A stretch of DNA of 64,000 bases from Roseateles aquatilis (GTDB taxonomy: Bacteria > Pseudomonadota > Gammaproteobacteria > Burkholderiales > Burkholderiaceae_C), in NCBI RefSeq assembly GCF_002205645.1, contig NZ_NIOF01000013.1, positions 107,083-171,082 of the forward strand, written 5' to 3'. The notes under the pieces were generated by a model. It was not told where the DNA came from, made no database searches, and saw nothing but the letters and a program-made list of their open reading frames with translations. Below, in pieces: positions 1 to 64,000 of this stretch (the stretch's first letter is position 1; each line of letters starts with the position of its first letter). The position numbers and the translations under genes are program-made.

Positions 1-1091
1 TGCGTGTCTCGTCGGGCTTCAAGCTGTCCGACATCAACGAGCGGCTGGCCGCCCACGGCCTGTGGTTTCCGGTCGACCTGAGCGCTGATCCGTCCATCGG
101 CGGCATGGTCGCGCACAACACCGGCGGCACGCGCATGCTGCGCTACGGCGACGTCCGCGCCAACACGCTGGCGCTGGAGGTGGTGCTCGCCGAGCCGGCG
201 GGTCAGGTCTTGCGCCTGGGGCAGGGGCTGCAGAAGGACAACTCGGCGATGGCGCTGGGGCAGCTGTTCATCGGCTCGTCCGGCAGCCTGGGACTGATCA
301 CCGAGGTCACGATCAAGCTCGCGCCGCTGCCGCGTCAGCGCGCGGTGGCGCTGGTGGCGCCGGCGTCGACGGGCGAGGTCTTCCCGCTCTACGCCGACGT
401 GATGCAGCGCTGGGGCGGGCTGGTGTCCGCCTTCGAAGGCATCAGCCGCGCGGCCCTGGAGGCCGGCCTGCACGGCCAGGACCTGGCGCGCTGGTTCGAC
501 GGCCAACTGCCGGACTACGCCATGCTGATCGAGCTCAGCAGCGAGTTGCCGGCCGAGCAGTTGGCGCTGAATGAGTTGCTGCAGGGCTGGCTCGAAGGCG
601 AGTTCGAGTCCGGCCGCGTGCGTGATGCCGTGCTGGACGCCGACGAGGCCATCTGGGGCTTGCGCCACCGCATCAGCGAAGGGCTGCGGGTGCGGGGCAA
701 GGTGATCGGGCTCGACCTCTCGCTGCCGCGCCGGCATTTCATGGCTTTCCGCGAGCGCGGGGCCGCGTGGCTCGCCACGCATTTCCCGCAGGTCGAGCTG
801 GCCGACTTCGGCCACCTGGGCGACGGCGGCATGCACTTCAACATGGTGTGGCCGCTGTCGGCCGGAGCGCTGAGCGCCGGGCAAGAACTGACCCTCCGCG
901 AGGGCCTGTACGCCTTGGTCGCCGAGCTGGGCGGCTCCATCAGCGCGGAGCACGGCGTGGGACCGCAACTGCAAGCGGCGTACCGGGCGCATTGGGGGCG
1001 GGTCGAGCCGGGCGTCCTGGACTGGGCGAGGCGCGTACAGCTGGTGTGGGATCCGCACGGACGAATGGGTCAAGTGGATTGGGGCCCATAA
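1..1091 (+). CDS. FAD-linked oxidase (D-2-hydroxyacid dehydrogenase type), 5' end outside window
   Basis: Flavoprotein of the FAD-linked oxidase family (glycolate oxidase GlcD, D-lactate and D-2-hydroxyglutarate dehydrogenases), which oxidises a D-2-hydroxyacid using FAD. The frame is already open at base 3, so the gene starts before the window and about 362 codons are visible. The first ~110 residues are the end of the PCMH-type FAD-binding domain, with SIGGMVAHNTGG and GSSGSLGLITEV. The rest is the FAD-oxidase C-terminal domain with GHLGDGGMHFN, matching the family's GHxGDGNxH metal/substrate motif with the Asn replaced by Gly, and ISAEHGVG near the end. The substrate cannot be told from sequence. 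It ends at a TAA about 80 bases before the tRNA gene. Family assignment is firm. Confidence 0.85.
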   Translation, partial: RVSSGFKLSDINERLAAHGLWFPVDLSADPSIGGMVAHNTGGTRMLRYGDVRANTLALEVVLAEPAGQVLRLGQGLQKDNSAMALGQLFIGSSGSLGLITEVTIKLAPLPRQRAVALVAPASTGEVFPLYADVMQRWGGLVSAFEGISRAALEAGLHGQDLARWFDGQLPDYAMLIELSSELPAEQLALNELLQGWLEGEFESGRVRDAVLDADEAIWGLRHRISEGLRVRGKVIGLDLSLPRRHFMAFRERGAAWLATHFPQVELADFGHLGDGGMHFNMVWPLSAGALSAGQELTLREGLYALVAELGGSISAEHGVGPQLQAAYRAHWGRVEPGVLDWARRVQLVWDPHGRMGQVDWGP

Positions 1092-1171
1092 ATCGTTTGG
1101 CAACTCGCGAACTTATGCTACAGTCCAATTCTTCGCTGCAACGCAAGTTGTGACGGAGACAAATCCTGAAA

Positions 1172-1256
<85 letters not shown>

Positions 1257-1262
1257 AATCTG

Positions 1263-1287
1263 AAAAGCCGGCTTCAAGCCGGCTTTT
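1263..1287 (+). terminator. Rho-independent terminator after tRNA-Leu
   Basis: A near-perfect hairpin AAAAGCCGGCTT/AAGCCGGCTTTT separated by CA, starting 7 bases after the tRNA CCA end and ending in TTTT. Its symmetry would let it act on both strands. Confidence 0.85.
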
Positions 1288-1307
1288 CTCATTCTGAGGC
1301 CCAGGAA

Positions 1308-1364
1308 GTGATGTCCGAGGGACATCACGGGGGACTCGAATGGTTTGGACGGGACGTCCAAACC
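1308..1364. repeat. Pair of perfect inverted repeats downstream of tRNA-Leu
   Basis: Two perfect stem-loops lie 13 bases apart. The first has a 9-bp stem, GTGATGTCC/GGACATCAC, with a 3-base loop (1308-1328). The second has a 10-bp stem, GGTTTGGACG/CGTCCAAACC, with a 3-base loop (1342-1364). Neither is followed by a T-run, so they are not simple terminators. They may be operators, cruciforms or remnants of a small element next to the tRNA. Confidence 0.6.
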
Positions 1365-1383
1365 GGGGGCGCGCTGGCGTGAC

Positions 1384-1397
1384 CGAGTCCTCTCCTG
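1384..1397 (+). repeat. Direct repeat of the tRNA-Leu 3' arm (att-like)
   Basis: The 14 bases CGAGTCCTCTCCTG repeat exactly the tRNA-Leu T-arm/acceptor segment at 1236-1249, 148 bases downstream. Copies of a tRNA 3' end are typical of integrase attachment sites, but no integrase lies between or near them. If real, this is a residual attachment site or a scar. Confidence 0.45.
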
Positions 1398-1505
1398 CGG
1401 GCGGCCTCGTCGGCGTGGTGTCTTCTCTCACAAGAGCTTGCTCACGAGCGCCCCGTCGAGACGCCCCGCGCATGTGGCACAGTCGAGCGACCACTCCCCC
1501 GCGCC

Positions 1506-2570
1506 ATGCCGCCACCGAAACCCGCCACCATCATCGACGTCGCGCGCGAAGCCGGCGTGTCGATCAAGACCGTCTCGCGGGTCCTGAACCAGGAGCCCGG
1601 CGTCCACACCGAAACCCGCGAGCAGGTCCTGAAGGTCGTCGCCGACCTCAAGTACCGCCCGAAGCAATCCGCCCGCAGCCTCGCGGGGGGGCGGTCCTTC
1701 CTCATCGGCCTGCTGTACTACGACCCGTCCGCCGCCTTCGTCGGCGGCGTTCAGCAGGGCGCCACGCTGCGCTGCCGCGAGGCCGGCTACCACCTCGTCG
1801 TCGAGTCCCTGCACAACGACGCGCCCGATCTGCCGATGCAGGTCGACCGCATGGTCTCCGCGCTGCGTCCGGACGGCATGATCCTCACGCCGCCGCTGTG
1901 CGACAACCCGCAGGTGCTGAGCGCCCTGCGCGACAGCCAGACCCCCTGCGTGCTGATCTCCCCCGCCGCGGACAACCCCGACCACCCGAGCGTCCGCATG
2001 GACGACATCCATGCCGCCGAGGAGATCACCAACCTGCTGATCAGCCTGGGCCACACGCGCATCGCGATCATCAAGGGCGCGAAGGAGCAGGTCGCGTCCA
2101 AGCGCCGCTACCAGGGCTACCTGGCCGCGCTGAAATCGCACCGCATCGCGCTGGACAAGGATTTGGTCGTGCAGGGCGACTTCACCTTCGACACCGGCGT
2201 CGAGGCCGCCTATCAGTTGCTGAGCCGTCGCCAGCGCCCCACCGCCGTCTTCGCCAGCAACGACGAGATGGCGCTGGGCGTGCTGGCCGCCGCGCAGCGC
2301 CTGGGCCTGGCGGTGCCGGGCGACCTGTCCATCGCCGGCTTCGACGACACGCCCGCCGCGGCGCGCGTCTGGCCGCCGCTGACGACGGTGCGGCAACCGA
2401 TGGACGACATGGCCCGCGCGGCCGTCGACCTGCTGGTGGGGGCGCCCCGCGATGCCGGCGCCGCGACCGAGGCGGCGCCCATTCACCGTGTGCTGCCGCA
2501 CGAGCTCATCGTGCGCGACTCCACCGCGGCGCTCGGCGCCAAGAACACGGCGCGGCCCAAACGCGCCTGA
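1506..2570 (+). CDS. LacI-family transcriptional regulator of the glucoside locus
   Basis: A 354-residue repressor of the LacI/GalR family. Residues 6-30 hold the N-terminal helix-turn-helix (IIDVAREAGVSIKTVSRVLN). The rest is a periplasmic-binding-protein-like sugar-sensing domain, with typical segments such as VFASNDEMALG and IAGFDDTPAA. It lies beside the halogenase, TonB receptor, ABC transporter, GH1 glucosidase and glucokinase genes. Two palindromes of LacI-operator type (4396-4409 and 4420-4433) overlap the divergent promoters of that locus, so it most likely represses uptake and hydrolysis genes until a glucoside or its product binds. The effector is inferred. It converges with the halogenase gene, with 93 bases between the stops. 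Confidence 0.9.
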   Translation: MPPPKPATIIDVAREAGVSIKTVSRVLNQEPGVHTETREQVLKVVADLKYRPKQSARSLAGGRSFLIGLLYYDPSAAFVGGVQQGATLRCREAGYHLVVESLHNDAPDLPMQVDRMVSALRPDGMILTPPLCDNPQVLSALRDSQTPCVLISPAADNPDHPSVRMDDIHAAEEITNLLISLGHTRIAIIKGAKEQVASKRRYQGYLAALKSHRIALDKDLVVQGDFTFDTGVEAAYQLLSRRQRPTAVFASNDEMALGVLAAAQRLGLAVPGDLSIAGFDDTPAAARVWPPLTTVRQPMDDMARAAVDLLVGAPRDAGAATEAAPIHRVLPHELIVRDSTAALGAKNTARPKRA

Positions 2571-2663
2571 TCCGAGCCGGAGGCGCGTCTGGCGCTCGCA
2601 TCACGGGCGCCTGGACGAGCGCCCGATCCGAGCTCCCGGTTTCGATGTGCGCCGAAGCCGCGC

Positions 2664-4232
2664 TCAAGCGGCCTGCGTCGCCGCGCTCTTCATGCCGGCG
2701 CGCGCCAGCATCTGCTCGATCAACGCGCGATGCGGCGGCAGATCCCGCAGCGCATGGGCGCCGAGTTGCGCGATGGCCTGGAACTCACGCCGTGCCTCGT
2801 CCGCGCGGGTCAGCGCCGCGGTCGCCGCGCCCAGGTCGGTTTTGAATTCCATCCCGTACAGCACGTACTGCCAGCTCGCCGGCAGGTACATCTCGACGTC
2901 CGTGATGAAGTCCAGGCGCTGCGGCGGCCGCGCGCGCCACATCGCGAGCTTGTCCGTCAGCGTGCCGGTCCAACTGGACGGATCCGCGTTGTCCCGCCAG
3001 AACGCCGAGTCCCGCCGCTGCGTCAGCGCGTAGTGCATCTTGATGAAGTCGACGATGCGCACGTAGCGCTCGCGCATGAATGCGTTGAAGTGCCGGGCCG
3101 CCGGGCCCATATCGCCGTTGAACGGGAACAGTTGGCCGATCAGGTAGGCGGCCGTCTCGATCAAGCCGATGCCGGATGATTCCAGCGGTTCGAGGAAGCC
3201 GCCCGACAGTCCCACCGCCACGCAGTTGTGTGTCCACTGCGTCTCGCGATAGCCGACGTTGAGCGTCAGCTTGCGCGGCGTGAGCGCATCGCCGGCCGGG
3301 CCGACGTAGCGGCGCAGCACGCGCTCCGCGTCGTCGTCGTCGCAGTGGCGGCTGCTGTAGACGTGACCGATGCCGCGGCGCTCCTGCAGGCCGATGTCCC
3401 AGATCCAGCCATGCTGCCGGGCGCTCGCGATCGTGCATGACGCGATCGGCGCATCCGGCCGTCCGTAGGGCACCTGCATCGCCAACGCGCGGTCGACGAA
3501 GAGCACGTCGTTCAGCGGCTTGAACGGCGAGCCCATCGCCTCGCCGATCAGGCGGGCACGGAAGCCGCTGCAATCGATGTAGAGATCGGCCGTCAGCGCG
3601 CCGGCCTCGCGCGTGTGCACCGTGGCGATCGCGCCGCGCTCGTCGAGGTCCACGCGGTCCACCGTCGCCAGCACCCGCTTCACGCCCAGCGACTGGCCGT
3701 GCTCCGCCAGCAGCGCCGCGAACCGGCCCGCGTCGAAGTGATAGGCGTAGTTCAGCGGGCCAACGAAGTCCCCGTCCACCGCGCGCTTGGGCCCGTGGCG
3801 CGCATCGACCACCGCCTTCTGCAGCGTCACCGCGTCCGCGAAGGCCCGGCCCGCGCCGGCTTCGCCGCGCAGCCAGTAGGGCAGCAGCTCCGGCGCGCCC
3901 GGTCGCTGGCTGGGCTGGCTGAACGGATGGAAGTAGTGGTCATGCCCCGGCGTACCTTCGGGCCGCACCCAATGGTCGAAGCGGATGCCCTGCTTGAAGG
4001 TCGCCGAGCACGCTTCCAGGAAGCGCGCCTCGCCGATGCCGATCGCCGACAAGGTGCCGCGGATCGAGGGAAAGGTGCCTTCGCCGACGCCGATGATGCC
4101 GATGTCGCTGGACTCGACCAGCGTGATGCGCACCCCGCCGCGGGCGGTGCCGAGCTGCTTCGCGAGGAAGGCTGCCGTGAGCCAGCCGGCCGTGCCGCCG
4201 CCGACGATGAGAACGTCCTGGATGGGGTTCAT
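2664..4232 (-). CDS. Flavin-dependent (tryptophan-type) halogenase family protein
   Basis: Member of the PrnA/RebH-type flavin-dependent halogenase family, which uses reduced FAD, O2 and halide to make hypohalous acid held on a lysine. The start at 4232 is chosen because AGGAGA lies 10 bases upstream and the FAD-binding motif GGGTAGW follows at residues 11-17; this gives 522 residues. The catalytic lysine is present (K80 in ATFKQGIRF), as is the glutamate of EPLESSGIG. The WxWxIP motif appears as WIWDIG, with Pro replaced by Gly. No flavin reductase is adjacent. It is transcribed divergently from the TonB receptor, from a promoter that carries one of the two LacI-type operators. Similar halogenase-like genes beside TonB receptors are known in Xanthomonas and Caulobacter relatives, mostly with unknown substrates. 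Free tryptophan need not be the substrate. Confidence 0.85.
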   Translation of the reverse strand: MNPIQDVLIVGGGTAGWLTAAFLAKQLGTARGGVRITLVESSDIGIIGVGEGTFPSIRGTLSAIGIGEARFLEACSATFKQGIRFDHWVRPEGTPGHDHYFHPFSQPSQRPGAPELLPYWLRGEAGAGRAFADAVTLQKAVVDARHGPKRAVDGDFVGPLNYAYHFDAGRFAALLAEHGQSLGVKRVLATVDRVDLDERGAIATVHTREAGALTADLYIDCSGFRARLIGEAMGSPFKPLNDVLFVDRALAMQVPYGRPDAPIASCTIASARQHGWIWDIGLQERRGIGHVYSSRHCDDDDAERVLRRYVGPAGDALTPRKLTLNVGYRETQWTHNCVAVGLSGGFLEPLESSGIGLIETAAYLIGQLFPFNGDMGPAARHFNAFMRERYVRIVDFIKMHYALTQRRDSAFWRDNADPSSWTGTLTDKLAMWRARPPQRLDFITDVEMYLPASWQYVLYGMEFKTDLGAATAALTRADEARREFQAIAQLGAHALRDLPPHRALIEQMLARAGMKSAATQAA

Positions 4233-4379
4233 GTCCGCTTGTCTCCTGTGATGACGAGGACGGCTTTTCCCTGCCGCCTTGCGCGCGTCGGGTGGCCCGC
4301 CCGACCTTGAGGGCAAACCCTTGATCGCCCAGGAGTCCGATGGATACGGGGATCCCGGCCGTAGCCCGACTACGGGTAA

Positions 4380-4410
4380 ATGATAGTGCGTGAAATGACA
4401 ACGATGTCAA
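4380..4410 (-). promoter_or_regulatory. Promoter of the halogenase gene
   Basis: On the minus strand a perfect TTGACA -35 box (4405-4410) is followed, after 19 bases, by TATCAT (4380-4385). The -35 lies inside operator 4396-4409, so repressor binding would block it. It is about 150 bases before the halogenase start. Confidence 0.6.
4396..4409. promoter_or_regulatory. LacI-type operator O1
   Basis: TGACAACGATGTCA is a 14-bp palindrome with one mismatched position and the central CG expected of LacI/GalR-family sites. It covers the -35 box of the leftward halogenase promoter. Its centre is 24 bp from that of O2. Confidence 0.75.
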
Positions 4411-4418
4411 TCTTCGCG

Positions 4419-4448
4419 TTGACAACGTTGTCATCGACTGACTACGAT
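4419..4448 (+). promoter_or_regulatory. Promoter of the TonB receptor/glucoside operon
   Basis: A perfect TTGACA (4419-4424), an 18-base spacer and TACGAT (4443-4448). The -35 is embedded in operator O2. Transcription would start near 4455, leaving a leader of about 125 bases before the receptor start. Confidence 0.65.
4420..4433. promoter_or_regulatory. LacI-type operator O2
   Basis: TGACAACGTTGTCA is a perfect 14-bp palindrome centred on CG. It overlaps the -35 box of the rightward promoter. With O1 it forms a paired site, about two helical turns apart, that could repress both directions at once. Confidence 0.8.
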
Positions 4449-4579
4449 GTACTCAAACTACAAGATCAACGTCGGGACACGTCGCGATCATCACCGCCAC
4501 GAGCGGAAGATTCCCGCGACGTCGACGACGGCCGAAGTCGGTACAGAGCTTTGATTCGAAGAGCCCACCAGGAGACAAC

Positions 4580-7021
4580 ATGACTGATCGCCCCTTCCGC
4601 CGGCCGCGTCCCGGCCTGGCCACGCCCGTCCAGATCGCCGTCCTCGCCTTGATGACCGGTGCCGCGTACGCCCAATCCACCCCGGCCCCGGCGCCCGCGC
4701 CGCAGGCGGAGAACTCGCCGGCCGCCACCGCCGCGGACGGCAAGGAGTCCAAGGCGCTGCCGCAGGTCGTGGTGACCGCGACCAAGCGCAGCACCTCGCT
4801 GCAGAAGACCCCGATCGCGGTGACCGCGATCAGCTCGTCCACGCTGGACGACGCGCATGTGACCAACATGCTCGACGTCTTCAACCTCGTGCCCAGCATG
4901 CAGGGCACGGGGCAGGGCGACCACGGCATCGTCAGCATCACGATGCGCGGCATCGGCAACGACTCGGCCAAGACCGAGTACGCCGATCCGGAGGTCGCGC
5001 TGTTCGTCGACGGCGTCTTCGCGCCGCGCCCCGAGGGCGCCGCGACGATGCTCTTCGATCTCGACGGCATCGAGGTCCTGCGCGGACCGCAGGGCACGCT
5101 GTGGGGCCGCAACTCCACCGTCGGCACCATCAACATGAAGACCGCCAAGCCGGTCTTGAAGGACAACTCCGGCTACGTGGAAGGCGGCGTCGGCAGCTAC
5201 AACCGCATGGGCGTCAAGGGCGCGATCAACATCCCGCTGGGCGACACGGCGGCGATGCGCGTGGCCTTCATCCACGAGCAGCACGACGGCTACGTCGACT
5301 ACCAGAAGCCCACGCAGTACACGCTGGCCCAGCAGCAGACCGCCTATGCCGCGTCCAACGGCGGCAGCCTGACCGGCTTCCAGCCGATCAACTACAACCT
5401 CTTCGTCACCGGTGGACCGAAGTACAACGCGCAGGACCAGACCGCCGCGCGCCTGAGCTTCCTGTGGAAGCCGAGCGAGCAGTTCCGCTGGGATGTCTCG
5501 GTGGAGCAGTTCGCCGACCGCGGCACGCCGTCGATGAGCCTGATGCAGACGCCGCGCTCGGGCGAGAAGCTCTGGTCGGCGTTGATCGACACCGCGCCTT
5601 CGCTCAAGCGGGACTCCACGTCCATCCGCAGTCGCATGGAGTACGACCTCGGCGGCATGGCGCTGGCCTACGTCGCGGGCTACACGCACTTCAAGGGCTC
5701 GGGCACCTACGACCAGGACTTCGGCGTCAACATGCCGACCAGCTTCACCACCGGCGCGACGCACCAGGAGGACAACACCGTCTGGACCAGCTACCGCAGC
5801 CAGAGCCATGAGCTGACGCTGCAGAGCACCGCGAAGCAGACGGTGGACTGGGTGCTGGGCCTGTACTACGCCGCCGAGGACAACGGCATCCGCTTCGACA
5901 TCCCGATCGTGAACGGCACCCAGCAGGGCACGATCAACTGGGCGGGATCGTTCATCCAGCCCAAGGAGACGGTCGACTCCAAGGCCGTCTTCGGCCAGGC
6001 GACCTGGAACGTCAACGACGCGCTGCACCTCACCGGCGGCCTGCGCTACACCCACGACGATCGCAAGAACATCGGCGGCCGCGGCTGGTTCTGGGCCGCC
6101 AATCCCAACGCGCCGCAGATCCCGCTGAACGCGACGATCGATCCGACCGATCCGGCCAACGGCTACACCGCCGGCAACATCAACGACGCGCACTACACCG
6201 GCGGCAAGACCACCTGGCTGGCCCGCGCCACCTACGACCTGAGCAAGACCGCGATGGCCTACGCCAGCGTGTCCACCGGCTACAAGTCCGGCGGCTCCGG
6301 CGACGGCGGCCTGCACTACGGGCCCGAGTCGCTGACCAACTACGAGGTCGGCTACAAGACCACGCTGTGGGACGGCCGCATGACCTTCAACGTCAGCGCG
6401 TATCACATGAAGTTCCGGGACTTCCAGTTCAGCGCGCCGGTCATCGTCAACGGCAACCGCCAATTCGCATACAGCAACGCCGAGGGCGCGAAGGTCTCCG
6501 GCGTCGAGATCGAGAGCTCCCTCCTGGTCACCAACGACGACAAGCTGATGGTGTCGGCGGCGTACACGAAGACCAAACTCGGCGCGCTGGTGGCGGCGTC
6601 CAACGACTATGCGCTGCCGGTCTGCTTCGACGCCGCGCTGGGCGGCAACTGCCTGAACGTCACCGGCAACGAGCTGCCGCACGCGCCGAAATTCGCGCTG
6701 CAGCTGATGTACGAGCACACCTTCCCGCTGTCCAACGGCGACACCATCGCGCCGCGCATCAGCTTCCACTACCAGACGGCCAACTGGCTGTCGGTCTTCA
6801 ACCTCGGCGACGGGGACCGTCAGAAGGCGTACTCGACGGCCGACATCAGCCTGCGCTACGTGTCGAAGAAGAACTGGTACGTGGACGCCTTCGTGCGCAA
6901 CGTCTCGGACGAGAAGATCAAGACCAGCGCGGGCAGCTCCGGTGCCTTCGCCAACGCGATCTGGACCGCCCAGTACGCCGCGCCGCGGACCTTCGGCGTC
7001 AACGCCGGCTACAACTTCTGA
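4580..7021 (+). CDS. TonB-dependent outer-membrane receptor
   Basis: An 813-residue TonB-dependent receptor that imports a ligand across the outer membrane using TonB/ExbBD energy. It has a signal peptide ending near residue 31 (GAAYAQ), then a Pro/Ala linker and the TonB-box/plug start (LPQVVVTATKR, plug to about residue 190). The barrel ends in the family's terminal aromatic residue (AGYNF). The start is supported by AGGAGAC 4-10 bases upstream. It is the first gene of the rightward glucoside operon, and the next gene begins after one base. The context suggests the ligand is an oligosaccharide or aryl glucoside, perhaps too large for the porin. Regulation is predicted through operator O2. 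Confidence 0.93.
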   Translation: MTDRPFRRPRPGLATPVQIAVLALMTGAAYAQSTPAPAPAPQAENSPAATAADGKESKALPQVVVTATKRSTSLQKTPIAVTAISSSTLDDAHVTNMLDVFNLVPSMQGTGQGDHGIVSITMRGIGNDSAKTEYADPEVALFVDGVFAPRPEGAATMLFDLDGIEVLRGPQGTLWGRNSTVGTINMKTAKPVLKDNSGYVEGGVGSYNRMGVKGAINIPLGDTAAMRVAFIHEQHDGYVDYQKPTQYTLAQQQTAYAASNGGSLTGFQPINYNLFVTGGPKYNAQDQTAARLSFLWKPSEQFRWDVSVEQFADRGTPSMSLMQTPRSGEKLWSALIDTAPSLKRDSTSIRSRMEYDLGGMALAYVAGYTHFKGSGTYDQDFGVNMPTSFTTGATHQEDNTVWTSYRSQSHELTLQSTAKQTVDWVLGLYYAAEDNGIRFDIPIVNGTQQGTINWAGSFIQPKETVDSKAVFGQATWNVNDALHLTGGLRYTHDDRKNIGGRGWFWAANPNAPQIPLNATIDPTDPANGYTAGNINDAHYTGGKTTWLARATYDLSKTAMAYASVSTGYKSGGSGDGGLHYGPESLTNYEVGYKTTLWDGRMTFNVSAYHMKFRDFQFSAPVIVNGNRQFAYSNAEGAKVSGVEIESSLLVTNDDKLMVSAAYTKTKLGALVAASNDYALPVCFDAALGGNCLNVTGNELPHAPKFALQLMYEHTFPLSNGDTIAPRISFHYQTANWLSVFNLGDGDRQKAYSTADISLRYVSKKNWYVDAFVRNVSDEKIKTSAGSSGAFANAIWTAQYAAPRTFGVNAGYNF

Positions 7022-7022
7022 C

Positions 7023-8339
7023 GTGAGCCGAGGCCCCGCGATCGACCGGCGATCGGCGGCCCGCGCGCTGCTGGCGGCCGGGATCGCGGCCGCCGTGCCG
7101 GGCGTGATCGCCCAGCCGGCGGGATCGATCCCAGGACCGGGAGAACGGCCGGCGACGCGCACGCCGCTGCGCGTCGCCACCTTTCCCGACCTGGACCGCG
7201 CCGCCATCGCCGCGGCGCCGCGCTGGCGCGCGCTTCATCCGGATGTCGAGCTGAAGATCCTGGCCATGCAGTACGCCGACCATCACCTGTCGATGACGAC
7301 CGCCCTGGCGACCGGTTCCGGCCTGCCGGACGTGATGGCGATCGACCTGCGGCACATCGGCAAGTTCGTCGGTTCCGGCGGCTTCGTCGATCTGAACCCG
7401 CCGCCGTATGACGTCGCGTCGCGTGCGGGCGAGTACGTCCGCTACGCGATGGCGCAGGGGCGGGACGCACGCGGCGCGCAGGTGGCGATCCCCGCCGACA
7501 TCGGGCCCGGCACGCTGATCTACCGCAAGGACGTTCTCGACAAGGCCGGCGTGAGCGAGACCGAGATCACCCGCGACTGGGACGCCTATCTGGCCGCCGG
7601 CCAACGCATCCGGAAGACGACCGGGGCGTACCTGATGACCGATGCCGCCGACCTGCGCGACATCGCGTTGCGGCAGGGGCTGCAGGATGGCGAGGGCCTG
7701 TACTTCGACGCGGACGGGCGCGTGCTGGTCGACTCGGCGCGCTTCCGCCATGCGTTCGAGCTCGGCCGCGCCGCGCGCCGGGCGGGGCTGGACGCGCGCG
7801 CGGTGGCGTGGACCAACGACTGGGCGGCGGGCTTCAAGCAGGGCCGCATCGCGACGCAGATGATGGGCGCCTGGCTGGTCGGCCAGCTGCGCAATTGGAT
7901 CGCGCCGGCGACGGCCGGCCTGTGGCGCTCGGCGCCGCTGCCCGGCGGCGTGCTGGCCGCCTACGGCGGCTCGTTCTACGCGATCCCGAAGAAGGCCGCC
8001 AACAAGGCCGCGGCCTGGGACTTCATCCGCCTGATGACGGCGGATCCGCACGTGCAGCTCGAATCGCTCAAGGTGCTGGACAGCTTCCCCGCGCTGCTGT
8101 CGGTGCATGGCGATCCGGTGATGGACGAGCCGATCGCCTTCCTCGGCGGTCAGCGCGCGCGCCAACTGTGGCGCGACACCGCGCGGCGCATCCCCGCCAT
8201 CCCGGTCAATCGCTTCGACGCCATCGCGACGCAGATCATCCGCGACGAGTTCGAGAAGGTCGTCGCGCGCGGCAAGGACATCGGGGAGGCGCTCAAGGAT
8301 GCGCGCCGCCTCATCGAGCGCCGCGCGCGCCGCCGCTGA
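7023..8339 (+). CDS. Sugar ABC transporter substrate-binding protein
   Basis: Extracellular solute-binding protein of the MalE/UgpB type, feeding a sugar to the two permeases that follow. I chose the GTG at 7023, one base after the receptor stop, which gives 438 residues and an N-terminus with twin arginines (DRRSAARALLAAG) then a hydrophobic stretch and an A-x-A-like cleavage region, possibly a Tat-type signal. An ATG in the same frame at 6942 lies inside the receptor gene and is unlikely. No lipobox is visible. The C-terminal half shows the usual GGSFYAIPKKAANK and AWDFIRLMT segments. Coupled translation from the receptor gene is likely because no strong ribosome site is seen. Confidence 0.88.
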   Translation: MSRGPAIDRRSAARALLAAGIAAAVPGVIAQPAGSIPGPGERPATRTPLRVATFPDLDRAAIAAAPRWRALHPDVELKILAMQYADHHLSMTTALATGSGLPDVMAIDLRHIGKFVGSGGFVDLNPPPYDVASRAGEYVRYAMAQGRDARGAQVAIPADIGPGTLIYRKDVLDKAGVSETEITRDWDAYLAAGQRIRKTTGAYLMTDAADLRDIALRQGLQDGEGLYFDADGRVLVDSARFRHAFELGRAARRAGLDARAVAWTNDWAAGFKQGRIATQMMGAWLVGQLRNWIAPATAGLWRSAPLPGGVLAAYGGSFYAIPKKAANKAAAWDFIRLMTADPHVQLESLKVLDSFPALLSVHGDPVMDEPIAFLGGQRARQLWRDTARRIPAIPVNRFDAIATQIIRDEFEKVVARGKDIGEALKDARRLIERRARRR

Positions 8340-8351
8340 GGGAGCCGCCCG

Positions 8352-9398
8352 ATGAGCCGCTTCCCTCGTCCCGGTCTCGCCAGCCCCGGCCCTGCTCGGC
8401 CCGAAGCCGCGAATGCCGGACCTGCTCGCTCCGGCCTGCCGCGTCCACCGTGGTGGCGGTCGCGCGCGTGGGCGCCTTATCTCTTCATCGCGCCGTTCTT
8501 CGCGCTGTTCGTGGTCTTCGGCCTGTTCCCGTTGCTGTTCTCGATCTGGCTGTCGCTGCAGCAGTGGAATCCGGCGGAGGGGCTGCACACGATGCACTGG
8601 GTCGGGCTGGAGAACTACGTCTACGCGCTCACCGATCCATGGTTTCACGACGCGCTCTACAACACCGCCTGGTTCGCGCTCGTGGCCGGCGTGCCGCAGC
8701 ACCTGGTCGCGCTGCCGCTGGCGTTCTTCATCCATCGGCGCGCCGGGCGCGGGCGCGACCTGATCGTCGGCGCCTATTTCGTGCCGTACATCACCTCCAG
8801 CGTCGCCATCGCGCTGATCTTCAACACGCTGTACTCGAAGGACTACGGCCTGATCAACGCGGCGCTGGCGGAGCTGACCCGCATCCCGTTCCTGGGCAGC
8901 CCGCTCGCGACGCTGCCGTCGCTGAAGGACGGCGGCATCGACTGGCTCGGCGACGCCGACTACACGCGGCCCGCCGTCGCGTTCGTCGTGTTCTGGCGCT
9001 ACCTCGGCTGGAACGTCGTGCTTTACCTGTCCGGCCTGCAGATCATCGACAAGGACCTCTACGAGGCCGCCACGCTGGACGGCGCCAGCGAGTGGCAGCA
9101 GTTCCGTCACGTCACGCTGCCGCTGCTCAAGCCCATCATGTTCTTCGCGGTGACGCTGACGATCATCGGCAACCTGCAGCTGTTCGAGGAGCCCTTCATC
9201 CTCGTCGACGGCGAGCAGGGTGTGGCGACGTCGGTGATGACCAGCGCGATCTTCATGTACCGGACGGCGTTCTCCGACGGCGACTTCGGCACCGCGTCGG
9301 CGATGTCCTGGCTGATGTTCCTGTTGATCGCCGCGCTGACCTGGCTCAATGCCCGGCTCTTCGGCCGCGACGCGCGAGGCGGCCATGGCGCGCCCTGA
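8352..9398 (+). CDS. Sugar ABC transporter permease (MalF/LacF type)
   Basis: Inner-membrane permease of the carbohydrate uptake-1 family, 348 residues. About six membrane segments follow a Pro/Arg-rich cytoplasmic leader. The ATPase-contacting EAA loop is seen as YEAATLDGASEWQQF with HVTLPLLKPI after it. GAGGGAG lies a few bases before the ATG. It overlaps the next permease gene by 14 bases, so the two are co-translated. No gene for the partner ATPase is present in the locus. Confidence 0.9.
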   Translation: MSRFPRPGLASPGPARPEAANAGPARSGLPRPPWWRSRAWAPYLFIAPFFALFVVFGLFPLLFSIWLSLQQWNPAEGLHTMHWVGLENYVYALTDPWFHDALYNTAWFALVAGVPQHLVALPLAFFIHRRAGRGRDLIVGAYFVPYITSSVAIALIFNTLYSKDYGLINAALAELTRIPFLGSPLATLPSLKDGGIDWLGDADYTRPAVAFVVFWRYLGWNVVLYLSGLQIIDKDLYEAATLDGASEWQQFRHVTLPLLKPIMFFAVTLTIIGNLQLFEEPFILVDGEQGVATSVMTSAIFMYRTAFSDGDFGTASAMSWLMFLLIAALTWLNARLFGRDARGGHGAP

Positions 9399-10284
9399 AC
9401 GGGTCCGGCCGTGGAGCGTCGACCGCCGCCGCGCGGTCGGTGGCGGGTGCGCCCGCCCGCGGTCCGCGCGGGGGCGGCCGTGGCTGGCCTGGGCGCTGGT
9501 CATCGCCGGCGCGGTCGTGCTGGTGTCGCCGCTGTACTTCACCTTCGTCTTCGCGACGCATGGCCGCGCCGAGATCTTCAACTCGCCGCCGCCGCTGGGG
9601 TTCGGTGACGCGGCCGTCTCCAACCTGCGCCTGCTCGAAGAGCGGCTGCCGTTCTGGCGCAACCTGGGCATGAGCCTGTACGTCGCGTCGATGACGACGG
9701 CGTTGAACCTGCTGCTGTGCTCGCTGGCCGGCTACGGCTTCGCGATCTACGAGTTCCGCTTCAAGCGCCCGCTGTTCGCCGTCGTGCTCGGCTCGATGAT
9801 GCTCCCGAGCTTCCTGCACATGATCCCGAGCTTCATGGTGATGGACGCACTCGGCTGGATCGACGAGCCGCGCGCGCTCTACGTGCCGGCGGCGGCGAGC
9901 GCGCTGGGCATCTTCCTGATGCGCCAGTACATCGGCGCGGCGATCCCGCGCGACCTGCTCGACGCCGCGCGCATCGACGGCTGCGGCGAGCTGCGCATCT
10001 TCTGGAGCATCGTGCTGCCGCTGCTCAAGCCCGCGCTGGGCACGCTGGGCCTGATCACCTTCATCGCCAGCTGGAACAACTTCGTCGGGCCGCTCGTGGT
10101 GATGCGATCGGTGGAGCACTACACGCTGCCGCTGGCGCTGCGCTCGATGCAGGCGCCCAACAACACCGAATGGGGCGCGCTCATGATGGGCAGCGCGATC
10201 GCGATGCTGCCCTTGCTGGTGGCCTATTGCTTCAGCGCCCGGCGCCTCGTCGCCGGGCTCACCTCGGGCGCCGTGCGCGGTTGA
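9385..10284 (+). CDS. Sugar ABC transporter permease (MalG type)
   Basis: Second permease of the same importer, 299 residues from the ATG at 9385, which overlaps the end of the first permease gene. An earlier in-frame ATG at 9349 lies deeper inside that gene and is less likely. The EAA loop reads LDAARIDGCGELRIFWSIVL, followed by PLLKPALGTLG. It pairs with the MalF-like subunit to form the pore. Confidence 0.9.
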   Translation: MARPERVRPWSVDRRRAVGGGCARPRSARGRPWLAWALVIAGAVVLVSPLYFTFVFATHGRAEIFNSPPPLGFGDAAVSNLRLLEERLPFWRNLGMSLYVASMTTALNLLLCSLAGYGFAIYEFRFKRPLFAVVLGSMMLPSFLHMIPSFMVMDALGWIDEPRALYVPAAASALGIFLMRQYIGAAIPRDLLDAARIDGCGELRIFWSIVLPLLKPALGTLGLITFIASWNNFVGPLVVMRSVEHYTLPLALRSMQAPNNTEWGALMMGSAIAMLPLLVAYCFSARRLVAGLTSGAVRG

Positions 10285-10312
10285 GCCGCCCCAGGACCGA
10301 CACGGACACGCC

Positions 10313-11917
10313 ATGCCCGCCGCCACCCCGATCCCCCCCAACGACCGACACGCGTCGAGCGCTCCCGGCGCCGCCGCGACCCGGCCGTCAGCGCCGTCGA
10401 CGCCGTCGACGCGCGCCCCGACTCCCCTGCCTTCCACGTCCCCCATGCCTTCCTTCGACCGGACCACCATGCACGCGACCGCCGCCCACCCCGCCACCAG
10501 TGCCGCCACCACGCCCGCCACCAGCTCCGCCGCCTCCCCCGGCGTCGATCCGTCGACCCCGTCCTCCGCGGACACGGACACCTTCCGTGCCCTGATCCGG
10601 TCGCTGCCGGCCGGCTTCCAGTGGGGCTCCGCGACCAGCGCGGCGCAGATCGAGGGCGCCGCCCGCGAGGACGGCAAGGGCGAGTCGATCTGGGACCGCT
10701 TCTGCGCCCGGCCGGGCGCGATCAAGGACGGCTCCGACATCGACGTCGCCTGTGACCACTACCGGCGCTATCCGCAGGACGTGAAGCTGATGCAGTGGTT
10801 GGGCCTGGACGCCTACCGCTTCTCCTTCGCCTGGCCGCGTGTGCAGCCGCTGGGCCGAGGCGCCTGGAACGAGGCCGGCTTCGCCTTCTACGACCGGCTC
10901 ATCGACACGCTACTGGAGGCCGGCATCCAGCCCAACGCGACGCTGTACCACTGGGACCTGCCGCAGGCGCTGGACGAGTCCATCGGCGGGCTGCTGTCGC
11001 GCGAGGTGGTGCCGCTGTTCGCCGACTACGCGGCGGAGATCGCGCGACGTTTCGGCGATCGCCTCGCCACCATCGCGACCTTGAACGAGCCCTGGTGCTC
11101 GGCCACGCTCGGCTACGAGACCGCGCAGTTCGCGCCCGGCCACCGCAACCGCGCCGAGGCGACGCAGGTGTCGCACCACCTGCTCATGATGCACGGCGCC
11201 GCGATCCAGGCGATGCGCGCGGTGGGCGGCCAGGCCAGGCTGGGCATCGTGCTCAACCACACGCCGTCCTTCCCGGCCGATCCGCTGAGCGAGGCCGACC
11301 GCCGCGCCGCCCGCATCGACGACGGCACCAATGTGCGCTGGTACATGGACCCGGTGTTCCGCGGCCAGTACCCGGCCGACATCGTCGAGTACCTGGGCGC
11401 CGACGCGCCGCTGATCGAGGTCGGCGACCTGGCGCTGATCCAGCAGCCGCTGGACTTCCTGGGCGTCAACTTCTACACCCGCAGCGTGCTCGACGGGCGC
11501 CAGGCCATGGTCAAGCCGCCCGGCGAGCTGGGCTTCACCGACATGGGCTGGGAGATCTATCCGCAGGCGCTGACGCAGCACCTGCTGCGCATCAGCCGCG
11601 AGTACACGCCGCCGCCCATCGTCATCACCGAGAACGGCATGGCCAACGCCGACCGCGTCGTCGACGGCCGCGTGGCCGATCCGGCGCGCATCGCCTACCT
11701 GCGCGGCCACCTCGAAGCGGTGGCGCAGGCGGTGGCGCTGGGCGCCGACGTGCGCGGGTACTTCTACTGGAGCCTGCTGGACAATTTCGAGTGGAACTCC
11801 GGCTACGAGAAGCGCTTCGGGCTCTTCCACGTCGACTACGCAACCCAGCAGCGCCTGGCCAAGGACAGCGCGCACTGGTACCGGGACATGATCGCGGCGT
11901 TCAAGGCGCCGCGCTGA
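10313..11917 (+). CDS. GH1 beta-glucosidase with N-terminal low-complexity extension
   Basis: Family 1 glycoside hydrolase that releases glucose from beta-glucosides, probably in the cytoplasm after ABC import. The catalytic domain begins near residue 95 (GFQWGSATSAAQIEG). The acid/base glutamate is E259 in TLNEPW and the nucleophile is E440 in VITENGM. The length is 534 residues, about 90 more than the usual ~445. The excess is a Pro/Ala/Thr/Ser-rich N-terminus without a signal peptide. Two internal ATGs (10445 and 10469) could be the true start; none of the candidates has a strong ribosome site. Its product would be phosphorylated by the glucokinase encoded downstream. Confidence 0.9.
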   Translation: MPAATPIPPNDRHASSAPGAAATRPSAPSTPSTRAPTPLPSTSPMPSFDRTTMHATAAHPATSAATTPATSSAASPGVDPSTPSSADTDTFRALIRSLPAGFQWGSATSAAQIEGAAREDGKGESIWDRFCARPGAIKDGSDIDVACDHYRRYPQDVKLMQWLGLDAYRFSFAWPRVQPLGRGAWNEAGFAFYDRLIDTLLEAGIQPNATLYHWDLPQALDESIGGLLSREVVPLFADYAAEIARRFGDRLATIATLNEPWCSATLGYETAQFAPGHRNRAEATQVSHHLLMMHGAAIQAMRAVGGQARLGIVLNHTPSFPADPLSEADRRAARIDDGTNVRWYMDPVFRGQYPADIVEYLGADAPLIEVGDLALIQQPLDFLGVNFYTRSVLDGRQAMVKPPGELGFTDMGWEIYPQALTQHLLRISREYTPPPIVITENGMANADRVVDGRVADPARIAYLRGHLEAVAQAVALGADVRGYFYWSLLDNFEWNSGYEKRFGLFHVDYATQQRLAKDSAHWYRDMIAAFKAPR

Positions 11918-12100
11918 GCGACGGATGCCGAGGCCGGGCAATGGGCACCGGGCCGCGGCCAGGGTCGAGGAGGGGGCGGACTGTGGCAGCATCCAGGGCT
12001 TTCGCGCGGCCGGCGAGGGCGGGTCCGTCCCGCGGGGGGCTCCGGCCGGGGCCACGACCGCGCGCTCGACGCGGAGCAAGCATGAAGGAGCAAGCAAGGC

Positions 12101-13114
12101 ATGAGGCAGGGCTCGGAGACCGGCGCGCACGACGCGGCGCCGACGCGATTGCTGGCGGACGTGGGCGGCACGCATGTGCGCTTCGCCAGCCAGGGTGGTG
12201 CGGCGGGGCCGCTCGAGCATGTGGCGCGTTATGCCTGCCGCGACTTCGACAGCCTGGCCGACGCGATCTTCTATCACCTGCATCGCGAGGGCCTGCCGAC
12301 GCCGCGCAGCTGCGCGATCGGCATCGCCACGGCGATCACCGGCGACCACGTCCGGATGACCAACCACCACTGGAGTTTTTCGACCCGCGCGCTGCAGTCC
12401 GCGCTGGGCGCCGAGCGCCTGCTGGTGATCAACGACTTCACCGCGCTGGCGCTCGCGCTGCCGGCGCTCGGGCCGCGATCGACGCGCAAGATCGGCGGCG
12501 GCGAGGCCGTCGCCGGCGGCCCGATGGGGCTGGTCGGCCCGGGCACCGGCCTGGGCGTGTCGGGCCTGCTGCCGTCGGAGGACGACGGCGTGTTGGTGGC
12601 CGTGGCCGGCGAGGGCGGTCACGCCACGCTGGCGTCGTACGACCCCGAGGAGCGCGCGGTGCTGGACCTGCTGCATCGCCGCTTCGGCCATGTCTCGGCG
12701 GAGCGCGCCGTGTCCGGCCCGGGGCTGGAGAACCTCTACACCGCGCTGGCCGAATTGCGCGGCCTCAAGATGGCGCCCGGCGAATGCCGCGACGCGCCCG
12801 CGATCACCGCCGCCGCGCTGGCCGGCGAGCCCTTCAGCAGCGAGGTCCTGCGCATGTTCTGCGCCCTGCTGGGCGACGTCGCCGGCAACGTCGCGCTGAC
12901 GCTGGGCGCGCGCGGCGGCCTGTACATCGGCGGCGGCATCGTGCCGCGGCTGGGCGAGTGGTTCGACGCCAGCCCGTTCCGTGCCCGCTTCGAGTCCGCC
13001 GGCCGGCTCACGGCCTACCTGCGCGCGATCCCCACCTTCGTCGTGCACGAGGCGGACCAGGCCGCGCTGCTCGGCGCCAGCCGCGCGCTGGACCGCGGCG
13101 CGTCGCCGCACTGA
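12101..13114 (+). CDS. glk: Glucokinase
   Basis: ATP-dependent glucokinase of the bacterial Glk family, 337 residues, converting the glucose freed by the GH1 enzyme to glucose 6-phosphate. Visible motifs are the phosphate-binding LADVGGTHVRFA (residues 18-29), the sugar-binding INDFTALALALP with its catalytic Asp, GPGTGLGV and YIGGGIVPR. It lies 183 bases after the glucosidase gene on the same strand, so it may be at the end of the operon or have its own start. It closes the glucoside pathway: receptor, ABC importer, hydrolase, kinase. Confidence 0.93.
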   Translation: MRQGSETGAHDAAPTRLLADVGGTHVRFASQGGAAGPLEHVARYACRDFDSLADAIFYHLHREGLPTPRSCAIGIATAITGDHVRMTNHHWSFSTRALQSALGAERLLVINDFTALALALPALGPRSTRKIGGGEAVAGGPMGLVGPGTGLGVSGLLPSEDDGVLVAVAGEGGHATLASYDPEERAVLDLLHRRFGHVSAERAVSGPGLENLYTALAELRGLKMAPGECRDAPAITAAALAGEPFSSEVLRMFCALLGDVAGNVALTLGARGGLYIGGGIVPRLGEWFDASPFRARFESAGRLTAYLRAIPTFVVHEADQAALLGASRALDRGASPH

Positions 13115-13122
13115 GACGAAAA

Positions 13123-13145
13123 AAGGCCGGGACAAGCCCGGCCTT
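13123..13145 (-). terminator. Terminator of the M13 peptidase gene (bidirectional hairpin)
   Basis: A 9-bp stem AAGGCCGGG/CCCGGCCTT with loop ACAAG, placed between the convergent glk and M13 peptidase stops. The run of A before it on the plus strand gives a T-run on the minus strand, so it mainly terminates the leftward peptidase transcript. Confidence 0.8.
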
Positions 13146-13168
13146 CGTCGTCAGCGCGGACGCGCGGA

Positions 13169-15190
13169 TCACCAGATCCGGATGCGGTCCTCGCTGGCCT
13201 TGAACATCTTGTCGCCCGGCTTGGTCTTGAAGGCCTCGTGGAAGCCGTCGTGGTTGACCGCGGCGCCGTTGGCGCGGAACTCGGCCGGCGAGTGCGGATC
13301 GGTCGTCAGCAACTGCAGGCGGCGTTCCTCGCGCGACTTCTCGCGCCAGGCCTGGGACCAGCCCATGAAGAAGCGCTGCTCGCCGGTGAAGCCGTTGATC
13401 ACCGGGGCCGGCTTGCCGTTCAGCGAGCGCAGGTAGGCCTTGTACGCGATCTGCAGGCCGGACAGGTCGGCGATGTTCTCGCCCAGCGTCAGCTTGCCGT
13501 TGACGTGCTTGCCGGGGATCGGCTCGTAGCCTTCGTACTGGGCGACCAGCTTCGCGCCGATGGCCTCGAAGGCCTTGCGGTCGTCGTCGGTCCACCAGTT
13601 GCGCAGCGCACCGTCGCCGTCGAACTGGCTGCCCTGGTCGTCGAAGCCGTGGCTGATCTCATGCCCGATCACCGCGCCGATCGCGCCGTAGTTGACCGCG
13701 TCGTCCGCCTTCGTGTTGTAGAAGGGCGGCTGCAGGATCGCGGCCGGGAAGACGATCTCGTTGAGCGTCGGGTTGTAGTAGGCGTTGACGGTCTGCGGCG
13801 TCATCAGCCACTCGCGACGGTCCACCGGCTTGCTGGCCTTGGCGGCCTGGCGCTGCCACTCGAAGGACGCGGCGCGCAGGCCGTTGCCCACCGCGTCGCC
13901 GGCGCGGACTTCCAGCGCGCCGTAGTCGCGCCAGACGTCGGGGTAGCCGATCTTGACCATGTACTTGGACAGCTTCTCCTGCGCCTGCGCCTTGGTGGCC
14001 GGCGTCATCCAGCTCAGCTTGTCGATGGAGTCCTTGTACGAGCCCAGCAGGTTGTTGACCAGCTGCAGCATGCGGGCCTTGTCGGCGGCCGGGAAGTAGC
14101 GCTTCACGTAGACCTCGCCGACGGCTTCGCCGAGCGCGCCGTTGACGTTGCCCACCGCCTGCTGCCAGCGCGGCTTCTGGCTCTTGGCGCCGGTCAGCGC
14201 GGTGCCGTGGTACGCGAAGTGCGCCTCGCGCAGCGCCTTGGGCAGCACGTCGGCGTTGCCGTCCAGCGCGCGCATCGTCAGGTAGAGCTTGATGTCCTCC
14301 AGCGGCGCCTCGGACAGGATCTTGGCCACGCCGGTCAGGTAGCTCGGCTGCGAGCCCGACAGCTTGTCCAGCTTGGGCAGCGAGGCCGCCGCGAAGAAGC
14401 CGTTCCAGTCGAAGCCGGGCGCCTTCTGCGCCAGCTCGGCCGGCGTCATCGGGTTGTAGAGCTTGACCGGGTCGCGGTTGGCGACCTTGTCCCACTGCAC
14501 CTCGGCCAGTTGGTTCTCCAGCGCCAGCACGCGCTTGGCGGCGTCGGCGGGGTCCTTGACGCCGGCCTCGCGGGCCAGTGTCTCAAGGTAGGTCTGATAG
14601 GCGGCGCGGGCCTTGGACAGGCGCTCGTCGTCCTTCTTGAGGTAGTAGTCGCGGTCCGGCAGACCCAGGCCGCCCTGCCAGGTGATCAGGCGGTTGACCG
14701 TGGGTTCCTTGAAGTCGGCCTCGATGCCCAGCGGCACGGGCGTGTCGATCACGCCCATCTGGCGGCCCATCCAGGCGGCCAGTTGCTCGCGGGTCTGGAT
14801 CGCGGCGATGCTGTCCAGCAGCGGCTTGACCGGCGCCAGGCCGGCCTTGTCGATCGTGGCGGTGTCGGTATAGGTGGCGTAGTAGTCGCCGATCTTCTGC
14901 TCGACCGAGCCGGTCTTGCCCTTCTTCTTCGCCAGCTCCTCGATGATGGTGCGGGCGCGTTGGTCGGACGTGTCGCGCAGTTGGATGAACACGCCGAAGG
15001 ACGACTTGTCGGCGGGGATCTCGGTCGTCTCCAGCCAGTGGCCGTTGGCGGCGCGGAACAGGTCGTCCTGCGGGCGCACCTTCTTGTCGAAGGCCTGGGT
15101 GTCCAGGCCGGACTGCGGCGGCGCGGCCATCGCGAGGCCGCCCAGCTGCATCAGCAGGGCCAGGGTGGTGAGACGAAGTGCTTTGTTCAT
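13169..15190 (-). CDS. M13-family zinc metallopeptidase (neprilysin/PepO-like)
   Basis: Secreted or periplasmic endopeptidase of family M13. The start at 15190 (MNKALRL) gives 673 residues beginning with a clear signal peptide ending at GLAMAA; the longer open frame before it adds a non-signal-like leader. The zinc site HEISH is at residues 510-514, the third zinc ligand lies in GENIADLSG about 60 residues later, and the C-terminus ends in a Trp as in other M13 enzymes. Length is normal for the family (650-700). It is monocistronic, converging with glk across a shared hairpin. Confidence 0.93.
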   Translation of the reverse strand: MNKALRLTTLALLMQLGGLAMAAPPQSGLDTQAFDKKVRPQDDLFRAANGHWLETTEIPADKSSFGVFIQLRDTSDQRARTIIEELAKKKGKTGSVEQKIGDYYATYTDTATIDKAGLAPVKPLLDSIAAIQTREQLAAWMGRQMGVIDTPVPLGIEADFKEPTVNRLITWQGGLGLPDRDYYLKKDDERLSKARAAYQTYLETLAREAGVKDPADAAKRVLALENQLAEVQWDKVANRDPVKLYNPMTPAELAQKAPGFDWNGFFAAASLPKLDKLSGSQPSYLTGVAKILSEAPLEDIKLYLTMRALDGNADVLPKALREAHFAYHGTALTGAKSQKPRWQQAVGNVNGALGEAVGEVYVKRYFPAADKARMLQLVNNLLGSYKDSIDKLSWMTPATKAQAQEKLSKYMVKIGYPDVWRDYGALEVRAGDAVGNGLRAASFEWQRQAAKASKPVDRREWLMTPQTVNAYYNPTLNEIVFPAAILQPPFYNTKADDAVNYGAIGAVIGHEISHGFDDQGSQFDGDGALRNWWTDDDRKAFEAIGAKLVAQYEGYEPIPGKHVNGKLTLGENIADLSGLQIAYKAYLRSLNGKPAPVINGFTGEQRFFMGWSQAWREKSREERRLQLLTTDPHSPAEFRANGAAVNHDGFHEAFKTKPGDKMFKASEDRIRIW

Positions 15191-15305
15191 CGCAAGCAGT
15201 GATGGGAGCGCGGGTCGTGCCCGACGAAGCCGACAGGCTATGTCAAAAGGCATGGCGTGCCAAAAGCCATGAGCCCCGGGGCTTTCCTGCTTGTGGGAAT
15301 GCCCC

Positions 15306-16355
15306 TCAGGTGGCTGGACAGCGCCCGATCGGCACGCCGGGCGCCCGCATCTTCACGCCATCCTGACCGTCGAGCCAGGTAGGGGTGGACGTCGTCGCGG
15401 CGGCCGGCAGGGCCGGCGAAAGCGATGAAGGCGACGAGCGGGACGAGGCCGCCGGGGCCGCGGCAGGCGACGAGGCCGACGCGCGCGTGCTCAAGGTCAG
15501 CGCCGCGATCACCAGCGCCGCGCCCATCCATTCCTGCGCCGCCGGATGCTGACCGAGCGCGACGCTCATCAGCAGCGCCGATACCGGCACGCCGTTCAGG
15601 AACAGCGTGCCGCGCGAGGCGCCGAGTTGCCGCACGCCGTAATTGAAGGCCAGCACCGCCGCGACCGTCGGCACCGCCGCGACGTACAGCAGGTGCGGCG
15701 CCACCGGGGGCAGGTCCTGCCACGCCGGCGCCGCGGACCAGCCCGCCGCCGTGGCGGCGAGCGCGAACAGCACCTGCCAGGGCAGGGCGGCGAGCGCGGT
15801 CAGGCCGGAGTACTCCAGCGGGCTGAAGCCCGGCAGCCGCGCCGCGCCGCGCGTGTAAAGCACCCAGCCGAGCGTGCCGAGCAGCGTCAGCGCGTCGCCC
15901 AGCAGCACATGCGGCGGACCGTCGGCGCGGCCGATCACGCCGGACACCATCACCACGCCGCCGAGCGCCAGCACCGCCGCGCCGGCCAGGCCCAGACCGG
16001 GGCGGTGACCGTCGAGCAGCCAGCGCAGCAGCAGCGTGGTCAGCGGCATCGTCGCCATCAGGACCGCGCCGTGCGAGGGCAGGGACAGCTTCAGCCCCTC
16101 CAGCACCAGCACGCCGAAGAAGCCGTAACCCAGCACGCCGAGCCCGGTCAGCCGGCCCCAGTGCGCGCGCAGCTTGGCCCACGGCCGATCGCCGAAACGC
16201 CAGAGCAGGACCGCCATGACGGTGCTGGCGAGCAGGTAGCGCAGCGCGGTGAACCAGACGGGATCGAGCCGGCCCAGCACCGGCTTGCCGACGAGGAAGA
16301 GGCTGCCCCACGAGACGGCGGCGAACAGCATGGCGAGAACAGCGGACAGGCGCAT
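15306..16355 (-). CDS. EamA/DMT-superfamily transporter
   Basis: Inner-membrane permease of the drug/metabolite transporter superfamily, 349 residues from the ATG at 16355, which has GGGAGGG about nine bases upstream. It contains two EamA repeats and about ten hydrophobic segments, starting with SAVLAMLFAAVSWGSLF. Members usually export amino acids or small metabolites; the substrate is unknown. It is divergent from a LysR-family gene across 140 bases, the usual arrangement for a regulator and its target. After the last membrane segment the C-terminus is a Ser/Ala-rich tail. Confidence 0.88.
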   Translation of the reverse strand: MRLSAVLAMLFAAVSWGSLFLVGKPVLGRLDPVWFTALRYLLASTVMAVLLWRFGDRPWAKLRAHWGRLTGLGVLGYGFFGVLVLEGLKLSLPSHGAVLMATMPLTTLLLRWLLDGHRPGLGLAGAAVLALGGVVMVSGVIGRADGPPHVLLGDALTLLGTLGWVLYTRGAARLPGFSPLEYSGLTALAALPWQVLFALAATAAGWSAAPAWQDLPPVAPHLLYVAAVPTVAAVLAFNYGVRQLGASRGTLFLNGVPVSALLMSVALGQHPAAQEWMGAALVIAALTLSTRASASSPAAAPAASSRSSPSSLSPALPAAATTSTPTWLDGQDGVKMRAPGVPIGRCPAT

Positions 16356-16495
16356 GGCGGCCCTCCCTTTCGAACGTGACATTGATCGGGGGCCAGTCTG
16401 GGCGGCGCCTCGCGCGCGGTCCATGCGTTTGTTCCGAACGGGTCTTTGGCGAATCCGAACGCCGGCCGCGGCGCCGCTGGCCACAATGGGGGCCC

Positions 16496-17374
16496 ATGGA
16501 GCTTTACCAGCTGAAGAGTTTTCTGGCCGTCGTGGCCGAGGGCAACCTGACCCGCGCCGCGGAGAAGGTCTTCACCAGCGTGCCCGCCGTCAGCGCGCAG
16601 ATCAAGGCGCTGGAGGAGGAGCTCGGCGTGCAGCTGTTCGAGCGCAGTTCGCGCGGCATGGCGCCGACCGTCGCCGGTGAGCGCCTGGCCGACGAGGCCC
16701 GCCGCACGCTCGACGCCGCGCAGCGCCTGCGGCAGGCCGCCGCGCAGATCCGCGGCGAGGTGCGCGGCGTGCTGCGCATGGGCACGGTGACCGATCCGAT
16801 CTCGCTGCGCCTGGGCGAGGTGATGGTCAAGCTGGCCGAGCATCACCCCGGCATCGCGCTGCAGCTGATGCAGCGCCTGTCGCTGCACAGCGTGCAGGCG
16901 CTGCGGCGCGGCGAGGTGGACTGCGCCTACGTGCTCAACGAGGGCGATCCGATCGACGGGCTGGAGGTGCGTCGCCTGCGCCGGATGGAGCTGGTCGTCG
17001 CGGTGCCTCGGCGTTTCGCGGACCGCGAGTGGCCGCCGACGCACGAGGCGCTGCTGGCCCTGCCGTGGATCGCCACGCCGCCCGATTGCGGGCTGCGCCC
17101 GGCGGCGGAGCGGCTGTTCCGCAGCGCCGGGCGCGACCCGTCGCAAGGACTGATGGCCGAGACCGAGGCCGCCGTGCGCGGCATGGTGGCCAGCGGACTC
17201 GGCGCCGCCGTGCTGCGTCGCGATCAGGCGCAGGCCGCTGAGGCGGCCGGCGAGCTGCGCGTCTGGCCGCATTGGCAGGACGAGACCTGGCTGTGCTGGC
17301 TGCAGCGCGAAGGCCCGGAGGAGCCGGCGCTGAGCGCGCTGCGGGAGCTGGTGCTCGAGGTCTGGGGGCACTGA
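16496..17374 (+). CDS. LysR-family transcriptional regulator
   Basis: A 292-residue LysR-type regulator. The winged helix-turn-helix is at residues 1-60 (MELYQLKSFLAVVAEGNLT, then SVPAVSAQIKALEEELG), followed by the effector-binding domain. The start is set by the conserved MELYQLK beginning; the upstream open frame is non-coding. It is divergent from the EamA transporter gene and probably controls it, most likely activating export in response to the exported compound (inference from arrangement). Confidence 0.9.
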   Translation: MELYQLKSFLAVVAEGNLTRAAEKVFTSVPAVSAQIKALEEELGVQLFERSSRGMAPTVAGERLADEARRTLDAAQRLRQAAAQIRGEVRGVLRMGTVTDPISLRLGEVMVKLAEHHPGIALQLMQRLSLHSVQALRRGEVDCAYVLNEGDPIDGLEVRRLRRMELVVAVPRRFADREWPPTHEALLALPWIATPPDCGLRPAAERLFRSAGRDPSQGLMAETEAAVRGMVASGLGAAVLRRDQAQAAEAAGELRVWPHWQDETWLCWLQREGPEEPALSALRELVLEVWGH

Positions 17375-17489
17375 CGTCCGCGGTGTCCACGCGCTCGCGC
17401 GCGTGTCGGCGCCCGGAGCGCGGACCTCGCCCGGCGATCGGGCACCGTCGTCGGCTGCGATACTCCTCCGATAACAACGGAGTTACATC

Positions 17490-18281
17490 GTGGAGACCTT
17501 GCAGATCGCGACCGATGCGCGCGGCGTCGCGCGCGTGACGATGAACCGGCCCGAGGTGTTCAACGCCTTCAATGAGGCCATGATCGCGGACCTGGACGCG
17601 GCCTTCGAGCAACTCGGCCAGGATCCCGCCGCGCGCGTGATCGTGCTGGACGGCGCCGGCAAGGCCTTCAGCGCCGGGGCGGACATCCAGTGGATGAGAC
17701 GCGCCTCCGAGGCCACGCAGGAATGGAACGTCGAGGACGCGCGCCGCTTCGCCGCGATGCTGGACCGCATCGCCCGCTGCCCGAAACCGACGATCGCCCG
17801 CGTGCACGGCGTGGCGCTGGGCGGTGGCGTGGGCCTGACACTGGCCTGCGACATCGCGGTGGCCGCGTCCGGCGCGCAGTTCGCGGTGAGCGAGGCGCGC
17901 TTCGGCATCCTGCCGGCCGTGATCGGCCCCTACGTGGTGAACGCCGTGGGCCCGCGCGAGGCGCGCCGGCTGGCGCTGACCGCCAGCCGCATCACCGCCG
18001 CCGAGGCGCTGCGCATCGGCCTGCTGCACGAGGTGGCGGAGGCGGACGGTCTGGAGGCCGCCGTCGAGCGCTGGATCGCCGAGCTGTTGATGAACGGCCC
18101 GCGCGCGCAGGCCGAGATCAAGACGCTGCTGGCGCAACTGGAGGTCGGTCCCGTCACGGGGCAGGTCCGCGAGCTCACGGCGCAGACCATCGCCCGCGTG
18201 CGCATGGGCGCCGAGGCCAAGGAAGGCTTCGCGGCCTTCCTGGCCAAGCGGCCCGCGGCGTGGGTGCCCAAGGCGGAATGA
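17490..18281 (+). CDS. Enoyl-CoA hydratase/isomerase family protein (LiuC/AUH-like)
   Basis: Crotonase-fold enzyme of 263 residues starting at GTG with ACGGAG upstream. The oxyanion-hole segments AFSAGADIQWM (about residues 60-70) and HGVALGGGVGL are present. The segment SEARFGILPAVIGPYV closely resembles methylglutaconyl-CoA hydratases (LiuC/AUH) of leucine breakdown, although the operon partner is a 3-hydroxyacyl-CoA dehydrogenase rather than other liu genes. It could therefore hydrate 3-methylglutaconyl-CoA or a medium-chain or dehydroadipyl-type enoyl-CoA. Confidence 0.85.
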   Translation: METLQIATDARGVARVTMNRPEVFNAFNEAMIADLDAAFEQLGQDPAARVIVLDGAGKAFSAGADIQWMRRASEATQEWNVEDARRFAAMLDRIARCPKPTIARVHGVALGGGVGLTLACDIAVAASGAQFAVSEARFGILPAVIGPYVVNAVGPREARRLALTASRITAAEALRIGLLHEVAEADGLEAAVERWIAELLMNGPRAQAEIKTLLAQLEVGPVTGQVRELTAQTIARVRMGAEAKEGFAAFLAKRPAAWVPKAE

Positions 18282-18432
18282 CCGGCCCGCGCGCGCGAGC
18301 ACGAGGCCGGGAGAACCCCGGCAAGCCGCAGACCGCGCGGGCAACCCGCATGAGCGACACGCGCGAGCAGCCGCGCGATCGCATGCACGAGCAGATTCAC
18401 GAGCAGGACGCACAAGCAGGACGGAGAAGGCA

Positions 18433-19959
18433 ATGACGGAATCGACAGCAGCCTGGCGCATCACGAGCGCCGCCCCCGCGCAAGCGCCGGTGGCGGTCAT
18501 CGGTGCCGGCGTGATGGGCGCGGGCATCGCGCAGGTGGCGGCGCAGGCCGGGCATCCGGTGACGCTGATGGATCTGCGCGAGGGCGCCGCCGCGGCGGCG
18601 ATCGCGCAGATCGGCAAGGGGCTGGACGGCCTCGTCGCCAAGGGTCGCATGGAGGCACAGACGCGCGAGGCCGTGATGGGCCGGATCTCCGCGGCCGGCG
18701 CCGTCGCCGACCTGGGCGGCGCGGCGCTGGTGATCGAGGTGATCGTGGAGAAGCTCGATCCCAAGCAGGCGCTGCTGCGCGAACTCGACGCGCTGCTGCC
18801 GCCCGATGCGCTGATCGCGTCCAACACCTCGTCGATCAGCATCACCGCGCTGGCCAACGGCATGACGACGCCGAGCCGACTGGTCGGCATGCATTTCTTC
18901 AATCCGGTGCCGGTGATGAAGCTGGTGGAAGTCGTCTGGGGCGCGGAGACCGACGCGTCGGCCGCGCAGGCGATCGAGCAGCTGTCGCGCCGCTGGGGCA
19001 AGACGCCGGTGCACGCGAAGTCGACGCCCGGTTTCATCGTCAACCGGATCGCGCGGCCGTATTACGCGGAGACGCTGCAGTTGCTGCAGGAGCAGGCCGG
19101 CCGTCCCTCCGACCTGGACCGCGCGCTGCGCGGCGCCGGCTTCCGGATGGGGCCCTGCGAGCTGATGGACCTGATCGGCCACGACACCAACTACCTGGTC
19201 ACGCAGTCGGTCTTCGAGGCCAACTACGGTGACAAGCGCTATCAGCCGTCGCTGGTGCAGAAGGCATTGGTCGACGGCGGGCGACTCGGCCGCAAGGTCG
19301 GCAAGGGCTTCTATGACGGCCTGCCTGCGGCCGTCGAGCCCGTCCCCGCGGCCGACGACGACATCGGCGCGGTGCTGCTGGCGGGGCGGGGACCGCTGGT
19401 GGAGGGGCTGGCCGGCTGGATGGGCGTGCGCGGTCTCGCGTTCGAGCGGGACGAGTCCGCGGACTGGGCCGGCGTGGCGATCGAGGGCCTGCAACTGCAC
19501 TTCACGCGCGGACGCACGGCTGCTCAAATCGCGCATGAGCGCGGGCAGCCGGAGCTGGCGCTGATCGATTGGCCGCTGGCGCCGGACCGCGTGGACGGCC
19601 TCGCGATCGCCTTCGCGCCGCGTGTCGACGACGCGCGCAAGGCCGCCGCCGCGACGCTGCTGCGCCGCCTCTGCTGGGAGCCGCTGCCGCTGCGCGACGT
19701 CCCCGGCCTGGCGGTCGCCCGTTCCGTCGCGATGCTGGTCAACGAGGGCGCCGACGCGGTCTGGCAAGGCGTCTGCGACGAGGCCGGCGCGGATACCGCG
19801 ATGAAGCTCGGCGTCAACTATCCGGCCGGACCCTTCGATTGGCTGGCGCAACTGGGCGCGCCCGTCGTGATGGACTTGCTGGACGGACTCTTCGACGCGT
19901 ATCGCAGCGAGCGGTATCGCGTCAGCCCGCTGTTGAGGCAGCGGGTCTGGGGGGCGTAG
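18433..19959 (+). CDS. paaH: 3-hydroxyacyl-CoA dehydrogenase (PaaH-like)
   Basis: NAD-dependent 3-hydroxyacyl-CoA dehydrogenase of 508 residues, the size of PaaH-type enzymes, which oxidise 3-hydroxyadipyl-CoA to 3-oxoadipyl-CoA in phenylacetate degradation. The NAD-binding motif GAGVMG is at residues 24-29, the catalytic region is LVGMHFFNPVPVM, and two C-terminal 3HCDH domains follow (PGFIVNRIARPYY early, a second copy near the end). The product would suit the 3-oxoadipyl-CoA thiolase encoded 1.5 kb further on. The family is firm; the paa assignment is moderate because no other paa genes are present. Confidence 0.85.
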   Translation: MTESTAAWRITSAAPAQAPVAVIGAGVMGAGIAQVAAQAGHPVTLMDLREGAAAAAIAQIGKGLDGLVAKGRMEAQTREAVMGRISAAGAVADLGGAALVIEVIVEKLDPKQALLRELDALLPPDALIASNTSSISITALANGMTTPSRLVGMHFFNPVPVMKLVEVVWGAETDASAAQAIEQLSRRWGKTPVHAKSTPGFIVNRIARPYYAETLQLLQEQAGRPSDLDRALRGAGFRMGPCELMDLIGHDTNYLVTQSVFEANYGDKRYQPSLVQKALVDGGRLGRKVGKGFYDGLPAAVEPVPAADDDIGAVLLAGRGPLVEGLAGWMGVRGLAFERDESADWAGVAIEGLQLHFTRGRTAAQIAHERGQPELALIDWPLAPDRVDGLAIAFAPRVDDARKAAAATLLRRLCWEPLPLRDVPGLAVARSVAMLVNEGADAVWQGVCDEAGADTAMKLGVNYPAGPFDWLAQLGAPVVMDLLDGLFDAYRSERYRVSPLLRQRVWGA

Positions 19960-19962
19960 GGC

Positions 19963-19990
19963 CAAAAAAATGCGACCCGAGGGTCGCATT
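19963..19990. terminator. Bidirectional terminator between paaH-like and iclR-type genes
   Basis: Stem AATGCGACC/GGTCGCATT with a 4-base loop lies between the convergent stops. A run of seven A precedes it on the plus strand, giving a T-run for the leftward regulator transcript; the rightward side is weaker (TTCTTC). Confidence 0.8.
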
Positions 19991-20013
19991 CTTCATTGGG
20001 GCCGGGTCTTGCC

Positions 20014-20856
20014 TTACAGCAGCATGCGCAGGTGCGCTTGCGCCTGCAGCAGCGGGGGCAGGCAGTGCTCGACCATCTGTTCCATGCTCATGCGGGTGGC
20101 GTGGACGCTGATGGCCATCGCGGCGACGGTGTCGCCCTTGTAGTTCTTGAGCGGCACGGCGACGGAGCGCAGGCCTTGCTCCAGCTCCTGGTCGATCAGC
20201 GCGTAACCCTGGGCGCGGGCCCGGGCGATCTCGATGCGCAGGCGCTCGGGATGCGTGATCGTGTGCGGGGTCAGGGCGCTCAGCTCCTGGCGGGCGATGA
20301 AGGCGTCGACCTCGGCCTGCGGTTGCGCGGCCAGCAGCACGCGGCCGTTGCCGGTGCAGTAGGCCGGCACGCGGGTGCCCGGCTGCAGCGTCGGCGACAC
20401 CACGCGACCGGCGCTGGTGGCGGAGATGCAGATCACGTCGTTGCCGTCCAGCACGCCGGCGGAGGACGCTTCCTTCATCGCGTAGGCCAGCTTGTGCAGC
20501 TCGGGCTCGATGATGCGCGGCAGGCGGGCGGAGTGCATGTAGCTCTGGCCCAGGCGCAGCACCTTCGGGGTCAGCGCGAACATCTTGCGGTCCTGCGAGA
20601 CGAAGCCCAGGTGGGTCAGCGTCAGCAGGTAGCGGCGGGCGGCGGCGCGCGTCAGGCCGGTACGGCCGGCGACTTCGCTGATGGTCAGGCGGGGGCGCTC
20701 TTGATCGAACGCCTCGATCACGGCCAGACCCTTTTCCAGGCCGGCGACCAGGTCGCGTTTCAGCGGACCGGTGCGGACTTCGGCGTCAGGCGCCGTGAGG
20801 TTGGAGGCGACCGACAAGGCGGTCAATTCATCGTCGTGAGCTCGTGCAGCGGACAT
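20014..20856 (-). CDS. pcaR: IclR-family regulator, PcaR/PcaU/PobR type
   Basis: A 280-residue regulator with an N-terminal IclR helix-turn-helix (LTISEVAGRTGLTRAAARRY, about residues 40-60) and the IclR effector domain (TRVPAYCTGNGRVLLA). The sequence fits the beta-ketoadipate subgroup PcaR/PcaU/PobR, which controls protocatechuate and 3-oxoadipate breakdown. The start at 20856 is chosen because the protein there begins like other members; the upstream frame to 21024 runs through intergenic sequence. It lies downstream of a 3-oxoadipyl-CoA thiolase gene in the same direction, separated by 625 bases of repeat-bearing DNA that probably holds its binding sites. Confidence 0.85.
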   Translation of the reverse strand: MSAARAHDDELTALSVASNLTAPDAEVRTGPLKRDLVAGLEKGLAVIEAFDQERPRLTISEVAGRTGLTRAAARRYLLTLTHLGFVSQDRKMFALTPKVLRLGQSYMHSARLPRIIEPELHKLAYAMKEASSAGVLDGNDVICISATSAGRVVSPTLQPGTRVPAYCTGNGRVLLAAQPQAEVDAFIARQELSALTPHTITHPERLRIEIARARAQGYALIDQELEQGLRSVAVPLKNYKGDTVAAMAISVHATRMSMEQMVEHCLPPLLQAQAHLRMLL

Positions 20857-21481
20857 GGCAGACAAAACGTGCGTTTGACGCCCAAAGCTGCTGGGCGTAA
20901 GCAGGTGATGTCCATGACTATAGGGACAACCCTGTGAAGAATCTTTGCCAGGGCAATCGTTTTGGCCGCCAATCGCACTTGAATGCACCAACTTGGTGAA
21001 TTTGTCGCGCACAACGCCCCACAACCTGGATCAGGCGGTGTCAAGGGGCGTTCCGCGGGAAAAAAGTGCGTGAAACCGCAATCGGTTCGTCGCTAAGCAG
21101 GCCGTCAATAGTCAGACATCATGCTTGGCGACGCATACCCTACATATATGAGCGGTATGCGCCATCAAACCGGGTCAGTATCCCATGGGGTGTGCGATTG
21201 GCGCCTACGTGGTCGCACTTGCGCCCATGACTATTTTTCAATCGCCCCAAACTTTTGGATATGGGTGAGCGAATGTTTATCCGCACCTGATTGGTGCAAT
21301 CTCGACGCCGCCTGGCGCCCACAGCGAAGAAATAGTCTGACTATTCGTGATGGGCAAGAATGAGCCATTGCGCGGCGGCCGGCGAGGTCGCAAGGCGGTT
21401 GGTCTTCTATATAGAGCGGTGGCGCGCGGGGCGGGGCTCACCGCCGCCTGGGCACGCCGTGCCGCGGGCGGCGTGAGCCGC
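20857..21481. promoter_or_regulatory. Long intergenic regulatory region between pcaR-like and thiolase genes
   Basis: 625 bases with no convincing gene and visibly lower GC than the surroundings. They contain a perfect 12-base inverted repeat pair far apart (CGCCAATCGCAC at 20967-20978 and its complement at 21192-21203), a perfect palindrome AATAGTC-T-GACTATT (21331-21345), further copies of its half-site at 21107-21113 and 21229-21235, and CATGACTAT at 20913-20921 and 21226-21234. The open frames here are short and unlike any family I know. Most likely it holds promoters and binding sites. Confidence 0.5.
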
Positions 21482-22681
<1,200 letters not shown>

Positions 22682-22811
22682 GCAAGTCTCCAGAATCTTT
22701 ATCAAAATGCAGGACTCGGAGGATCATAGAGGTCACCTGGAAAAACCTGTGACAAGTTGCACGGTTGCCCAGGGATCATGAGCGTCGCCGTGCCAGTGAC
22801 GCAGTTTTCGC

Positions 22812-22839
22812 TTAAGTTGCGCCCCTCTGCAGCCGATGC
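22812..22839 (+). promoter_or_regulatory. Sigma-28 (FliA)-like promoter of the c-di-GMP operon
   Basis: TTAAGTTG (22812-22819), a 12-base spacer and GCCGATGC (22832-22839) resemble the flagellar sigma-28 consensus TAAAGTTT-N11-GCCGATAA, with 6 of 8 matches in each box and one extra spacer base. It would start transcription about 35 bases before the HD-GYP gene. Confidence 0.45.
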
Positions 22840-22881
22840 TGCTGACGAGGACGCCCAAACCCGAGGCGCGGAACTACAAGA

Positions 22882-24186
22882 ATGAAGGACAGATCGGCCG
22901 ATCCGCTAATCGATGTGAGCCAGCTCAAGGTGGGGATGTTCATTCATCTCGATCTGGGCTGGATGTCGCATCCATTCCCGTTGAGCAGCTTCAAGCTCAG
23001 CTCGGAAGAGCAATTGCTGATCTTGCGCCGGCTCGGCCTGAAGCAGGTGCGCTGGAGCCCCGGCAAGAGCGACCTGCCGCTGGACGCCACGCCGATGCCG
23101 CCGCCCGCGACCGCGCCGGCCGTCGTGGCGGCCGATGCGCCGCAGAGCGCCGAAGACGAGGCGCGAGAGCGCCACCGCCGCCTGCTCGCCGAGCAGCGCG
23201 ACGCGCTGTTGCTGTGCGAGCGCCAGTACGCCGAGGCCGCCACCGCGCTGCGCGACCTGATGGACCTGGTGCCGCGCGAGCCGATCGACGCGCGCGACCG
23301 TTCCGCCGCGCTGTCCCGAGCGCTGCTGGACAAGATGCTGGTCGAGGGCGATATCAACATCCGCCTGCTCAACGAAGGCGCCGGCGACCGCGGCACCGCG
23401 CACGCGCTGAACGTCGCGGTGATCGCGATGCTGCTGGGCCGCGCGTTCGGCCTGGGCCGCGACGAGATGCTGGACCTGGGCCAGGGCGCGCTGCTGCACG
23501 ACATCGGCAAGATGGAGCTGACGCCGCGCTTCCGTCATCGCGACGACAGCTTCACCGCCGCCGAGGTCGCCGCCTATCAGCAGCATGTCGCCAAGGGCGT
23601 GATGCTGGGCCAGAAGATGAACGTCAGCGCCGGGCCGCTGCTGATCATCGCGCAGCACCATGAGCATGCCGACGGCAGCGGTTTCCCGCAGCGTCTGAAC
23701 GCCGACCGCATGAGCATCGGCGCCCGCATCGTGGCGCTGGTCAATCGATTCGACGGGCTGTGCAATCCGTTGCTGCCCTCCAAGGCGATGACGCCGCACG
23801 AGGCGCTGTCGCTGATGTTCGCGCAGGGCCGCAGCCGTTTCGACGCGACCATGCTGAACGCCTTCATCCGCATGATGGGCGTGTACCCGCCGGGCTCCGC
23901 GGTGCAATTGACCGATGACCGGTACGCGCTGGTCGTGGCGGTCAACTCCTCGCGGCCGCTCAAGCCCAAGGTGATGGTGCACGATCCCAAGGTCGCGCGC
24001 GACGAGGCGCTGGTGCTGAACCTGGAAGAGCTGCCCGACCTGGGCATCCGCCGCAGCGTCAAGCCGCAGCAGTTGCCGCGCGCCTCGCTGGACTACCTGA
24101 GCCCGCGCAGCCGCATCGCCTATTTCTTCGAGTCCGCCGGCCCGACGGGCCTGCCGTCCGAGTCGTCCGGGGAGATGGCTGCGTGA
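22882..24186 (+). CDS. HD-GYP domain cyclic-di-GMP phosphodiesterase
   Basis: 434-residue cytoplasmic protein. Residues 1-130 form a DUF3391-type N-terminal domain (DVSQLKVGMFIHLDLGWM). The HD-GYP domain, which hydrolyses cyclic di-GMP to GMP, spans about 150-360. The HD signature HDIGK is at 206-210 and metal-site histidines follow. The GYP motif is in HHEHADGSGFP (259-269), where Tyr is replaced by Phe, a conservative change. Its stop overlaps the GTG start of a GGDEF-EAL gene, so both are translated together and tune the same messenger. A sigma-28-like promoter upstream hints at control with motility genes. Confidence 0.9.
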   Translation: MKDRSADPLIDVSQLKVGMFIHLDLGWMSHPFPLSSFKLSSEEQLLILRRLGLKQVRWSPGKSDLPLDATPMPPPATAPAVVAADAPQSAEDEARERHRRLLAEQRDALLLCERQYAEAATALRDLMDLVPREPIDARDRSAALSRALLDKMLVEGDINIRLLNEGAGDRGTAHALNVAVIAMLLGRAFGLGRDEMLDLGQGALLHDIGKMELTPRFRHRDDSFTAAEVAAYQQHVAKGVMLGQKMNVSAGPLLIIAQHHEHADGSGFPQRLNADRMSIGARIVALVNRFDGLCNPLLPSKAMTPHEALSLMFAQGRSRFDATMLNAFIRMMGVYPPGSAVQLTDDRYALVVAVNSSRPLKPKVMVHDPKVARDEALVLNLEELPDLGIRRSVKPQQLPRASLDYLSPRSRIAYFFESAGPTGLPSESSGEMAA

Positions 24187-26363
24187 GCGTTGTCGTCCGG
24201 CCTGCCGCCGCGCCCCACGCGGCGTTCAACACCGCGTTCCTGCCGCTCATCGACGGGCTGCAGGAGGCGGTGTGGCTGGTCGACGCGAAGACCCATTGTG
24301 TGGTCGCGGTCAACACCGCGTCGCAGCAACTGTTCGGCCTGCCGGCCAAGGACCTGATCGGCAGCGGCATCGAATCGCTGGCCTCGACGCCGGAGGACGC
24401 GCTCTTCTGGATGGACGCCGCGATCGGACGCCGCGAGAGCCTGCACACCGACACCATGATGCGCCACGCCGACGGGCGCGTGCTGTGGATCTCCCGCCGC
24501 ATCAGCCATGTCGCGCAACCGCAGGGCGACGGCCTGTGGATGATCGCGATGCGCGACCAGACCCAGCAGCGCCAGCACGACGAGGAGCGCGAGACGCTGC
24601 TCGCCGAACTGCGCGCCACGCTCGAGTCGACCGCCGACGGCATCCTCGTCACCGATCTGGCCGGCCGCATCCGCAGCTTCAACCAGCGCCTGGCCTCGCT
24701 GTGGGGCATCCCGGAAGACCTGCTCAACGACCGCAACGACGAGGCCGTGCAGGCCTGGATGCGGCGCAGCGTCGTCGACGGCCCCGCCTACGCGGTGCGT
24801 CTGGGCGCGATCCAGGAATCGCCGCTGCTGCACACCAGCGACAACTTGAAGCTGATCGACGGCCGCGTGCTGGAGCGTGTCTCGCTGCCGCAGTGGAGCC
24901 GTGGCCGACCGATCGGGCGGGTCTACTCGTTCCGCGACCTCAGCGAGAAGCTCGCCGCGCACCAGCGCATCGAGGAGCTGTCCCACAACGACATGCTCAC
25001 CGGCCTGCCCAACCGACGGGCGCTGATGGAGCGCGTCGACTACGCCCAGGCGATGGCGCGCCGCGAGACCACGCCGTTCGCGCTGCTCAACGTCGACCTG
25101 GACCGCTTCAAGCAAATCAACGACACGCTCGGCCATGCTTATGGCGATCGCGTGCTCAAGGAAGTCGCGCTGCGGTTGAAGGAGTCGCTGCGCGAGGTCG
25201 ACACCGTCGCGCGCCTGGACGGCGATGAATTCGCGCTGCTGATCCATCAGGCCGACGCCCGTGGCGCGGAACACGCGGCGCGCCGTGTCCAGGAGGCGAT
25301 GTCGCGGCCGTTCTGCTTCGACACGCTGAGCTTCACCGTGACCTGCAGCACCGGTATCGCGCTGTTCCCCGGCGACGGCGCCAGCGCCGAGGAGCTGCTG
25401 GCCAGCGCCGAGCGCGCGATGCACTGGGTCAAGGAAAGCGGCCGCAGCGCGTTCCGCTTCCATCAGCCGCGCAAGGACGTGGACCTGCTGTCGCGCATGC
25501 GGCTGGACCACGCGATGCGCCAGGCGTTGCAGGAGCACGAGTTCCGGCTGCACTTCCAGCCGCAGCTCTCGGTCGAGACCGGCGAGCTGGTCGGCGCCGA
25601 GGCGCTGATCCGCTGGCGCGATCCGCTGCGCGGCGATGTGCCGCCGTCCGAATTCATCCCCGTGGCGGAGGAGAGCGGCTTCATCGTCGCCATCGGCCAA
25701 TGGGTGTTGCAGCAGGCGGTGGCGCAGGCCGCGGCCTGGCTGAAGCAGGGCCTGCGGGTGCCGGTCGCGGTCAACGTGTCGGCGCTGCAGTTCCAGCAGA
25801 CGCAGTTCGTCGAGTCGGTCGCGCAGGCGCTGCGCGCGTACGACCTGCCGCCGTCGCTGCTGGAGCTGGAGCTGACCGAATCCGTGCTGCTGCGCGATGC
25901 GGAGGAAGCGCTGCATCGGATGCAGGCGCTGTCGGAGCTCGGCGTGCTGATGTCGATCGACGATTTCGGGACCGGCTACTCCAGCCTCGGCTACCTGAAG
26001 CGCTTCCCGATCCAGCGCCTGAAGGTCGACCGCAGCTTCGTGAAGGGCTTGCCGGGCGATGCCAGCGACGCGGGCATCGTCAACGCGATCGTGCAGATGG
26101 GCCGCGCGCTGAACCTCAAGGTGATCGCCGAGGGCGTCGAGACCGAGGCGCAGCGCGACTTCCTGGCCCGCTGCGGCTGCCACGAGTACCAGGGCTTCCT
26201 CTGCGCGCCGGCGCTCGAGACGCGTGCCTTCGAGGAGCGCGCCGCCCAGATCACCGAGCGGGCCGACGCCGCCCGGGCGGCCCGCGAGCAGGCCGGTCGT
26301 GAACTGGCCGCCCAGGCGCCGCGAGGCGCGCGCGCGTCGGTGCACCTGCTGCGCGGCGCCTGA
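24183..26363 (+). CDS. PAS-PAS-GGDEF-EAL cyclic-di-GMP signalling protein
   Basis: 726-residue protein starting at a GTG that overlaps the previous stop. Two PAS-like sensor regions (about 15-125 and 140-250) precede a GGDEF domain (265-430) and an EAL domain (435-690). The cyclase signature is altered to DGDEF (346-350), while the inhibitory I-site REVD (337-340) is kept. The EAL site looks complete: EAL at 473-475, DDFGTGYSS, VDRSFVKGL and AEGVETEAQ. It probably acts mainly as a phosphodiesterase, with the GGDEF domain binding GTP or c-di-GMP as a regulator, although some DGDEF domains may still be active. No membrane segment is seen. Confidence 0.92.
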   Translation: MSVVVRPAAAPHAAFNTAFLPLIDGLQEAVWLVDAKTHCVVAVNTASQQLFGLPAKDLIGSGIESLASTPEDALFWMDAAIGRRESLHTDTMMRHADGRVLWISRRISHVAQPQGDGLWMIAMRDQTQQRQHDEERETLLAELRATLESTADGILVTDLAGRIRSFNQRLASLWGIPEDLLNDRNDEAVQAWMRRSVVDGPAYAVRLGAIQESPLLHTSDNLKLIDGRVLERVSLPQWSRGRPIGRVYSFRDLSEKLAAHQRIEELSHNDMLTGLPNRRALMERVDYAQAMARRETTPFALLNVDLDRFKQINDTLGHAYGDRVLKEVALRLKESLREVDTVARLDGDEFALLIHQADARGAEHAARRVQEAMSRPFCFDTLSFTVTCSTGIALFPGDGASAEELLASAERAMHWVKESGRSAFRFHQPRKDVDLLSRMRLDHAMRQALQEHEFRLHFQPQLSVETGELVGAEALIRWRDPLRGDVPPSEFIPVAEESGFIVAIGQWVLQQAVAQAAAWLKQGLRVPVAVNVSALQFQQTQFVESVAQALRAYDLPPSLLELELTESVLLRDAEEALHRMQALSELGVLMSIDDFGTGYSSLGYLKRFPIQRLKVDRSFVKGLPGDASDAGIVNAIVQMGRALNLKVIAEGVETEAQRDFLARCGCHEYQGFLCAPALETRAFEERAAQITERADAARAAREQAGRELAAQAPRGARASVHLLRGA

Positions 26364-26527
26364 TCGGCACGGTCGGCGGCGGCGACCTCCGCCGCGGCTC
26401 GACGCGCGTCACGCGCGCCAAGCACCCTCTCGCGAGGCCCGCGCGATGTCGAGTGACCTCTCCACTCCCCTGTTCCCGCTGGCGGCACAATGCACGTTGG
26501 GTCGCACTCGGCGGCCGGGAGACAAGC

Positions 26528-26851
26528 GTGCTTTACAAGTTCAAGTCGAAGGCCGGTGCCGATGTGATCATGTTGGCCGCCCACGGCGATCAAGCGCTGC
26601 AGGCGCTGGGCCGCGATCCCGCGCCGCAGGGCATCCTGCAGTCGGCCGACCTAGCGTCGTTGATCGCGCACGGCGAGGCCGCGATCGCGCAGGAGCAGCA
26701 GGCGTTCGATCGCGCCGCCGAGGAGGCACGCGCCGAGGACCGCAAGCCGCCGCCCAGGCCCGAGGTGACGCTGCGTCAGCGTCTGTGGCCGCTGCTGGAG
26801 CTGATGCGCGCCGCGCAGGTCGCCGGCACCGATGTCGTCTGGGGCGTCTAG
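26528..26851 (+). CDS. DUF1840 family protein
   Basis: Small 107-residue protein beginning at GTG (LYKFKSKAGADVIML), with GGGAGA upstream; this N-terminus is typical of DUF1840 proteins of Betaproteobacteria, whose function is unknown. The middle is Ala/Glu-rich and probably helical, and it ends in DVVWGV. Its TAG stop overlaps by one base the GTG start of the phosphatase gene that follows, so the two are translationally coupled. Confidence 0.8.
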   Translation: MLYKFKSKAGADVIMLAAHGDQALQALGRDPAPQGILQSADLASLIAHGEAAIAQEQQAFDRAAEEARAEDRKPPPRPEVTLRQRLWPLLELMRAAQVAGTDVVWGV

Positions 26852-27528
26852 TGGAGTCGACGCTGATCCTGGCCGTGCGACACGGCGAGACCGCGTGGAA
26901 CCGCGAGGGACGTCTGCAGGGGCATCTTGACCTGCCGCTGAACGCGCTCGGCGAGCGCCAGGCGGAGCGCCTCGGCGCCGCGCTCGCCGATCATGCGATC
27001 GACGCGATCTACGCCAGCGACCTGGGCCGCGCCGCGGTCACCGCGCGTCATCTGGCCGCGCCGCACGGGCTGGAAGTCGGGCTGGACGAGCGGCTGCGCG
27101 AGCGCTCCTTCGGCGTCCACGAGGGCAAGCGATGGGTCGACATCGAGGCCGAGTTTCCCGAGGACGCGCTGCGCTGGCGCCAACGTGATCCGGCGTACGA
27201 GCCCCCCGGAGGCGAGAGCCTGAACCGGTTCTACGCGCGCTGCATCGACGCGGTCGCCGCGCTGGCCGCGGCGCACGCGGGCCAGACCATCGCGGTGGTG
27301 GCGCACGGCGGCGTGCTGGACTGCCTCTACCGCGCCGCGACCCGCGTCGACCTGCAGGCGCCCCGCAGCTGGATGCTGGGCAACGCCAGCATCAACCGGC
27401 TGCTGCATTCGCCGCAGGGCTTCAGCCTGGTCGGCTGGAACGACGATCAGCACTTGCAGGGCCTGACGCTGGACGACCCGGGCGTGCCCGGCTTCATGCC
27501 CGCCGCGCCGCAGCCCGCCCGCGCCTGA
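26851..27528 (+). CDS. Histidine phosphatase family protein (GpmB/PhoE-like)
   Basis: 225-residue member of the phosphoglycerate-mutase-like histidine phosphatase superfamily. The phospho-accepting histidine lies in AVRHGETAWNREGRL (about residues 8-22), with YASDLGRA and the second catalytic His in VVAHGGVLD. The start is the GTG overlapping the previous stop; the long open frame upstream is not coding. Substrate unknown: members act as sugar phosphatases, cofactor-independent mutase homologues or CobC-like enzymes. Confidence 0.88.
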   Translation: MESTLILAVRHGETAWNREGRLQGHLDLPLNALGERQAERLGAALADHAIDAIYASDLGRAAVTARHLAAPHGLEVGLDERLRERSFGVHEGKRWVDIEAEFPEDALRWRQRDPAYEPPGGESLNRFYARCIDAVAALAAAHAGQTIAVVAHGGVLDCLYRAATRVDLQAPRSWMLGNASINRLLHSPQGFSLVGWNDDQHLQGLTLDDPGVPGFMPAAPQPARA

Positions 27529-27571
27529 ACGCAAGCACGGCGCCGCAGAGCGCCCGACGGAGGAGGCCCTC

Positions 27572-28645
27572 ATGACCGACGCACAGATCATCGTGCTGGC
27601 CACGCCGATGTTCTTCGCCCTGATCGGGCTGGAGTACTGGATCGGCGTGCGCCGCGGCCGCAACACCTATCGCCTCAACGACGCGATCAGCAGCATCGCG
27701 CTGGGCATGCTCAGCCAGGTGGTGGGCGTGCTGACCAAGCTCTTCACGCTGGGCATCTACACCTGGGTCTTCGAGCATGCCGCGCTGACGCGGCTGGACG
27801 CCGGCGCCTGGTGGGTCTGGCTGCTGGGCCTGCTGTTCTACGACTTCCTCTACTACTGGCACCACCGGCTGGGCCACACCACGGCGCTGCTGTGGGCGGC
27901 CCACGCCGTCCATCACCAGAGCGAGGACTACAACCTCTCCACCGCGCTGCGCCAGCCCGGCAGCGGCTGGCTGGTCGGCTGGATCTTCTACATGCCGATG
28001 GCGATCCTGGGCTTTCCGCCGCTGGTCTATGCCGTGGTCGCGCTGGTGGACCTGCTCTACCAGTTCTGGGTGCACACGCAGCAGATCGGCAAGCTGGGGT
28101 GGTTCGACCGCTGGTTTTGCTCGCCCTCCAATCACCGCGTGCACCACGCCGTCAACGACCCCTATCTGGACCGCAACTATGGCGGCATCCTCGTGATCTG
28201 GGACCGGATGTTCGGCAGCTTCCAGGAGGAGCTGGACCACGAGCGCTGCGTCTACGGCACCCGCGACGCGCTTGCCAGTTGGAACCCCTGGCATGCCAAC
28301 GTGCAGGTCTACGCCAAGCTGCTGCGCAAGACGCGGAGCACGCCGCGCTGGCGCGACAAGCTGCGGCTGTGGTGGGAGCCGGCGCACTGGGAGCCGGGCG
28401 TGGGCGCGCGCATCGCGCCCGGGTACGACCCGCATGCGCGGCCGCTGTTCGACCCGGTGGTCGACTCCTCGCACGCGCTGGGGGCGGCGGTGCTGTTCGT
28501 CCTGCTGCTGGGCGGGGTGGCGCTGTTCCTCTGGAACGCGCATCGGCTCGGCTCGGGCGAGCAGATCGCCGTGCTGATCGGCCTTCTGGCGGGGCAGGTC
28601 TTGACCGCGCGCCTATTGACGCCTTCGGGTGCGGGACACCCCTAA
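27572..28645 (+). CDS. Sterol desaturase/fatty acid hydroxylase family membrane protein
   Basis: 357-residue integral membrane di-iron oxygenase. The histidine clusters that bind iron are HHRLGH (about residues 97-102), HAVHH (about 111-115) and HRVHH (about 189-193). Four to six hydrophobic segments surround them, and a further pair lies at the C-terminus. Bacterial members hydroxylate or desaturate lipids, carotenoids or ether lipids; the substrate is not evident. GGAGG lies upstream of the ATG. It is 43 bases after the phosphatase gene on the same strand and may share its transcript. Confidence 0.88.
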   Translation: MTDAQIIVLATPMFFALIGLEYWIGVRRGRNTYRLNDAISSIALGMLSQVVGVLTKLFTLGIYTWVFEHAALTRLDAGAWWVWLLGLLFYDFLYYWHHRLGHTTALLWAAHAVHHQSEDYNLSTALRQPGSGWLVGWIFYMPMAILGFPPLVYAVVALVDLLYQFWVHTQQIGKLGWFDRWFCSPSNHRVHHAVNDPYLDRNYGGILVIWDRMFGSFQEELDHERCVYGTRDALASWNPWHANVQVYAKLLRKTRSTPRWRDKLRLWWEPAHWEPGVGARIAPGYDPHARPLFDPVVDSSHALGAAVLFVLLLGGVALFLWNAHRLGSGEQIAVLIGLLAGQVLTARLLTPSGAGHP

Positions 28646-28771
28646 CGGAGAACTGTTGCGATTTCGCGTCGGCCGTGTCGAGGGCGTGAAACGCACTTCT
28701 ATACTCCGCACACATTGCAGTTCGCCCAAGCAGCCAACCGTGGCTGCGACCTCCAACAGACGAAGGTGGAT

Positions 28772-29725
28772 ATGAAAAAGATCGCAATCGCTGCGGCCAT
28801 CGCGGCCCTCTCTGCTCCGGTGTTCGCTCAAAGCTCCGTGACCCTGTGGGGCCGGATCAACACCTCGGTGGAAAGCATCAAGGTCGGCAACAACGACCGC
28901 GTCGCCTCGATGGTGAACAACAATTCCCGCCTCGGCTTCAAGGGCACGGAGGATCTGGGCAGCGGTCTGAAGGCGAGCTTCGCGCTGGAACACGGCCTGA
29001 ACTCGGACGACGGCCGTCAGACCAGCTCGGCGTTCTGGAATCGTGAAGCCAGCGTGCAGCTGTCGGGCGAATTCGGCGCGATCCGCCTCGGCCGCTGGAC
29101 CCCGGGCTCGTACTACGCCACCGCCGACTACGTGTCGATGCACAACCACGACACCGGCACGTCGGAAGACAAGCTGTACTCCGGTGCTGGTTTCACGCAG
29201 ACCAACAAGGTCGGCTACTTCACCCCGAACGTGAACGGCTTCAACGGCGAGTTCACGCTGCACGCCGGTGAAGGCGTCGATCCGCGCGGCTACGACGTTG
29301 CCCTGAACTACGACCAAGGCCCGATGCACCTGGGTGCCGGCTACAGCAAGCAAGGCAGCGCCAAGCAATACGCGATCCGCGGTCTGTACGAGCTGGGCGC
29401 CTTCACCTTCGGCGGCTATGCGCAGCGCGAAGAGTCGGGCACGCCGCAATCGCCTGGCGCGAAGGACTCGCGCTGGATCGGCCGCGCCGCCGTGATGTAC
29501 ACGCTGGGCCAGTCGGAATTCCACCTGAACGTCGGTGGCACCAAGGCCGGCGCGTTCTCGTTCAACAACGGCCGCAACGGTGGCAAGCAGTACACCGTCG
29601 CCTACAACTACAACCTGAGCAAGCGCACGAAGGTCTACGCGTTCTACACCGCTGTGGACGCCAGCACGCCCAACAAGCGTGACGACCTGAACTCGCTGGC
29701 CGCCGGTATCCGCCACAACTTCTGA
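28772..29725 (+). CDS. Outer-membrane porin (Burkholderiales general porin)
   Basis: 317-residue trimeric-porin family protein. A signal peptide (MKKIAIAAAIAALSAPVFAQ) is followed by SSVTLWGRINTSVES, the classic first strand of Burkholderiales porins. The loop-3 region and repeated beta strands follow, and the last residue is Phe (AAGIRHNF). The codon choice is visibly more biased than in neighbouring genes, as expected for an abundant protein. It is likely monocistronic: a -10 box TATACT is at 28700-28705 and a strong terminator follows. Confidence 0.93.
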   Translation: MKKIAIAAAIAALSAPVFAQSSVTLWGRINTSVESIKVGNNDRVASMVNNNSRLGFKGTEDLGSGLKASFALEHGLNSDDGRQTSSAFWNREASVQLSGEFGAIRLGRWTPGSYYATADYVSMHNHDTGTSEDKLYSGAGFTQTNKVGYFTPNVNGFNGEFTLHAGEGVDPRGYDVALNYDQGPMHLGAGYSKQGSAKQYAIRGLYELGAFTFGGYAQREESGTPQSPGAKDSRWIGRAAVMYTLGQSEFHLNVGGTKAGAFSFNNGRNGGKQYTVAYNYNLSKRTKVYAFYTAVDASTPNKRDDLNSLAAGIRHNF

Positions 29726-29757
29726 TCCTCGGATCCTTCGGGATCCCCGGGAACGGC

Positions 29758-29785
29758 AAAGGCGCTCTTCGGAGCGCCTTTTCTT
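29758..29785 (+). terminator. Rho-independent terminator of the porin gene
   Basis: Ten-bp stem AAAGGCGCTC/GAGCGCCTTT closed by the stable tetraloop TTCG, followed by TTCTTTT. It lies 32 bases after the porin stop. Confidence 0.93.
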
Positions 29786-29846
29786 TTGGTCATCCAACGA
29801 CACCAGCCCGAGCACCTGCGCAAACTGCCCAACAACCAGCGCAAAG

Positions 29847-29894
29847 CTGGGCGTAGCGCTCTGCGTAGAACTCGGCGTAGAGCTCGGTGGATGG
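29847..29894. repeat. 12-bp tandem repeat
   Basis: GCGTAG recurs every 12 bases at 29851, 29863 and 29875 within units such as CTCGGCGTAGAG; a fourth, degraded unit ends at 29894, where a long inverted repeat begins. It lies between the porin and ruvB genes. Confidence 0.55.
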
Positions 29895-29989
29895 GCTCAA
29901 GGCGCCCGGGTCCCTTTTCCGCAAGTATTAGGAGGAGCCCGCGGAGCGGGCGGGGGACATGGAGGAAAAGGGACCCGGGCGCCTTGAGC
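29895..29989. repeat. Long perfect inverted repeat with nested hairpin
   Basis: A 26-bp perfect inverted repeat (29895-29920 and 29964-29989, from GCTCAAGGCGCC to its complement) flanks 43 bases that contain their own GCCCGC/GCGGGC stem (29937-29942 and 29946-29951). No T-run follows, and the porin terminator already lies upstream. It resembles a REP/MITE-like intergenic element; no coding content. Confidence 0.65.
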
Positions 29990-30034
29990 GCGCTGTGGGC
30001 GTCGAAGGACCGAGCGCGACCCCGACCCCGGCAA

Positions 30035-31102
30035 TCACTCGCCCAGATCGAACAACTGCCCCGCCTGCTTGGGCGGCGCCACCCCGAGGTGCCGATACGC
30101 CGCCAGCGTCGCGATGCGACCCCGCGGCGTGCGCTGCAGGAAACCCTGCTGAATCAGATAGGGCTCGATCACATCCTCGATGGTCCCCGGCTCCTCGCCG
30201 ATCGCGGCGGCGACGTTGTCCAGCCCCACCGGTCCGCCATCGAAGCGATGCACCACCGCCTCCAGCAGCTTGCGGTCCATCAGGTCGAAACCTTGCGGGT
30301 CGACATCCAGCATCGCCAGCGCCTTCTCGGCGATGACGCGGGTGATGTTGCCGTCGCCCTTCACATCGGCGTAGTCGCGCACGCGGCGCAGCAGCCGGTT
30401 GGCGATGCGGGGCGTGCCGCGCGAGCGCCGCGCCACTTCCAGCGCGCCCGCGACCTCGATGGGCGCGTTGAGCAGCGCGGCCGAGCGCGTCACGATCCGC
30501 TGCAACTCCTCGGGGGTGTAGAACTCCAGCCGCGCCACGATGCCGAAGCGATCGCGCAGCGGGTTGGTCAGCATGCCCGCGCGCGTGGTGGCGCCGACCA
30601 GCGTGAACGGCTGCAGGTCCAGCTTGATCGACCGGGCCGCCGGGCCTTCGCCGATCATGATGTCGATCTGATAGTCCTCCAGCGCCGGGTACAGGATCTC
30701 CTCGACGACCGGCGACAGCCGATGGATCTCGTCGATGAACAGCACGTCGTTGCGCTCAAGGTTCGTGAGGATCGCCGCCAGGTCCTTGGGCTTCTCCAGC
30801 ACCGGGCCGCTGGTCTGGCGCAGGTTCACGCCCAGCTCCGCGGCGACGATGTGGCTCAGCGTCGTCTTGCCCAGCCCGGGCGGGCCGAACAGCAGCACGT
30901 GATCCAGCGCCTCGCCGCGTTTCCTGGCCGCGCCGATGAAGATCTCCAGCTGCTCGCGCGCCTTGGCCTGGCCGACGTACTCGTCCAGCAGCTTGGGCCG
31001 CAGCGCGCGCTCGATGGCGTCCTCGTTGGGCGAGGCCGGCTGGGCGCTGATCAGCCGCGCCTGTTGCGGCACGGGGGTGAAGTCGTCGGTCTGGATGCTC
31101 AT
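30035..31102 (-). CDS. ruvB: Holliday junction branch migration ATPase RuvB
   Basis: 355-residue AAA+ motor that, with RuvA, drives branch migration of Holliday junctions. Walker A is GPPGLGKTT, Walker B FIDEIHR, sensor and arginine-finger region GATTRAG and PLRDRFG. The C-terminal winged helix ends in [11 protein letters not shown]. Length and motifs are normal. It lies 73 bases after ruvA in the same direction; ruvC is not adjacent in this window. Confidence 0.98.
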
Positions 31103-31175
31103 GGCGGGGTGGATTGTCCGCCAGTCCTGCCGTCAGGGGCGGTCAGGAGATGGATCTCGCAGGATCCGGCGGAGG

Positions 31176-31745
31176 TCAGGACAACTGCTTCATTGCCAGC
31201 TTGATGCCTTCGCTGACGCCGACGTCGGTCGGCAGCTTCTTCAGCGCCGCGCCGGCTTCCTTCTCGCTGTAGCCCAGGGCGATCAGGGCCTGCAGGATGT
31301 CGGCCTGCGCGTCGTTGGCCACGGCCACCGGCAACGCCAGATCCGGCCCCAGCTTGCCCTTGAGCTCCAGCAGCAGCCGTTCCGCCGTCTTCTTGCCGAT
31401 GCCGGGCACCTTCACCAGCCGGCCGGTCTCCTGCCTGGAGATCGCCTGAGCCAAGTCTCCGACCGACATGCCGGACAGCAGCGACAGCGCCATCTTCGGG
31501 CCGACGCCGCTGATCTTGATGAGCAGGCGGAAGGTGCTGCGTTCCTCGGTGGTGAGGAAGCCGAAGAGGACGTGCGCGTCCTCGCGGATGCTGAGGTGGG
31601 TGAGCAGCGTCGCGCGCTCGCCCAGGCCCGGCAGGTTGAAGAAGGTGCTCATCGGCACGTCGACTTCATAGCCGACGCCCTGCACGTCGATGAGGACCTG
31701 CGGGGGCGATTTTTCCGCGATGACGCCGGTGAGTCTGCCGATCAT
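31176..31745 (-). CDS. ruvA: Holliday junction DNA helicase subunit RuvA
   Basis: 189-residue junction-binding subunit. The N-terminal OB-fold begins [19 protein letters not shown]. Two helix-hairpin-helix motifs are seen ([16 protein letters not shown] and [16 protein letters not shown]), followed by a C-terminal RuvB-binding domain ([16 protein letters not shown]). Upstream of ruvB in the usual order. Confidence 0.98.
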
Positions 31746-31801
31746 GGGTGCGGATTATCGGCGCGCCGCGGCATGTCGCCGCGGCGTTCGTGACCGGGGG
31801 G

Positions 31802-32455
31802 TCAGTTCCTGCCGAACAGGCCCAGGCGCTGGGCTTCCAGCGCGGCCTCGGCGCGCGAGCTCACGTTGAGCTTGCGGTAGATCTGCTTCACGTAGTCGGC
31901 GATGGTGTGGCGCGACAGGCCCAGCTGCACGCCGATCTCGGGCAGCGTGAAGCCCTTGGCGACGCGCAGCAGGACCTCGGTCTCGCGGTCGGTCAGCGAC
32001 ACCTCGTGCAGCAGTTGCGCCGCCTGGGGGCGTCGCTGCGACGTGAAGTAGGCGATGACCTTGCGCGCGATGGACGGCGACAGCGGCGGCTCGCCCTGGC
32101 TGATGCGCTGCAGCTGCTCGACCAGCAGCTCGCGCGACTGCTCCTTCAGCAGATATCCGAAGGCGCCGGCCTGCAGCGCGGGGAAGAGGTGCTCGTCGTC
32201 GTCGTGGATGGTGACGATGACCGATTGAACCTCGGGTTGCTTTTCACGCAGCGCCGAGATCACGTCGACGCCGGACCCGTCCGGCAGACCCAGGTCCAGC
32301 AGCGCCAGCGTGAAGCGCTGGGTGTTGACCTGCTGCAGGGCGTCCTGCACGCGAGAGCACTCGGTCACCACCGCGTTGGCGAAGACCTGTTTCACCAGGA
32401 CCTTCAACCAGGCACGGATTTCGGGAATGTCTTCGAGCAGCAGGATGTGGTTCAT
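31802..32455 (-). CDS. NarL/FixJ-family response regulator
   Basis: 217-residue two-component regulator. The receiver domain starts at MNHILLLEDIPEIRAWL, with acidic residues at the start and the phospho-acceptor Asp in LALLDLGLPDGSG. The C-terminal LuxR-type helix-turn-helix is LTDRETEVLLRVAKGFTLPE with IGVQLGLSRHTIADYVKQIY. The start at 32455 fits the domain; the open frame before it is not conserved. It lies 173 bases downstream of a sensor kinase gene in the same direction, presumably its partner. Confidence 0.9.
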   Translation of the reverse strand: MNHILLLEDIPEIRAWLKVLVKQVFANAVVTECSRVQDALQQVNTQRFTLALLDLGLPDGSGVDVISALREKQPEVQSVIVTIHDDDEHLFPALQAGAFGYLLKEQSRELLVEQLQRISQGEPPLSPSIARKVIAYFTSQRRPQAAQLLHEVSLTDRETEVLLRVAKGFTLPEIGVQLGLSRHTIADYVKQIYRKLNVSSRAEAALEAQRLGLFGRN

Positions 32456-32628
32456 GGCGCGGGATTCTTGCTCAATAAGCGGGCCGGCGGACAGCCTGCC
32501 GGTGAAAGGCAACACTACGGCTTTATCGGCGGGCTGACCATACTGGTCAACGCCGGAGTGTGGCGCGGTGGGCAATGGGTCACGCGCCGGACCGTATCGA
32601 GCGGCCGCGCGCCGCGATCACGACGGCA

Positions 32629-34071
32629 TTAGAGCGGAATCGTGAGACGGATCACCGTGCCCCAGCCGGGGCCCGATTCGACCAGGCACTGACCGTGCAT
32701 CTGCTTGGCGCGAGCCTTCATGCTGGCCATGCCGTGTCCCTTGTCCAGGCGACCTTCCAGCTCCAGCGGGATGCCCTGGCCGTTGTCCTGGATCACCACG
32801 GAGAAGTAGCCGTCCTGGGCCGAGCAGCCGATCACGCAATGCGTCGCGCCGCTGTGCTTGATGATGTTGCTCACCGACTCGCGCAGGATGCGGGTGGTCT
32901 GGACGTAGGCGCGGGCGGGGAAGGTGTGCTCGATGTCCTCGGCCGGGGATTTCCACTCGGCCAGGATGTTGGCCTGGGCCAGCCGCGACACCACCTCGGC
33001 GCGCCAGTCGCCGAGCGCGTCCAGCAACTGCACCGGCTTGCCGGTCAGGCCGCGTACCGACAGGCGCATTTCCTCCAGCGCCTCGCGCGCCAGCGTCGAG
33101 ATGCGGTCCGACTCGCTGGTGTGGACGATGGTCAGCAGCTTGGCGCCGAGGTCGTCGTGCAGGTCGGCGGCGATGCGCTTGCGCTCGCGCTCGGTGACCT
33201 GCTCCAGCTTCGCCTCGGCGAGCTGGTCGAAGTGGCGCTCCAGTTCCGCGATGCGTTCCTGCAGATGCAGCTCGCCTTGCAGCACTTGCAGCTCGGACTG
33301 GGTCAGCGCGCGGGCGAACTCCCGCACGCGTTGCAGGCCCAGGCCCAGCAGCGACAGCGGCGCCAGGATGCCGGCCAGCCCGCTGTCGGGCAGCAGCCAG
33401 GCCGCCACCACCGCCAGCGCGCCGAGCCCGATCAGCAGGCAGCTGACCGCGAAATCCTGGCGCGGGTAACGTTCCTCCAGCGTGGGCAGGAACATGTCCT
33501 GCCACAGGTGCCAGACATGCCATGCCGTCGCCATCAGCAACTGGGCGCCCAGCCACCACAGCGCGAAGGTCTCGACCCGCGCCGTCGGCACGGGCAGCAG
33601 CAGCGCCACCGGAAAAAGCAGGGCCTGCGCCAGCAGCACGCGGTGCAGGCGCCGATCGCGCCGGCGCAGCCGGCGCATCAGGTAATGGATGCTGCACCAC
33701 AGCAGCCAGGGCGCGAGGACCACCGCCACCGCCGCGGGCCAGGGCGTCAGCGGTGCCAGGCCGACCATGATCACCCAGCCCGGCATCAGCACCAGCAGCC
33801 AGGCGATGTGGCGCTGCGCGCGGCGCTGCCAGATCAGCAGGCCCAGCACGAAGGCCATCAGCACCAGCGAGGACTGCAGCCCGTAGGCCAGCAGCGCGGC
33901 CAGTTGCGACCAGATGCCGGGGCCTGTCGCCGCGGCCTGCGCCATGCACACCGGCGCCGCCAGCAGCAAAGCGGCGGCGGCCAGCGCGGGCAACCGCCGC
34001 GATCCCTCTCGTGCCGCCACCGCGCTGCTCGGGCCGGGGCGCTGCTCTTGTTGTTCTGTGGTCCGCTGCAT
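32629..34071 (-). CDS. Membrane sensor histidine kinase (NarX/HisKA_3 type)
   Basis: About 480 residues. Seven or eight hydrophobic segments occupy the first half. A coiled linker leads to the HisKA_3 dimerisation helix with the phospho-accepting His in RIAADLHDDLGAKLL, and the ATP-binding domain shows the N-box RESVSNIIKHSG, DNGQGIP and GHGMASMKAR. It probably phosphorylates the NarL-type regulator encoded next. The many-membrane-segment sensor resembles 7TM-type input modules; the signal is unknown. Two starts are possible (34071 or 34110), neither with a clear ribosome site. It is divergent from phoH. Confidence 0.88.
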   Translation of the reverse strand: MQRTTEQQEQRPGPSSAVAAREGSRRLPALAAAALLLAAPVCMAQAAATGPGIWSQLAALLAYGLQSSLVLMAFVLGLLIWQRRAQRHIAWLLVLMPGWVIMVGLAPLTPWPAAVAVVLAPWLLWCSIHYLMRRLRRRDRRLHRVLLAQALLFPVALLLPVPTARVETFALWWLGAQLLMATAWHVWHLWQDMFLPTLEERYPRQDFAVSCLLIGLGALAVVAAWLLPDSGLAGILAPLSLLGLGLQRVREFARALTQSELQVLQGELHLQERIAELERHFDQLAEAKLEQVTERERKRIAADLHDDLGAKLLTIVHTSESDRISTLAREALEEMRLSVRGLTGKPVQLLDALGDWRAEVVSRLAQANILAEWKSPAEDIEHTFPARAYVQTTRILRESVSNIIKHSGATHCVIGCSAQDGYFSVVIQDNGQGIPLELEGRLDKGHGMASMKARAKQMHGQCLVESGPGWGTVIRLTIPL

Positions 34072-34163
34072 GGGGGGCGATTGTGCAGTCGCGGCAAGCG
34101 CCCGGTGCATCGGCGGGCGACAATACCGCCCTCAACCCCCCTGAATACGGAGCCAGCGCCGCC

Positions 34164-35491
<1,328 letters not shown>

Positions 35492-35495
<4 letters not shown>

Positions 35496-35938
35496 GCCGC
35501 CCCGAGTTGAGTCTGTCGCTGCAGTTCGCCGATCCGCGTCATCGGCCCTTGCTGCCGCGTCACAAGGTGATCCGGTGGATGCGCGCCGCGCTGGAGCTGC
35601 CGGGCGAGATCACCGTGCGCATCGTCGGTGCCGAGGAAGGGCAGTCGCTCAATCGCGACTATCGGGCCAAGGACTACGCGACCAACGTGCTGACCTTCGA
35701 CTACACGCACGAACCGGTGGTCGCCGCCGACCTGGTGATCTGCGCCGATGTCGTCGAGCGCGAGGCCAAGGAGATGGGCCTGGACCTGGCCGCGCATTAC
35801 GCGCACATGCTGGTCCACGGCACGCTGCACGCGCAGGGCTACGACCACGAGGAAGACGACGAGGCCGAGGCGATGGAAGCACGCGAGTCCGAGATCATGC
35901 TCGGCCTGGGCTTCGCCGATCCCTACGCCGGGCGCTGA
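35492..35938 (+). CDS. ybeY: rRNA maturation endonuclease YbeY
   Basis: 148-residue zinc-dependent RNase involved in 16S rRNA 3' processing and ribosome quality control. The metal motif H3xH5xH is clear in [11 protein letters not shown] (around residue 110), preceded by NVLTFDY. It overlaps the end of phoH (ATGA), so the two are co-translated. Confidence 0.97.
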
Positions 35939-35963
35939 GCCCGTCGGTCCCGCCGGCCCGCTG

Positions 35964-37058
35964 CTACTGCTGCGTGCCCAGGTAGCGCTTGCGCCAGAAG
36001 AAGGCCCCCAGCCCGATCGCGAGCGCCACCATCACGCCGACGGCGATCCAGAAGCCGGTGGCGCGGTGGATCAGCGGCAGCGTGTCGAAGTTCATGCCGA
36101 AGACGCCGGTGATCAGGTTCAGCGGCAGGAAGATGGCCGTCAGCACGGTCAGCGTACGCATGATGTTGTTGGTGCGCTCGCCGGTGAGCGAGAAATGCAT
36201 CTGCATCGACGTCTCGGCCGAGGTCTCCAGGCGCCGCACATGCGTCAGCACGCGCTCGATGTGCTCCAGCACGTCGCGCGACCGGACCCGCAGCAGCTCG
36301 CGCTCGCGCTCCGCGTGCAGGTCCCCGGCGGGCCATTCGCCAAGCGCGTCGATCCACTCCTGCACCGCGCTGCGCTGGTCCTCGCAGATGTCCTCCAGCT
36401 TGGAGAGCGCATCCCGCGCGAACAGCACCACCGGCCAATCGCGGAAGTGCCCGCGGCGGTCCAGCAACAGGCCTTGCAGCGTCGTCAGCTGGCGGGTCAG
36501 CAGGCGGCGCAGGTCCAGGTAGCTGTCCACCATGTGGTTGACCATGCGCAGCATCAGCTCGGCGGGGCTGGACGGCAGCCGCGCGCTGCCGCGGAAATCG
36601 CGGCCTTCCTGCTGAGCGCCGAGCTTGGTGGCGAAGTAGTCGCGCAACTGGCAGTCGCCCGGATGCACCGTGATCAGCACGCGATCGAAGACGGCGAAAC
36701 CGACCGGGCTCGTGTCGATGGACTTGAACGCCTGCTCGATGGCGCCCGGCGTGTGCGGCTCGTCGTCGGCCATCAGGTGCTGGCTGCCCGGCAGCGTCGC
36801 CAGGCGACGGAAGACCATCAGGTCGTACCAGCTCGTGTAGTCGAAGTGCGACGGCAGTTGCTGGTTCATCAGGTCCGACACATGCAGGTCGAGCAGCTGC
36901 GCGCCGGTCCAGCGCTGCAGCCGCTGCTGCAGCATGCCGAGCTGAAGCTCGAATTCCCGCCGCGGCAGGCCGATCCAGAGGAAGCCTTCCGAGGGCAGGT
37001 CCTCCGGAAGCGCGGCGAGCTCTTCGTAGAGGCTGTCGCTGAGGTGGAAGATGCGCAT
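35964..37058 (-). CDS. corA: CorA-family magnesium/divalent cation transporter
   Basis: 364-residue inner-membrane channel. A long cytoplasmic N-terminal domain is followed by two C-terminal membrane helices; the selectivity signature GMN is seen in VFGMNFDTLPLI at the end of the first. Last residues are basic and cytoplasmic (FWRKRYLGTQQ). Lies 31 bases after hemB in the same direction, so the two may be co-transcribed. The cation could be Mg, Co or Zn (ZntB branch); note that HemB here looks Mg-dependent. Confidence 0.9.
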   Translation of the reverse strand: MRIFHLSDSLYEELAALPEDLPSEGFLWIGLPRREFELQLGMLQQRLQRWTGAQLLDLHVSDLMNQQLPSHFDYTSWYDLMVFRRLATLPGSQHLMADDEPHTPGAIEQAFKSIDTSPVGFAVFDRVLITVHPGDCQLRDYFATKLGAQQEGRDFRGSARLPSSPAELMLRMVNHMVDSYLDLRRLLTRQLTTLQGLLLDRRGHFRDWPVVLFARDALSKLEDICEDQRSAVQEWIDALGEWPAGDLHAERERELLRVRSRDVLEHIERVLTHVRRLETSAETSMQMHFSLTGERTNNIMRTLTVLTAIFLPLNLITGVFGMNFDTLPLIHRATGFWIAVGVMVALAIGLGAFFWRKRYLGTQQ

Positions 37059-37089
37059 GCGTCGGACGGGCAGCCGGCGTGCCGCTGGG

Positions 37090-38297
<1,208 letters not shown>

Positions 38298-38318
38298 CGC
38301 GCCATCCATAATGCCGCG

Positions 38319-38747
38319 ATGCTCTGGATCAAAGCGCTTCACATCATCTTCGTCGCCGCGTGGTTTGCTGGCCTGTTCTATCTGCCGCGGATCTTCGTGA
38401 ATCTGGCCATGGTGCCCAACGACAGCCACGCCGAACGCGAGCGCCTGTTGCTGATGGGCCTGAAGCTCTATCGCTTCAGCACCATGCTGATGCTGCTGGC
38501 CTTGGTCTTCGGCCTGACGCTGTGGCTGCATTACGGCATCGGTCGCGGGCCGGGCAACTACTGGATGCACGCGAAGCTGCTGCTGGTCTTGGTGGCGATC
38601 GGCTACCACCACATGTGCCGCGCGATGCTGCGCAAGTTCGAGCTGCTGGCCAATCGCCGCAGCCACAAGTGGTACCGCGTGTTCAACGAGGTCTCGGTGC
38701 TGCTGTTCGCGGCGATCGTGATCCTGGTGGTCGTCAAGCCGATCTGA
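38319..38747 (+). CDS. hemJ: Protoporphyrinogen oxidase HemJ (CopD-like)
   Basis: 142-residue membrane protein with four hydrophobic helices, matching HemJ, which oxidises protoporphyrinogen IX to protoporphyrin IX. The conserved His and the family's opening LWIKALHIIFVAAWFAGLFY are present, as are LPRIFVN and YHHMCRAML. The start at 38319 is fixed by this N-terminus; no good ribosome site is seen because a terminator ends 21 bases upstream. Divergent from hemB, so two haem steps share one control region. Confidence 0.9.
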   Translation: MLWIKALHIIFVAAWFAGLFYLPRIFVNLAMVPNDSHAERERLLLMGLKLYRFSTMLMLLALVFGLTLWLHYGIGRGPGNYWMHAKLLLVLVAIGYHHMCRAMLRKFELLANRRSHKWYRVFNEVSVLLFAAIVILVVVKPI

Positions 38748-38751
38748 CCGC

Positions 38752-39924
38752 ATGATGGTTCGACGCAGTTCCGCCACCTGGCTGGCCCTGTGTTACGCGG
38801 TGCTGGTGATCTACGCCAGCCTCTACCCGTTCTGGCCGTGGCGCATGCCGCCGAGCCTGCCCTGGCCCGGCGTCGTGGGGCTGCCCTGGCCGCGCTACTG
38901 GGGCAAGTTCGACGTCTGGGCCAATGCGGTCGGCTACTGGCCGCTGGGTTTCCTGTGCTTCGCCGCGGTGATCCGCAGCGGTGGCGGCTTGATGCGCGCG
39001 CTGTTGCTGACGCTGGTGGGGCTGCCTCTGCTGTCGTTCTCGATGGAGACGCTGCAGTACTTCCTCCCCGGCCGGGTGCCGTCGCTGGCGGACTTCCTGC
39101 TCAACAGCGGCGGCGCGTGGACCGGCGCCTTGTGCGCCTGGATCCTGCATCGCTTCGGCGGCCTGGCGCGCTGGAACGGCTGGCGCGAGCGCTGGTTCGC
39201 GCCGCACAGCGCGGGCGCGCTGGCGCTGCTGGCGTTGTGGCCGATCGGGCTGCTCTATCCGGCGCCGATGCCCCTGGGGCTGGGCCAGCTGTTCCCGCGC
39301 CTGCGTGAATGGACCGAGCTGCTGCTCGAGAACACCCCCTGGGAGCTCATCCCCCGGGAGCTTGCCGACGACCCGCCGTTGCCGCCGGGCCTGGAGGCGA
39401 TCGCCATCGCGATGGGGCTGCTGGCGCCGTGCCTGCTGGCGCTGTCGGTGGCGCGGCCCGGTTGGCGGCGCGCGCTGCTGATCGTCGGCGCGCTGCTGAT
39501 CGGCGTGATGGCCACGGCCTGGTCGACCTTGCTGAACTTCGGCCCCGATCACGCCTGGGCCTGGGTCACCCCCACCACCGCGCCGGGGCTGCTGATCGGC
39601 GGCGTGCTGGCCCTGCTGGCCGCGCTGATGTCGCGCCGCGCGAATGCCGCATGGGGCCTGGTGGTGCTGACGGTGCTGATCGCGCTGGTGGCCGAGGCTC
39701 CGTCCGATCCCTACCTGCTGCAAAGCCTGCAGTTCTGGGAGCAGGGCCGCTTCGTCAACCTCTACGGCCTGGCGCAATGGGTCGGCTGGTTGTGGCCGTT
39801 CGCGGCGCTGGCCTGGCTGCTCTATGGCGTGACGCAGAGCGAGCCGCGCGCACCGCCTGTCGATCGTGACGAACTGCACGAATCGCCCGTCGGTGAAAAC
39901 CCTGAAACTACAATGAAGCCATGA
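38752..39924 (+). CDS. VanZ-like family membrane protein
   Basis: 390-residue inner-membrane protein. The first ~140 residues fit the VanZ-like domain (YASLYPFWPW, KFDVWANAVGYWPLGFL, ETLQYFLPGRVPSLADFLLN). About five further hydrophobic segments follow, making it longer than simple VanZ proteins. The function of most members is unknown; VanZ itself confers low-level teicoplanin resistance. It starts four bases after hemJ and overlaps the next gene by four bases (ATGA), so it belongs to the hemJ operon. Confidence 0.85.
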   Translation: MMVRRSSATWLALCYAVLVIYASLYPFWPWRMPPSLPWPGVVGLPWPRYWGKFDVWANAVGYWPLGFLCFAAVIRSGGGLMRALLLTLVGLPLLSFSMETLQYFLPGRVPSLADFLLNSGGAWTGALCAWILHRFGGLARWNGWRERWFAPHSAGALALLALWPIGLLYPAPMPLGLGQLFPRLREWTELLLENTPWELIPRELADDPPLPPGLEAIAIAMGLLAPCLLALSVARPGWRRALLIVGALLIGVMATAWSTLLNFGPDHAWAWVTPTTAPGLLIGGVLALLAALMSRRANAAWGLVVLTVLIALVAEAPSDPYLLQSLQFWEQGRFVNLYGLAQWVGWLWPFAALAWLLYGVTQSEPRAPPVDRDELHESPVGENPETTMKP

Positions 39925-40277
39925 CCGAGCCGATCAAGCCGACCTCCGCGGCGCCGAGCTATTACGCCCGCCACATCTTCTTCTGCCTGAACCAGCGCGA
40001 GCACGAGAACGCCTGCCTGCAGCACGACGCGCAGGCCGCCTTCGACCATTGCAAGCAGCGCGTCAAGGCCGAGAAGCTGGCCGGCAAGGGCGGCGTGCGC
40101 GTCAACAAGGCGGGCTGCCTGGACCGCTGCGCGGGCGGGCCGGTGGCGGTCGTCTACCCGGACGCGGTCTGGTACACCTTCGTGGACAAGAGCGACATCG
40201 ACGAGATCGTCGAGCGCCACCTCAAGCACGGCGAGGTCGTCGATCGCCTGGTCCTGCCCGACGACGTCGGCCGTTGA
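39921..40277 (+). CDS. (2Fe-2S) ferredoxin, thioredoxin-fold type
   Basis: 118-residue protein of the thioredoxin-like [2Fe-2S] ferredoxin group, related to the NuoE/24-kDa subunit. Cluster cysteines lie in FFCLNQ, NACLQH and AGCLDRCAGGP. It is translationally coupled to the VanZ-like gene and followed 17 bases later by a hydrolase gene. Its redox partner is unknown; the link with hemJ, whose electron acceptor is uncertain, is suggestive only. Confidence 0.87.
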   Translation: MTEPIKPTSAAPSYYARHIFFCLNQREHENACLQHDAQAAFDHCKQRVKAEKLAGKGGVRVNKAGCLDRCAGGPVAVVYPDAVWYTFVDKSDIDEIVERHLKHGEVVDRLVLPDDVGR

Positions 40278-40294
40278 TCGGAGCCTCGCCCGTC

Positions 40295-40930
40295 ATGAAT
40301 TCCCAAACGCAACGCCGGCAGATCGCCGGCCCGGCCGGCGAGATCGAATGCGCCGTCGACGAGCCCGCGGTCGACGCGGGCCCGCTGCGCGGCGTCGTCG
40401 TGATCTGTCACCCCAACCCGACCCAGGGTGGCACGATGGACAACAAGGTCGTCCAGACCATCGCGCGCGGGTTCGTGCACCTGGGCTACCGCGCGGTGCG
40501 CTTCAACTTCCGCGGCATCGGCCGGTCGGCCGGCGCCTGGGACGAGGGGCGCGGCGAGGTCGACGACGCGCTGGCCGTGATCGAGGCGCTGCGCGACCCG
40601 GCGTTGCCGCTGGCGCTCGCGGGGTTCTCCTTCGGCGGCTTCGTGGCTTCCCAGGCGGCCTTGCGGCTGGACCGGCCGGCCGAGCGCCTGCTGCTGGTCG
40701 GCCCCGCGGCCAGCCGTTTCGGCGTGGCCACCGTGCCCGACGATACCGTCGTGATCCACGGCGAACAGGACGATGTGGTGCCGCTGCAGGCGGTGCTCGA
40801 CTGGGCGCGCCCGCAGGCGCTGCCGGTCATCGTGGTGCCCGGTGTCGGGCATTTCTTCCATGGGCAGTTGCCGCTGCTCAAGCATTTGGTGTTGCGCAGC
40901 TGGCATCCCGCCGGCGCGGCGCGCGCCTGA
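40295..40930 (+). CDS. Alpha/beta hydrolase (YfbR/dienelactone-hydrolase-like esterase family)
   Basis: 211-residue cytoplasmic alpha/beta hydrolase. Typical segments are VVICHPNPTQGGTMDNKV, RFNFRGIGRSAG and the nucleophile elbow GFSFGG (about residue 112). A catalytic Asp in GEQDDVVP and His in GVGHFFHG complete the triad. This form is common and unassigned in Burkholderiales. It lies between the ferredoxin and DacC genes in one direction. Confidence 0.85.
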   Translation: MNSQTQRRQIAGPAGEIECAVDEPAVDAGPLRGVVVICHPNPTQGGTMDNKVVQTIARGFVHLGYRAVRFNFRGIGRSAGAWDEGRGEVDDALAVIEALRDPALPLALAGFSFGGFVASQAALRLDRPAERLLLVGPAASRFGVATVPDDTVVIHGEQDDVVPLQAVLDWARPQALPVIVVPGVGHFFHGQLPLLKHLVLRSWHPAGAARA

Positions 40931-40943
40931 GGATTTCTCCCGC

Positions 40944-42113
40944 ATGAAACGATTCCTTGCTTCCCTGGCCCTCGGCGTGGGCCTGTCCAGCTTCCTGATG
41001 ACGACCGGCGCCTCGGCGCAGGCGCTGACGCCGCCCGAGATCGCGGCGCGCAACTACGTCCTGCTGGACCTGACGACGCACCAGACGCTGGCCGAGCGCG
41101 ACGCGGACGTCCCGCAGGATCCCGCCTCGCTGACCAAGCTGATGACGGCGTACATCGTCTTCGACGCGATCAAGGCCAAGCGCCTGACGCTGGACCAGAC
41201 GCTGACCATCTCCCGGCGCGCCTGGGACGAGCGCAAGGGCGACCCGTCGCTGATGTTCATCGACACCACGATGACGCCCAAGGTCGACGAGTTGCTGCGC
41301 GGCATGATCATCCAGTCCGGCAACGATGCGTCGGTCGCGCTGGCCGAAGGCGTGGGCGGCACCGTCGAGCAGTTCGTCGCGATGATGAACCGCCAGGCGC
41401 AGGCCTGGGGCCTGAAGAACACCACCTTCAAGAACGTCACCGGCATCACCGAGCCCGGCCACAAGACGACCGCGCGGGACATCGCGGTCATCTTCTCGCA
41501 CGTGATCCAGGACTATCCGCAGTACTACGCCGATTACTACTCCAAGCGCGAGTACACGTTCAACAAGATCCGCCAGTTCAACCGCAACATGCTGCTGGGC
41601 CGCGACCCATCGGTGGACGGCGGCAAGACGGGCTTCACCGACGCGGCCGGCTACTGCCTGGCCGTGAGCGCCCAGCGCGACGTGCCCAACGGCAAGCGCC
41701 GCCTGCTGAGCGTGGTGATGGGCACCGCCTCCAAGGAAGCGCGCGCCACCGAGAGCCAGAAGCTGCTCAACTGGGGCTACGCCGCGTTCGACGCCGTGCG
41801 CCTGTTCGAGAAGAACCAGCCGATCACGACCGTCAAGGTCTGGAAGGGCGCCAGCCCCGAGGCCAAGCTGGGCGCGGCCGATGCCGTGTTCGTCGCCGTG
41901 CCGCGCGGCGAGGGCGGCAAGCTCAAGACCGACATCCAGCGCACCGATCCGCTGGTCGCGCCGCTGGCGCTGAACCAGCGTGTCGGCACGCTGAAGGTGA
42001 CCACCGCATCGGGTGCCCCCGTGGCCGACGTGCCGCTGGTGGTCCAGCAGGAAGTGCCGCTGGCCGGCATCTTCGGCCGCGCCTGGGACGCGATCCGTCT
42101 CTGGATCAAGTAA
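40944..42113 (+). CDS. dacC: D-alanyl-D-alanine carboxypeptidase (PBP5/6, DacA/DacC type)
   Basis: 389-residue penicillin-binding protein that trims the terminal D-Ala of peptidoglycan stem peptides. A signal peptide ends at TGASAQ. The three serine-enzyme motifs are SLTK (about residue 64), SGN and KTG in DGGKTGFTD. The C-terminal PBP5 beta-domain ends in the amphipathic anchor GRAWDAIRLWIK. GAGG lies before the ATG. Followed by a D-amino-acid aminotransferase gene, which would fit reuse of released D-alanine. Confidence 0.96.
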   Translation: MKRFLASLALGVGLSSFLMTTGASAQALTPPEIAARNYVLLDLTTHQTLAERDADVPQDPASLTKLMTAYIVFDAIKAKRLTLDQTLTISRRAWDERKGDPSLMFIDTTMTPKVDELLRGMIIQSGNDASVALAEGVGGTVEQFVAMMNRQAQAWGLKNTTFKNVTGITEPGHKTTARDIAVIFSHVIQDYPQYYADYYSKREYTFNKIRQFNRNMLLGRDPSVDGGKTGFTDAAGYCLAVSAQRDVPNGKRRLLSVVMGTASKEARATESQKLLNWGYAAFDAVRLFEKNQPITTVKVWKGASPEAKLGAADAVFVAVPRGEGGKLKTDIQRTDPLVAPLALNQRVGTLKVTTASGAPVADVPLVVQQEVPLAGIFGRAWDAIRLWIK

Positions 42114-42229
42114 GGCGCGCGCCGCGCGCCCGCGGCGGCGTCCGCAAGGCCCCTCGATTGCCGGGGTCTGCGGATGGGCCGGCGGCGTAAAGTCGGTTCT
42201 TCGGCGTGACAACGTGCGGGAGACCTCCG

Positions 42230-43111
42230 ATGACGATGCCCTGGCCCGAACTGCCCTGCTACCTCAACGGCCACCTCGGCCGGCTCGGCGATGCGCGGGT
42301 GCCGGTGATGGACCGCGGTTTCCTCTTCGGCGACGGCGTCTACGAGCTGATCCCGGTCTACGCCCGTCGGCTGTTCCGCGTCCACGACCACCTCGATCGC
42401 CTGGGCCACGGCCTGAAGGCGTTGCGCATCGAAGATCCGTACGAGCGCGAGGCCTGGCTCGACCTGCTGCGCAGCCTGGTGCAGCACCTGCCGGATGACG
42501 ACGACCAGTGGATCTACGTGCAGGTCACGCGCGGCGTCGGGCCGCGCCACCATGTGATGCCGGTGGACATCGAACCCACCGTGCTCGCCTACACGCAGCC
42601 GCAGAGCGCGTTGACGCCGGAGCAGCGCCATCAGGGCCTGTCCTGCGTCACCGCGCGCGACTTCCGGTGGCAGCGCGGCGACATCAAGAGCACCTCGCTG
42701 CTCGGCAACGTGCTGGCGCGGCAGATGTCCGCCGACCAGAACGCGGACGAGACGCTGCTGATCCGCGACGGCTTCCTGACCGAGGCCTCGTCCAGCAACG
42801 TCTGGGTGGTGCGCGACGGCGCGTTGCTGACCCCGCCGCCCGGCGAGCTGCTGCTGGAAGGCGTGCGCATCGGCCTGCTGCAGGAGTTGTGCGAGGAGAT
42901 CGGCATCGCGTGCAACCGATGCCCCATCGCCGAGACCGAGCTGACCACCGCGGACGAGATCCTGCTGACTTCGGCGACCAAGGAGATCGCGCCGGTCACG
43001 CGGCTGGATCGCGAGCCGGTCGGCCACGGCGCGTTGCGCGGCAAGCCGGGCCCGGTCTACGCCAGGCTGCACGAGGCCTACCAGCGGGCCAAGATCTTGC
43101 AAAGCCTTTGA
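42230..43111 (+). CDS. dat: D-amino acid aminotransferase (class IV)
   Basis: 293-residue pyridoxal-phosphate enzyme of fold type IV. The PLP lysine is in RGDIKSTSLLGNVLAR (about residue 155), with YLNG near the start, DRGFLFGDGVYE and the phosphate-binding LTEASSSNVW. It interconverts D-alanine and D-glutamate with their keto acids; a branched-chain or aminodeoxychorismate role is less likely given the neighbours dacC and ybeD. The start at 42230 has GGGAGA nine bases upstream. A GC-rich hairpin (42141-42174) separates it from dacC. Confidence 0.88.
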   Translation: MTMPWPELPCYLNGHLGRLGDARVPVMDRGFLFGDGVYELIPVYARRLFRVHDHLDRLGHGLKALRIEDPYEREAWLDLLRSLVQHLPDDDDQWIYVQVTRGVGPRHHVMPVDIEPTVLAYTQPQSALTPEQRHQGLSCVTARDFRWQRGDIKSTSLLGNVLARQMSADQNADETLLIRDGFLTEASSSNVWVVRDGALLTPPPGELLLEGVRIGLLQELCEEIGIACNRCPIAETELTTADEILLTSATKEIAPVTRLDREPVGHGALRGKPGPVYARLHEAYQRAKILQSL

Positions 43112-43135
43112 GCGGCTCCATTTGAGAATCCCATC

Positions 43136-43429
43136 ATGACCACCTCCTTCAACAACGCCCCGATTTCGCCCGAGCAATCGCTCATCGAGTACCCGTCGCA
43201 GTTCCCCATCAAGGTGATGGGCGCGCATGTGGAGGGTTTTGTCGACGCCGTTGTGAGCGTCGCGCGGCAATTCGATCCGGCCTTCGACCACACGACCGTC
43301 GAGCAGCGCCCGAGCAAGGGCGGCAACTACCTCGGCGTCACGATCGTCGTCACGGCAACCAGCCGGGAGCAGCTCGACGAGCTCTACCGCACGCTGACCA
43401 CCCACCCCATGGTGAAAGTGGTCCTGTGA
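43136..43429 (+). CDS. ybeD: YbeD/DUF493 family protein
   Basis: 97-residue ACT-like protein of the YbeD family (YPSQFPIKVMGAH, then SKGGNYLGVTIVV and LYRTLTTHPMVKVVL). It is normally encoded between dacA and lipB, as here, and its role is unclear, perhaps regulating lipoate synthesis. It starts 24 bases after dat. Confidence 0.93.
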   Translation: MTTSFNNAPISPEQSLIEYPSQFPIKVMGAHVEGFVDAVVSVARQFDPAFDHTTVEQRPSKGGNYLGVTIVVTATSREQLDELYRTLTTHPMVKVVL

Positions 43430-43430
43430 A

Positions 43431-43540
43431 CCCGGCGGGGCGCCGATTCGGGCGCCCTGCGGTGTTGCAAATCCTCGCCATAGCGCTGCTATGGCTGCGG
43501 TTTGCGCCTGGCAGGGCATCCCGAATCGGCGCCCGCCGGG
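43431..43540. repeat. 110-bp imperfect palindrome (REP/MITE-like) after ybeD
   Basis: The outer arms (43431-43460 and 43511-43540, beginning CCCGGCGGGGCGCCGATTCG) are complementary over almost 30 bases. The inner segment pairs again: GCAAATCCTCGCCATAGC (43467-43484) against GCTATGGCTGCGGTTTGC (43488-43505). The whole block can fold into one long hairpin. No T-run follows. I suspect a family of dispersed Burkholderiales intergenic repeats. Confidence 0.65.
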
Positions 43541-43573
43541 CTCACAGGGGGCGGGCGTTCTAGACCTGGCAGC

Positions 43574-44326
43574 TCAGATCGAGCCGGGGTCGGCGGTGAG
43601 GGCGGCGTCCAGGGCCTTGAGCTTGTACGGCGCGGCTTCGTCGCCGTTGCGGGCGGCGATGTCGTACCAGTAGCGCGCCAGGCGCAGGTCACGGTCGACG
43701 CCGAGGCCGCTTTCGTACATCGACGCGATCAGGTACTGGGCGCCCACATCCCCGGCCTTGGCGGCCTCGCGGTACCAGGCCGCGGCCTGCGCGGGATCCT
43801 GCGGCGCGCCGCGTCCCAGGTAGAAGGCGGTCGCCACGGCGACCTGCGCGTCGGCGCTGCCGTGTTCCGCCGCCTTGAGGTACCAGGACTGGGCCCGGAC
43901 CAGATCGGGCGTGCCGCCCGCGCCCTGCTCGAAGAACTGGCCCAGCGCCAGCTCCGCCCGCACCAGCCCGCGACCGGCGGCGCGCATCAGCAGCTCACGC
44001 GCGAGGCGGGGATCGGGCTTCGGCACCTCGGACCGCAGATGCATCATCGCGAGGTTGTAGTCGCCCAGCGCCACGCCCTGTCGAGACAGTTGCCGGAACT
44101 GCCGCTCGGCGCCCGGTAGGTCGCCGCGTTCGTAGGTGGCGAGCGCCTGGGCGAGCGTCACCCTCGTGGCAGGGGCGGGCGCCGAGGCGGAGATGGAGGC
44201 ATCGGCACGTTTCGGTGCCGCGTCCGGAGAGGTTGCCGACGCGGCCTGGGCCCAGGCGGCCGGCACGGTCCAAGGCAGGAGGAGAGCGGCGGCGGCCGCC
44301 GACAGACTCGTAATGTGACGCGGCAT
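43574..44326 (-). CDS. Sel1-repeat (tetratricopeptide-like) exported protein
   Basis: 250 residues. A signal peptide (about 1-26, ending AWAQ) and an Ala/Ser/Thr/Pro-rich linker are followed by four Sel1-like repeats (DPRLARELLMRAAGRGL, LVRAQSWYLKAAEHGS, DPAQAAAWYREAAKAG, DLRLARYWYDIAARNG). Such proteins act as periplasmic scaffolds. It lies on the opposite strand between ybeD and lipB, splitting a usually compact gene string, with a large hairpin at its 3' side. Confidence 0.85.
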   Translation of the reverse strand: MPRHITSLSAAAAALLLPWTVPAAWAQAASATSPDAAPKRADASISASAPAPATRVTLAQALATYERGDLPGAERQFRQLSRQGVALGDYNLAMMHLRSEVPKPDPRLARELLMRAAGRGLVRAELALGQFFEQGAGGTPDLVRAQSWYLKAAEHGSADAQVAVATAFYLGRGAPQDPAQAAAWYREAAKAGDVGAQYLIASMYESGLGVDRDLRLARYWYDIAARNGDEAAPYKLKALDAALTADPGSI

Positions 44327-44388
44327 GGCGCGGCTCCGAAATGTCCCGATGCGGGCGATGCTAGGGCCTTCGCGGCTAGCATGCCGGA

Positions 44389-45057
44389 ATGTTGATCAAG
44401 ACCCTGGGCCGCGTGGACTACGCGGCCACGCTGGACGCGATGCGCGCCTTCACCGACGCACGCGGCCCCGATACCCCCGACGAGCTGTGGCTCTGCGAAT
44501 TCGATCCCGTCTACACGCAGGGCCTGGCCGGCCAGGCCGACCACGTACTGGACGCCGCCGGCATTCCCGTCGTGCAGACCAACCGCGGCGGTCAGGTGAC
44601 GTTCCACGGACCGGGCCAGGTGGTGGCGTACCCGCTGGTGGACCTCAAGCGGCTGGGTGTCTTCGTCAAGGAATACGTCTTCCGCCTCGAGACCGCCGTG
44701 ATCCAGACGCTGGACGGCTTCGGCGTGACCGGGCATCGTGTCGCCGGCGCGCCCGGCATCTACGTGCGGCTGGACGATCCGGGATCGCACGCGGCGCTGA
44801 CCGGGCCAGCCGATCCGGCGGACCCGTTCCGCGGCCTGGGCAAGGTCGCGGCGCTGGGCATCAAGATCAGCCGGCACTGCACGTATCACGGCGTCGCGCT
44901 GAATGTCGCGATGGACCTGAAGCCCTTCCTGGGCATCAACCCGTGCGGCTACGCAGGGCTCGCGACGGTGGACCTCGGTACACTCGGGGTTTTCACGGAC
45001 TGGGCCGCGGTGGCCCAGCGGTTCGGCGAGCGCCTGTCCGCTCAGCTCCAACCCTGA
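44389..45057 (+). CDS. lipB: Octanoyl-(acyl-carrier-protein):protein transferase LipB
   Basis: 222-residue enzyme that moves octanoyl from ACP to the lipoyl domains of 2-oxoacid dehydrogenases and the glycine cleavage H protein. Signature [12 protein letters not shown], catalytic Lys in ALGIKISRH and catalytic Cys in INPCGYAG are all present. lipA follows 22 bases later. Confidence 0.97.
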
Positions 45058-45079
45058 GGCCTCCCGGAGAGCACGCCTG

Positions 45080-46093
45080 ATGGCAACCGAGAACATCACC
45101 CACGAAGCAAAGAGCGCCGCGGATTACGACGCCACCGCCAAGCAAAAGGCCCAGGCCAAGACCGCGCGCATCCCGATCAAGATCATCCCGGCCGAGCAGC
45201 TCAAGAAGCCGGACTGGATTCGCGTCAAGGCGGGCTCGCCCAGCACGCGCTTCTACGAGATCAAGCAGATCCTGCGCGAGCACAAGCTGCACACCGTCTG
45301 CGAGGAAGCCTCCTGCCCCAACATCGGCGAGTGCTTCGGCAAGGGCACGGCCACCTTCATGATCATGGGCGACAAGTGCACGCGCCGTTGCCCGTTCTGC
45401 GACGTCGGCCACGGCCGCCCGGATCCGCTCGACGTCGACGAGCCGATGAACCTGGCCAAGACGATCGCGGCTCTGAAGCTCAACTACGTCGTCATCACCA
45501 GCGTCGATCGCGATGACCTGCGCGACGGCGGCGCCGGCCACTTCGCCGAGTGCATCCGCAAGGTCCGCGAGCTGAGCCCGCTGACGCAGATCGAAGTGCT
45601 GGTGCCCGACTTCCGCGGCCGCATGGACCGCGCGCTGGACATCCTGAAGGCCGCGCCGCCGGACGTGATGAACCACAACCTGGAAACCGCGCCGCGCCTG
45701 TACAAGGAAGCGCGTCCGGGCTCGGACTACCAGTTCAGCCTCAACCTGCTCAAGCGCTTCAAGGAAGCCGTCCCCGGCGTGCCGACCAAGAGCGGCATCA
45801 TGGTCGGCCTGGGCGAGACCGACGAGGAGATCCTTCAGGTCATGCGCGACATGCGCGCCCACGACATCGACATGCTGACCATCGGCCAGTACCTGGCGCC
45901 GTCGGGTCACCACCTGCCGGTGCGGCGTTACGTGCACCCGGACACCTTCAAGATGTTCGAGGAAGAGGCCTACAAGATGGGCTTCACGCACGCGGCCGTG
46001 GGCGCGATGGTGCGCTCCAGCTACCACGCCGACCAGCAGGCCCATGCGGCGCTGGAGAAGGCGGATGCGGAGCGGGCGGCCTCGGCGGCTTGA
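45080..46093 (+). CDS. lipA: Lipoyl synthase LipA
   Basis: 337-residue radical-SAM enzyme that inserts two sulfurs into octanoyl groups. The auxiliary cluster cysteines are in [12 protein letters not shown] (about residues 73-84) and the radical-SAM CxxxCxxC in [18 protein letters not shown] ([11 protein letters not shown]) and the C-terminal RSSYHADQ serine ligand region are present. Preceded by lipB and closed by a terminator. Confidence 0.98.
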
Positions 46094-46115
46094 ACGCGCC
46101 CTTCGCCCAATGAAG

Positions 46116-46145
46116 ATCGGCTCCCTCGGGAGCCGATTTGTTTTG
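46116..46145 (+). terminator. Terminator after lipA
   Basis: Ten-bp stem ATCGGCTCCC/GGGAGCCGAT followed by TTGTTTT, between the convergent lipA and efflux outer-membrane genes. Confidence 0.88.
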
Positions 46146-46156
46146 GCGCTCCGCGC

Positions 46157-47653
46157 TCAGGCCGGCGCCCACCGCCCGGCGATGTTCTTCAGCAGCAGGT
46201 TCACCGCCGCCAACTGACGGTTCTTCAGCGACAACAACGAGGCCTCGGCCGTGAACGCGCTGTTCTGCGCCGTCGTCACTTCGAGGAAGCTGACGGTGCC
46301 GGCGCGGTATTGGTCGGTCACGAGCTCCAGGTTGCGCTGCGCGGCCTCCAGCGCTTCCTGTTGCAGGCGCGACTGGGTCCGCAGGTTGTCGGTCAGGATC
46401 AGGTTGTCCTCCACCTCCTGCAGCGCGGTCAACACCGTCTGGCGGTAGGTGGACGTGGCGACCTCGGCGCTGCTGCGGGCCTGCGCGCTGGCCAGCTTGC
46501 GCTGGCCGCCGTCGAAGATCGCCTGCGCCAGCGACGGACCGAGCGACCAGAACAGATTGGGCGCCGTCAGCAGGTGGGACAGCGTGCTGCTGCGGTAGCC
46601 GCCGCTGGCCGACAGCGTCAGCGACGGGAAGTACGCCGCGTCGGCGACGCCGATCTGCGCATAGGCCGAGGCCACGCGGCGCTGCGCCGCGGCGATGTCC
46701 GGACGGCGTTCGAGCAATTGCGAGGGCAACAGCACCGGCACCTCGGGCGCCGTCGGTAGCGCGGCGCTGCGTGCCAGGTCCAGCGCCGACGGCGGCAGGC
46801 CCAGCAGCACGGCGACGGCGTGCTCCAGCTGGCCGCGCGTGCTGCGCGTCTCCAGGAGCTGGGCCTCGGCGGAACGCAGTTGCGTCTGCGCCTGCAGCAC
46901 GTCGCTGCGGGCCGCCACGCCGCCTTGGTAGCGGGCCTGCGTCAGGTCGAGGAAGCGCTGATAGGCCTTGACGCTGCGGTCGTAGAGCGCCTCCTGCGCC
47001 TCGGCCGTGCGCAGCGAGAAGTAGGTCTGCGCCAGCGTCGCCTGGGCGCTCAGCCGCGCGGCCGCCAGGTCGTCGGCGCTGGCCTGCAGCGTGGCGCCCG
47101 CGCCTTCGCTGGCCAGGCGCAGACGGCCCCAGAGGTCCGCCTCCCAACTCGCGTTCAGCGATGCCTGCACGCTGTTGGACGGCCCGCGGTTGATCGTGCC
47201 GTTGCTGACGTTGCCGTCGGGGCTGGCGCTGCGCGTGCCGGAGAAACCGGCCGACAGCGTCGGGAACAGCGCGGAGCGGCTGGCCTCCAGCGCGGCGCGC
47301 GCGCTGGCGACCTGGGCGACCGCCGCCTTCAGGTTTTCGTTGCCGATCACCAGCCGGCGCTGCAAGTCGTCCAGGGCCGGGTCGTTGAACAGCGTCCACC
47401 ACTGCTCGGGCACCGCCTCGGCGGTGCCGGGCTGGGCCTTCTTCCAAAGGCCGTCTTCCTTGAACTGCGCCGGCGCGGCGACCGGCGGCGGCGGGTCGAC
47501 GCGCGTCACCGCGCAGCCGCCGAGCAGCGCCGCCGCGGCGGCCAGCGTCGTCATCGCGGCGCTGGCGCCCAGGCGTGCCCGGCGGGTGCCACGCGACGCG
47601 AGACGCGCGACGGGGCCGAGGGAGGAGAGGGGGGGAATGAACGGGGTCGGCAT
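46157..47653 (-). CDS. Efflux outer-membrane lipoprotein, NodT/OprM family
   Basis: 498-residue outer-membrane channel of the RND efflux system encoded upstream. The lipobox LLGGC lies near residue 47, after a long N-terminal stretch; the true signal peptide may begin at the internal Met at residue 34. Two OEP domains with the usual coiled-coil helices follow ([41 protein letters not shown] in part, then [20 protein letters not shown]). It is the last gene of a four-gene operon. The expected stop of the mdtC-like gene lies three bases before this ATG. Confidence 0.92.
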
Positions 47654-47656
47654 GTC

Positions 47657-50600
47657 TCAGCCCTGCAGGGTCGGAGCCGCGGGCGGCTCGGGATTCATCG
47701 GGGGCACGGCGCCGTGCGCGCGCGGCCTTGGCGGCGCGGCGGCGCTGGAGGCGGCGGCGCAGGCGCTCCATCGTCACGAAGACGACCGGGGTCGTGTACA
47801 GCGTCAGCAGCTGGCTCAGGATCAGCCCGCCGACGATGGCGATGCCCAGCGGCTTGCGCAGCTCGGCGCCGTCGCCGCTGCCCAGGGCCAGCGGCACCGC
47901 GCCGAAGATGGCCGCGAAGGTCGTCATCAGGATCGGGCGCAGCCGCAGGTTGGCGGCGCGGAAGATCGCCGCGCCCGCCGACAGATGCGCGGTGCTGCGC
48001 TGCCGCGCGATGGCGAAGTCGATCATCATGATCGCGTTCTTCTTCACGATGCCGATCAGCAGGATCACGCCGATCAACGCGATGATCGAGAACTCGGTGT
48101 TGAACATCATCAGCGCCAGCAGCGCGCCCACGCCCGCCGACGGCAGCGTCGACAGGATCGTCACCGGGTGGACCAGGCTCTCGTACAGCATGCCCAGCAC
48201 CAGGTAGATCGCGATGATGGCCGCGCCGATCAGCAGCGGCTGCGACTTCAGCGAATCCTGGAACGCGTTGGCGGTGCCGGCGAAGGTGCCGCGCACCGAC
48301 ACCGGCACGCCCAGCTCCGACATCGCGTTGTTGATCGCGTCCGTGGCCTGCGACAGCGACACGCCTTCCGGCAGATTGAAGCTGATCGTCGAGGCCGGCG
48401 TGCCGCTCTGGTGGTTGACCGACAGCGGCGTGTTGGTCGTCTCGAAGCGGCTGAACGCCGACAGCGGCACCTGCGCGCCGGAATTGCTGATCACGTAGAG
48501 CTTGCGCAGCGTCTCCGGTCCCTGCAGGTAGGGCGCCGCCAGTTCCATCACCACGCGGTACTGGTTCAGCGGGTTGTAGATCACGCCCACCTGGCGCTGG
48601 CCGAAGGCGTTGTTCAGCGTCGTGTCGATGGTGCTGACGGTGATGCCCAGCCGTGCCGCGGCCTCGCGGTCGATGACCAGCGAGGTCTGCATGCCCTTGT
48701 CCTGCTGGTCGGTGTTGACGTCGGTCAGCTCCTGCAGCTGCGACAGCGCGTTGCGCACGCGCGGCTCCCAGGCCCGCAGCGCCTCCAGGTCGTCGGCCTG
48801 CAGCGTGAACTGGTACTGCGCGTTGGCCTGCCGGCCGCCGATCCGGATGTCCTGCACCGGCACCATGAACAGGTTGGCGCCGGGCTCGTGGGCCATCTTG
48901 TCGCGCAGCCGGTTCACCACCTGGTCGGCCGAGACCTTGCGCTCCTTCAGCGGCTTGAGCGTGATGTAGAAGTTGGCGCTGTTGCGCTGCCCGCCGCCGG
49001 TGCTGCCGTTGACGTTCTCCACCGCCGGGTCCGACAGGATGATCTCCATGAAGCGGTCGACCCGCTTGCGCATCATGTCGAAGGAGCTGCCCTGGTCCGC
49101 CTGCACGCCGCCGATCAGCACACCGGTGTCCTGCTGCGGGAAGAAGGTCTTGGGGATGGCGCCGTACAGGTGCACGTTCAGCGCGATCACCGCCACCAGC
49201 GACAGCAGCGCCACCGGCTGATGGCGCAGCGTCCACATCAGCGTGCGCCGGTAGCCGCGCACCACGCCGCGATTGAAGCCGTCGAACAGACGCACGAGGC
49301 GGCTCTTCCGGGCCGTCGGCGCGCCGGGCGCCGGCTCCTGGCGCGCGCGCAGCACCCGCGAAGCCATCATCGGTGTCGTCGTCAGCGATACCACCATCGA
49401 GACCAGGATCGCCGACGACAGCACGACCGCGAACTCGCGGAACAGCCGTCCCACGACGCCGCCCATCAGCAGGATGGGGATGAACACCGCGATCAGCGAC
49501 AGGCTGATCGAGACCACCGTGAAGCCGATCTCGCGCGCGCCGCGCAGCGCGGCCTCCTTGGGCGCCAGGCCCTGCTCGATGTAGCGGGTGATGTTCTCCA
49601 GCACCACGATGGCGTCGTCCACGACGAAGCCGGTGGCCACCGTCAGCGCCATCGCCGACAGGTTGTCCAGGCTGTAGCCGCACAAATACATCACGCCGAA
49701 GGTGCCGGCCAGCGACACCGGCACGGCCACCGCCGGCAGCAGCGTCGCGCGCCAGCTGCGCAGGAACAGCAGCACCACCAGGATCACCAGGCCGATGGCG
49801 ATCGCCATCGCGCGCTGCACCTCGTCCAGCGAGGCCTTGATCGTCGGCGTGCGGTCGCTGATGACCTTGAGCTCGATGGCCGGCGGGATCGAGGCCTGCA
49901 GGCGCGGCAGCAGCTCGCGCACCCGCGCGACCGTCTCGATGATGTTGGCGCCGGGCTCCTTCTGGATGAAGAGCAGGATCGCCGGCTGGCCGTTGGACGC
50001 GCCGTAGTTGCGCACGTCCTGCACCGAGTCGACGACGTCGGCCACGTCGCGCAGCCGCAGCGCCGCGCCGTCGCGGTAGGACAGCAGCACCGGCGCGTAC
50101 TCGGCCGCGGTGCGGGCCTGGTCGTTGGCGCCGACCTGCCAGTAGCGGCCGCCTTCCTCGACCGAGCCCTTGGGCCGGTTGGCGTTGGTGTTGGTGATGG
50201 CCTGCCGCACTGTGTCCAGCGCGATGCCGTTGGCGGCCAGCTTGTCGGGATTGAGCTCCACCCGCACCGCCGGCAGCGCGCCGCCGCCGACGTTGACCTG
50301 GCCCACGCCGTCGACCTGCGCCAGGCGCTGCGCCAGCACCGTCGACGCGGTGTCGTACATCTGGCCGCGCGTCAGCGTCTGCGAGGTCAGCGCCAGGATC
50401 ATGATCGGCGCGTCGGCCGGGTTGACCTTGCGGTAGGTCGGGTTGCTGGGCATGCCGGTCGGCAGTAGCGTGCGCGCGGCGTTGATCGCCGCCTGCACGT
50501 CGCGCGCGGCGCCGTCGATGTCACGGTTCAGGTCGAACTGCAGCGTCACGTTGACCGAGCCCAGCGACGAGCGCGAGGTGATCTCCGTCACGCCCGCGAT

Positions 50601-50819
50601 GGCGCCGAGCGCGCGCTCCAGCGGCGTCGCCACCGTCGCGGCCATCGTGTCCGGGCTGGCGCCGGGCAGCGAGGCGGACACCGAGATCGTCGGAAAGTCC
50701 ACCTGCGGCAACGGCGCGATCGGCAGGAAGTGGTACCCCAGCACGCCCGCCAGCGCGATGCCCAGCGTGATCAGCGTGGTCGCGACCGGCCTGGCGATGA
50801 ACGGCGCCGAAATATTCAT
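47657..50819 (-). CDS. mdtC: RND efflux inner-membrane transporter, MdtC-like, with apparent 3' frameshift
   Basis: Multidrug-efflux RND pump subunit. It starts [20 protein letters not shown], has twelve membrane segments, the TM4 acidic pair in [18 protein letters not shown] and normal pore domains. Homology ends at [10 protein letters not shown]. In the observed frame no stop follows and the frame stays open to 45984 (1611 codons), crossing the whole outer-membrane gene out of phase. Skipping one base in the GC-repeat at 47715-47726 restores an ending of about 20 residues ([13 protein letters not shown]) and a TGA at 47657, three bases before the next ATG, giving about 1053 residues. So a one-base insertion or two-base loss, real or from sequencing, is likely. 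Start overlaps mdtB by four bases. Confidence 0.85.
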
Positions 50820-53800
50820 GGGGCACCCCGATCGCCGGGGACGGCGATCGACCCTCCGAGAGGGTCGGGCCCGGCTTGGGGCAGCCCGGCGCCCGGGCCC
50901 GCCGCGCTGGCGTGAGACGAGCCTGTCGAGGCGGTGCCTGCATGCTTGCGGCGCTCGCGCCAGCGCTGCGACAGCCGCGCGAAGCCGAGGTAGATCACCG
51001 GCGTCGTGAAGAGCGTCAGCAACTGGCTCACGATCAGGCCGCCGACCATCGTCACGCCCAGCGGATGGCGCAGCTCATGGCCGACGCCGGTGCCCAGCAT
51101 CAGCGGCAACGCCCCCAGCAGCGCGGCCATCGTGGTCATGAGGATGGGGCGGAAGCGCAGCAGGCTGGCCTGGTGGATCGCGGCGCGCGGATCGAGGCCC
51201 TGCTCGCGCTCGGCCTCCAGCGCGAAGTCGATCATCATGATCGCGTTCTTCTTCACGATGCCGATCAGCAGCACGATGCCGATGATCGCGATGATGCCCA
51301 GGTCCAGCCCGCCCACCAGCAGCGCCAGCAACGCGCCGACGCCGGCCGACGGCAGCGTCGACAGGATGGTCACCGGGTGGATGTAGCTCTCGTAGAGCAC
51401 GCCCAGCACGATGTACATCGTCACCACCGCGGCCAGGATCAGGAACAGCGTGCTCGACAGCGAATTGCTGAACGCCTCGGCCGCGCCCTGGAAGCTGGTC
51501 TCGACGCTGATGGGCAGGTCCAATTTGGCCTGCTCCGCCTTGATCGCCTGCACCGCGTCGCCCAGCGCCACGCCGGGCGGCAGGTTGAAGGAGATCGTCG
51601 CGGCCGGGAACTGCGCCACGTGATTGATCGTCAGCGCGGTCGGCCGCTCGACGATCTGCGCGAATGAGTTCATCGGCACCTGCACCGTGGTTGTGGTGGC
51701 GGTGCCGTTCGCGCCGCTCATGGTCGTGGTGCTGCCGGGCACGTAGAGCCCTTCGAGCGCGCGCGGGCCGCTGCGGAATTCGCGCGCGGCCTCCAGCACC
51801 ACGCGGTACTGGCTGGACTGGGTGTAAATGGTCGAGATCAGGCGCTGGCCGAAGGCGTTGTAGAGCGCGGTATCGATCGCCGCCACCGTCACGCCGAGCC
51901 GGCCGGCCGCCTCGCGGTCGATCTGCACCCAGGCCTGCAGGCCCTGGTTCTGCAGGTCGCTGGCGACGTCGGTCAGTTGCGGCAGGGCCTTGAGCCGCTC
52001 CATCAGCGCGGCGTTGGCCTTGGCCAGGTCGCCCGAGTCCGGCGAGCTGAGCAGGAACTGGTACTGCGTCTTGGAGACCCGGTCCTCGATGGTCAGGTCT
52101 TGCACCGGCTGCATGTAGGCGGTGATGCCGGCGACCTTGCGGTTGGCGTCGTTCAACCGGGCGATGATCTCGGTGGCCGAGGCGTGGCGCTGCGCGAAGG
52201 GCTTCAGCGTGATCTGCATCCGACCCGTGTTGAGCGATGCGTTGGCGCCGTCGACGCCGATGAAGGACGCGATGTGGTCCACGTCCGGGTCCTGCAGGAA
52301 GACTTCGGCCAGCTTCTGCTGGCGCGTGCTCATGGCGTCGAACGAGGTGCTCTGCGTCGCCTCGGTGATGACCTGCAGCAGGCCGGTGTCCTGCACCGGG
52401 AAGAAGCCCTTGGGCACGACGACATAGAGCAGCGCGGTCAGCGCCAGCGTGCCGGCGAAGCCCAGCAGCGTCAGCACCGGGCGGTCCAGCACCCAGTCCA
52501 GGCCGCGGCCGTAGGCCTGGATCATCCGGTCGAACCGGTCGCCGAACCAGGTACCCAGGCGCGAGTGCTTCTGCTCGGACTCGGGCTTGAGCAGCCGTGC
52601 GCTCATCATCGGCGTCAGCGTCAGCGACACGAAGGCCGAGATCAGGATGGCCACCGCGAGCGTGATCGCGAATTCATGGAACAGGCGGCCGACGACGTCC
52701 CCCATGAACAGCAGCGGGATCAGCACCGCGATCAGCGACACCGTCAGCGAGATGATGGTGAAACCGATCTGCTTGGAGCCCTTGAAGGCGGCCTCCATCG
52801 GCGAGTCGCCCTCCTCGACGAAGCGGGCGATGTTCTCGATCATCACGATCGCGTCGTCGACGACGAAGCCGGTCGAGATGGTCAGCGCCATCAGCGTCAG
52901 GTTGTTGATCGAGAACCCCGCCATGTACATCACGCCGAAGGTGCCCACCAGCGACAGCGGCACGGCCACGCTGGGGATCAGCGTCGCGGTGCCGCTGCGC
53001 AGGAACACGAAGATCACCGCGACGACCAGCGCGATCGCGAGCAGCAACTCGATCTCGGTGTCGTCGACCGAGGCGCGGATCGTGGTCGTGCGGTCGGCCA
53101 GCACCTGCACGTCGACCGACGCGGGCAGCGTGCCTTCGAGCTTGGGCAGCAGCGCCTTGACGCGGTCGACGGTCTGGATGACGTTGGCGCCGGGCTGGCG
53201 CTGCACGTTCAGGATCACACCCGGCGTGGTGTCGGCCCAGGCGGCCAGGCGCAGGTTCTCGGCGTCGTCGACGATCTCGGCCACGTCGCTCAGGCGCAGC
53301 GGGTTGCCGTTCTTCCACGCGATGATGAGGTTCTGGTACTCGGCGGCGGAGCGCAACTGGTCGTTGGCGTCGATGGTCGAGGCGCGCTGCGAGCCGTCGA
53401 AGCTGCCCTTGGCCTGGTTGACGTTGGCCGCGGCGATGGCACTGCGCACGTCGTCCAGCGACATGCCCAGCGCGGCCAGCGCGCGCGGATTGGCCTGGAT
53501 GCGCACGGCCGGCCGACGGCCGCCGGCGATGCTGACCAGGCCGACGCCGTCGACCTGCGAGAGCTTGGGCGCGAGCCGGTTCTCCACCAGGTCGTGGACC
53601 TTGATGACCGGCAGCGATGGCGAGGTGATCGCGATCGTCAGCACCGGCGCGTCGGCCGGATTGACCTTGCTGTAGACCGGCGGCATCGGCAGGTCGCTGG
53701 GCAGCAGGTTGCTGCCGGCGTTGATGGCGGCCTGCACTTCCTGCTCGGCCACGTCCAGCGACAGGCCCAGCGAGAAGCGCAGCGTGATGACCGAGGCGCC

Positions 53801-54058
53801 GCCCGAGCTGGCCGACGTCATCTGGTTCAGGCCGGGCATCTGGCCGAACTGGCGCTCCAGCGGCGCGGTGACGGTGGTGGAGATGACGTCCGGGCTCGCG
53901 CCCGGATAGAGCGTCGTCACCTGGATCGTCGGATAGTCGACCTCCGGCAGCGCCGACAGCGGCAGCAGACGGTAGGCGAGCAGGCCGGCCAGCAGGATGG
54001 CCAGCATCAGCAGCGAGGTCGCGACCGGCCGCTCGATGAAGGGACGTGACGGGTTCAT
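50816..54058 (-). CDS. mdtB: RND efflux inner-membrane transporter, MdtB-like
   Basis: 1080-residue RND pump subunit, first of two in tandem, as in MdtABC/MuxABC systems where B and C form a mixed trimer. N-terminus [21 protein letters not shown]4 motif [18 protein letters not shown], and the usual docking and pore domains. The end is a Ser/Gly-rich tail. It overlaps mdtC by four bases (ATGA). The substrate range is unknown; relatives export novobiocin, bile salts and other amphiphiles. Confidence 0.92.
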
Positions 54059-54071
54059 GGCCGCGCGCCGT

Positions 54072-55703
54072 TCAGTTGCCGCCGCCGGCGGCCTGGCGCT
54101 TGGCGCGCTCGGCGCGGCGCTCGGCGATCCAGGCCTCGCGCTCGGCAGGGCTCATCTTCATGACCTTCTCCTGGACGTCCGGCGGCAGGCGGTCCAGCCA
54201 GGCCGGGCGCTCGCCCGACGCCTCGTTTTGAGCGGTGCCGGACGCGGCGCGGCCACCGCCGTGCGGCGCCGAGGCGCCCGAGGCCGCGCGGTCGCCGCCC
54301 CAGGCGCCGGAGGCCCCGGAAGCGCCGCCGCCGGGGGCGCTCGCGCCCCGCCCGCGGCGCGGCGCCGCGTTGGCGCCGGCGCGCTGCTTGGGATCGGCGG
54401 CGATGACCTCGACCTTGGCGCCTTCGCGCAGGCGGTCGACACCGTCGATGACGACACGTTCACCCGGCTCGATCTTGCCGTCCACCGCCATCCAGTCGCC
54501 GTCCACGGCGCCGGTCTGCACGACGCGGGTGTTGACGGTGTTGTCCGCGTTCACGACGTAGACGTAGAAGCCCTGCGAGCCGCGTTGCACCGCGGCGGCC
54601 GGCACGGCCAGGCGGTTCTGCTCGGTGCTGATCTGCAGCTTCACGCTGACGGACTGGTTGGGGAACAGCGCGTCGTCGTCGTTGGGGAACAGCGCCTTGA
54701 GCTTGATGGTGTCGGTGGTGATGTCGATGGCGTTGTCCGCCGTGGCCAGCTTGCCGGTGGCCAGGCGGGTCTTGCCGTCGCGGCTCCAGGCCTCCACCAC
54801 CATCGGCGTGTTGCCGCGCAGGCCGGCGGTGACGCGCGGCAGCAGCGCCGACGGCACTGCGAAGGTCAGCGCGATCGGGCGCGTCTGGGTGATGCTGACG
54901 ATGCCGTTGGCATCGCCGGTCTGGACGACGTTGCCGATATCGACCTGCTTGAGGCCGACGCGACCGTCGATCGGCGCCAGCACCTTGGTGTACGTGACCT
55001 GCAGGCGGGCGCTGTCGACGGTGGCCTGGTCGGCCTTGACGGTGCCTTCGAGCTGGCGGACCAGGGCCTGCTGCGTATCCAGTTGCTGGCTCGCGATGGC
55101 GTCCTTGGCGAGCAGGTCCTTGTAGCGGGCGAGGTCGACGCGGCCGTTGTCCAGCGTGGCCTTGTCGCGGGCGAGTTGGCCCTCGGCCTGGCCGAGCGCG
55201 GCCATGAAGGCGCGCGGATCGATCTGCGCCAGCGTCTGGCCGGCCTTCACCTGCTGGCCTTCCTTGAAGTGGAGCTGCTGCAGCACGCCGCTCACCTGCG
55301 CCCGCACGACGGCGGTGTTGGAGGCGGTGATCGTGCCGATGGCCGCGGCGGTGTGGCGGATGTCCTGCAGGCGGGCCGGCATCACCGACACCGGCTGCGT
55401 CCGGTTGGCGGCGAAGCGGCCGCGCGCGCCGGGCCCACCCGCGCCGCCGGGGCCGCCGGCCGCGCCGCTCGCCGCGCTGGCCGGACCACCCGCCGCGCCG
55501 TCGGCGCCGCGTCCCTTCCACCACCACCAGCCGCCGGCCGCGACGGCCAGCACGACGATGGCCACGATCCAGGGCGTCGCCCGGCCCTGCTGGCGCCGCC
55601 GCTGCTGCCGTCGCGACGCGGCCTCCGGGGCGACCCGCGCTGCGGCGGAGGAAGACGGCGCGCCGGACACCGGCGGACGGGGCAGGATCTTGTTCGTGTT
55701 CAT
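54072..55703 (-). CDS. mdtA: RND periplasmic adaptor (membrane fusion protein), MdtA-like
   Basis: Adaptor linking the inner-membrane pump with the outer-membrane channel, 543 residues from the ATG at 55703. A basic cytoplasmic N-terminus precedes one membrane anchor ([21 protein letters not shown], shown in part) and a Gly/Ala-rich spacer. The lipoyl/hairpin region ([35 protein letters not shown]) and beta-barrel domains follow. The C-terminus has a Gly/Ala/Ser-rich stretch and ends in a basic helix ([19 protein letters not shown]), making it about 130 residues longer than E. coli MdtA. First gene of the efflux operon; 13 bases before mdtB. A start at 55754 or 55835 cannot be excluded. Confidence 0.9.
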
Positions 55704-55984
55704 TCGGACTGGCGATGTGGCCCTGCGGGCCGTGGGCAGACTCTCGGAGCGCATCGGCGCCTGGGGCGGCACGACGTGCTCGCGATGCTCGGTCGGGATC
55801 GCGGTCTGCACGCTACTGCTCGGCAGACTGCCCATGGGGAAGATCTAGGGAAGGTCTAGCGCCGCGTCACCGTCAGGGCGCGCGGTCGGCTGGGCATGTC
55901 GACACCGTAGTATCCGGCGACAGCAGGGTGGTGTCCCCGACGAAAAGAATCGCAAAGCGGGGGGAGTAACCCGAGGTCTGGCGT

Positions 55985-56009
55985 CCAATCGCGCGTGTCG
56001 CGCGATTGG
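55985..56009. promoter_or_regulatory. Perfect palindrome upstream of the efflux operon
   Basis: CCAATCGCGCG-TGT-CGCGCGATTGG, an 11-bp perfect inverted repeat with a 3-base centre, 280 bases before mdtA and 90 bases after the TlpA stop. Without a T-run it is not a terminator; it could be a regulator site. The rest of 55704-56099 shows no gene and no promoter I can support. Confidence 0.4.
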
Positions 56010-56042
56010 CGCGCAACCGGATCGGAGCCCTCGCGCCGCCAT

Positions 56043-56068
56043 GAAAAATGCCGCTCGTGGAGCGGCAT
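56043..56068 (-). terminator. Terminator of the tlpA-like gene
   Basis: Eight-bp stem ATGCCGCT/AGCGGCAT with loop CGTGG. The AAAAA before it on the plus strand gives a T-run on the minus strand, 32 bases after the leftward stop. Confidence 0.8.
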
Positions 56069-56099
56069 CGGGACAGGGGTGGCGCGCGCGGCGCTGTGA

Positions 56100-56609
56100 T
56101 CAGCTCTCGGCCAGCAGCTTCTCGATGGTGCCGTGCAGGGCGGCGAAGTCGGGCTCGCCAACGAAGCGCTTGACGATCTCGCCGCGCTTGTTGATCAGGA
56201 AGGTGGTGGGCGTGAGCTGCACCTTGCCGAAGCGCTGCGCGATCTCGCCGGTGCTGTCCATCGCGACGCCGAAGGGCAGGCCGCGGGTTTCCGCGTAGTT
56301 GGCGACGTAGGCCGGCGGGTCGTAGCTCATGGCCACCGCCAGCGTCTCGAAGCCCCGGTCCTTGTACTTGCGGTAGGTCGAGATGACGTTCGGCATCTCC
56401 TTGACGCAGGTCGTGCAGGACGTGGCCCAGAAGTTGACCAGCACCACCTTGCCGGCCCAGGCCTGCGTCGACGTCTGGCGGGTGCCGTCCAGCAGCACGT
56501 AGTTCACCGCCGGGGCGGCGTCGGGCTTCAGGCCCTCATAGGCGAGGCCGGCGCCGACACCGACGGCGGCAACCAGCAACAGGAGTCCGGTCCAGCGAGG
56601 CAGCTTCAT
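56100..56609 (-). CDS. TlpA-family thioredoxin-like protein
   Basis: 169-residue membrane-anchored thiol oxidoreductase of the TlpA/ResA/DsbE group. One N-terminal hydrophobic segment (LLLLVAAVGVGAGLAYEG) directs it to the periplasm. The active site CxxC is in WATSCTTCVKEMP (about residues 64-67), and the cis-proline is in LTPTTFLI. It probably reduces disulfides, as in cytochrome c maturation, or serves another periplasmic target. Confidence 0.9.
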   Translation of the reverse strand: MKLPRWTGLLLLVAAVGVGAGLAYEGLKPDAAPAVNYVLLDGTRQTSTQAWAGKVVLVNFWATSCTTCVKEMPNVISTYRKYKDRGFETLAVAMSYDPPAYVANYAETRGLPFGVAMDSTGEIAQRFGKVQLTPTTFLINKRGEIVKRFVGEPDFAALHGTIEKLLAES

Positions 56610-56707
56610 GGCGGGGGAGTGTAGTCCCGAGGTCTTGCCCCGCCAACCGTCACGGTCATCCGCGAATCCCGGCGGAGCGGGCGTTCAGCGGAGGCCGCGG
56701 CGCGCCC

Positions 56708-57877
56708 TCACAGCGCCTTGGACAGCTCGAACAGCAGCACCGACGGCAGCGCGTCCGGCAGGTTGCCGCGCGAGATGCGCGCCATGTGGTCCGCGGTGGC
56801 GGTGGAAAGCTGGGTCTGCTGCTCGCCGTCCATCACCTCGATGAAGCTGAAGTTGGGCACCTCGGCGGTGATGTCGGCGCGCAGGCGGTCGAAGTCGGCG
56901 TCGCGCAGCGACTGCTCGAAGGCGATGCCGTGCGGCAGGCCCTCCTCGCAGAACTGCATGGCTTCCTCCATCGAGGACACGGCATCGATGATCAGCCCCA
57001 TGTGGCGCACCGAGGCCTGGATCTCCTGACGCACCTCGCGGCGCGGCGACACGATCAGCAGATGGCAGCCGGCCAGCGGCTTGGAGTTGTGGGACGGCGC
57101 GGGATCGTCGAGCTCGGGGCGGTCCGGGCGCGGCAACGGCTGGGCGCCGGTCTGCGCGCCGGGCTCGTCGCCGATCAGATGCGGGAACTCGAGCGTGAGC
57201 ATGGTGATGCCGGCCTCGTCCTCGCGCAGCGGCAGCACGCCCATGGTGATCGCGGTCTGCTCGATCAGGCGCCAGGTCAGCGAGTTGAGCGCCTCCGGCG
57301 CCTCGGCGATCGCATGCGCCGGGGCGCTGCCCAGGTCCAGCGAGCGATGGGCGAAGCGGCACATCAGGCGCGCCTTGGCGGGCCACGGGGTCAGGTCGAG
57401 CCGCATCTCCAGCGACGAATGCGTGCTGGCCAGCGCCCAGTCCATCACGGCGTTCAGCAGCGAGAACAGCAGCGACGCGTCGGTCATGATCTCGACCGGC
57501 TGCAGCAACTGCCGGACCTGGATGCCGCGTGCCTGCGTCTCGCGGCTGCGCTGCGTGAGCACGCCGCGCAGCACCTGCGTCAGGTGGATGCGCTCCCGCG
57601 AGAGCCGCAGCCGGCCCGACGCGAGCCGCGCCAGCTGCTGGCTGACCATGCCCGCCTCGCGCGCCTGCGCCACCGCGTCGCGCAGCGCCCGCAGGCCCTG
57701 GCGGTCGATCTGCCCGGTGCTGATCAACTGCTGGATGCGCTCCAGCGCGCCGCTCAGCGGCCCGGCGATTTCGGCGCCGAGTTGCTGGACGATGTCGCCC
57801 CATTGCGAGTCGCTGGGGCGAGGCACCATGTCATTGGCGGCCAGGGGCGCGGCAATGGAGGGGGGCGGGCTGGACAT
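56708..57877 (-). CDS. Degenerate hybrid histidine-kinase-like protein
   Basis: 389-residue cytoplasmic protein without a firm match in my memory. Residues 20-110 look like a dimerisation helix pair, but the place of the phospho-His holds GAEIAGPLSGALERI with no His. Residues 115-235 resemble a kinase ATPase domain (LLFSLLNAVMDWAL in place of the N-box) without recognisable G-boxes. Residues 265-385 resemble a receiver (HLLIVSPRREVRQEIQASV), but the paired acids are replaced by Ser-Pro. It is therefore probably a non-catalytic descendant of a hybrid sensor kinase used as a scaffold. It stands alone, about 240 bases from the next gene. Confidence 0.65.
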   Translation of the reverse strand: MSSPPPSIAAPLAANDMVPRPSDSQWGDIVQQLGAEIAGPLSGALERIQQLISTGQIDRQGLRALRDAVAQAREAGMVSQQLARLASGRLRLSRERIHLTQVLRGVLTQRSRETQARGIQVRQLLQPVEIMTDASLLFSLLNAVMDWALASTHSSLEMRLDLTPWPAKARLMCRFAHRSLDLGSAPAHAIAEAPEALNSLTWRLIEQTAITMGVLPLREDEAGITMLTLEFPHLIGDEPGAQTGAQPLPRPDRPELDDPAPSHNSKPLAGCHLLIVSPRREVRQEIQASVRHMGLIIDAVSSMEEAMQFCEEGLPHGIAFEQSLRDADFDRLRADITAEVPNFSFIEVMDGEQQTQLSTATADHMARISRGNLPDALPSVLLFELSKAL

Positions 57878-58120
57878 GCTCTCTTCGTTCTTGTGAGCCG
57901 GCCGGCAGGGATGCCGTGGCTAGGAGGCGCCATGGTTCCGGTTCGCCCCCGGGGAGGCCATCCCGTGAGTCGGGGGCGCGCCGCCCCCTGTCTGGATGGC
58001 GTGAAATGGCTCACGATTCGACGCGCGGTCGGGGCGATTCGCGGACGTCCGCCCGGCATTCCGGCCGAGGACCGGCCCCCCGCGCGCCGTCCCTCGCCGC
58101 CCCTTGTCGCCAAGCGCCGC

Positions 58121-59386
58121 TCAGGCGATCACGCCGTCCTTGCGCCAGGCGGCGATCGTGTCGGGCGCGTGGCCGAGCTCGGCCAGGACCTCGTCGGTGT
58201 GCTGTCCCAGCAGCGGCGGGGGGAGCCGGTAGGCCACCGGCGTCTCCGAGAGCTTGATCGGGCTGGCCACGACGCGCAGCCGGTCGCTCAGCGGGTGGTC
58301 CATGGGCACGACCATCTCGCGATGCCGGACCTGCGGATCGTCGAAGACCTCGGCCAGGTCGTTGATCGCGCCGCCCGGGACCTTGGCCGCCTCCATCGCG
58401 TCCAGCCAGTGCTGACGCGGGCGCGCGGCGACGCGCTCGGCGAGCCGCGGTACCAGCTCGTCCCGGTGCCGCACGCGTTGCGAATTGGTCGCGTAGCGCG
58501 GATCGAGCGGCAGCTCGGGCAGTCCGAGCAGCTCGCAGAACTTGACGAACTGACTGTCGTTGCCCACGGCCACGATCAGGTGGCCGTCGCTGGCCTGGAA
58601 CACCTGGTACGGCACGATGTTCTGATGCGCGTTGCCCATGCGCCGCGGCGCGACGCCGGTGCACAGGTAGTTGGAGCCGAGGTTGGCCAGCATCGCCACC
58701 TGCGTGTCGAGCAGCGCCATGTCGACGACCTGCCCGCGTCCGGTCGCGTCGCGATGCCGCAGCGCGGCGAGGATCGCGACGGTCGCGTACATGCCGGTGA
58801 ACAGGTCGGCCACCGCGACGCCGACCTTCTGCGGCCCGCCGCCGGGAAGGGCGTCGGTCTCGCCGGTCACGCTCATCAGCCCGCCCAGGCCCTGCACCGC
58901 GTAGTCGTAGCCGGCGCGATCACGATAGGGGCCGGTCTGGCCGAAGCCGGTCACCGAGCAGAAGACCAGGCGCGGATTGAGCGCCAGCAGCGTCTGGGCG
59001 TCCAGCCCGTAGCGGGCCAGGTCACCGACCTTGTAGTTCTCGACCAGGACGTCGGCGCGCAGGGCCAGTTCGCGGATCAAGACCTGACCCTGGGGGCTGG
59101 CGATGTCGACGGCGATCGAGCGCTTGTTGCGATTGGCGCCGAGGTAGTAGGCCGCCTCGCCGGAGTCGCGGCCGTCGTGGTCCTTCAGATAGGGCGGGCC
59201 CCAGCCGCGCGTGTCGTCGCCGCCGGGGTGGCCGCCCTTGGGCGGGCGCTCCACCTTGACGACATCGGCGCCGAGGTCGGCCAGTGTCTGCGTGCACCAC
59301 GGGCCGGCCAGCACGCGGGAGAGATCCAGAACGCGCACGCCCCGCAGGGCCATGGCGGAGTCATCGGGGAGGTTCGCTTCGCTCAT
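58121..59386 (-). CDS. CaiB/BaiF family CoA-transferase
   Basis: 421-residue class III CoA-transferase that moves CoA between carboxylic acids (formyl-CoA/oxalate, succinyl-CoA, carnitine and others). The N-terminus ALRGVRVLDLSRVLAGPWC is typical, and the catalytic Asp lies in RAGYDYAVQGLGGLMSVTG (about residue 180). Length is normal. Acyl acceptor unknown; it could be succinyl-CoA:glutarate- or mesaconate-type. An in-frame ATG at 59353 is an alternative start. Confidence 0.92.
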   Translation of the reverse strand: MSEANLPDDSAMALRGVRVLDLSRVLAGPWCTQTLADLGADVVKVERPPKGGHPGGDDTRGWGPPYLKDHDGRDSGEAAYYLGANRNKRSIAVDIASPQGQVLIRELALRADVLVENYKVGDLARYGLDAQTLLALNPRLVFCSVTGFGQTGPYRDRAGYDYAVQGLGGLMSVTGETDALPGGGPQKVGVAVADLFTGMYATVAILAALRHRDATGRGQVVDMALLDTQVAMLANLGSNYLCTGVAPRRMGNAHQNIVPYQVFQASDGHLIVAVGNDSQFVKFCELLGLPELPLDPRYATNSQRVRHRDELVPRLAERVAARPRQHWLDAMEAAKVPGGAINDLAEVFDDPQVRHREMVVPMDHPLSDRLRVVASPIKLSETPVAYRLPPPLLGQHTDEVLAELGHAPDTIAAWRKDGVIA

Positions 59387-59454
59387 CCGGGCATTGTGGT
59401 CGAACGCCGCGCGCCGCCGCCCATGCCGGAAGCGCGGCCCACCATAATCGTCCG

Positions 59455-59994
59455 ATGAGAAGCGAGACCTTGAGATCCGTCATGGGCGCCACGGCCGGCG
59501 TGCTGCTCGTCGCCGCGCTGGGGGCGGGCTGCAGTCCGGCGCTCAACTGGCGCAAGGTGCGGCCGGAAGGCGCCGGCCTGGAACTGATGTTCCCCTGCAA
59601 GCCCGAGCGCGAATCCAGCGCCCAGCCCGGCCCCGGCGGCCGGGACGTGACCGTGAGCTCGATGAGCTGCAAGGCCCGGGACTGGCAGTTCTCGCTGACC
59701 TGGACGGACCTGGGCGACCCCCGGTCGACCTCGCCCGCGATGCGCCGCATGCACGAGGGGATGGCCAGGCAATTGGCGCCGGGGGCCTCGGCGCCGCTGG
59801 CGGTGCGCGGCATCGCGGCCGACCCGGAGGCCTTCCAGCAGGTCTTCGACGCCCGTCCCGGCCAGCCGGTCCAGCAGGTCCGGCAGGCCGTGTTCTCGCG
59901 CGACGGTCGGCTGTATCAATTGCTGATGCAGGGGCAACGGCTCGACCCCGAGGCCTGGGACGTGTTCCTGGGGTCGATACAGCTGCCGCCGTGA
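59455..59994 (+). CDS. Hypothetical lipoprotein
   Basis: 179 residues. A lipoprotein signal (GVLLVAALGAGC, lipid-bearing Cys near residue 26) is followed by a soluble domain with MFPCKPERESS and a C-terminal region ending DVFLGSIQLPP. The pattern (short lipoprotein with pairs of Cys and a FFxSFx-like end) is common for uncharacterised periplasmic proteins of Burkholderiales. I do not recognise a function. It ends just before the EIIA region on the same strand. Confidence 0.7.
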   Translation: MRSETLRSVMGATAGVLLVAALGAGCSPALNWRKVRPEGAGLELMFPCKPERESSAQPGPGGRDVTVSSMSCKARDWQFSLTWTDLGDPRSTSPAMRRMHEGMARQLAPGASAPLAVRGIAADPEAFQQVFDARPGQPVQQVRQAVFSRDGRLYQLLMQGQRLDPEAWDVFLGSIQLPP

Positions 59995-60065
59995 ACGACA
60001 TTCCCCCGATCGAGGGTTTGTGCGAGCCCCGCCCGCGCCATGTTGCGGCGCACGATAATGCGCGA

Positions 60066-60527
60066 ATGTCCGGCCTGTTGTTGATCGCCCATGCCCCGCT
60101 GGCCACCGCGTTGAAGCAGGTGGCCGAGCACACGTTCCCTCATTGCTCGCTCCAGCTGAGCGTGCTGGACGTGACGCCGGACATGACCGCCGACGACGTC
60201 GAGGCCAGCGCGCGCGCGCTGATCGCGGCGAGCGGGCATCTCCAGACCCTGGTCCTCACCGACGTCTTCGGCGCCACGCCCACCAATGCCGCGCTGCGCC
60301 TGCAGGGCGAGCAGGTGAAGGTGCTGACGGGCGTCAACGTGCCGATGCTGTGGCGCTCGCTGTGCTACGCCGGCGAAGGCCTGGATGCGCTGATCCAGCG
60401 CGCCAGCCTCGGCGGCACCCAGGGCATCATGTTCGAGCCCGCGGCCGGGGCGTGCGCGCCGCCGACCGGGGGCTGCGCGTCGGCGCCACCGCCGGCGACG
60501 TCCTCCTCCAACTACCCTCCGCGCTGA
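60066..60527 (+). CDS. PTS EIIA component, mannose/fructose family
   Basis: 153-residue EIIA of the mannose family, which accepts phosphate from HPr. The phosphorylated His is in LLIAHAPLATAL (about residue 9), and TDVFGATPTNAALRL and LTGVNVPMLWRSL are typical. Since no IIB or IIC gene is present, it probably has a regulatory role, as in other Betaproteobacteria. After GGTQGIM the usual short end is replaced by about 30 Pro/Ala/Ser-rich residues (a frameshift is possible). The start at 60066 is chosen over an upstream ATG at 59991 that lies in poorly conserved sequence. HPr follows after 11 bases. Confidence 0.87.
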   Translation: MSGLLLIAHAPLATALKQVAEHTFPHCSLQLSVLDVTPDMTADDVEASARALIAASGHLQTLVLTDVFGATPTNAALRLQGEQVKVLTGVNVPMLWRSLCYAGEGLDALIQRASLGGTQGIMFEPAAGACAPPTGGCASAPPPATSSSNYPPR

Positions 60528-60538
60528 ACTTCCTGCTC

Positions 60539-60808
60539 ATGATCAAGTCGACGCTCACCATCAGCAACAAGCTGGGCCTGCATGCCCGTGCATCGGCCAA
60601 GTTGACGAAGTTGGCGGGGGGGTTCAAGTCCGAAGTGTTCCTGAGCCGGAACGGCCGCCGCGTGAATGCCAAGAGCATCATGGGCGTGATGATGCTGGCC
60701 GCGGGCATCGGCTCCGAGGTCGAACTGGAGACGTCGGGCGAGGACGAGCAGGCCGCGCAGGACGCGATCACCGCGCTGGTGAACGACAAGTTCGGCGAGG
60801 GCCAATGA
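60539..60808 (+). CDS. ptsH: Phosphocarrier protein HPr
   Basis: 89-residue phosphocarrier that passes phosphate from enzyme I to EIIA proteins. His15 is in NKLGLHARASAKL, and Ser46, target of HPr kinase in organisms that have it, is in NAKSIMGVMML. Directly follows the EIIA gene; ptsI comes 1.1 kb later, separated by a gene on the other strand. Confidence 0.96.
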   Translation: MIKSTLTISNKLGLHARASAKLTKLAGGFKSEVFLSRNGRRVNAKSIMGVMMLAAGIGSEVELETSGEDEQAAQDAITALVNDKFGEGQ

Positions 60809-60907
60809 TGTCGACGCGGCGCCGGATCACCGCGCCGCTCGGATGGACAAGCCGCGAGGCGGCGGGGCTGCGCGGGACATGCCGTCCCGCCCGGAGCCTC
60901 GGCTTGC

Positions 60908-61753
60908 TCAGCGACCCAGGAAGTGCCGGCGATAACGCGCCGGCAGATCGGCGATGCGCATCAGCATCGGCAGGTCGGCGGTGTTGAAGTCCGGATCCCA
61001 GGCCGGGCGGCCCAGCACGCGGGCACCGCAGCGCAGGTAACCCTTGATCAGCGGCGGAGGCTCGACGACCAGGTCCTGCCGCAACTCGTCGACCGGCAAC
61101 GGCAGCCGCGGACGGACCTGCCATTCGATGTCGGTCATGTGGCTGCCCTCGAGCTGCTTCCACAGGCTGGCCGCGTAGTGACCGCCGTCACGCATGCTGA
61201 TGCTGGCGCAACCGATCATCGTGTCGAGGTCGTTGCGGACCATGAACTCGGTCAGCGCGCCCCACAGCGCCATGATGGCGCCGCCGCTGCGGTGATCCGG
61301 ATGCACGCACGAGCGGCCCAGTTCCAGCATGCGCGGGCGCAGCGAGCGCAGGCGGGTCAGGTCGAACTCGGTCTCGCTGTACAGGCCGCCGGCGCGGCGC
61401 GCGGCCTCGGGCGTCAGCACGCGGTAGGTGCCGATCACCTGACCGGGCTGGCCGCGCTCGTCGAGCGTGCGCACCAGCAGGTGCTCGCAGAACGGATCGA
61501 AGACGTCGATGTCATGCCCGGCCGGAGCGCCGACGGGCGGGCTCAGGCGGGCGCCCATCTCGTCGACGAAGATCTGGTACCTCAGGCGCTGGGCCTGGCG
61601 GACTTCGTCTTCGGTACGAGCCCAGCCCACATGGAAGCGAGTGCGCGCAGTGTCGACAGCGTCGGTTTGGGACCCTGCTGGAAGTGACCTCCGGGGCGCT
61701 TCGGGTGAGCGCAGATCAGAGAAGGGCAGGGTGGGCAGCGGCAGATCCCTCAT
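60908..61753 (-). CDS. GNAT-family N-acyltransferase (OlsB/hemolysin-like)
   Basis: 281-residue protein like OlsB, the acyl-ACP-dependent ornithine N-acyltransferase that makes lyso-ornithine lipid. Seen are YQIFVDEMGARL, EFDLTRLRSL, ELGRSCVHPDHRSG, the domain's cofactor-binding region, and the typical end PAWDPDFNTADLPMLM with ADLPARYRRHFLG. It is encoded on the opposite strand between ptsH and ptsI. An OlsA partner is not in this window; the alternative is another N-acyl amino acid synthase. Confidence 0.85.
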   Translation of the reverse strand: MRDLPLPTLPFSDLRSPEAPRRSLPAGSQTDAVDTARTRFHVGWARTEDEVRQAQRLRYQIFVDEMGARLSPPVGAPAGHDIDVFDPFCEHLLVRTLDERGQPGQVIGTYRVLTPEAARRAGGLYSETEFDLTRLRSLRPRMLELGRSCVHPDHRSGGAIMALWGALTEFMVRNDLDTMIGCASISMRDGGHYAASLWKQLEGSHMTDIEWQVRPRLPLPVDELRQDLVVEPPPLIKGYLRCGARVLGRPAWDPDFNTADLPMLMRIADLPARYRRHFLGR

Positions 61754-61951
61754 GGCAAAGCCTCGCTGAAGTGATGGCCGTGATGCTGAGCGGACGGGGT
61801 GACGCGTCGGTGACTCGTGGGTGAATGAACCGTGACAGTCGCGTCGCCGTCACGTGTCGCGGGCGACTCCTTGTCCGGCGCTTTACCGGGCTTTTCTTCC
61901 GCTTGCCCCATCGGCCGGTGGGGGCGTGGAGGCCGCTGCTAAAGTCGGCGC

Positions 61952-63730
61952 ATGAGCTTTCAGGTCTTCGGCATTCCCGTCTCGCGTGGCGTGGCCATCG
62001 GCCGTGCGGTGCTGGTCGCCTCCAGCCGCGTCGACGTGGCCCACTACTTCATCGCCGCGGCCGACGCGGAGCAGGAGTACGCCCGCCTGGTCCGCGGCCG
62101 GGACGTGGTCACGCGCGAGCTGCAGTCATTGAAGGCCGACCTGCCCGACGACGCGCCGCACGAGCTCGACGCGCTGCTGGACGTCCACCTGCTGCTGCTC
62201 AACGACGAGGCGCTGGTCGACGCGGCCCGCGACTGGATCGTCGACCGGCACTACAACGCGGAGTGGGCGCTGTCGGCGCAGCTCGAAGTGCTGGCCCGCC
62301 AGTTCGACGAGATGGAGGACGACTACCTGCGCGAGCGCAAGGCCGACCTGGAGCAGGTCGTGGAGCGTGTCCTGTCCGCGCTGGCGGTCGAGCTGGACGA
62401 TGCCGCCGTGGCTGGCCCGGCCGCGGTCGTCGCGCGGGACTTCGCGGGGGAGGATCCGCTGTTGCTGGTCGCCGCGGACATCGCGCCGGCGGACATGATC
62501 CAGTTCAAGCGCAGTGTCTTCCAGGGCTTCATCACCGACATCGGCGGCAAGACCTCGCACACGGCGATCGTGGCGCGCAGCATGGACATCCCGGCGGTGG
62601 TCGGCACGCGCGAGGCCTCCCGGCTGATCCGTCAGGACGATTGGGTCATCATCGACGGCGACGCCGGCACGGTGATCGTCAACCCGTCGCCGATCATTCT
62701 GGAGGAGTACCGCTTCCGCCAGCGTCAATCGGAACTGGAGCGCGCGCGGCTGGCCCGTCTGCGCCACACGCCGGCGATCACGCTGGACGGGCAACGCATC
62801 GAGCTGCACGCCAACATCGAGCTGCCCGGCGACACGGTCGCCGCGCTGGCGTCGGGCGCTACCGGGGTGGGGCTGTTCCGCAGCGAGTTCCTCTTCATGA
62901 ATCGCGACGGCGACCTGCCGACCGAAGAAGAGCAGTTCGCCGCCTACAAGGCCGCTGTTGAAGCGATGGCCGGGCTGCCGGTGACGATCCGTACCGTGGA
63001 CATCGGCGCGGACAAGCCGCTCGACCGCATGTCCGTCAACGAGCTGCGGCACGAGCACGTGCTCAATCCGGCGATGGGGCTGCGGGCGATCCGCTGGAGC
63101 CTGGCGGAGCCGAGCATGTTCCGCCAGCAATTGCGTGCCATCTATAGAGCGAGCGCCTTCGGCAAGGTGAAGCTGCTGATTCCCATGGTCGCCCACCTGG
63201 GGGAGATCCGTCAAGTTCAGGAAGCCATCAAGCGGGTGAAGGTGCAACTGGACGATGCCGGTCAGATGTACGGCCGCGTGGAAGTGGGCGTCATGATCGA
63301 GGTGCCGGCGGCGGCGATCATGCTGCCGCACCTGGTCAAGCATGTGGACTTCGTGTCCATCGGCACCAACGACCTCATTCAATACACCTTGGCCATCGAC
63401 CGCGCGGACGAGGCCGTCGCCCATCTGTATGACCCGTGGCATCCGGCGGTGCTGCATCTGCTGGCCGGATCGATCGCGCAGGCGCGTGCGGCTGGCAAGG
63501 AAGTCAGCGTCTGCGGCGAGATGGCGGGCGACGCCGCCTTCACCGATCTGCTGCTGGGCATGGGGTTGCGGTGTTTCTCCATGCACCCCTCGCAGATTCC
63601 CTCGGTCAAGCAGCGCATCCTGCGCGCGGACTCGCAGCGGCTGGCGGCGGTGATGCCGCGCATCCTGGACAGCGACGAGCCGGCCAAGACGGCGGCCGAG
63701 GCGCTGACGCCCCAGTCCCGCCTGCATTGA
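61952..63730 (+). CDS. ptsI: Phosphoenolpyruvate-protein phosphotransferase (PTS enzyme I)
   Basis: 592-residue enzyme I that takes phosphate from PEP and passes it to HPr. The phospho-His lies in GGKTSHTAIVARSM (about residue 207), the PEP-binding arginine in GVGLFRSEFLF, and the catalytic Cys in VSVCGEMAGD near the end with IGTNDLIQYTLA before it. Length is normal. It completes the EIIA-HPr-EI chain, probably for regulation since no sugar permease is present. Confidence 0.97.
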   Translation: MSFQVFGIPVSRGVAIGRAVLVASSRVDVAHYFIAAADAEQEYARLVRGRDVVTRELQSLKADLPDDAPHELDALLDVHLLLLNDEALVDAARDWIVDRHYNAEWALSAQLEVLARQFDEMEDDYLRERKADLEQVVERVLSALAVELDDAAVAGPAAVVARDFAGEDPLLLVAADIAPADMIQFKRSVFQGFITDIGGKTSHTAIVARSMDIPAVVGTREASRLIRQDDWVIIDGDAGTVIVNPSPIILEEYRFRQRQSELERARLARLRHTPAITLDGQRIELHANIELPGDTVAALASGATGVGLFRSEFLFMNRDGDLPTEEEQFAAYKAAVEAMAGLPVTIRTVDIGADKPLDRMSVNELRHEHVLNPAMGLRAIRWSLAEPSMFRQQLRAIYRASAFGKVKLLIPMVAHLGEIRQVQEAIKRVKVQLDDAGQMYGRVEVGVMIEVPAAAIMLPHLVKHVDFVSIGTNDLIQYTLAIDRADEAVAHLYDPWHPAVLHLLAGSIAQARAAGKEVSVCGEMAGDAAFTDLLLGMGLRCFSMHPSQIPSVKQRILRADSQRLAAVMPRILDSDEPAKTAAEALTPQSRLH

Positions 63731-63781
63731 GGCGGTTGGCCGGTATACGCACCGGCAGAATGACGCTCTCGTGACGGGGAG

Positions 63782-63811
63782 TTGTGTCGGGCAAAAAATC
63801 CGTGCTAGACT
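63782..63811 (+). promoter_or_regulatory. Upstream promoter of a probable rRNA operon
   Basis: TTGTGT (63782-63787), 18-base spacer, TAGACT (63806-63811). It is followed by TCTCGGTCTTCGCTGCTCAC, which I associate with stable-RNA leaders in Burkholderiales. About 175 bases upstream of a second promoter. Confidence 0.5.
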
Positions 63812-63956
63812 CTCGGTCTTCGCTGCTCACAACAACGTTTTGAACAGCGCCCTCGGAGGGTATGCCGAGGTAGTCAAGTGAATATCAGGCAAAGCCCGGT
63901 TTTCATTTGGCGGCGAGATTCTCGCAGTCGACGATGAAATTAATTTCGCAGACTGC

Positions 63957-63986
63957 TTGACGGATTCGAAAGAAATCGTTCATAAT
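63957..63986 (+). promoter_or_regulatory. Proximal promoter, probably of 16S rRNA operon
   Basis: TTGACG (63957-63962), 18-base spacer, CATAAT (63981-63986), and a transcript start expected near 63993. The AT-rich stretch before it (AAATTAATTT) could be an UP element. The downstream RNA lies outside the window, so the rRNA assignment is inference. Confidence 0.55.
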
Positions 63987-64000
63987 CTCGCTTCTGCGCT

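Follow-up and report, generated by a model that had tools for sequence, protein, structure and literature searches.

Why would a flavin-dependent halogenase be encoded among genes for sugar uptake? The question is raised by a 64,000-nucleotide stretch of the Roseateles aquatilis genome (the window), and it concerns both the membership of the gene in the uptake regulon and the nature of its substrate.

Gene content of the locus

The genes, strands and order given in the original prediction were confirmed, with the halogenase gene divergent from a TonB receptor operon and beside a LacI-family gene. The latter (1506..2570, plus strand; Pfam LacI and Peripla_BP_3) encodes the predicted repressor of the regulon. 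The predicted flavin-dependent halogenase (2664..4232, minus strand, 522 aa) lies in an open reading frame (2664-4316) that opens at TTG, although translation probably begins at the ATG at 4232. The operon on the plus strand begins with a TonB-dependent receptor of 813 aa (4580..7021) with plug and barrel domains, which scored below threshold for each of the NCBIfam receptor models among the matches listed and gave no match to TIGR01782. It is followed by a sugar ABC solute-binding protein (6942..8339, start uncertain; SBP_bac_1, scanned from 7026), two ABC permeases (8352..9398 and 9349..10284, both BPD_transp_1), a GH1 beta-glucosidase (10313..11917; Glyco_hydro_1, NCBIfam BGL equivalog over cut-off) and a glucokinase (12101..13114; PF02685, TIGR00749 over cut-off). 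The predicted ABC sugar importer was recovered in part, as a binding protein and two permeases, with no ATPase gene within the operon. Read by eye, the N-terminus of the binding protein is twin-arginine-like. The GH1 domain begins at about residue 97 of its frame, and the true start is probably downstream of the annotated one; solved GH1 relatives among the matches listed were mostly named beta-glucosidase.

A carbohydrate enzyme, an inner-membrane transporter and a sugar regulator adjoin the TonB receptor gene, which is the arrangement that defines a CUT locus in the accessible text of PMC1790865. As far as the accessible texts go, the Xanthomonas CUT loci (PMC1790865) and the Shewanella Bgl and Nag regulons (PMC2996990) likewise combine a receptor, an inner-membrane transporter, a glycan enzyme and a LacI-type regulator; the Bgl regulon lists a receptor and a glucokinase, and the Nag regulon a chemotaxis receptor (PMC2996990). 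The word "halogenase" is absent from the main texts of both papers. Among the titles and abstract beginnings of non-subscription papers searched, those of PMC11337851 and PMC11340318 included, none seemed to describe a halogenase tied to TonB or glycoside hydrolase genes; subscription literature, for example the 2019 Xanthomonas halogenase paper, may already report such a tie. Nothing on "tryptophan halogenase" together with SapC was found in the literature searched.

The halogenase and its solved relatives

The protein matched the PF04820 model with 426 bits (cut-off 21) over model positions 1-446 of 458. PF04820 proteins number thousands (at least 7,992 of the 7,999 scored candidates for the window halogenase query) and are often named tryptophan halogenases. 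Numbered from the ATG at 4232, the residues of interest are GGGTAG (11-16), K80, WIWDIG (276-281) and E348 within EPLESSG. The GxGxxG motif is present, as is the catalytic Lys-Glu pair, and all are invariant or nearly so in A1. K80 and E348, the Lys and Glu that the original prediction named as catalytic, were invariant in 140/140 aligned rows, an alignment from which 16 of 155 halogenase frames had been dropped (no GxGxxG-like start, or fewer than 400 aa after the start). Residues 346-354 (FLEPLESSG) satisfy Fx.Px.Sx.G, which the accessible text of PMC7336383 gives as a postulated motif of flavin-dependent halogenases.

The WxWxIP motif is absent; WIWDIG stands in its place, lacking the proline. 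This alteration had been noticed before, and it is not peculiar to the gene. Because WxWxIG was present in 44/44 rows at 50% identity or more (window included) and in the solved structure 2pyx, it reads as a clade signature and not as a defect of the window gene. Values of dN/dS were 0.165 and 0.302, with synonymous changes partly saturated, and the gene was shown to be under purifying selection. A dead enzyme was rejected as the meaning of the altered motif, which is clade-wide and accompanied by invariant Lys and Glu and by dN/dS of 0.165-0.302. Because WxWxIP is not found and WIWDIG is common to the clade and 2pyx, we class the gene within PF04820 and treat its halogenase function as predicted, not proven.

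By sequence, the closest solved relatives were 9lu2, 2pyx and 9ltb. The AF2 model (pLDDT 93.8) had solved halogenases as its nearest structures, and the top Foldseek match was 2pyx, a Shewanella frigidimarina "tryptophan halogenase" that is about 40% identical over its full length and has the same WIWDIG; it is cited as unpublished structural-genomics work in the accessible text of PMC7336383. Xcc4156 (6y1w) and BrvH (6frl) are 34-36% identical to the window halogenase. According to the accessible portions of PMC7336383 and PMC5945002, both have open sites and accept indole as a substrate while leaving free tryptophan unconverted; larger substrates or peptides were suggested by the authors. 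No native substrate is known for BrvH or the Xanthomonas enzymes, as PMC7336383 states. The window halogenase is without 4 + 13 residues that AbeH (8fov) has ahead of YAYHFDA (one alignment gap), which is fitting for a short loop 1 and suggests short loops as in open-site halogenases of the BrvH/Xcc4156 type. From these relatives and this one gap, we infer that the active site may be open. The protein of 2664-4232 leaves no room for a signal peptide. The antibiotic-pathway tryptophan halogenases PrnA, RebH, PyrH and Thal have the same fold and the catalytic Lys and Glu; however, they are 31-33% identical, WxWxIP is not found in the window protein, and its operon is without a natural-product gene. 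MibH (5uao), a lanthipeptide tryptophan halogenase, is 30% identical, and no lanthipeptide gene was found among the scanned operon genes.

Predicted operators and genomic neighbourhoods

Two LacI-type sites sit between the halogenase and receptor genes: TGACAACGATGTCA (4396..4409), a palindrome but for one base, and TGACAACGTTGTCA (4420..4433), a perfect palindrome, neither assigned a strand. The original prediction had missed both of these operator-like sites. With up to two mismatches allowed, the two gave 4 matches over both strands, against a shuffle mean of 0.43, and no other exact copies occur in the 6.4-Mb genome. In 15/15 congeners with a halogenase, a predicted site precedes the halogenase match by 38-229 bp; one congener without the halogenase is also without the site. 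In 33 of the 36 distinct loci of the halogenase clade, the halogenase or the receptor is preceded within 400 bp by a site of the form TGANANCGNTNTCA. Rhodanobacter glycinis carries the receptor, LacI and GH3 genes on one contig (C8) and the halogenase on another (C11), and its 3.9-Mb genome has three exact TGACAGCGCTGTCA sites, before the receptor, the GH3 and the halogenase. Because this unlinked halogenase keeps the same site, the halogenase is likely a real regulon member. Together with the conserved predicted operators and the recurring gene tie, this upholds the placement of the halogenase inside a glucoside-uptake regulon; the analysis supports its belonging to an apparently dedicated regulon for beta-glucosides with predicted operators.

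Counts for the clade refer to 36 distinct loci, one repeat (L133, of L064) having been taken out by hand. The constant partner is a TonB receptor of the window type (35/36), and a LacI-family gene similar to that of the window was present in 29. Other partners vary: GH1 in 15, GH3 in 18, an ABC binding protein in 6 and glucokinase in 7; GH1 or GH3 was near the halogenase in 33/36, GH3 replacing GH1 in half of the clade. Halogenase-receptor adjacency is kept in both opposite-strand and co-directional arrangements. A script sorted the opposite-strand loci into 16 divergent ones and 7 "convergent" ones, and we think that the latter are divergent with overlapping stop-to-stop frames. The tie between halogenase and uptake genes recurs in Burkholderiales, Rhodanobacteraceae and one Caulobacter. 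Among relatives from named genomes, 6/51 had no receptor in the examined stretch, namely R. glycinis (unlinked) and five Sphingomonas (50-54% identity).

Outside the clade, the neighbourhoods widen to other glycans. A TonB receptor was near the halogenase in 36/40 class-A loci versus 5/40 control stretches, and any of eight glycoside hydrolase profiles in 30/40 versus 4/40, the profiles having been built partly from the same 40 loci (one per genome, 40 of 73 genomes with a match, drawn from among the high scorers). Four loci with no receptor match (L092, L094, L095, L110) were scored as misses; the first three share a gene cluster whose representative is an outer-membrane barrel. In a second set of mostly lower-scoring family members the receptor was present in 9/17 loci, the misses being L140, L141, L143, L144 and L146-L149, of which L146 begins at a contig end and L148 stops at one. 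The receptor tie is recurrent but not universal in the family. Sugar enzymes near family halogenases were GH1/GH3, GH13/GH97, GH43 and GH20, and predicted loci include those for starch (GH13/GH97), xylan (GH43) and chitin (GH20, NagA); a sister clade is largely with chitin genes (GH20, NagA; 11/20 rows). On the halogenase tree (FastTree, midpoint root) sugar labels need at least 12 changes, with 41/140 rows without a single label left uncounted, and halogenase clades cluster with sugar type. A tie to beta-glucosides only was rejected for the family and kept for the clade of 36 loci.

Receptor loci also occur without the halogenase. A family-centred receptor draw covered 34 genomes, 4 of which gave no locus and stay outside the 30 counted; in one of these four (G1266) a 69% identical halogenase adjoins a receptor. 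Because 6/30 receptor loci of this one family have no halogenase, the halogenase is dispensable for receptor loci; 3 of those 6 genomes were without a homologue at E 1e-60. Receptor searches found 4/399 genomes in the order at E 1e-60 (the window's own and G239 with the halogenase, G269 and G022 without it; the G022 receptor is about 40% identical to that of the window), and 1/369 in the class at E 1e-90, the window's own. Across 68 aligned receptors, W736 occurred in 49/60 halogenase-linked rows versus 0/7 halogenase-less ones. Conserved tryptophans of the receptor include W175, W332, W424 and W454. As evidence for a receptor tryptophan as target, W736 was rejected, because three halogenase-bearing sisters (L213, L215, L222) have Glu at this position and the independent-pairs test failed (mean 0.8 concordant pairs of 3, p 1); the column was also chosen post hoc among many.

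Possible function of the halogenase

Our leading reading, held tentatively, is a co-induced FADH2-dependent halogenase whose substrate would be not a plant aglycone but an indole (tryptophan) group carried by some protein or peptide belonging to the uptake apparatus. A beta-glucoside inducer would release LacI from the predicted operators; the receptor, ABC permeases, GH1 and glucokinase would import and use the sugar, and the halogenase would be produced simultaneously in the cytoplasm. FADH2 would be supplied by a reductase encoded elsewhere. The enzyme would oxidise halide which, judging from BrvH and Xcc4156, would more probably be bromide than chloride; HOX would pass through K80 to a target in an open site. 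The target is the weakest step; what points to it is the receptor kept across different sugars and the published open-site relatives. Because family members also adjoin genes predicted to serve the uptake of starch, xylan and chitin, it is the uptake machinery, and not a plant aromatic, that would likely be modified.

A halogenated small molecule, such as a halo-indole or halo-tryptophan derivative serving as signal or weapon in times of abundant plant sugar, is an unlikely alternative, in which the regulon would only time production. Relatives brominate free indole (accessible text of PMC5945002 and PMC7336383), co-regulation with food uptake would provide the timing, and a dispensable gene is compatible with such a product. 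However, it is a TonB receptor that stays as neighbour throughout, the halogenase clades group by sugar type, and no natural-product gene was seen among the annotated recurrent neighbour clusters, which are part of all clusters.

One substrate offered in the original prediction was an aglycone freed from aryl glucosides; on this reading the aromatic part of an imported glucoside would be halogenated for detoxification or salvage. GH1 or GH3 accompanies nearly the whole clade, and halogenases of the PF04820 fold accept electron-rich aromatics; the neighbourhood comparison it had proposed did find glycoside genes near homologues. But those genes extend to starch, xylan and chitin, sugars without an aromatic aglycone, GH3 stands in for GH1 in half of the clade, and receptor, ABC, GH1 and glucokinase would also fit gluco-oligosaccharides without one. 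Because the usual partner is the TonB receptor, of many glycans, while the sugar enzymes vary, the idea is weakened, and we regard it as improbable.

We give about as little credence to an enzyme that is no longer a halogenase, WxWxIG marking a flavin monooxygenase or oxidase on an uptake-linked substrate. The motif is indeed clade-wide and there are weak matches to models of monooxygenases and reductases, which fall well short of the respective cut-offs; against this stand the invariant Lys and Glu and the best 10 solved chains by score, all named halogenases and including 2pyx with the same motif. That the halogenase is a bystander, as divergent genes can have a regulatory region in common without a common function, is largely refuted by the site kept before the unlinked R. 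glycinis gene and by adjacency surviving in both arrangements.

For the biology of these bacteria, the clade is probably an operator-bearing (by prediction) part of a likely beta-glucoside uptake regulon, while the family tracks TonB receptors across many glycans. This cautions against reading such halogenase genes as antibiotic or aglycone chemistry, and the natural matched loci with and without the halogenase, such as L213 against L214 and L218, make the native-substrate question directly testable. It is conceivable, though we think it improbable, that the glycan-specific TonB receptors found in Proteobacteria have cytoplasmic halogenases dedicated to them, which act on Trp in the receptor chain prior to its export, or in a peptide serving the receptor. 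If true, this would be a receptor-maturation module and would explain the elusive native substrates of BrvH and Xcc4156-like halogenases.

The locus and its predicted operators

Gene calls and Pfam scans of the window bore out all genes named in the original prediction. A LacI-family regulator (1506-2570, + strand) is followed by the PF04820 protein (2664-4232, - strand; 522 aa counted from ATG), a predicted flavin-dependent halogenase, and by a TonB-dependent receptor (4580-7021, + strand). Downstream of the receptor are genes for a solute-binding protein and two ABC permeases, a GH1 enzyme scoring above the NCBIfam beta-glucosidase equivalog cut-off, and glucokinase (12101-13114, + strand). 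The FAD-binding strand of the halogenase starts at residue 6, too early for a signal peptide to precede it; the enzyme is therefore predicted to be cytoplasmic. Its closest named relatives are from Mitsuaria and Roseateles species (82-87% identity). No ABC ATPase gene was found within the window operon; thus, the importer probably borrows an ATPase encoded elsewhere. A MalK-type ABC ATPase gene adjoins GH1 in the related loci L042, L043, L045, and L087 (Pfam checked in L045). Elsewhere in the window, an AcrB-type efflux frame (45984-50819, - strand, 1611 codons) lacks a stop near the usual end and continues through the adjoining outer-membrane efflux gene (46157-47653), which is in another frame; this read-through could be an assembly error.

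The gap between halogenase and receptor (347 bp) contains two LacI-type sites, the predicted operators TGACAACGATGTCA (4396-4409; a palindrome but for one base) and TGACAACGTTGTCA (4420-4433; a perfect palindrome). A window scan allowing up to two mismatches returned four matches across both strands, all representing these two sites; shuffled sequences averaged 0.43. In the whole genome (6.39 Mb) the exact pattern is confined to this gap, and one-mismatch copies were detected at two other places. Fifteen of the 16 genomes of the genus have the halogenase, and in each of them an exact KGACAACGWTGTCA site precedes the halogenase match by 38-229 bp; both gene and site are missing from the remaining genome. 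A reversed control pattern gave no match in any of the 16 genomes. Eleven further sites were found in the 15 congeners, partly accounted for by other regulon genes and partly not. Among wider relatives the site varies by lineage with its symmetry kept: TGACAGCGTTGTCA in Rhodoferax MAGs and one beta-proteobacterial MAG, TGAAATCGTTTTCA and similar forms in Undibacterium and kin, and TGACAGCGCTGTCA in Rhodanobacteraceae.

Pairing of halogenases with TonB-dependent receptors

Halogenases at least 58.5% identical to that of the window were found in 37 loci, 36 of them distinct (L133 repeats L064). The window-type receptor is the constant partner in this clade (35 of 36 distinct loci), while GH1, GH3, and the importer vary: GH1 or GH3 is present in 33 (15 and 18, respectively), a LacI-family gene in 29, glucokinase in 7, and an ABC binding protein in 6. 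The strict site pattern occurs somewhere in 34 of these 36 loci, and in 33 the site is no more than 400 bp upstream of either halogenase or receptor; of the exceptions (L045, L052, and L059), the first two have near variants within the same upstream gap. Of the 37 loci, 23 have receptor and halogenase on opposite strands and 13 have them co-directional, which indicates that their adjacency has outlasted rearrangement.

For the wider family, a search of 397 genomes sampled from the phylum found PF04820 (E 1e-40) in 73. Forty of these contributed one locus each, and these loci were compared with 40 control stretches located elsewhere on their contigs, at a distance of about half a contig if length permitted. 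A receptor was found within about 8 kb in 36 halogenase loci vs 5 controls, and any of eight glycoside-hydrolase profiles in 30 vs 4 (GH13/GH97/pullulanase, 12; GH1/GH3/GH16, 16; GH43, 3; one locus counted twice). A second, less tidy set of 17 loci (L133-L149) included a receptor in 9 and any hydrolase in 10, with GH20, NagA, and a BadF-type kinase in 5. For 51 relatives from named genomes, the counts were 45 and 39. On a FastTree of 140 halogenases, on which the window halogenase's 38-row clade was starred at 99, the four sugar labels require a minimum of 12 changes vs a shuffled mean of 29.5; the labels are thus clustered on the tree yet switching. Based on these counts and labels, halogenases track receptors together with whatever sugars those receptors serve, not aryl glucosides in particular.

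Several arrangements in the family differ from the window locus. A second halogenase of the same genome (G000:C48:257555-258937), from the other tree class, is in a run with Cupin_8 (PF13621), SapC (PF07277), and a further TonB receptor, and GH16 is close by. The same set is found in many loci, and in L134, L136, L137, L105, and L117 a pair of halogenases from different tree classes accompanies SapC, Cupin_8, and a receptor. Five Sphingomonas loci (L070, L071, L075, L076, and L078) encode halogenases 50-54% identical to that of the window; no receptor was found within the stretch examined, and each has a distant PF00999 antiporter, 25-28% identical to that of our genome (Pfam checked in L075). 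In a freshwater Sphingomonas, a gene named tryptophan halogenase appears once in a table of colony-morphology insertions (PMC11340318). The word "halogenase" is absent from the main texts on receptor-based CUT loci (PMC1790865) and Shewanella Bgl/Nag regulons (PMC2996990), and no link of these halogenases to sugar-receptor regulons was found among the openly available papers searched.

Probable regulon membership and dispensability

A one-mismatch site in the genome (G000:C44:96303-96316) lies about 55 bp upstream of a PF00999 cation/proton antiporter gene (start near 96372). Relatives of this antiporter (70-73%) occur within six distinct halogenase/receptor loci (L049, L050, L059, L064, L068, and L087), and in another genome, G1292, the same site precedes the antiporter gene. 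In six congeners (L261, L263, L264, L280, L281, and L282) an exact site adjoins a methyl-accepting chemotaxis gene, so the regulon likely takes in chemotaxis in some species; in four of the six the opposite flank shows an MFS transporter (Pfam checked in L263 and L280).

In Rhodanobacter glycinis, LacI, GH3, and receptor share a contig (L158), and the halogenase is on a different one (L058). Three exact TGACAGCGCTGTCA sites were found in this genome: one in the receptor/LacI gap, one preceding GH3, and one 75 bp ahead of the halogenase; LacI would bind at these sites. This layout argues against accidental sharing of a divergent promoter. Since the unlinked halogenase still has a site, it seems to be kept as a regulon member for its own sake.

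The halogenase is common but dispensable. A search of 195 genomes from a single family, probably Oxalobacteraceae since it includes Undibacterium, found the window-type receptor in 34. The halogenase adjoins the receptor in 24 of 30 readable loci; in the other six a LacI-family gene takes its place, with GH1 and the LacI-type site retained. Three of these six genomes contain no halogenase homologue at E 1e-60, and the other three only homologues of at most 48% identity. The sole tryptophan column of the receptor that seemed to differ between loci with and without the halogenase, W736, was rejected as a halogenase-linked residue because it fails correction for descent.

Proposed function and target of the halogenase

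In the proposed scheme, a beta-glucoside inducer would release LacI; the sugar would enter through the receptor, binding protein, and permeases, the last working with an ATPase from elsewhere in the genome; GH1 and glucokinase would pass it into glycolysis; and the halogenase would be produced together with the uptake genes. It had been suggested that the enzyme may halogenate the aglycone. Given that the pairing of halogenase clades with receptors extends over predicted beta-glucan, chitin, starch, and xylan systems, something in the receptor pathway is a likelier target than an aglycone. The pairing itself is evident from the gene neighbourhoods, and the identity of the target is what we infer: an indole or tryptophan group carried by a protein or peptide would fit, by analogy with open-site relatives.
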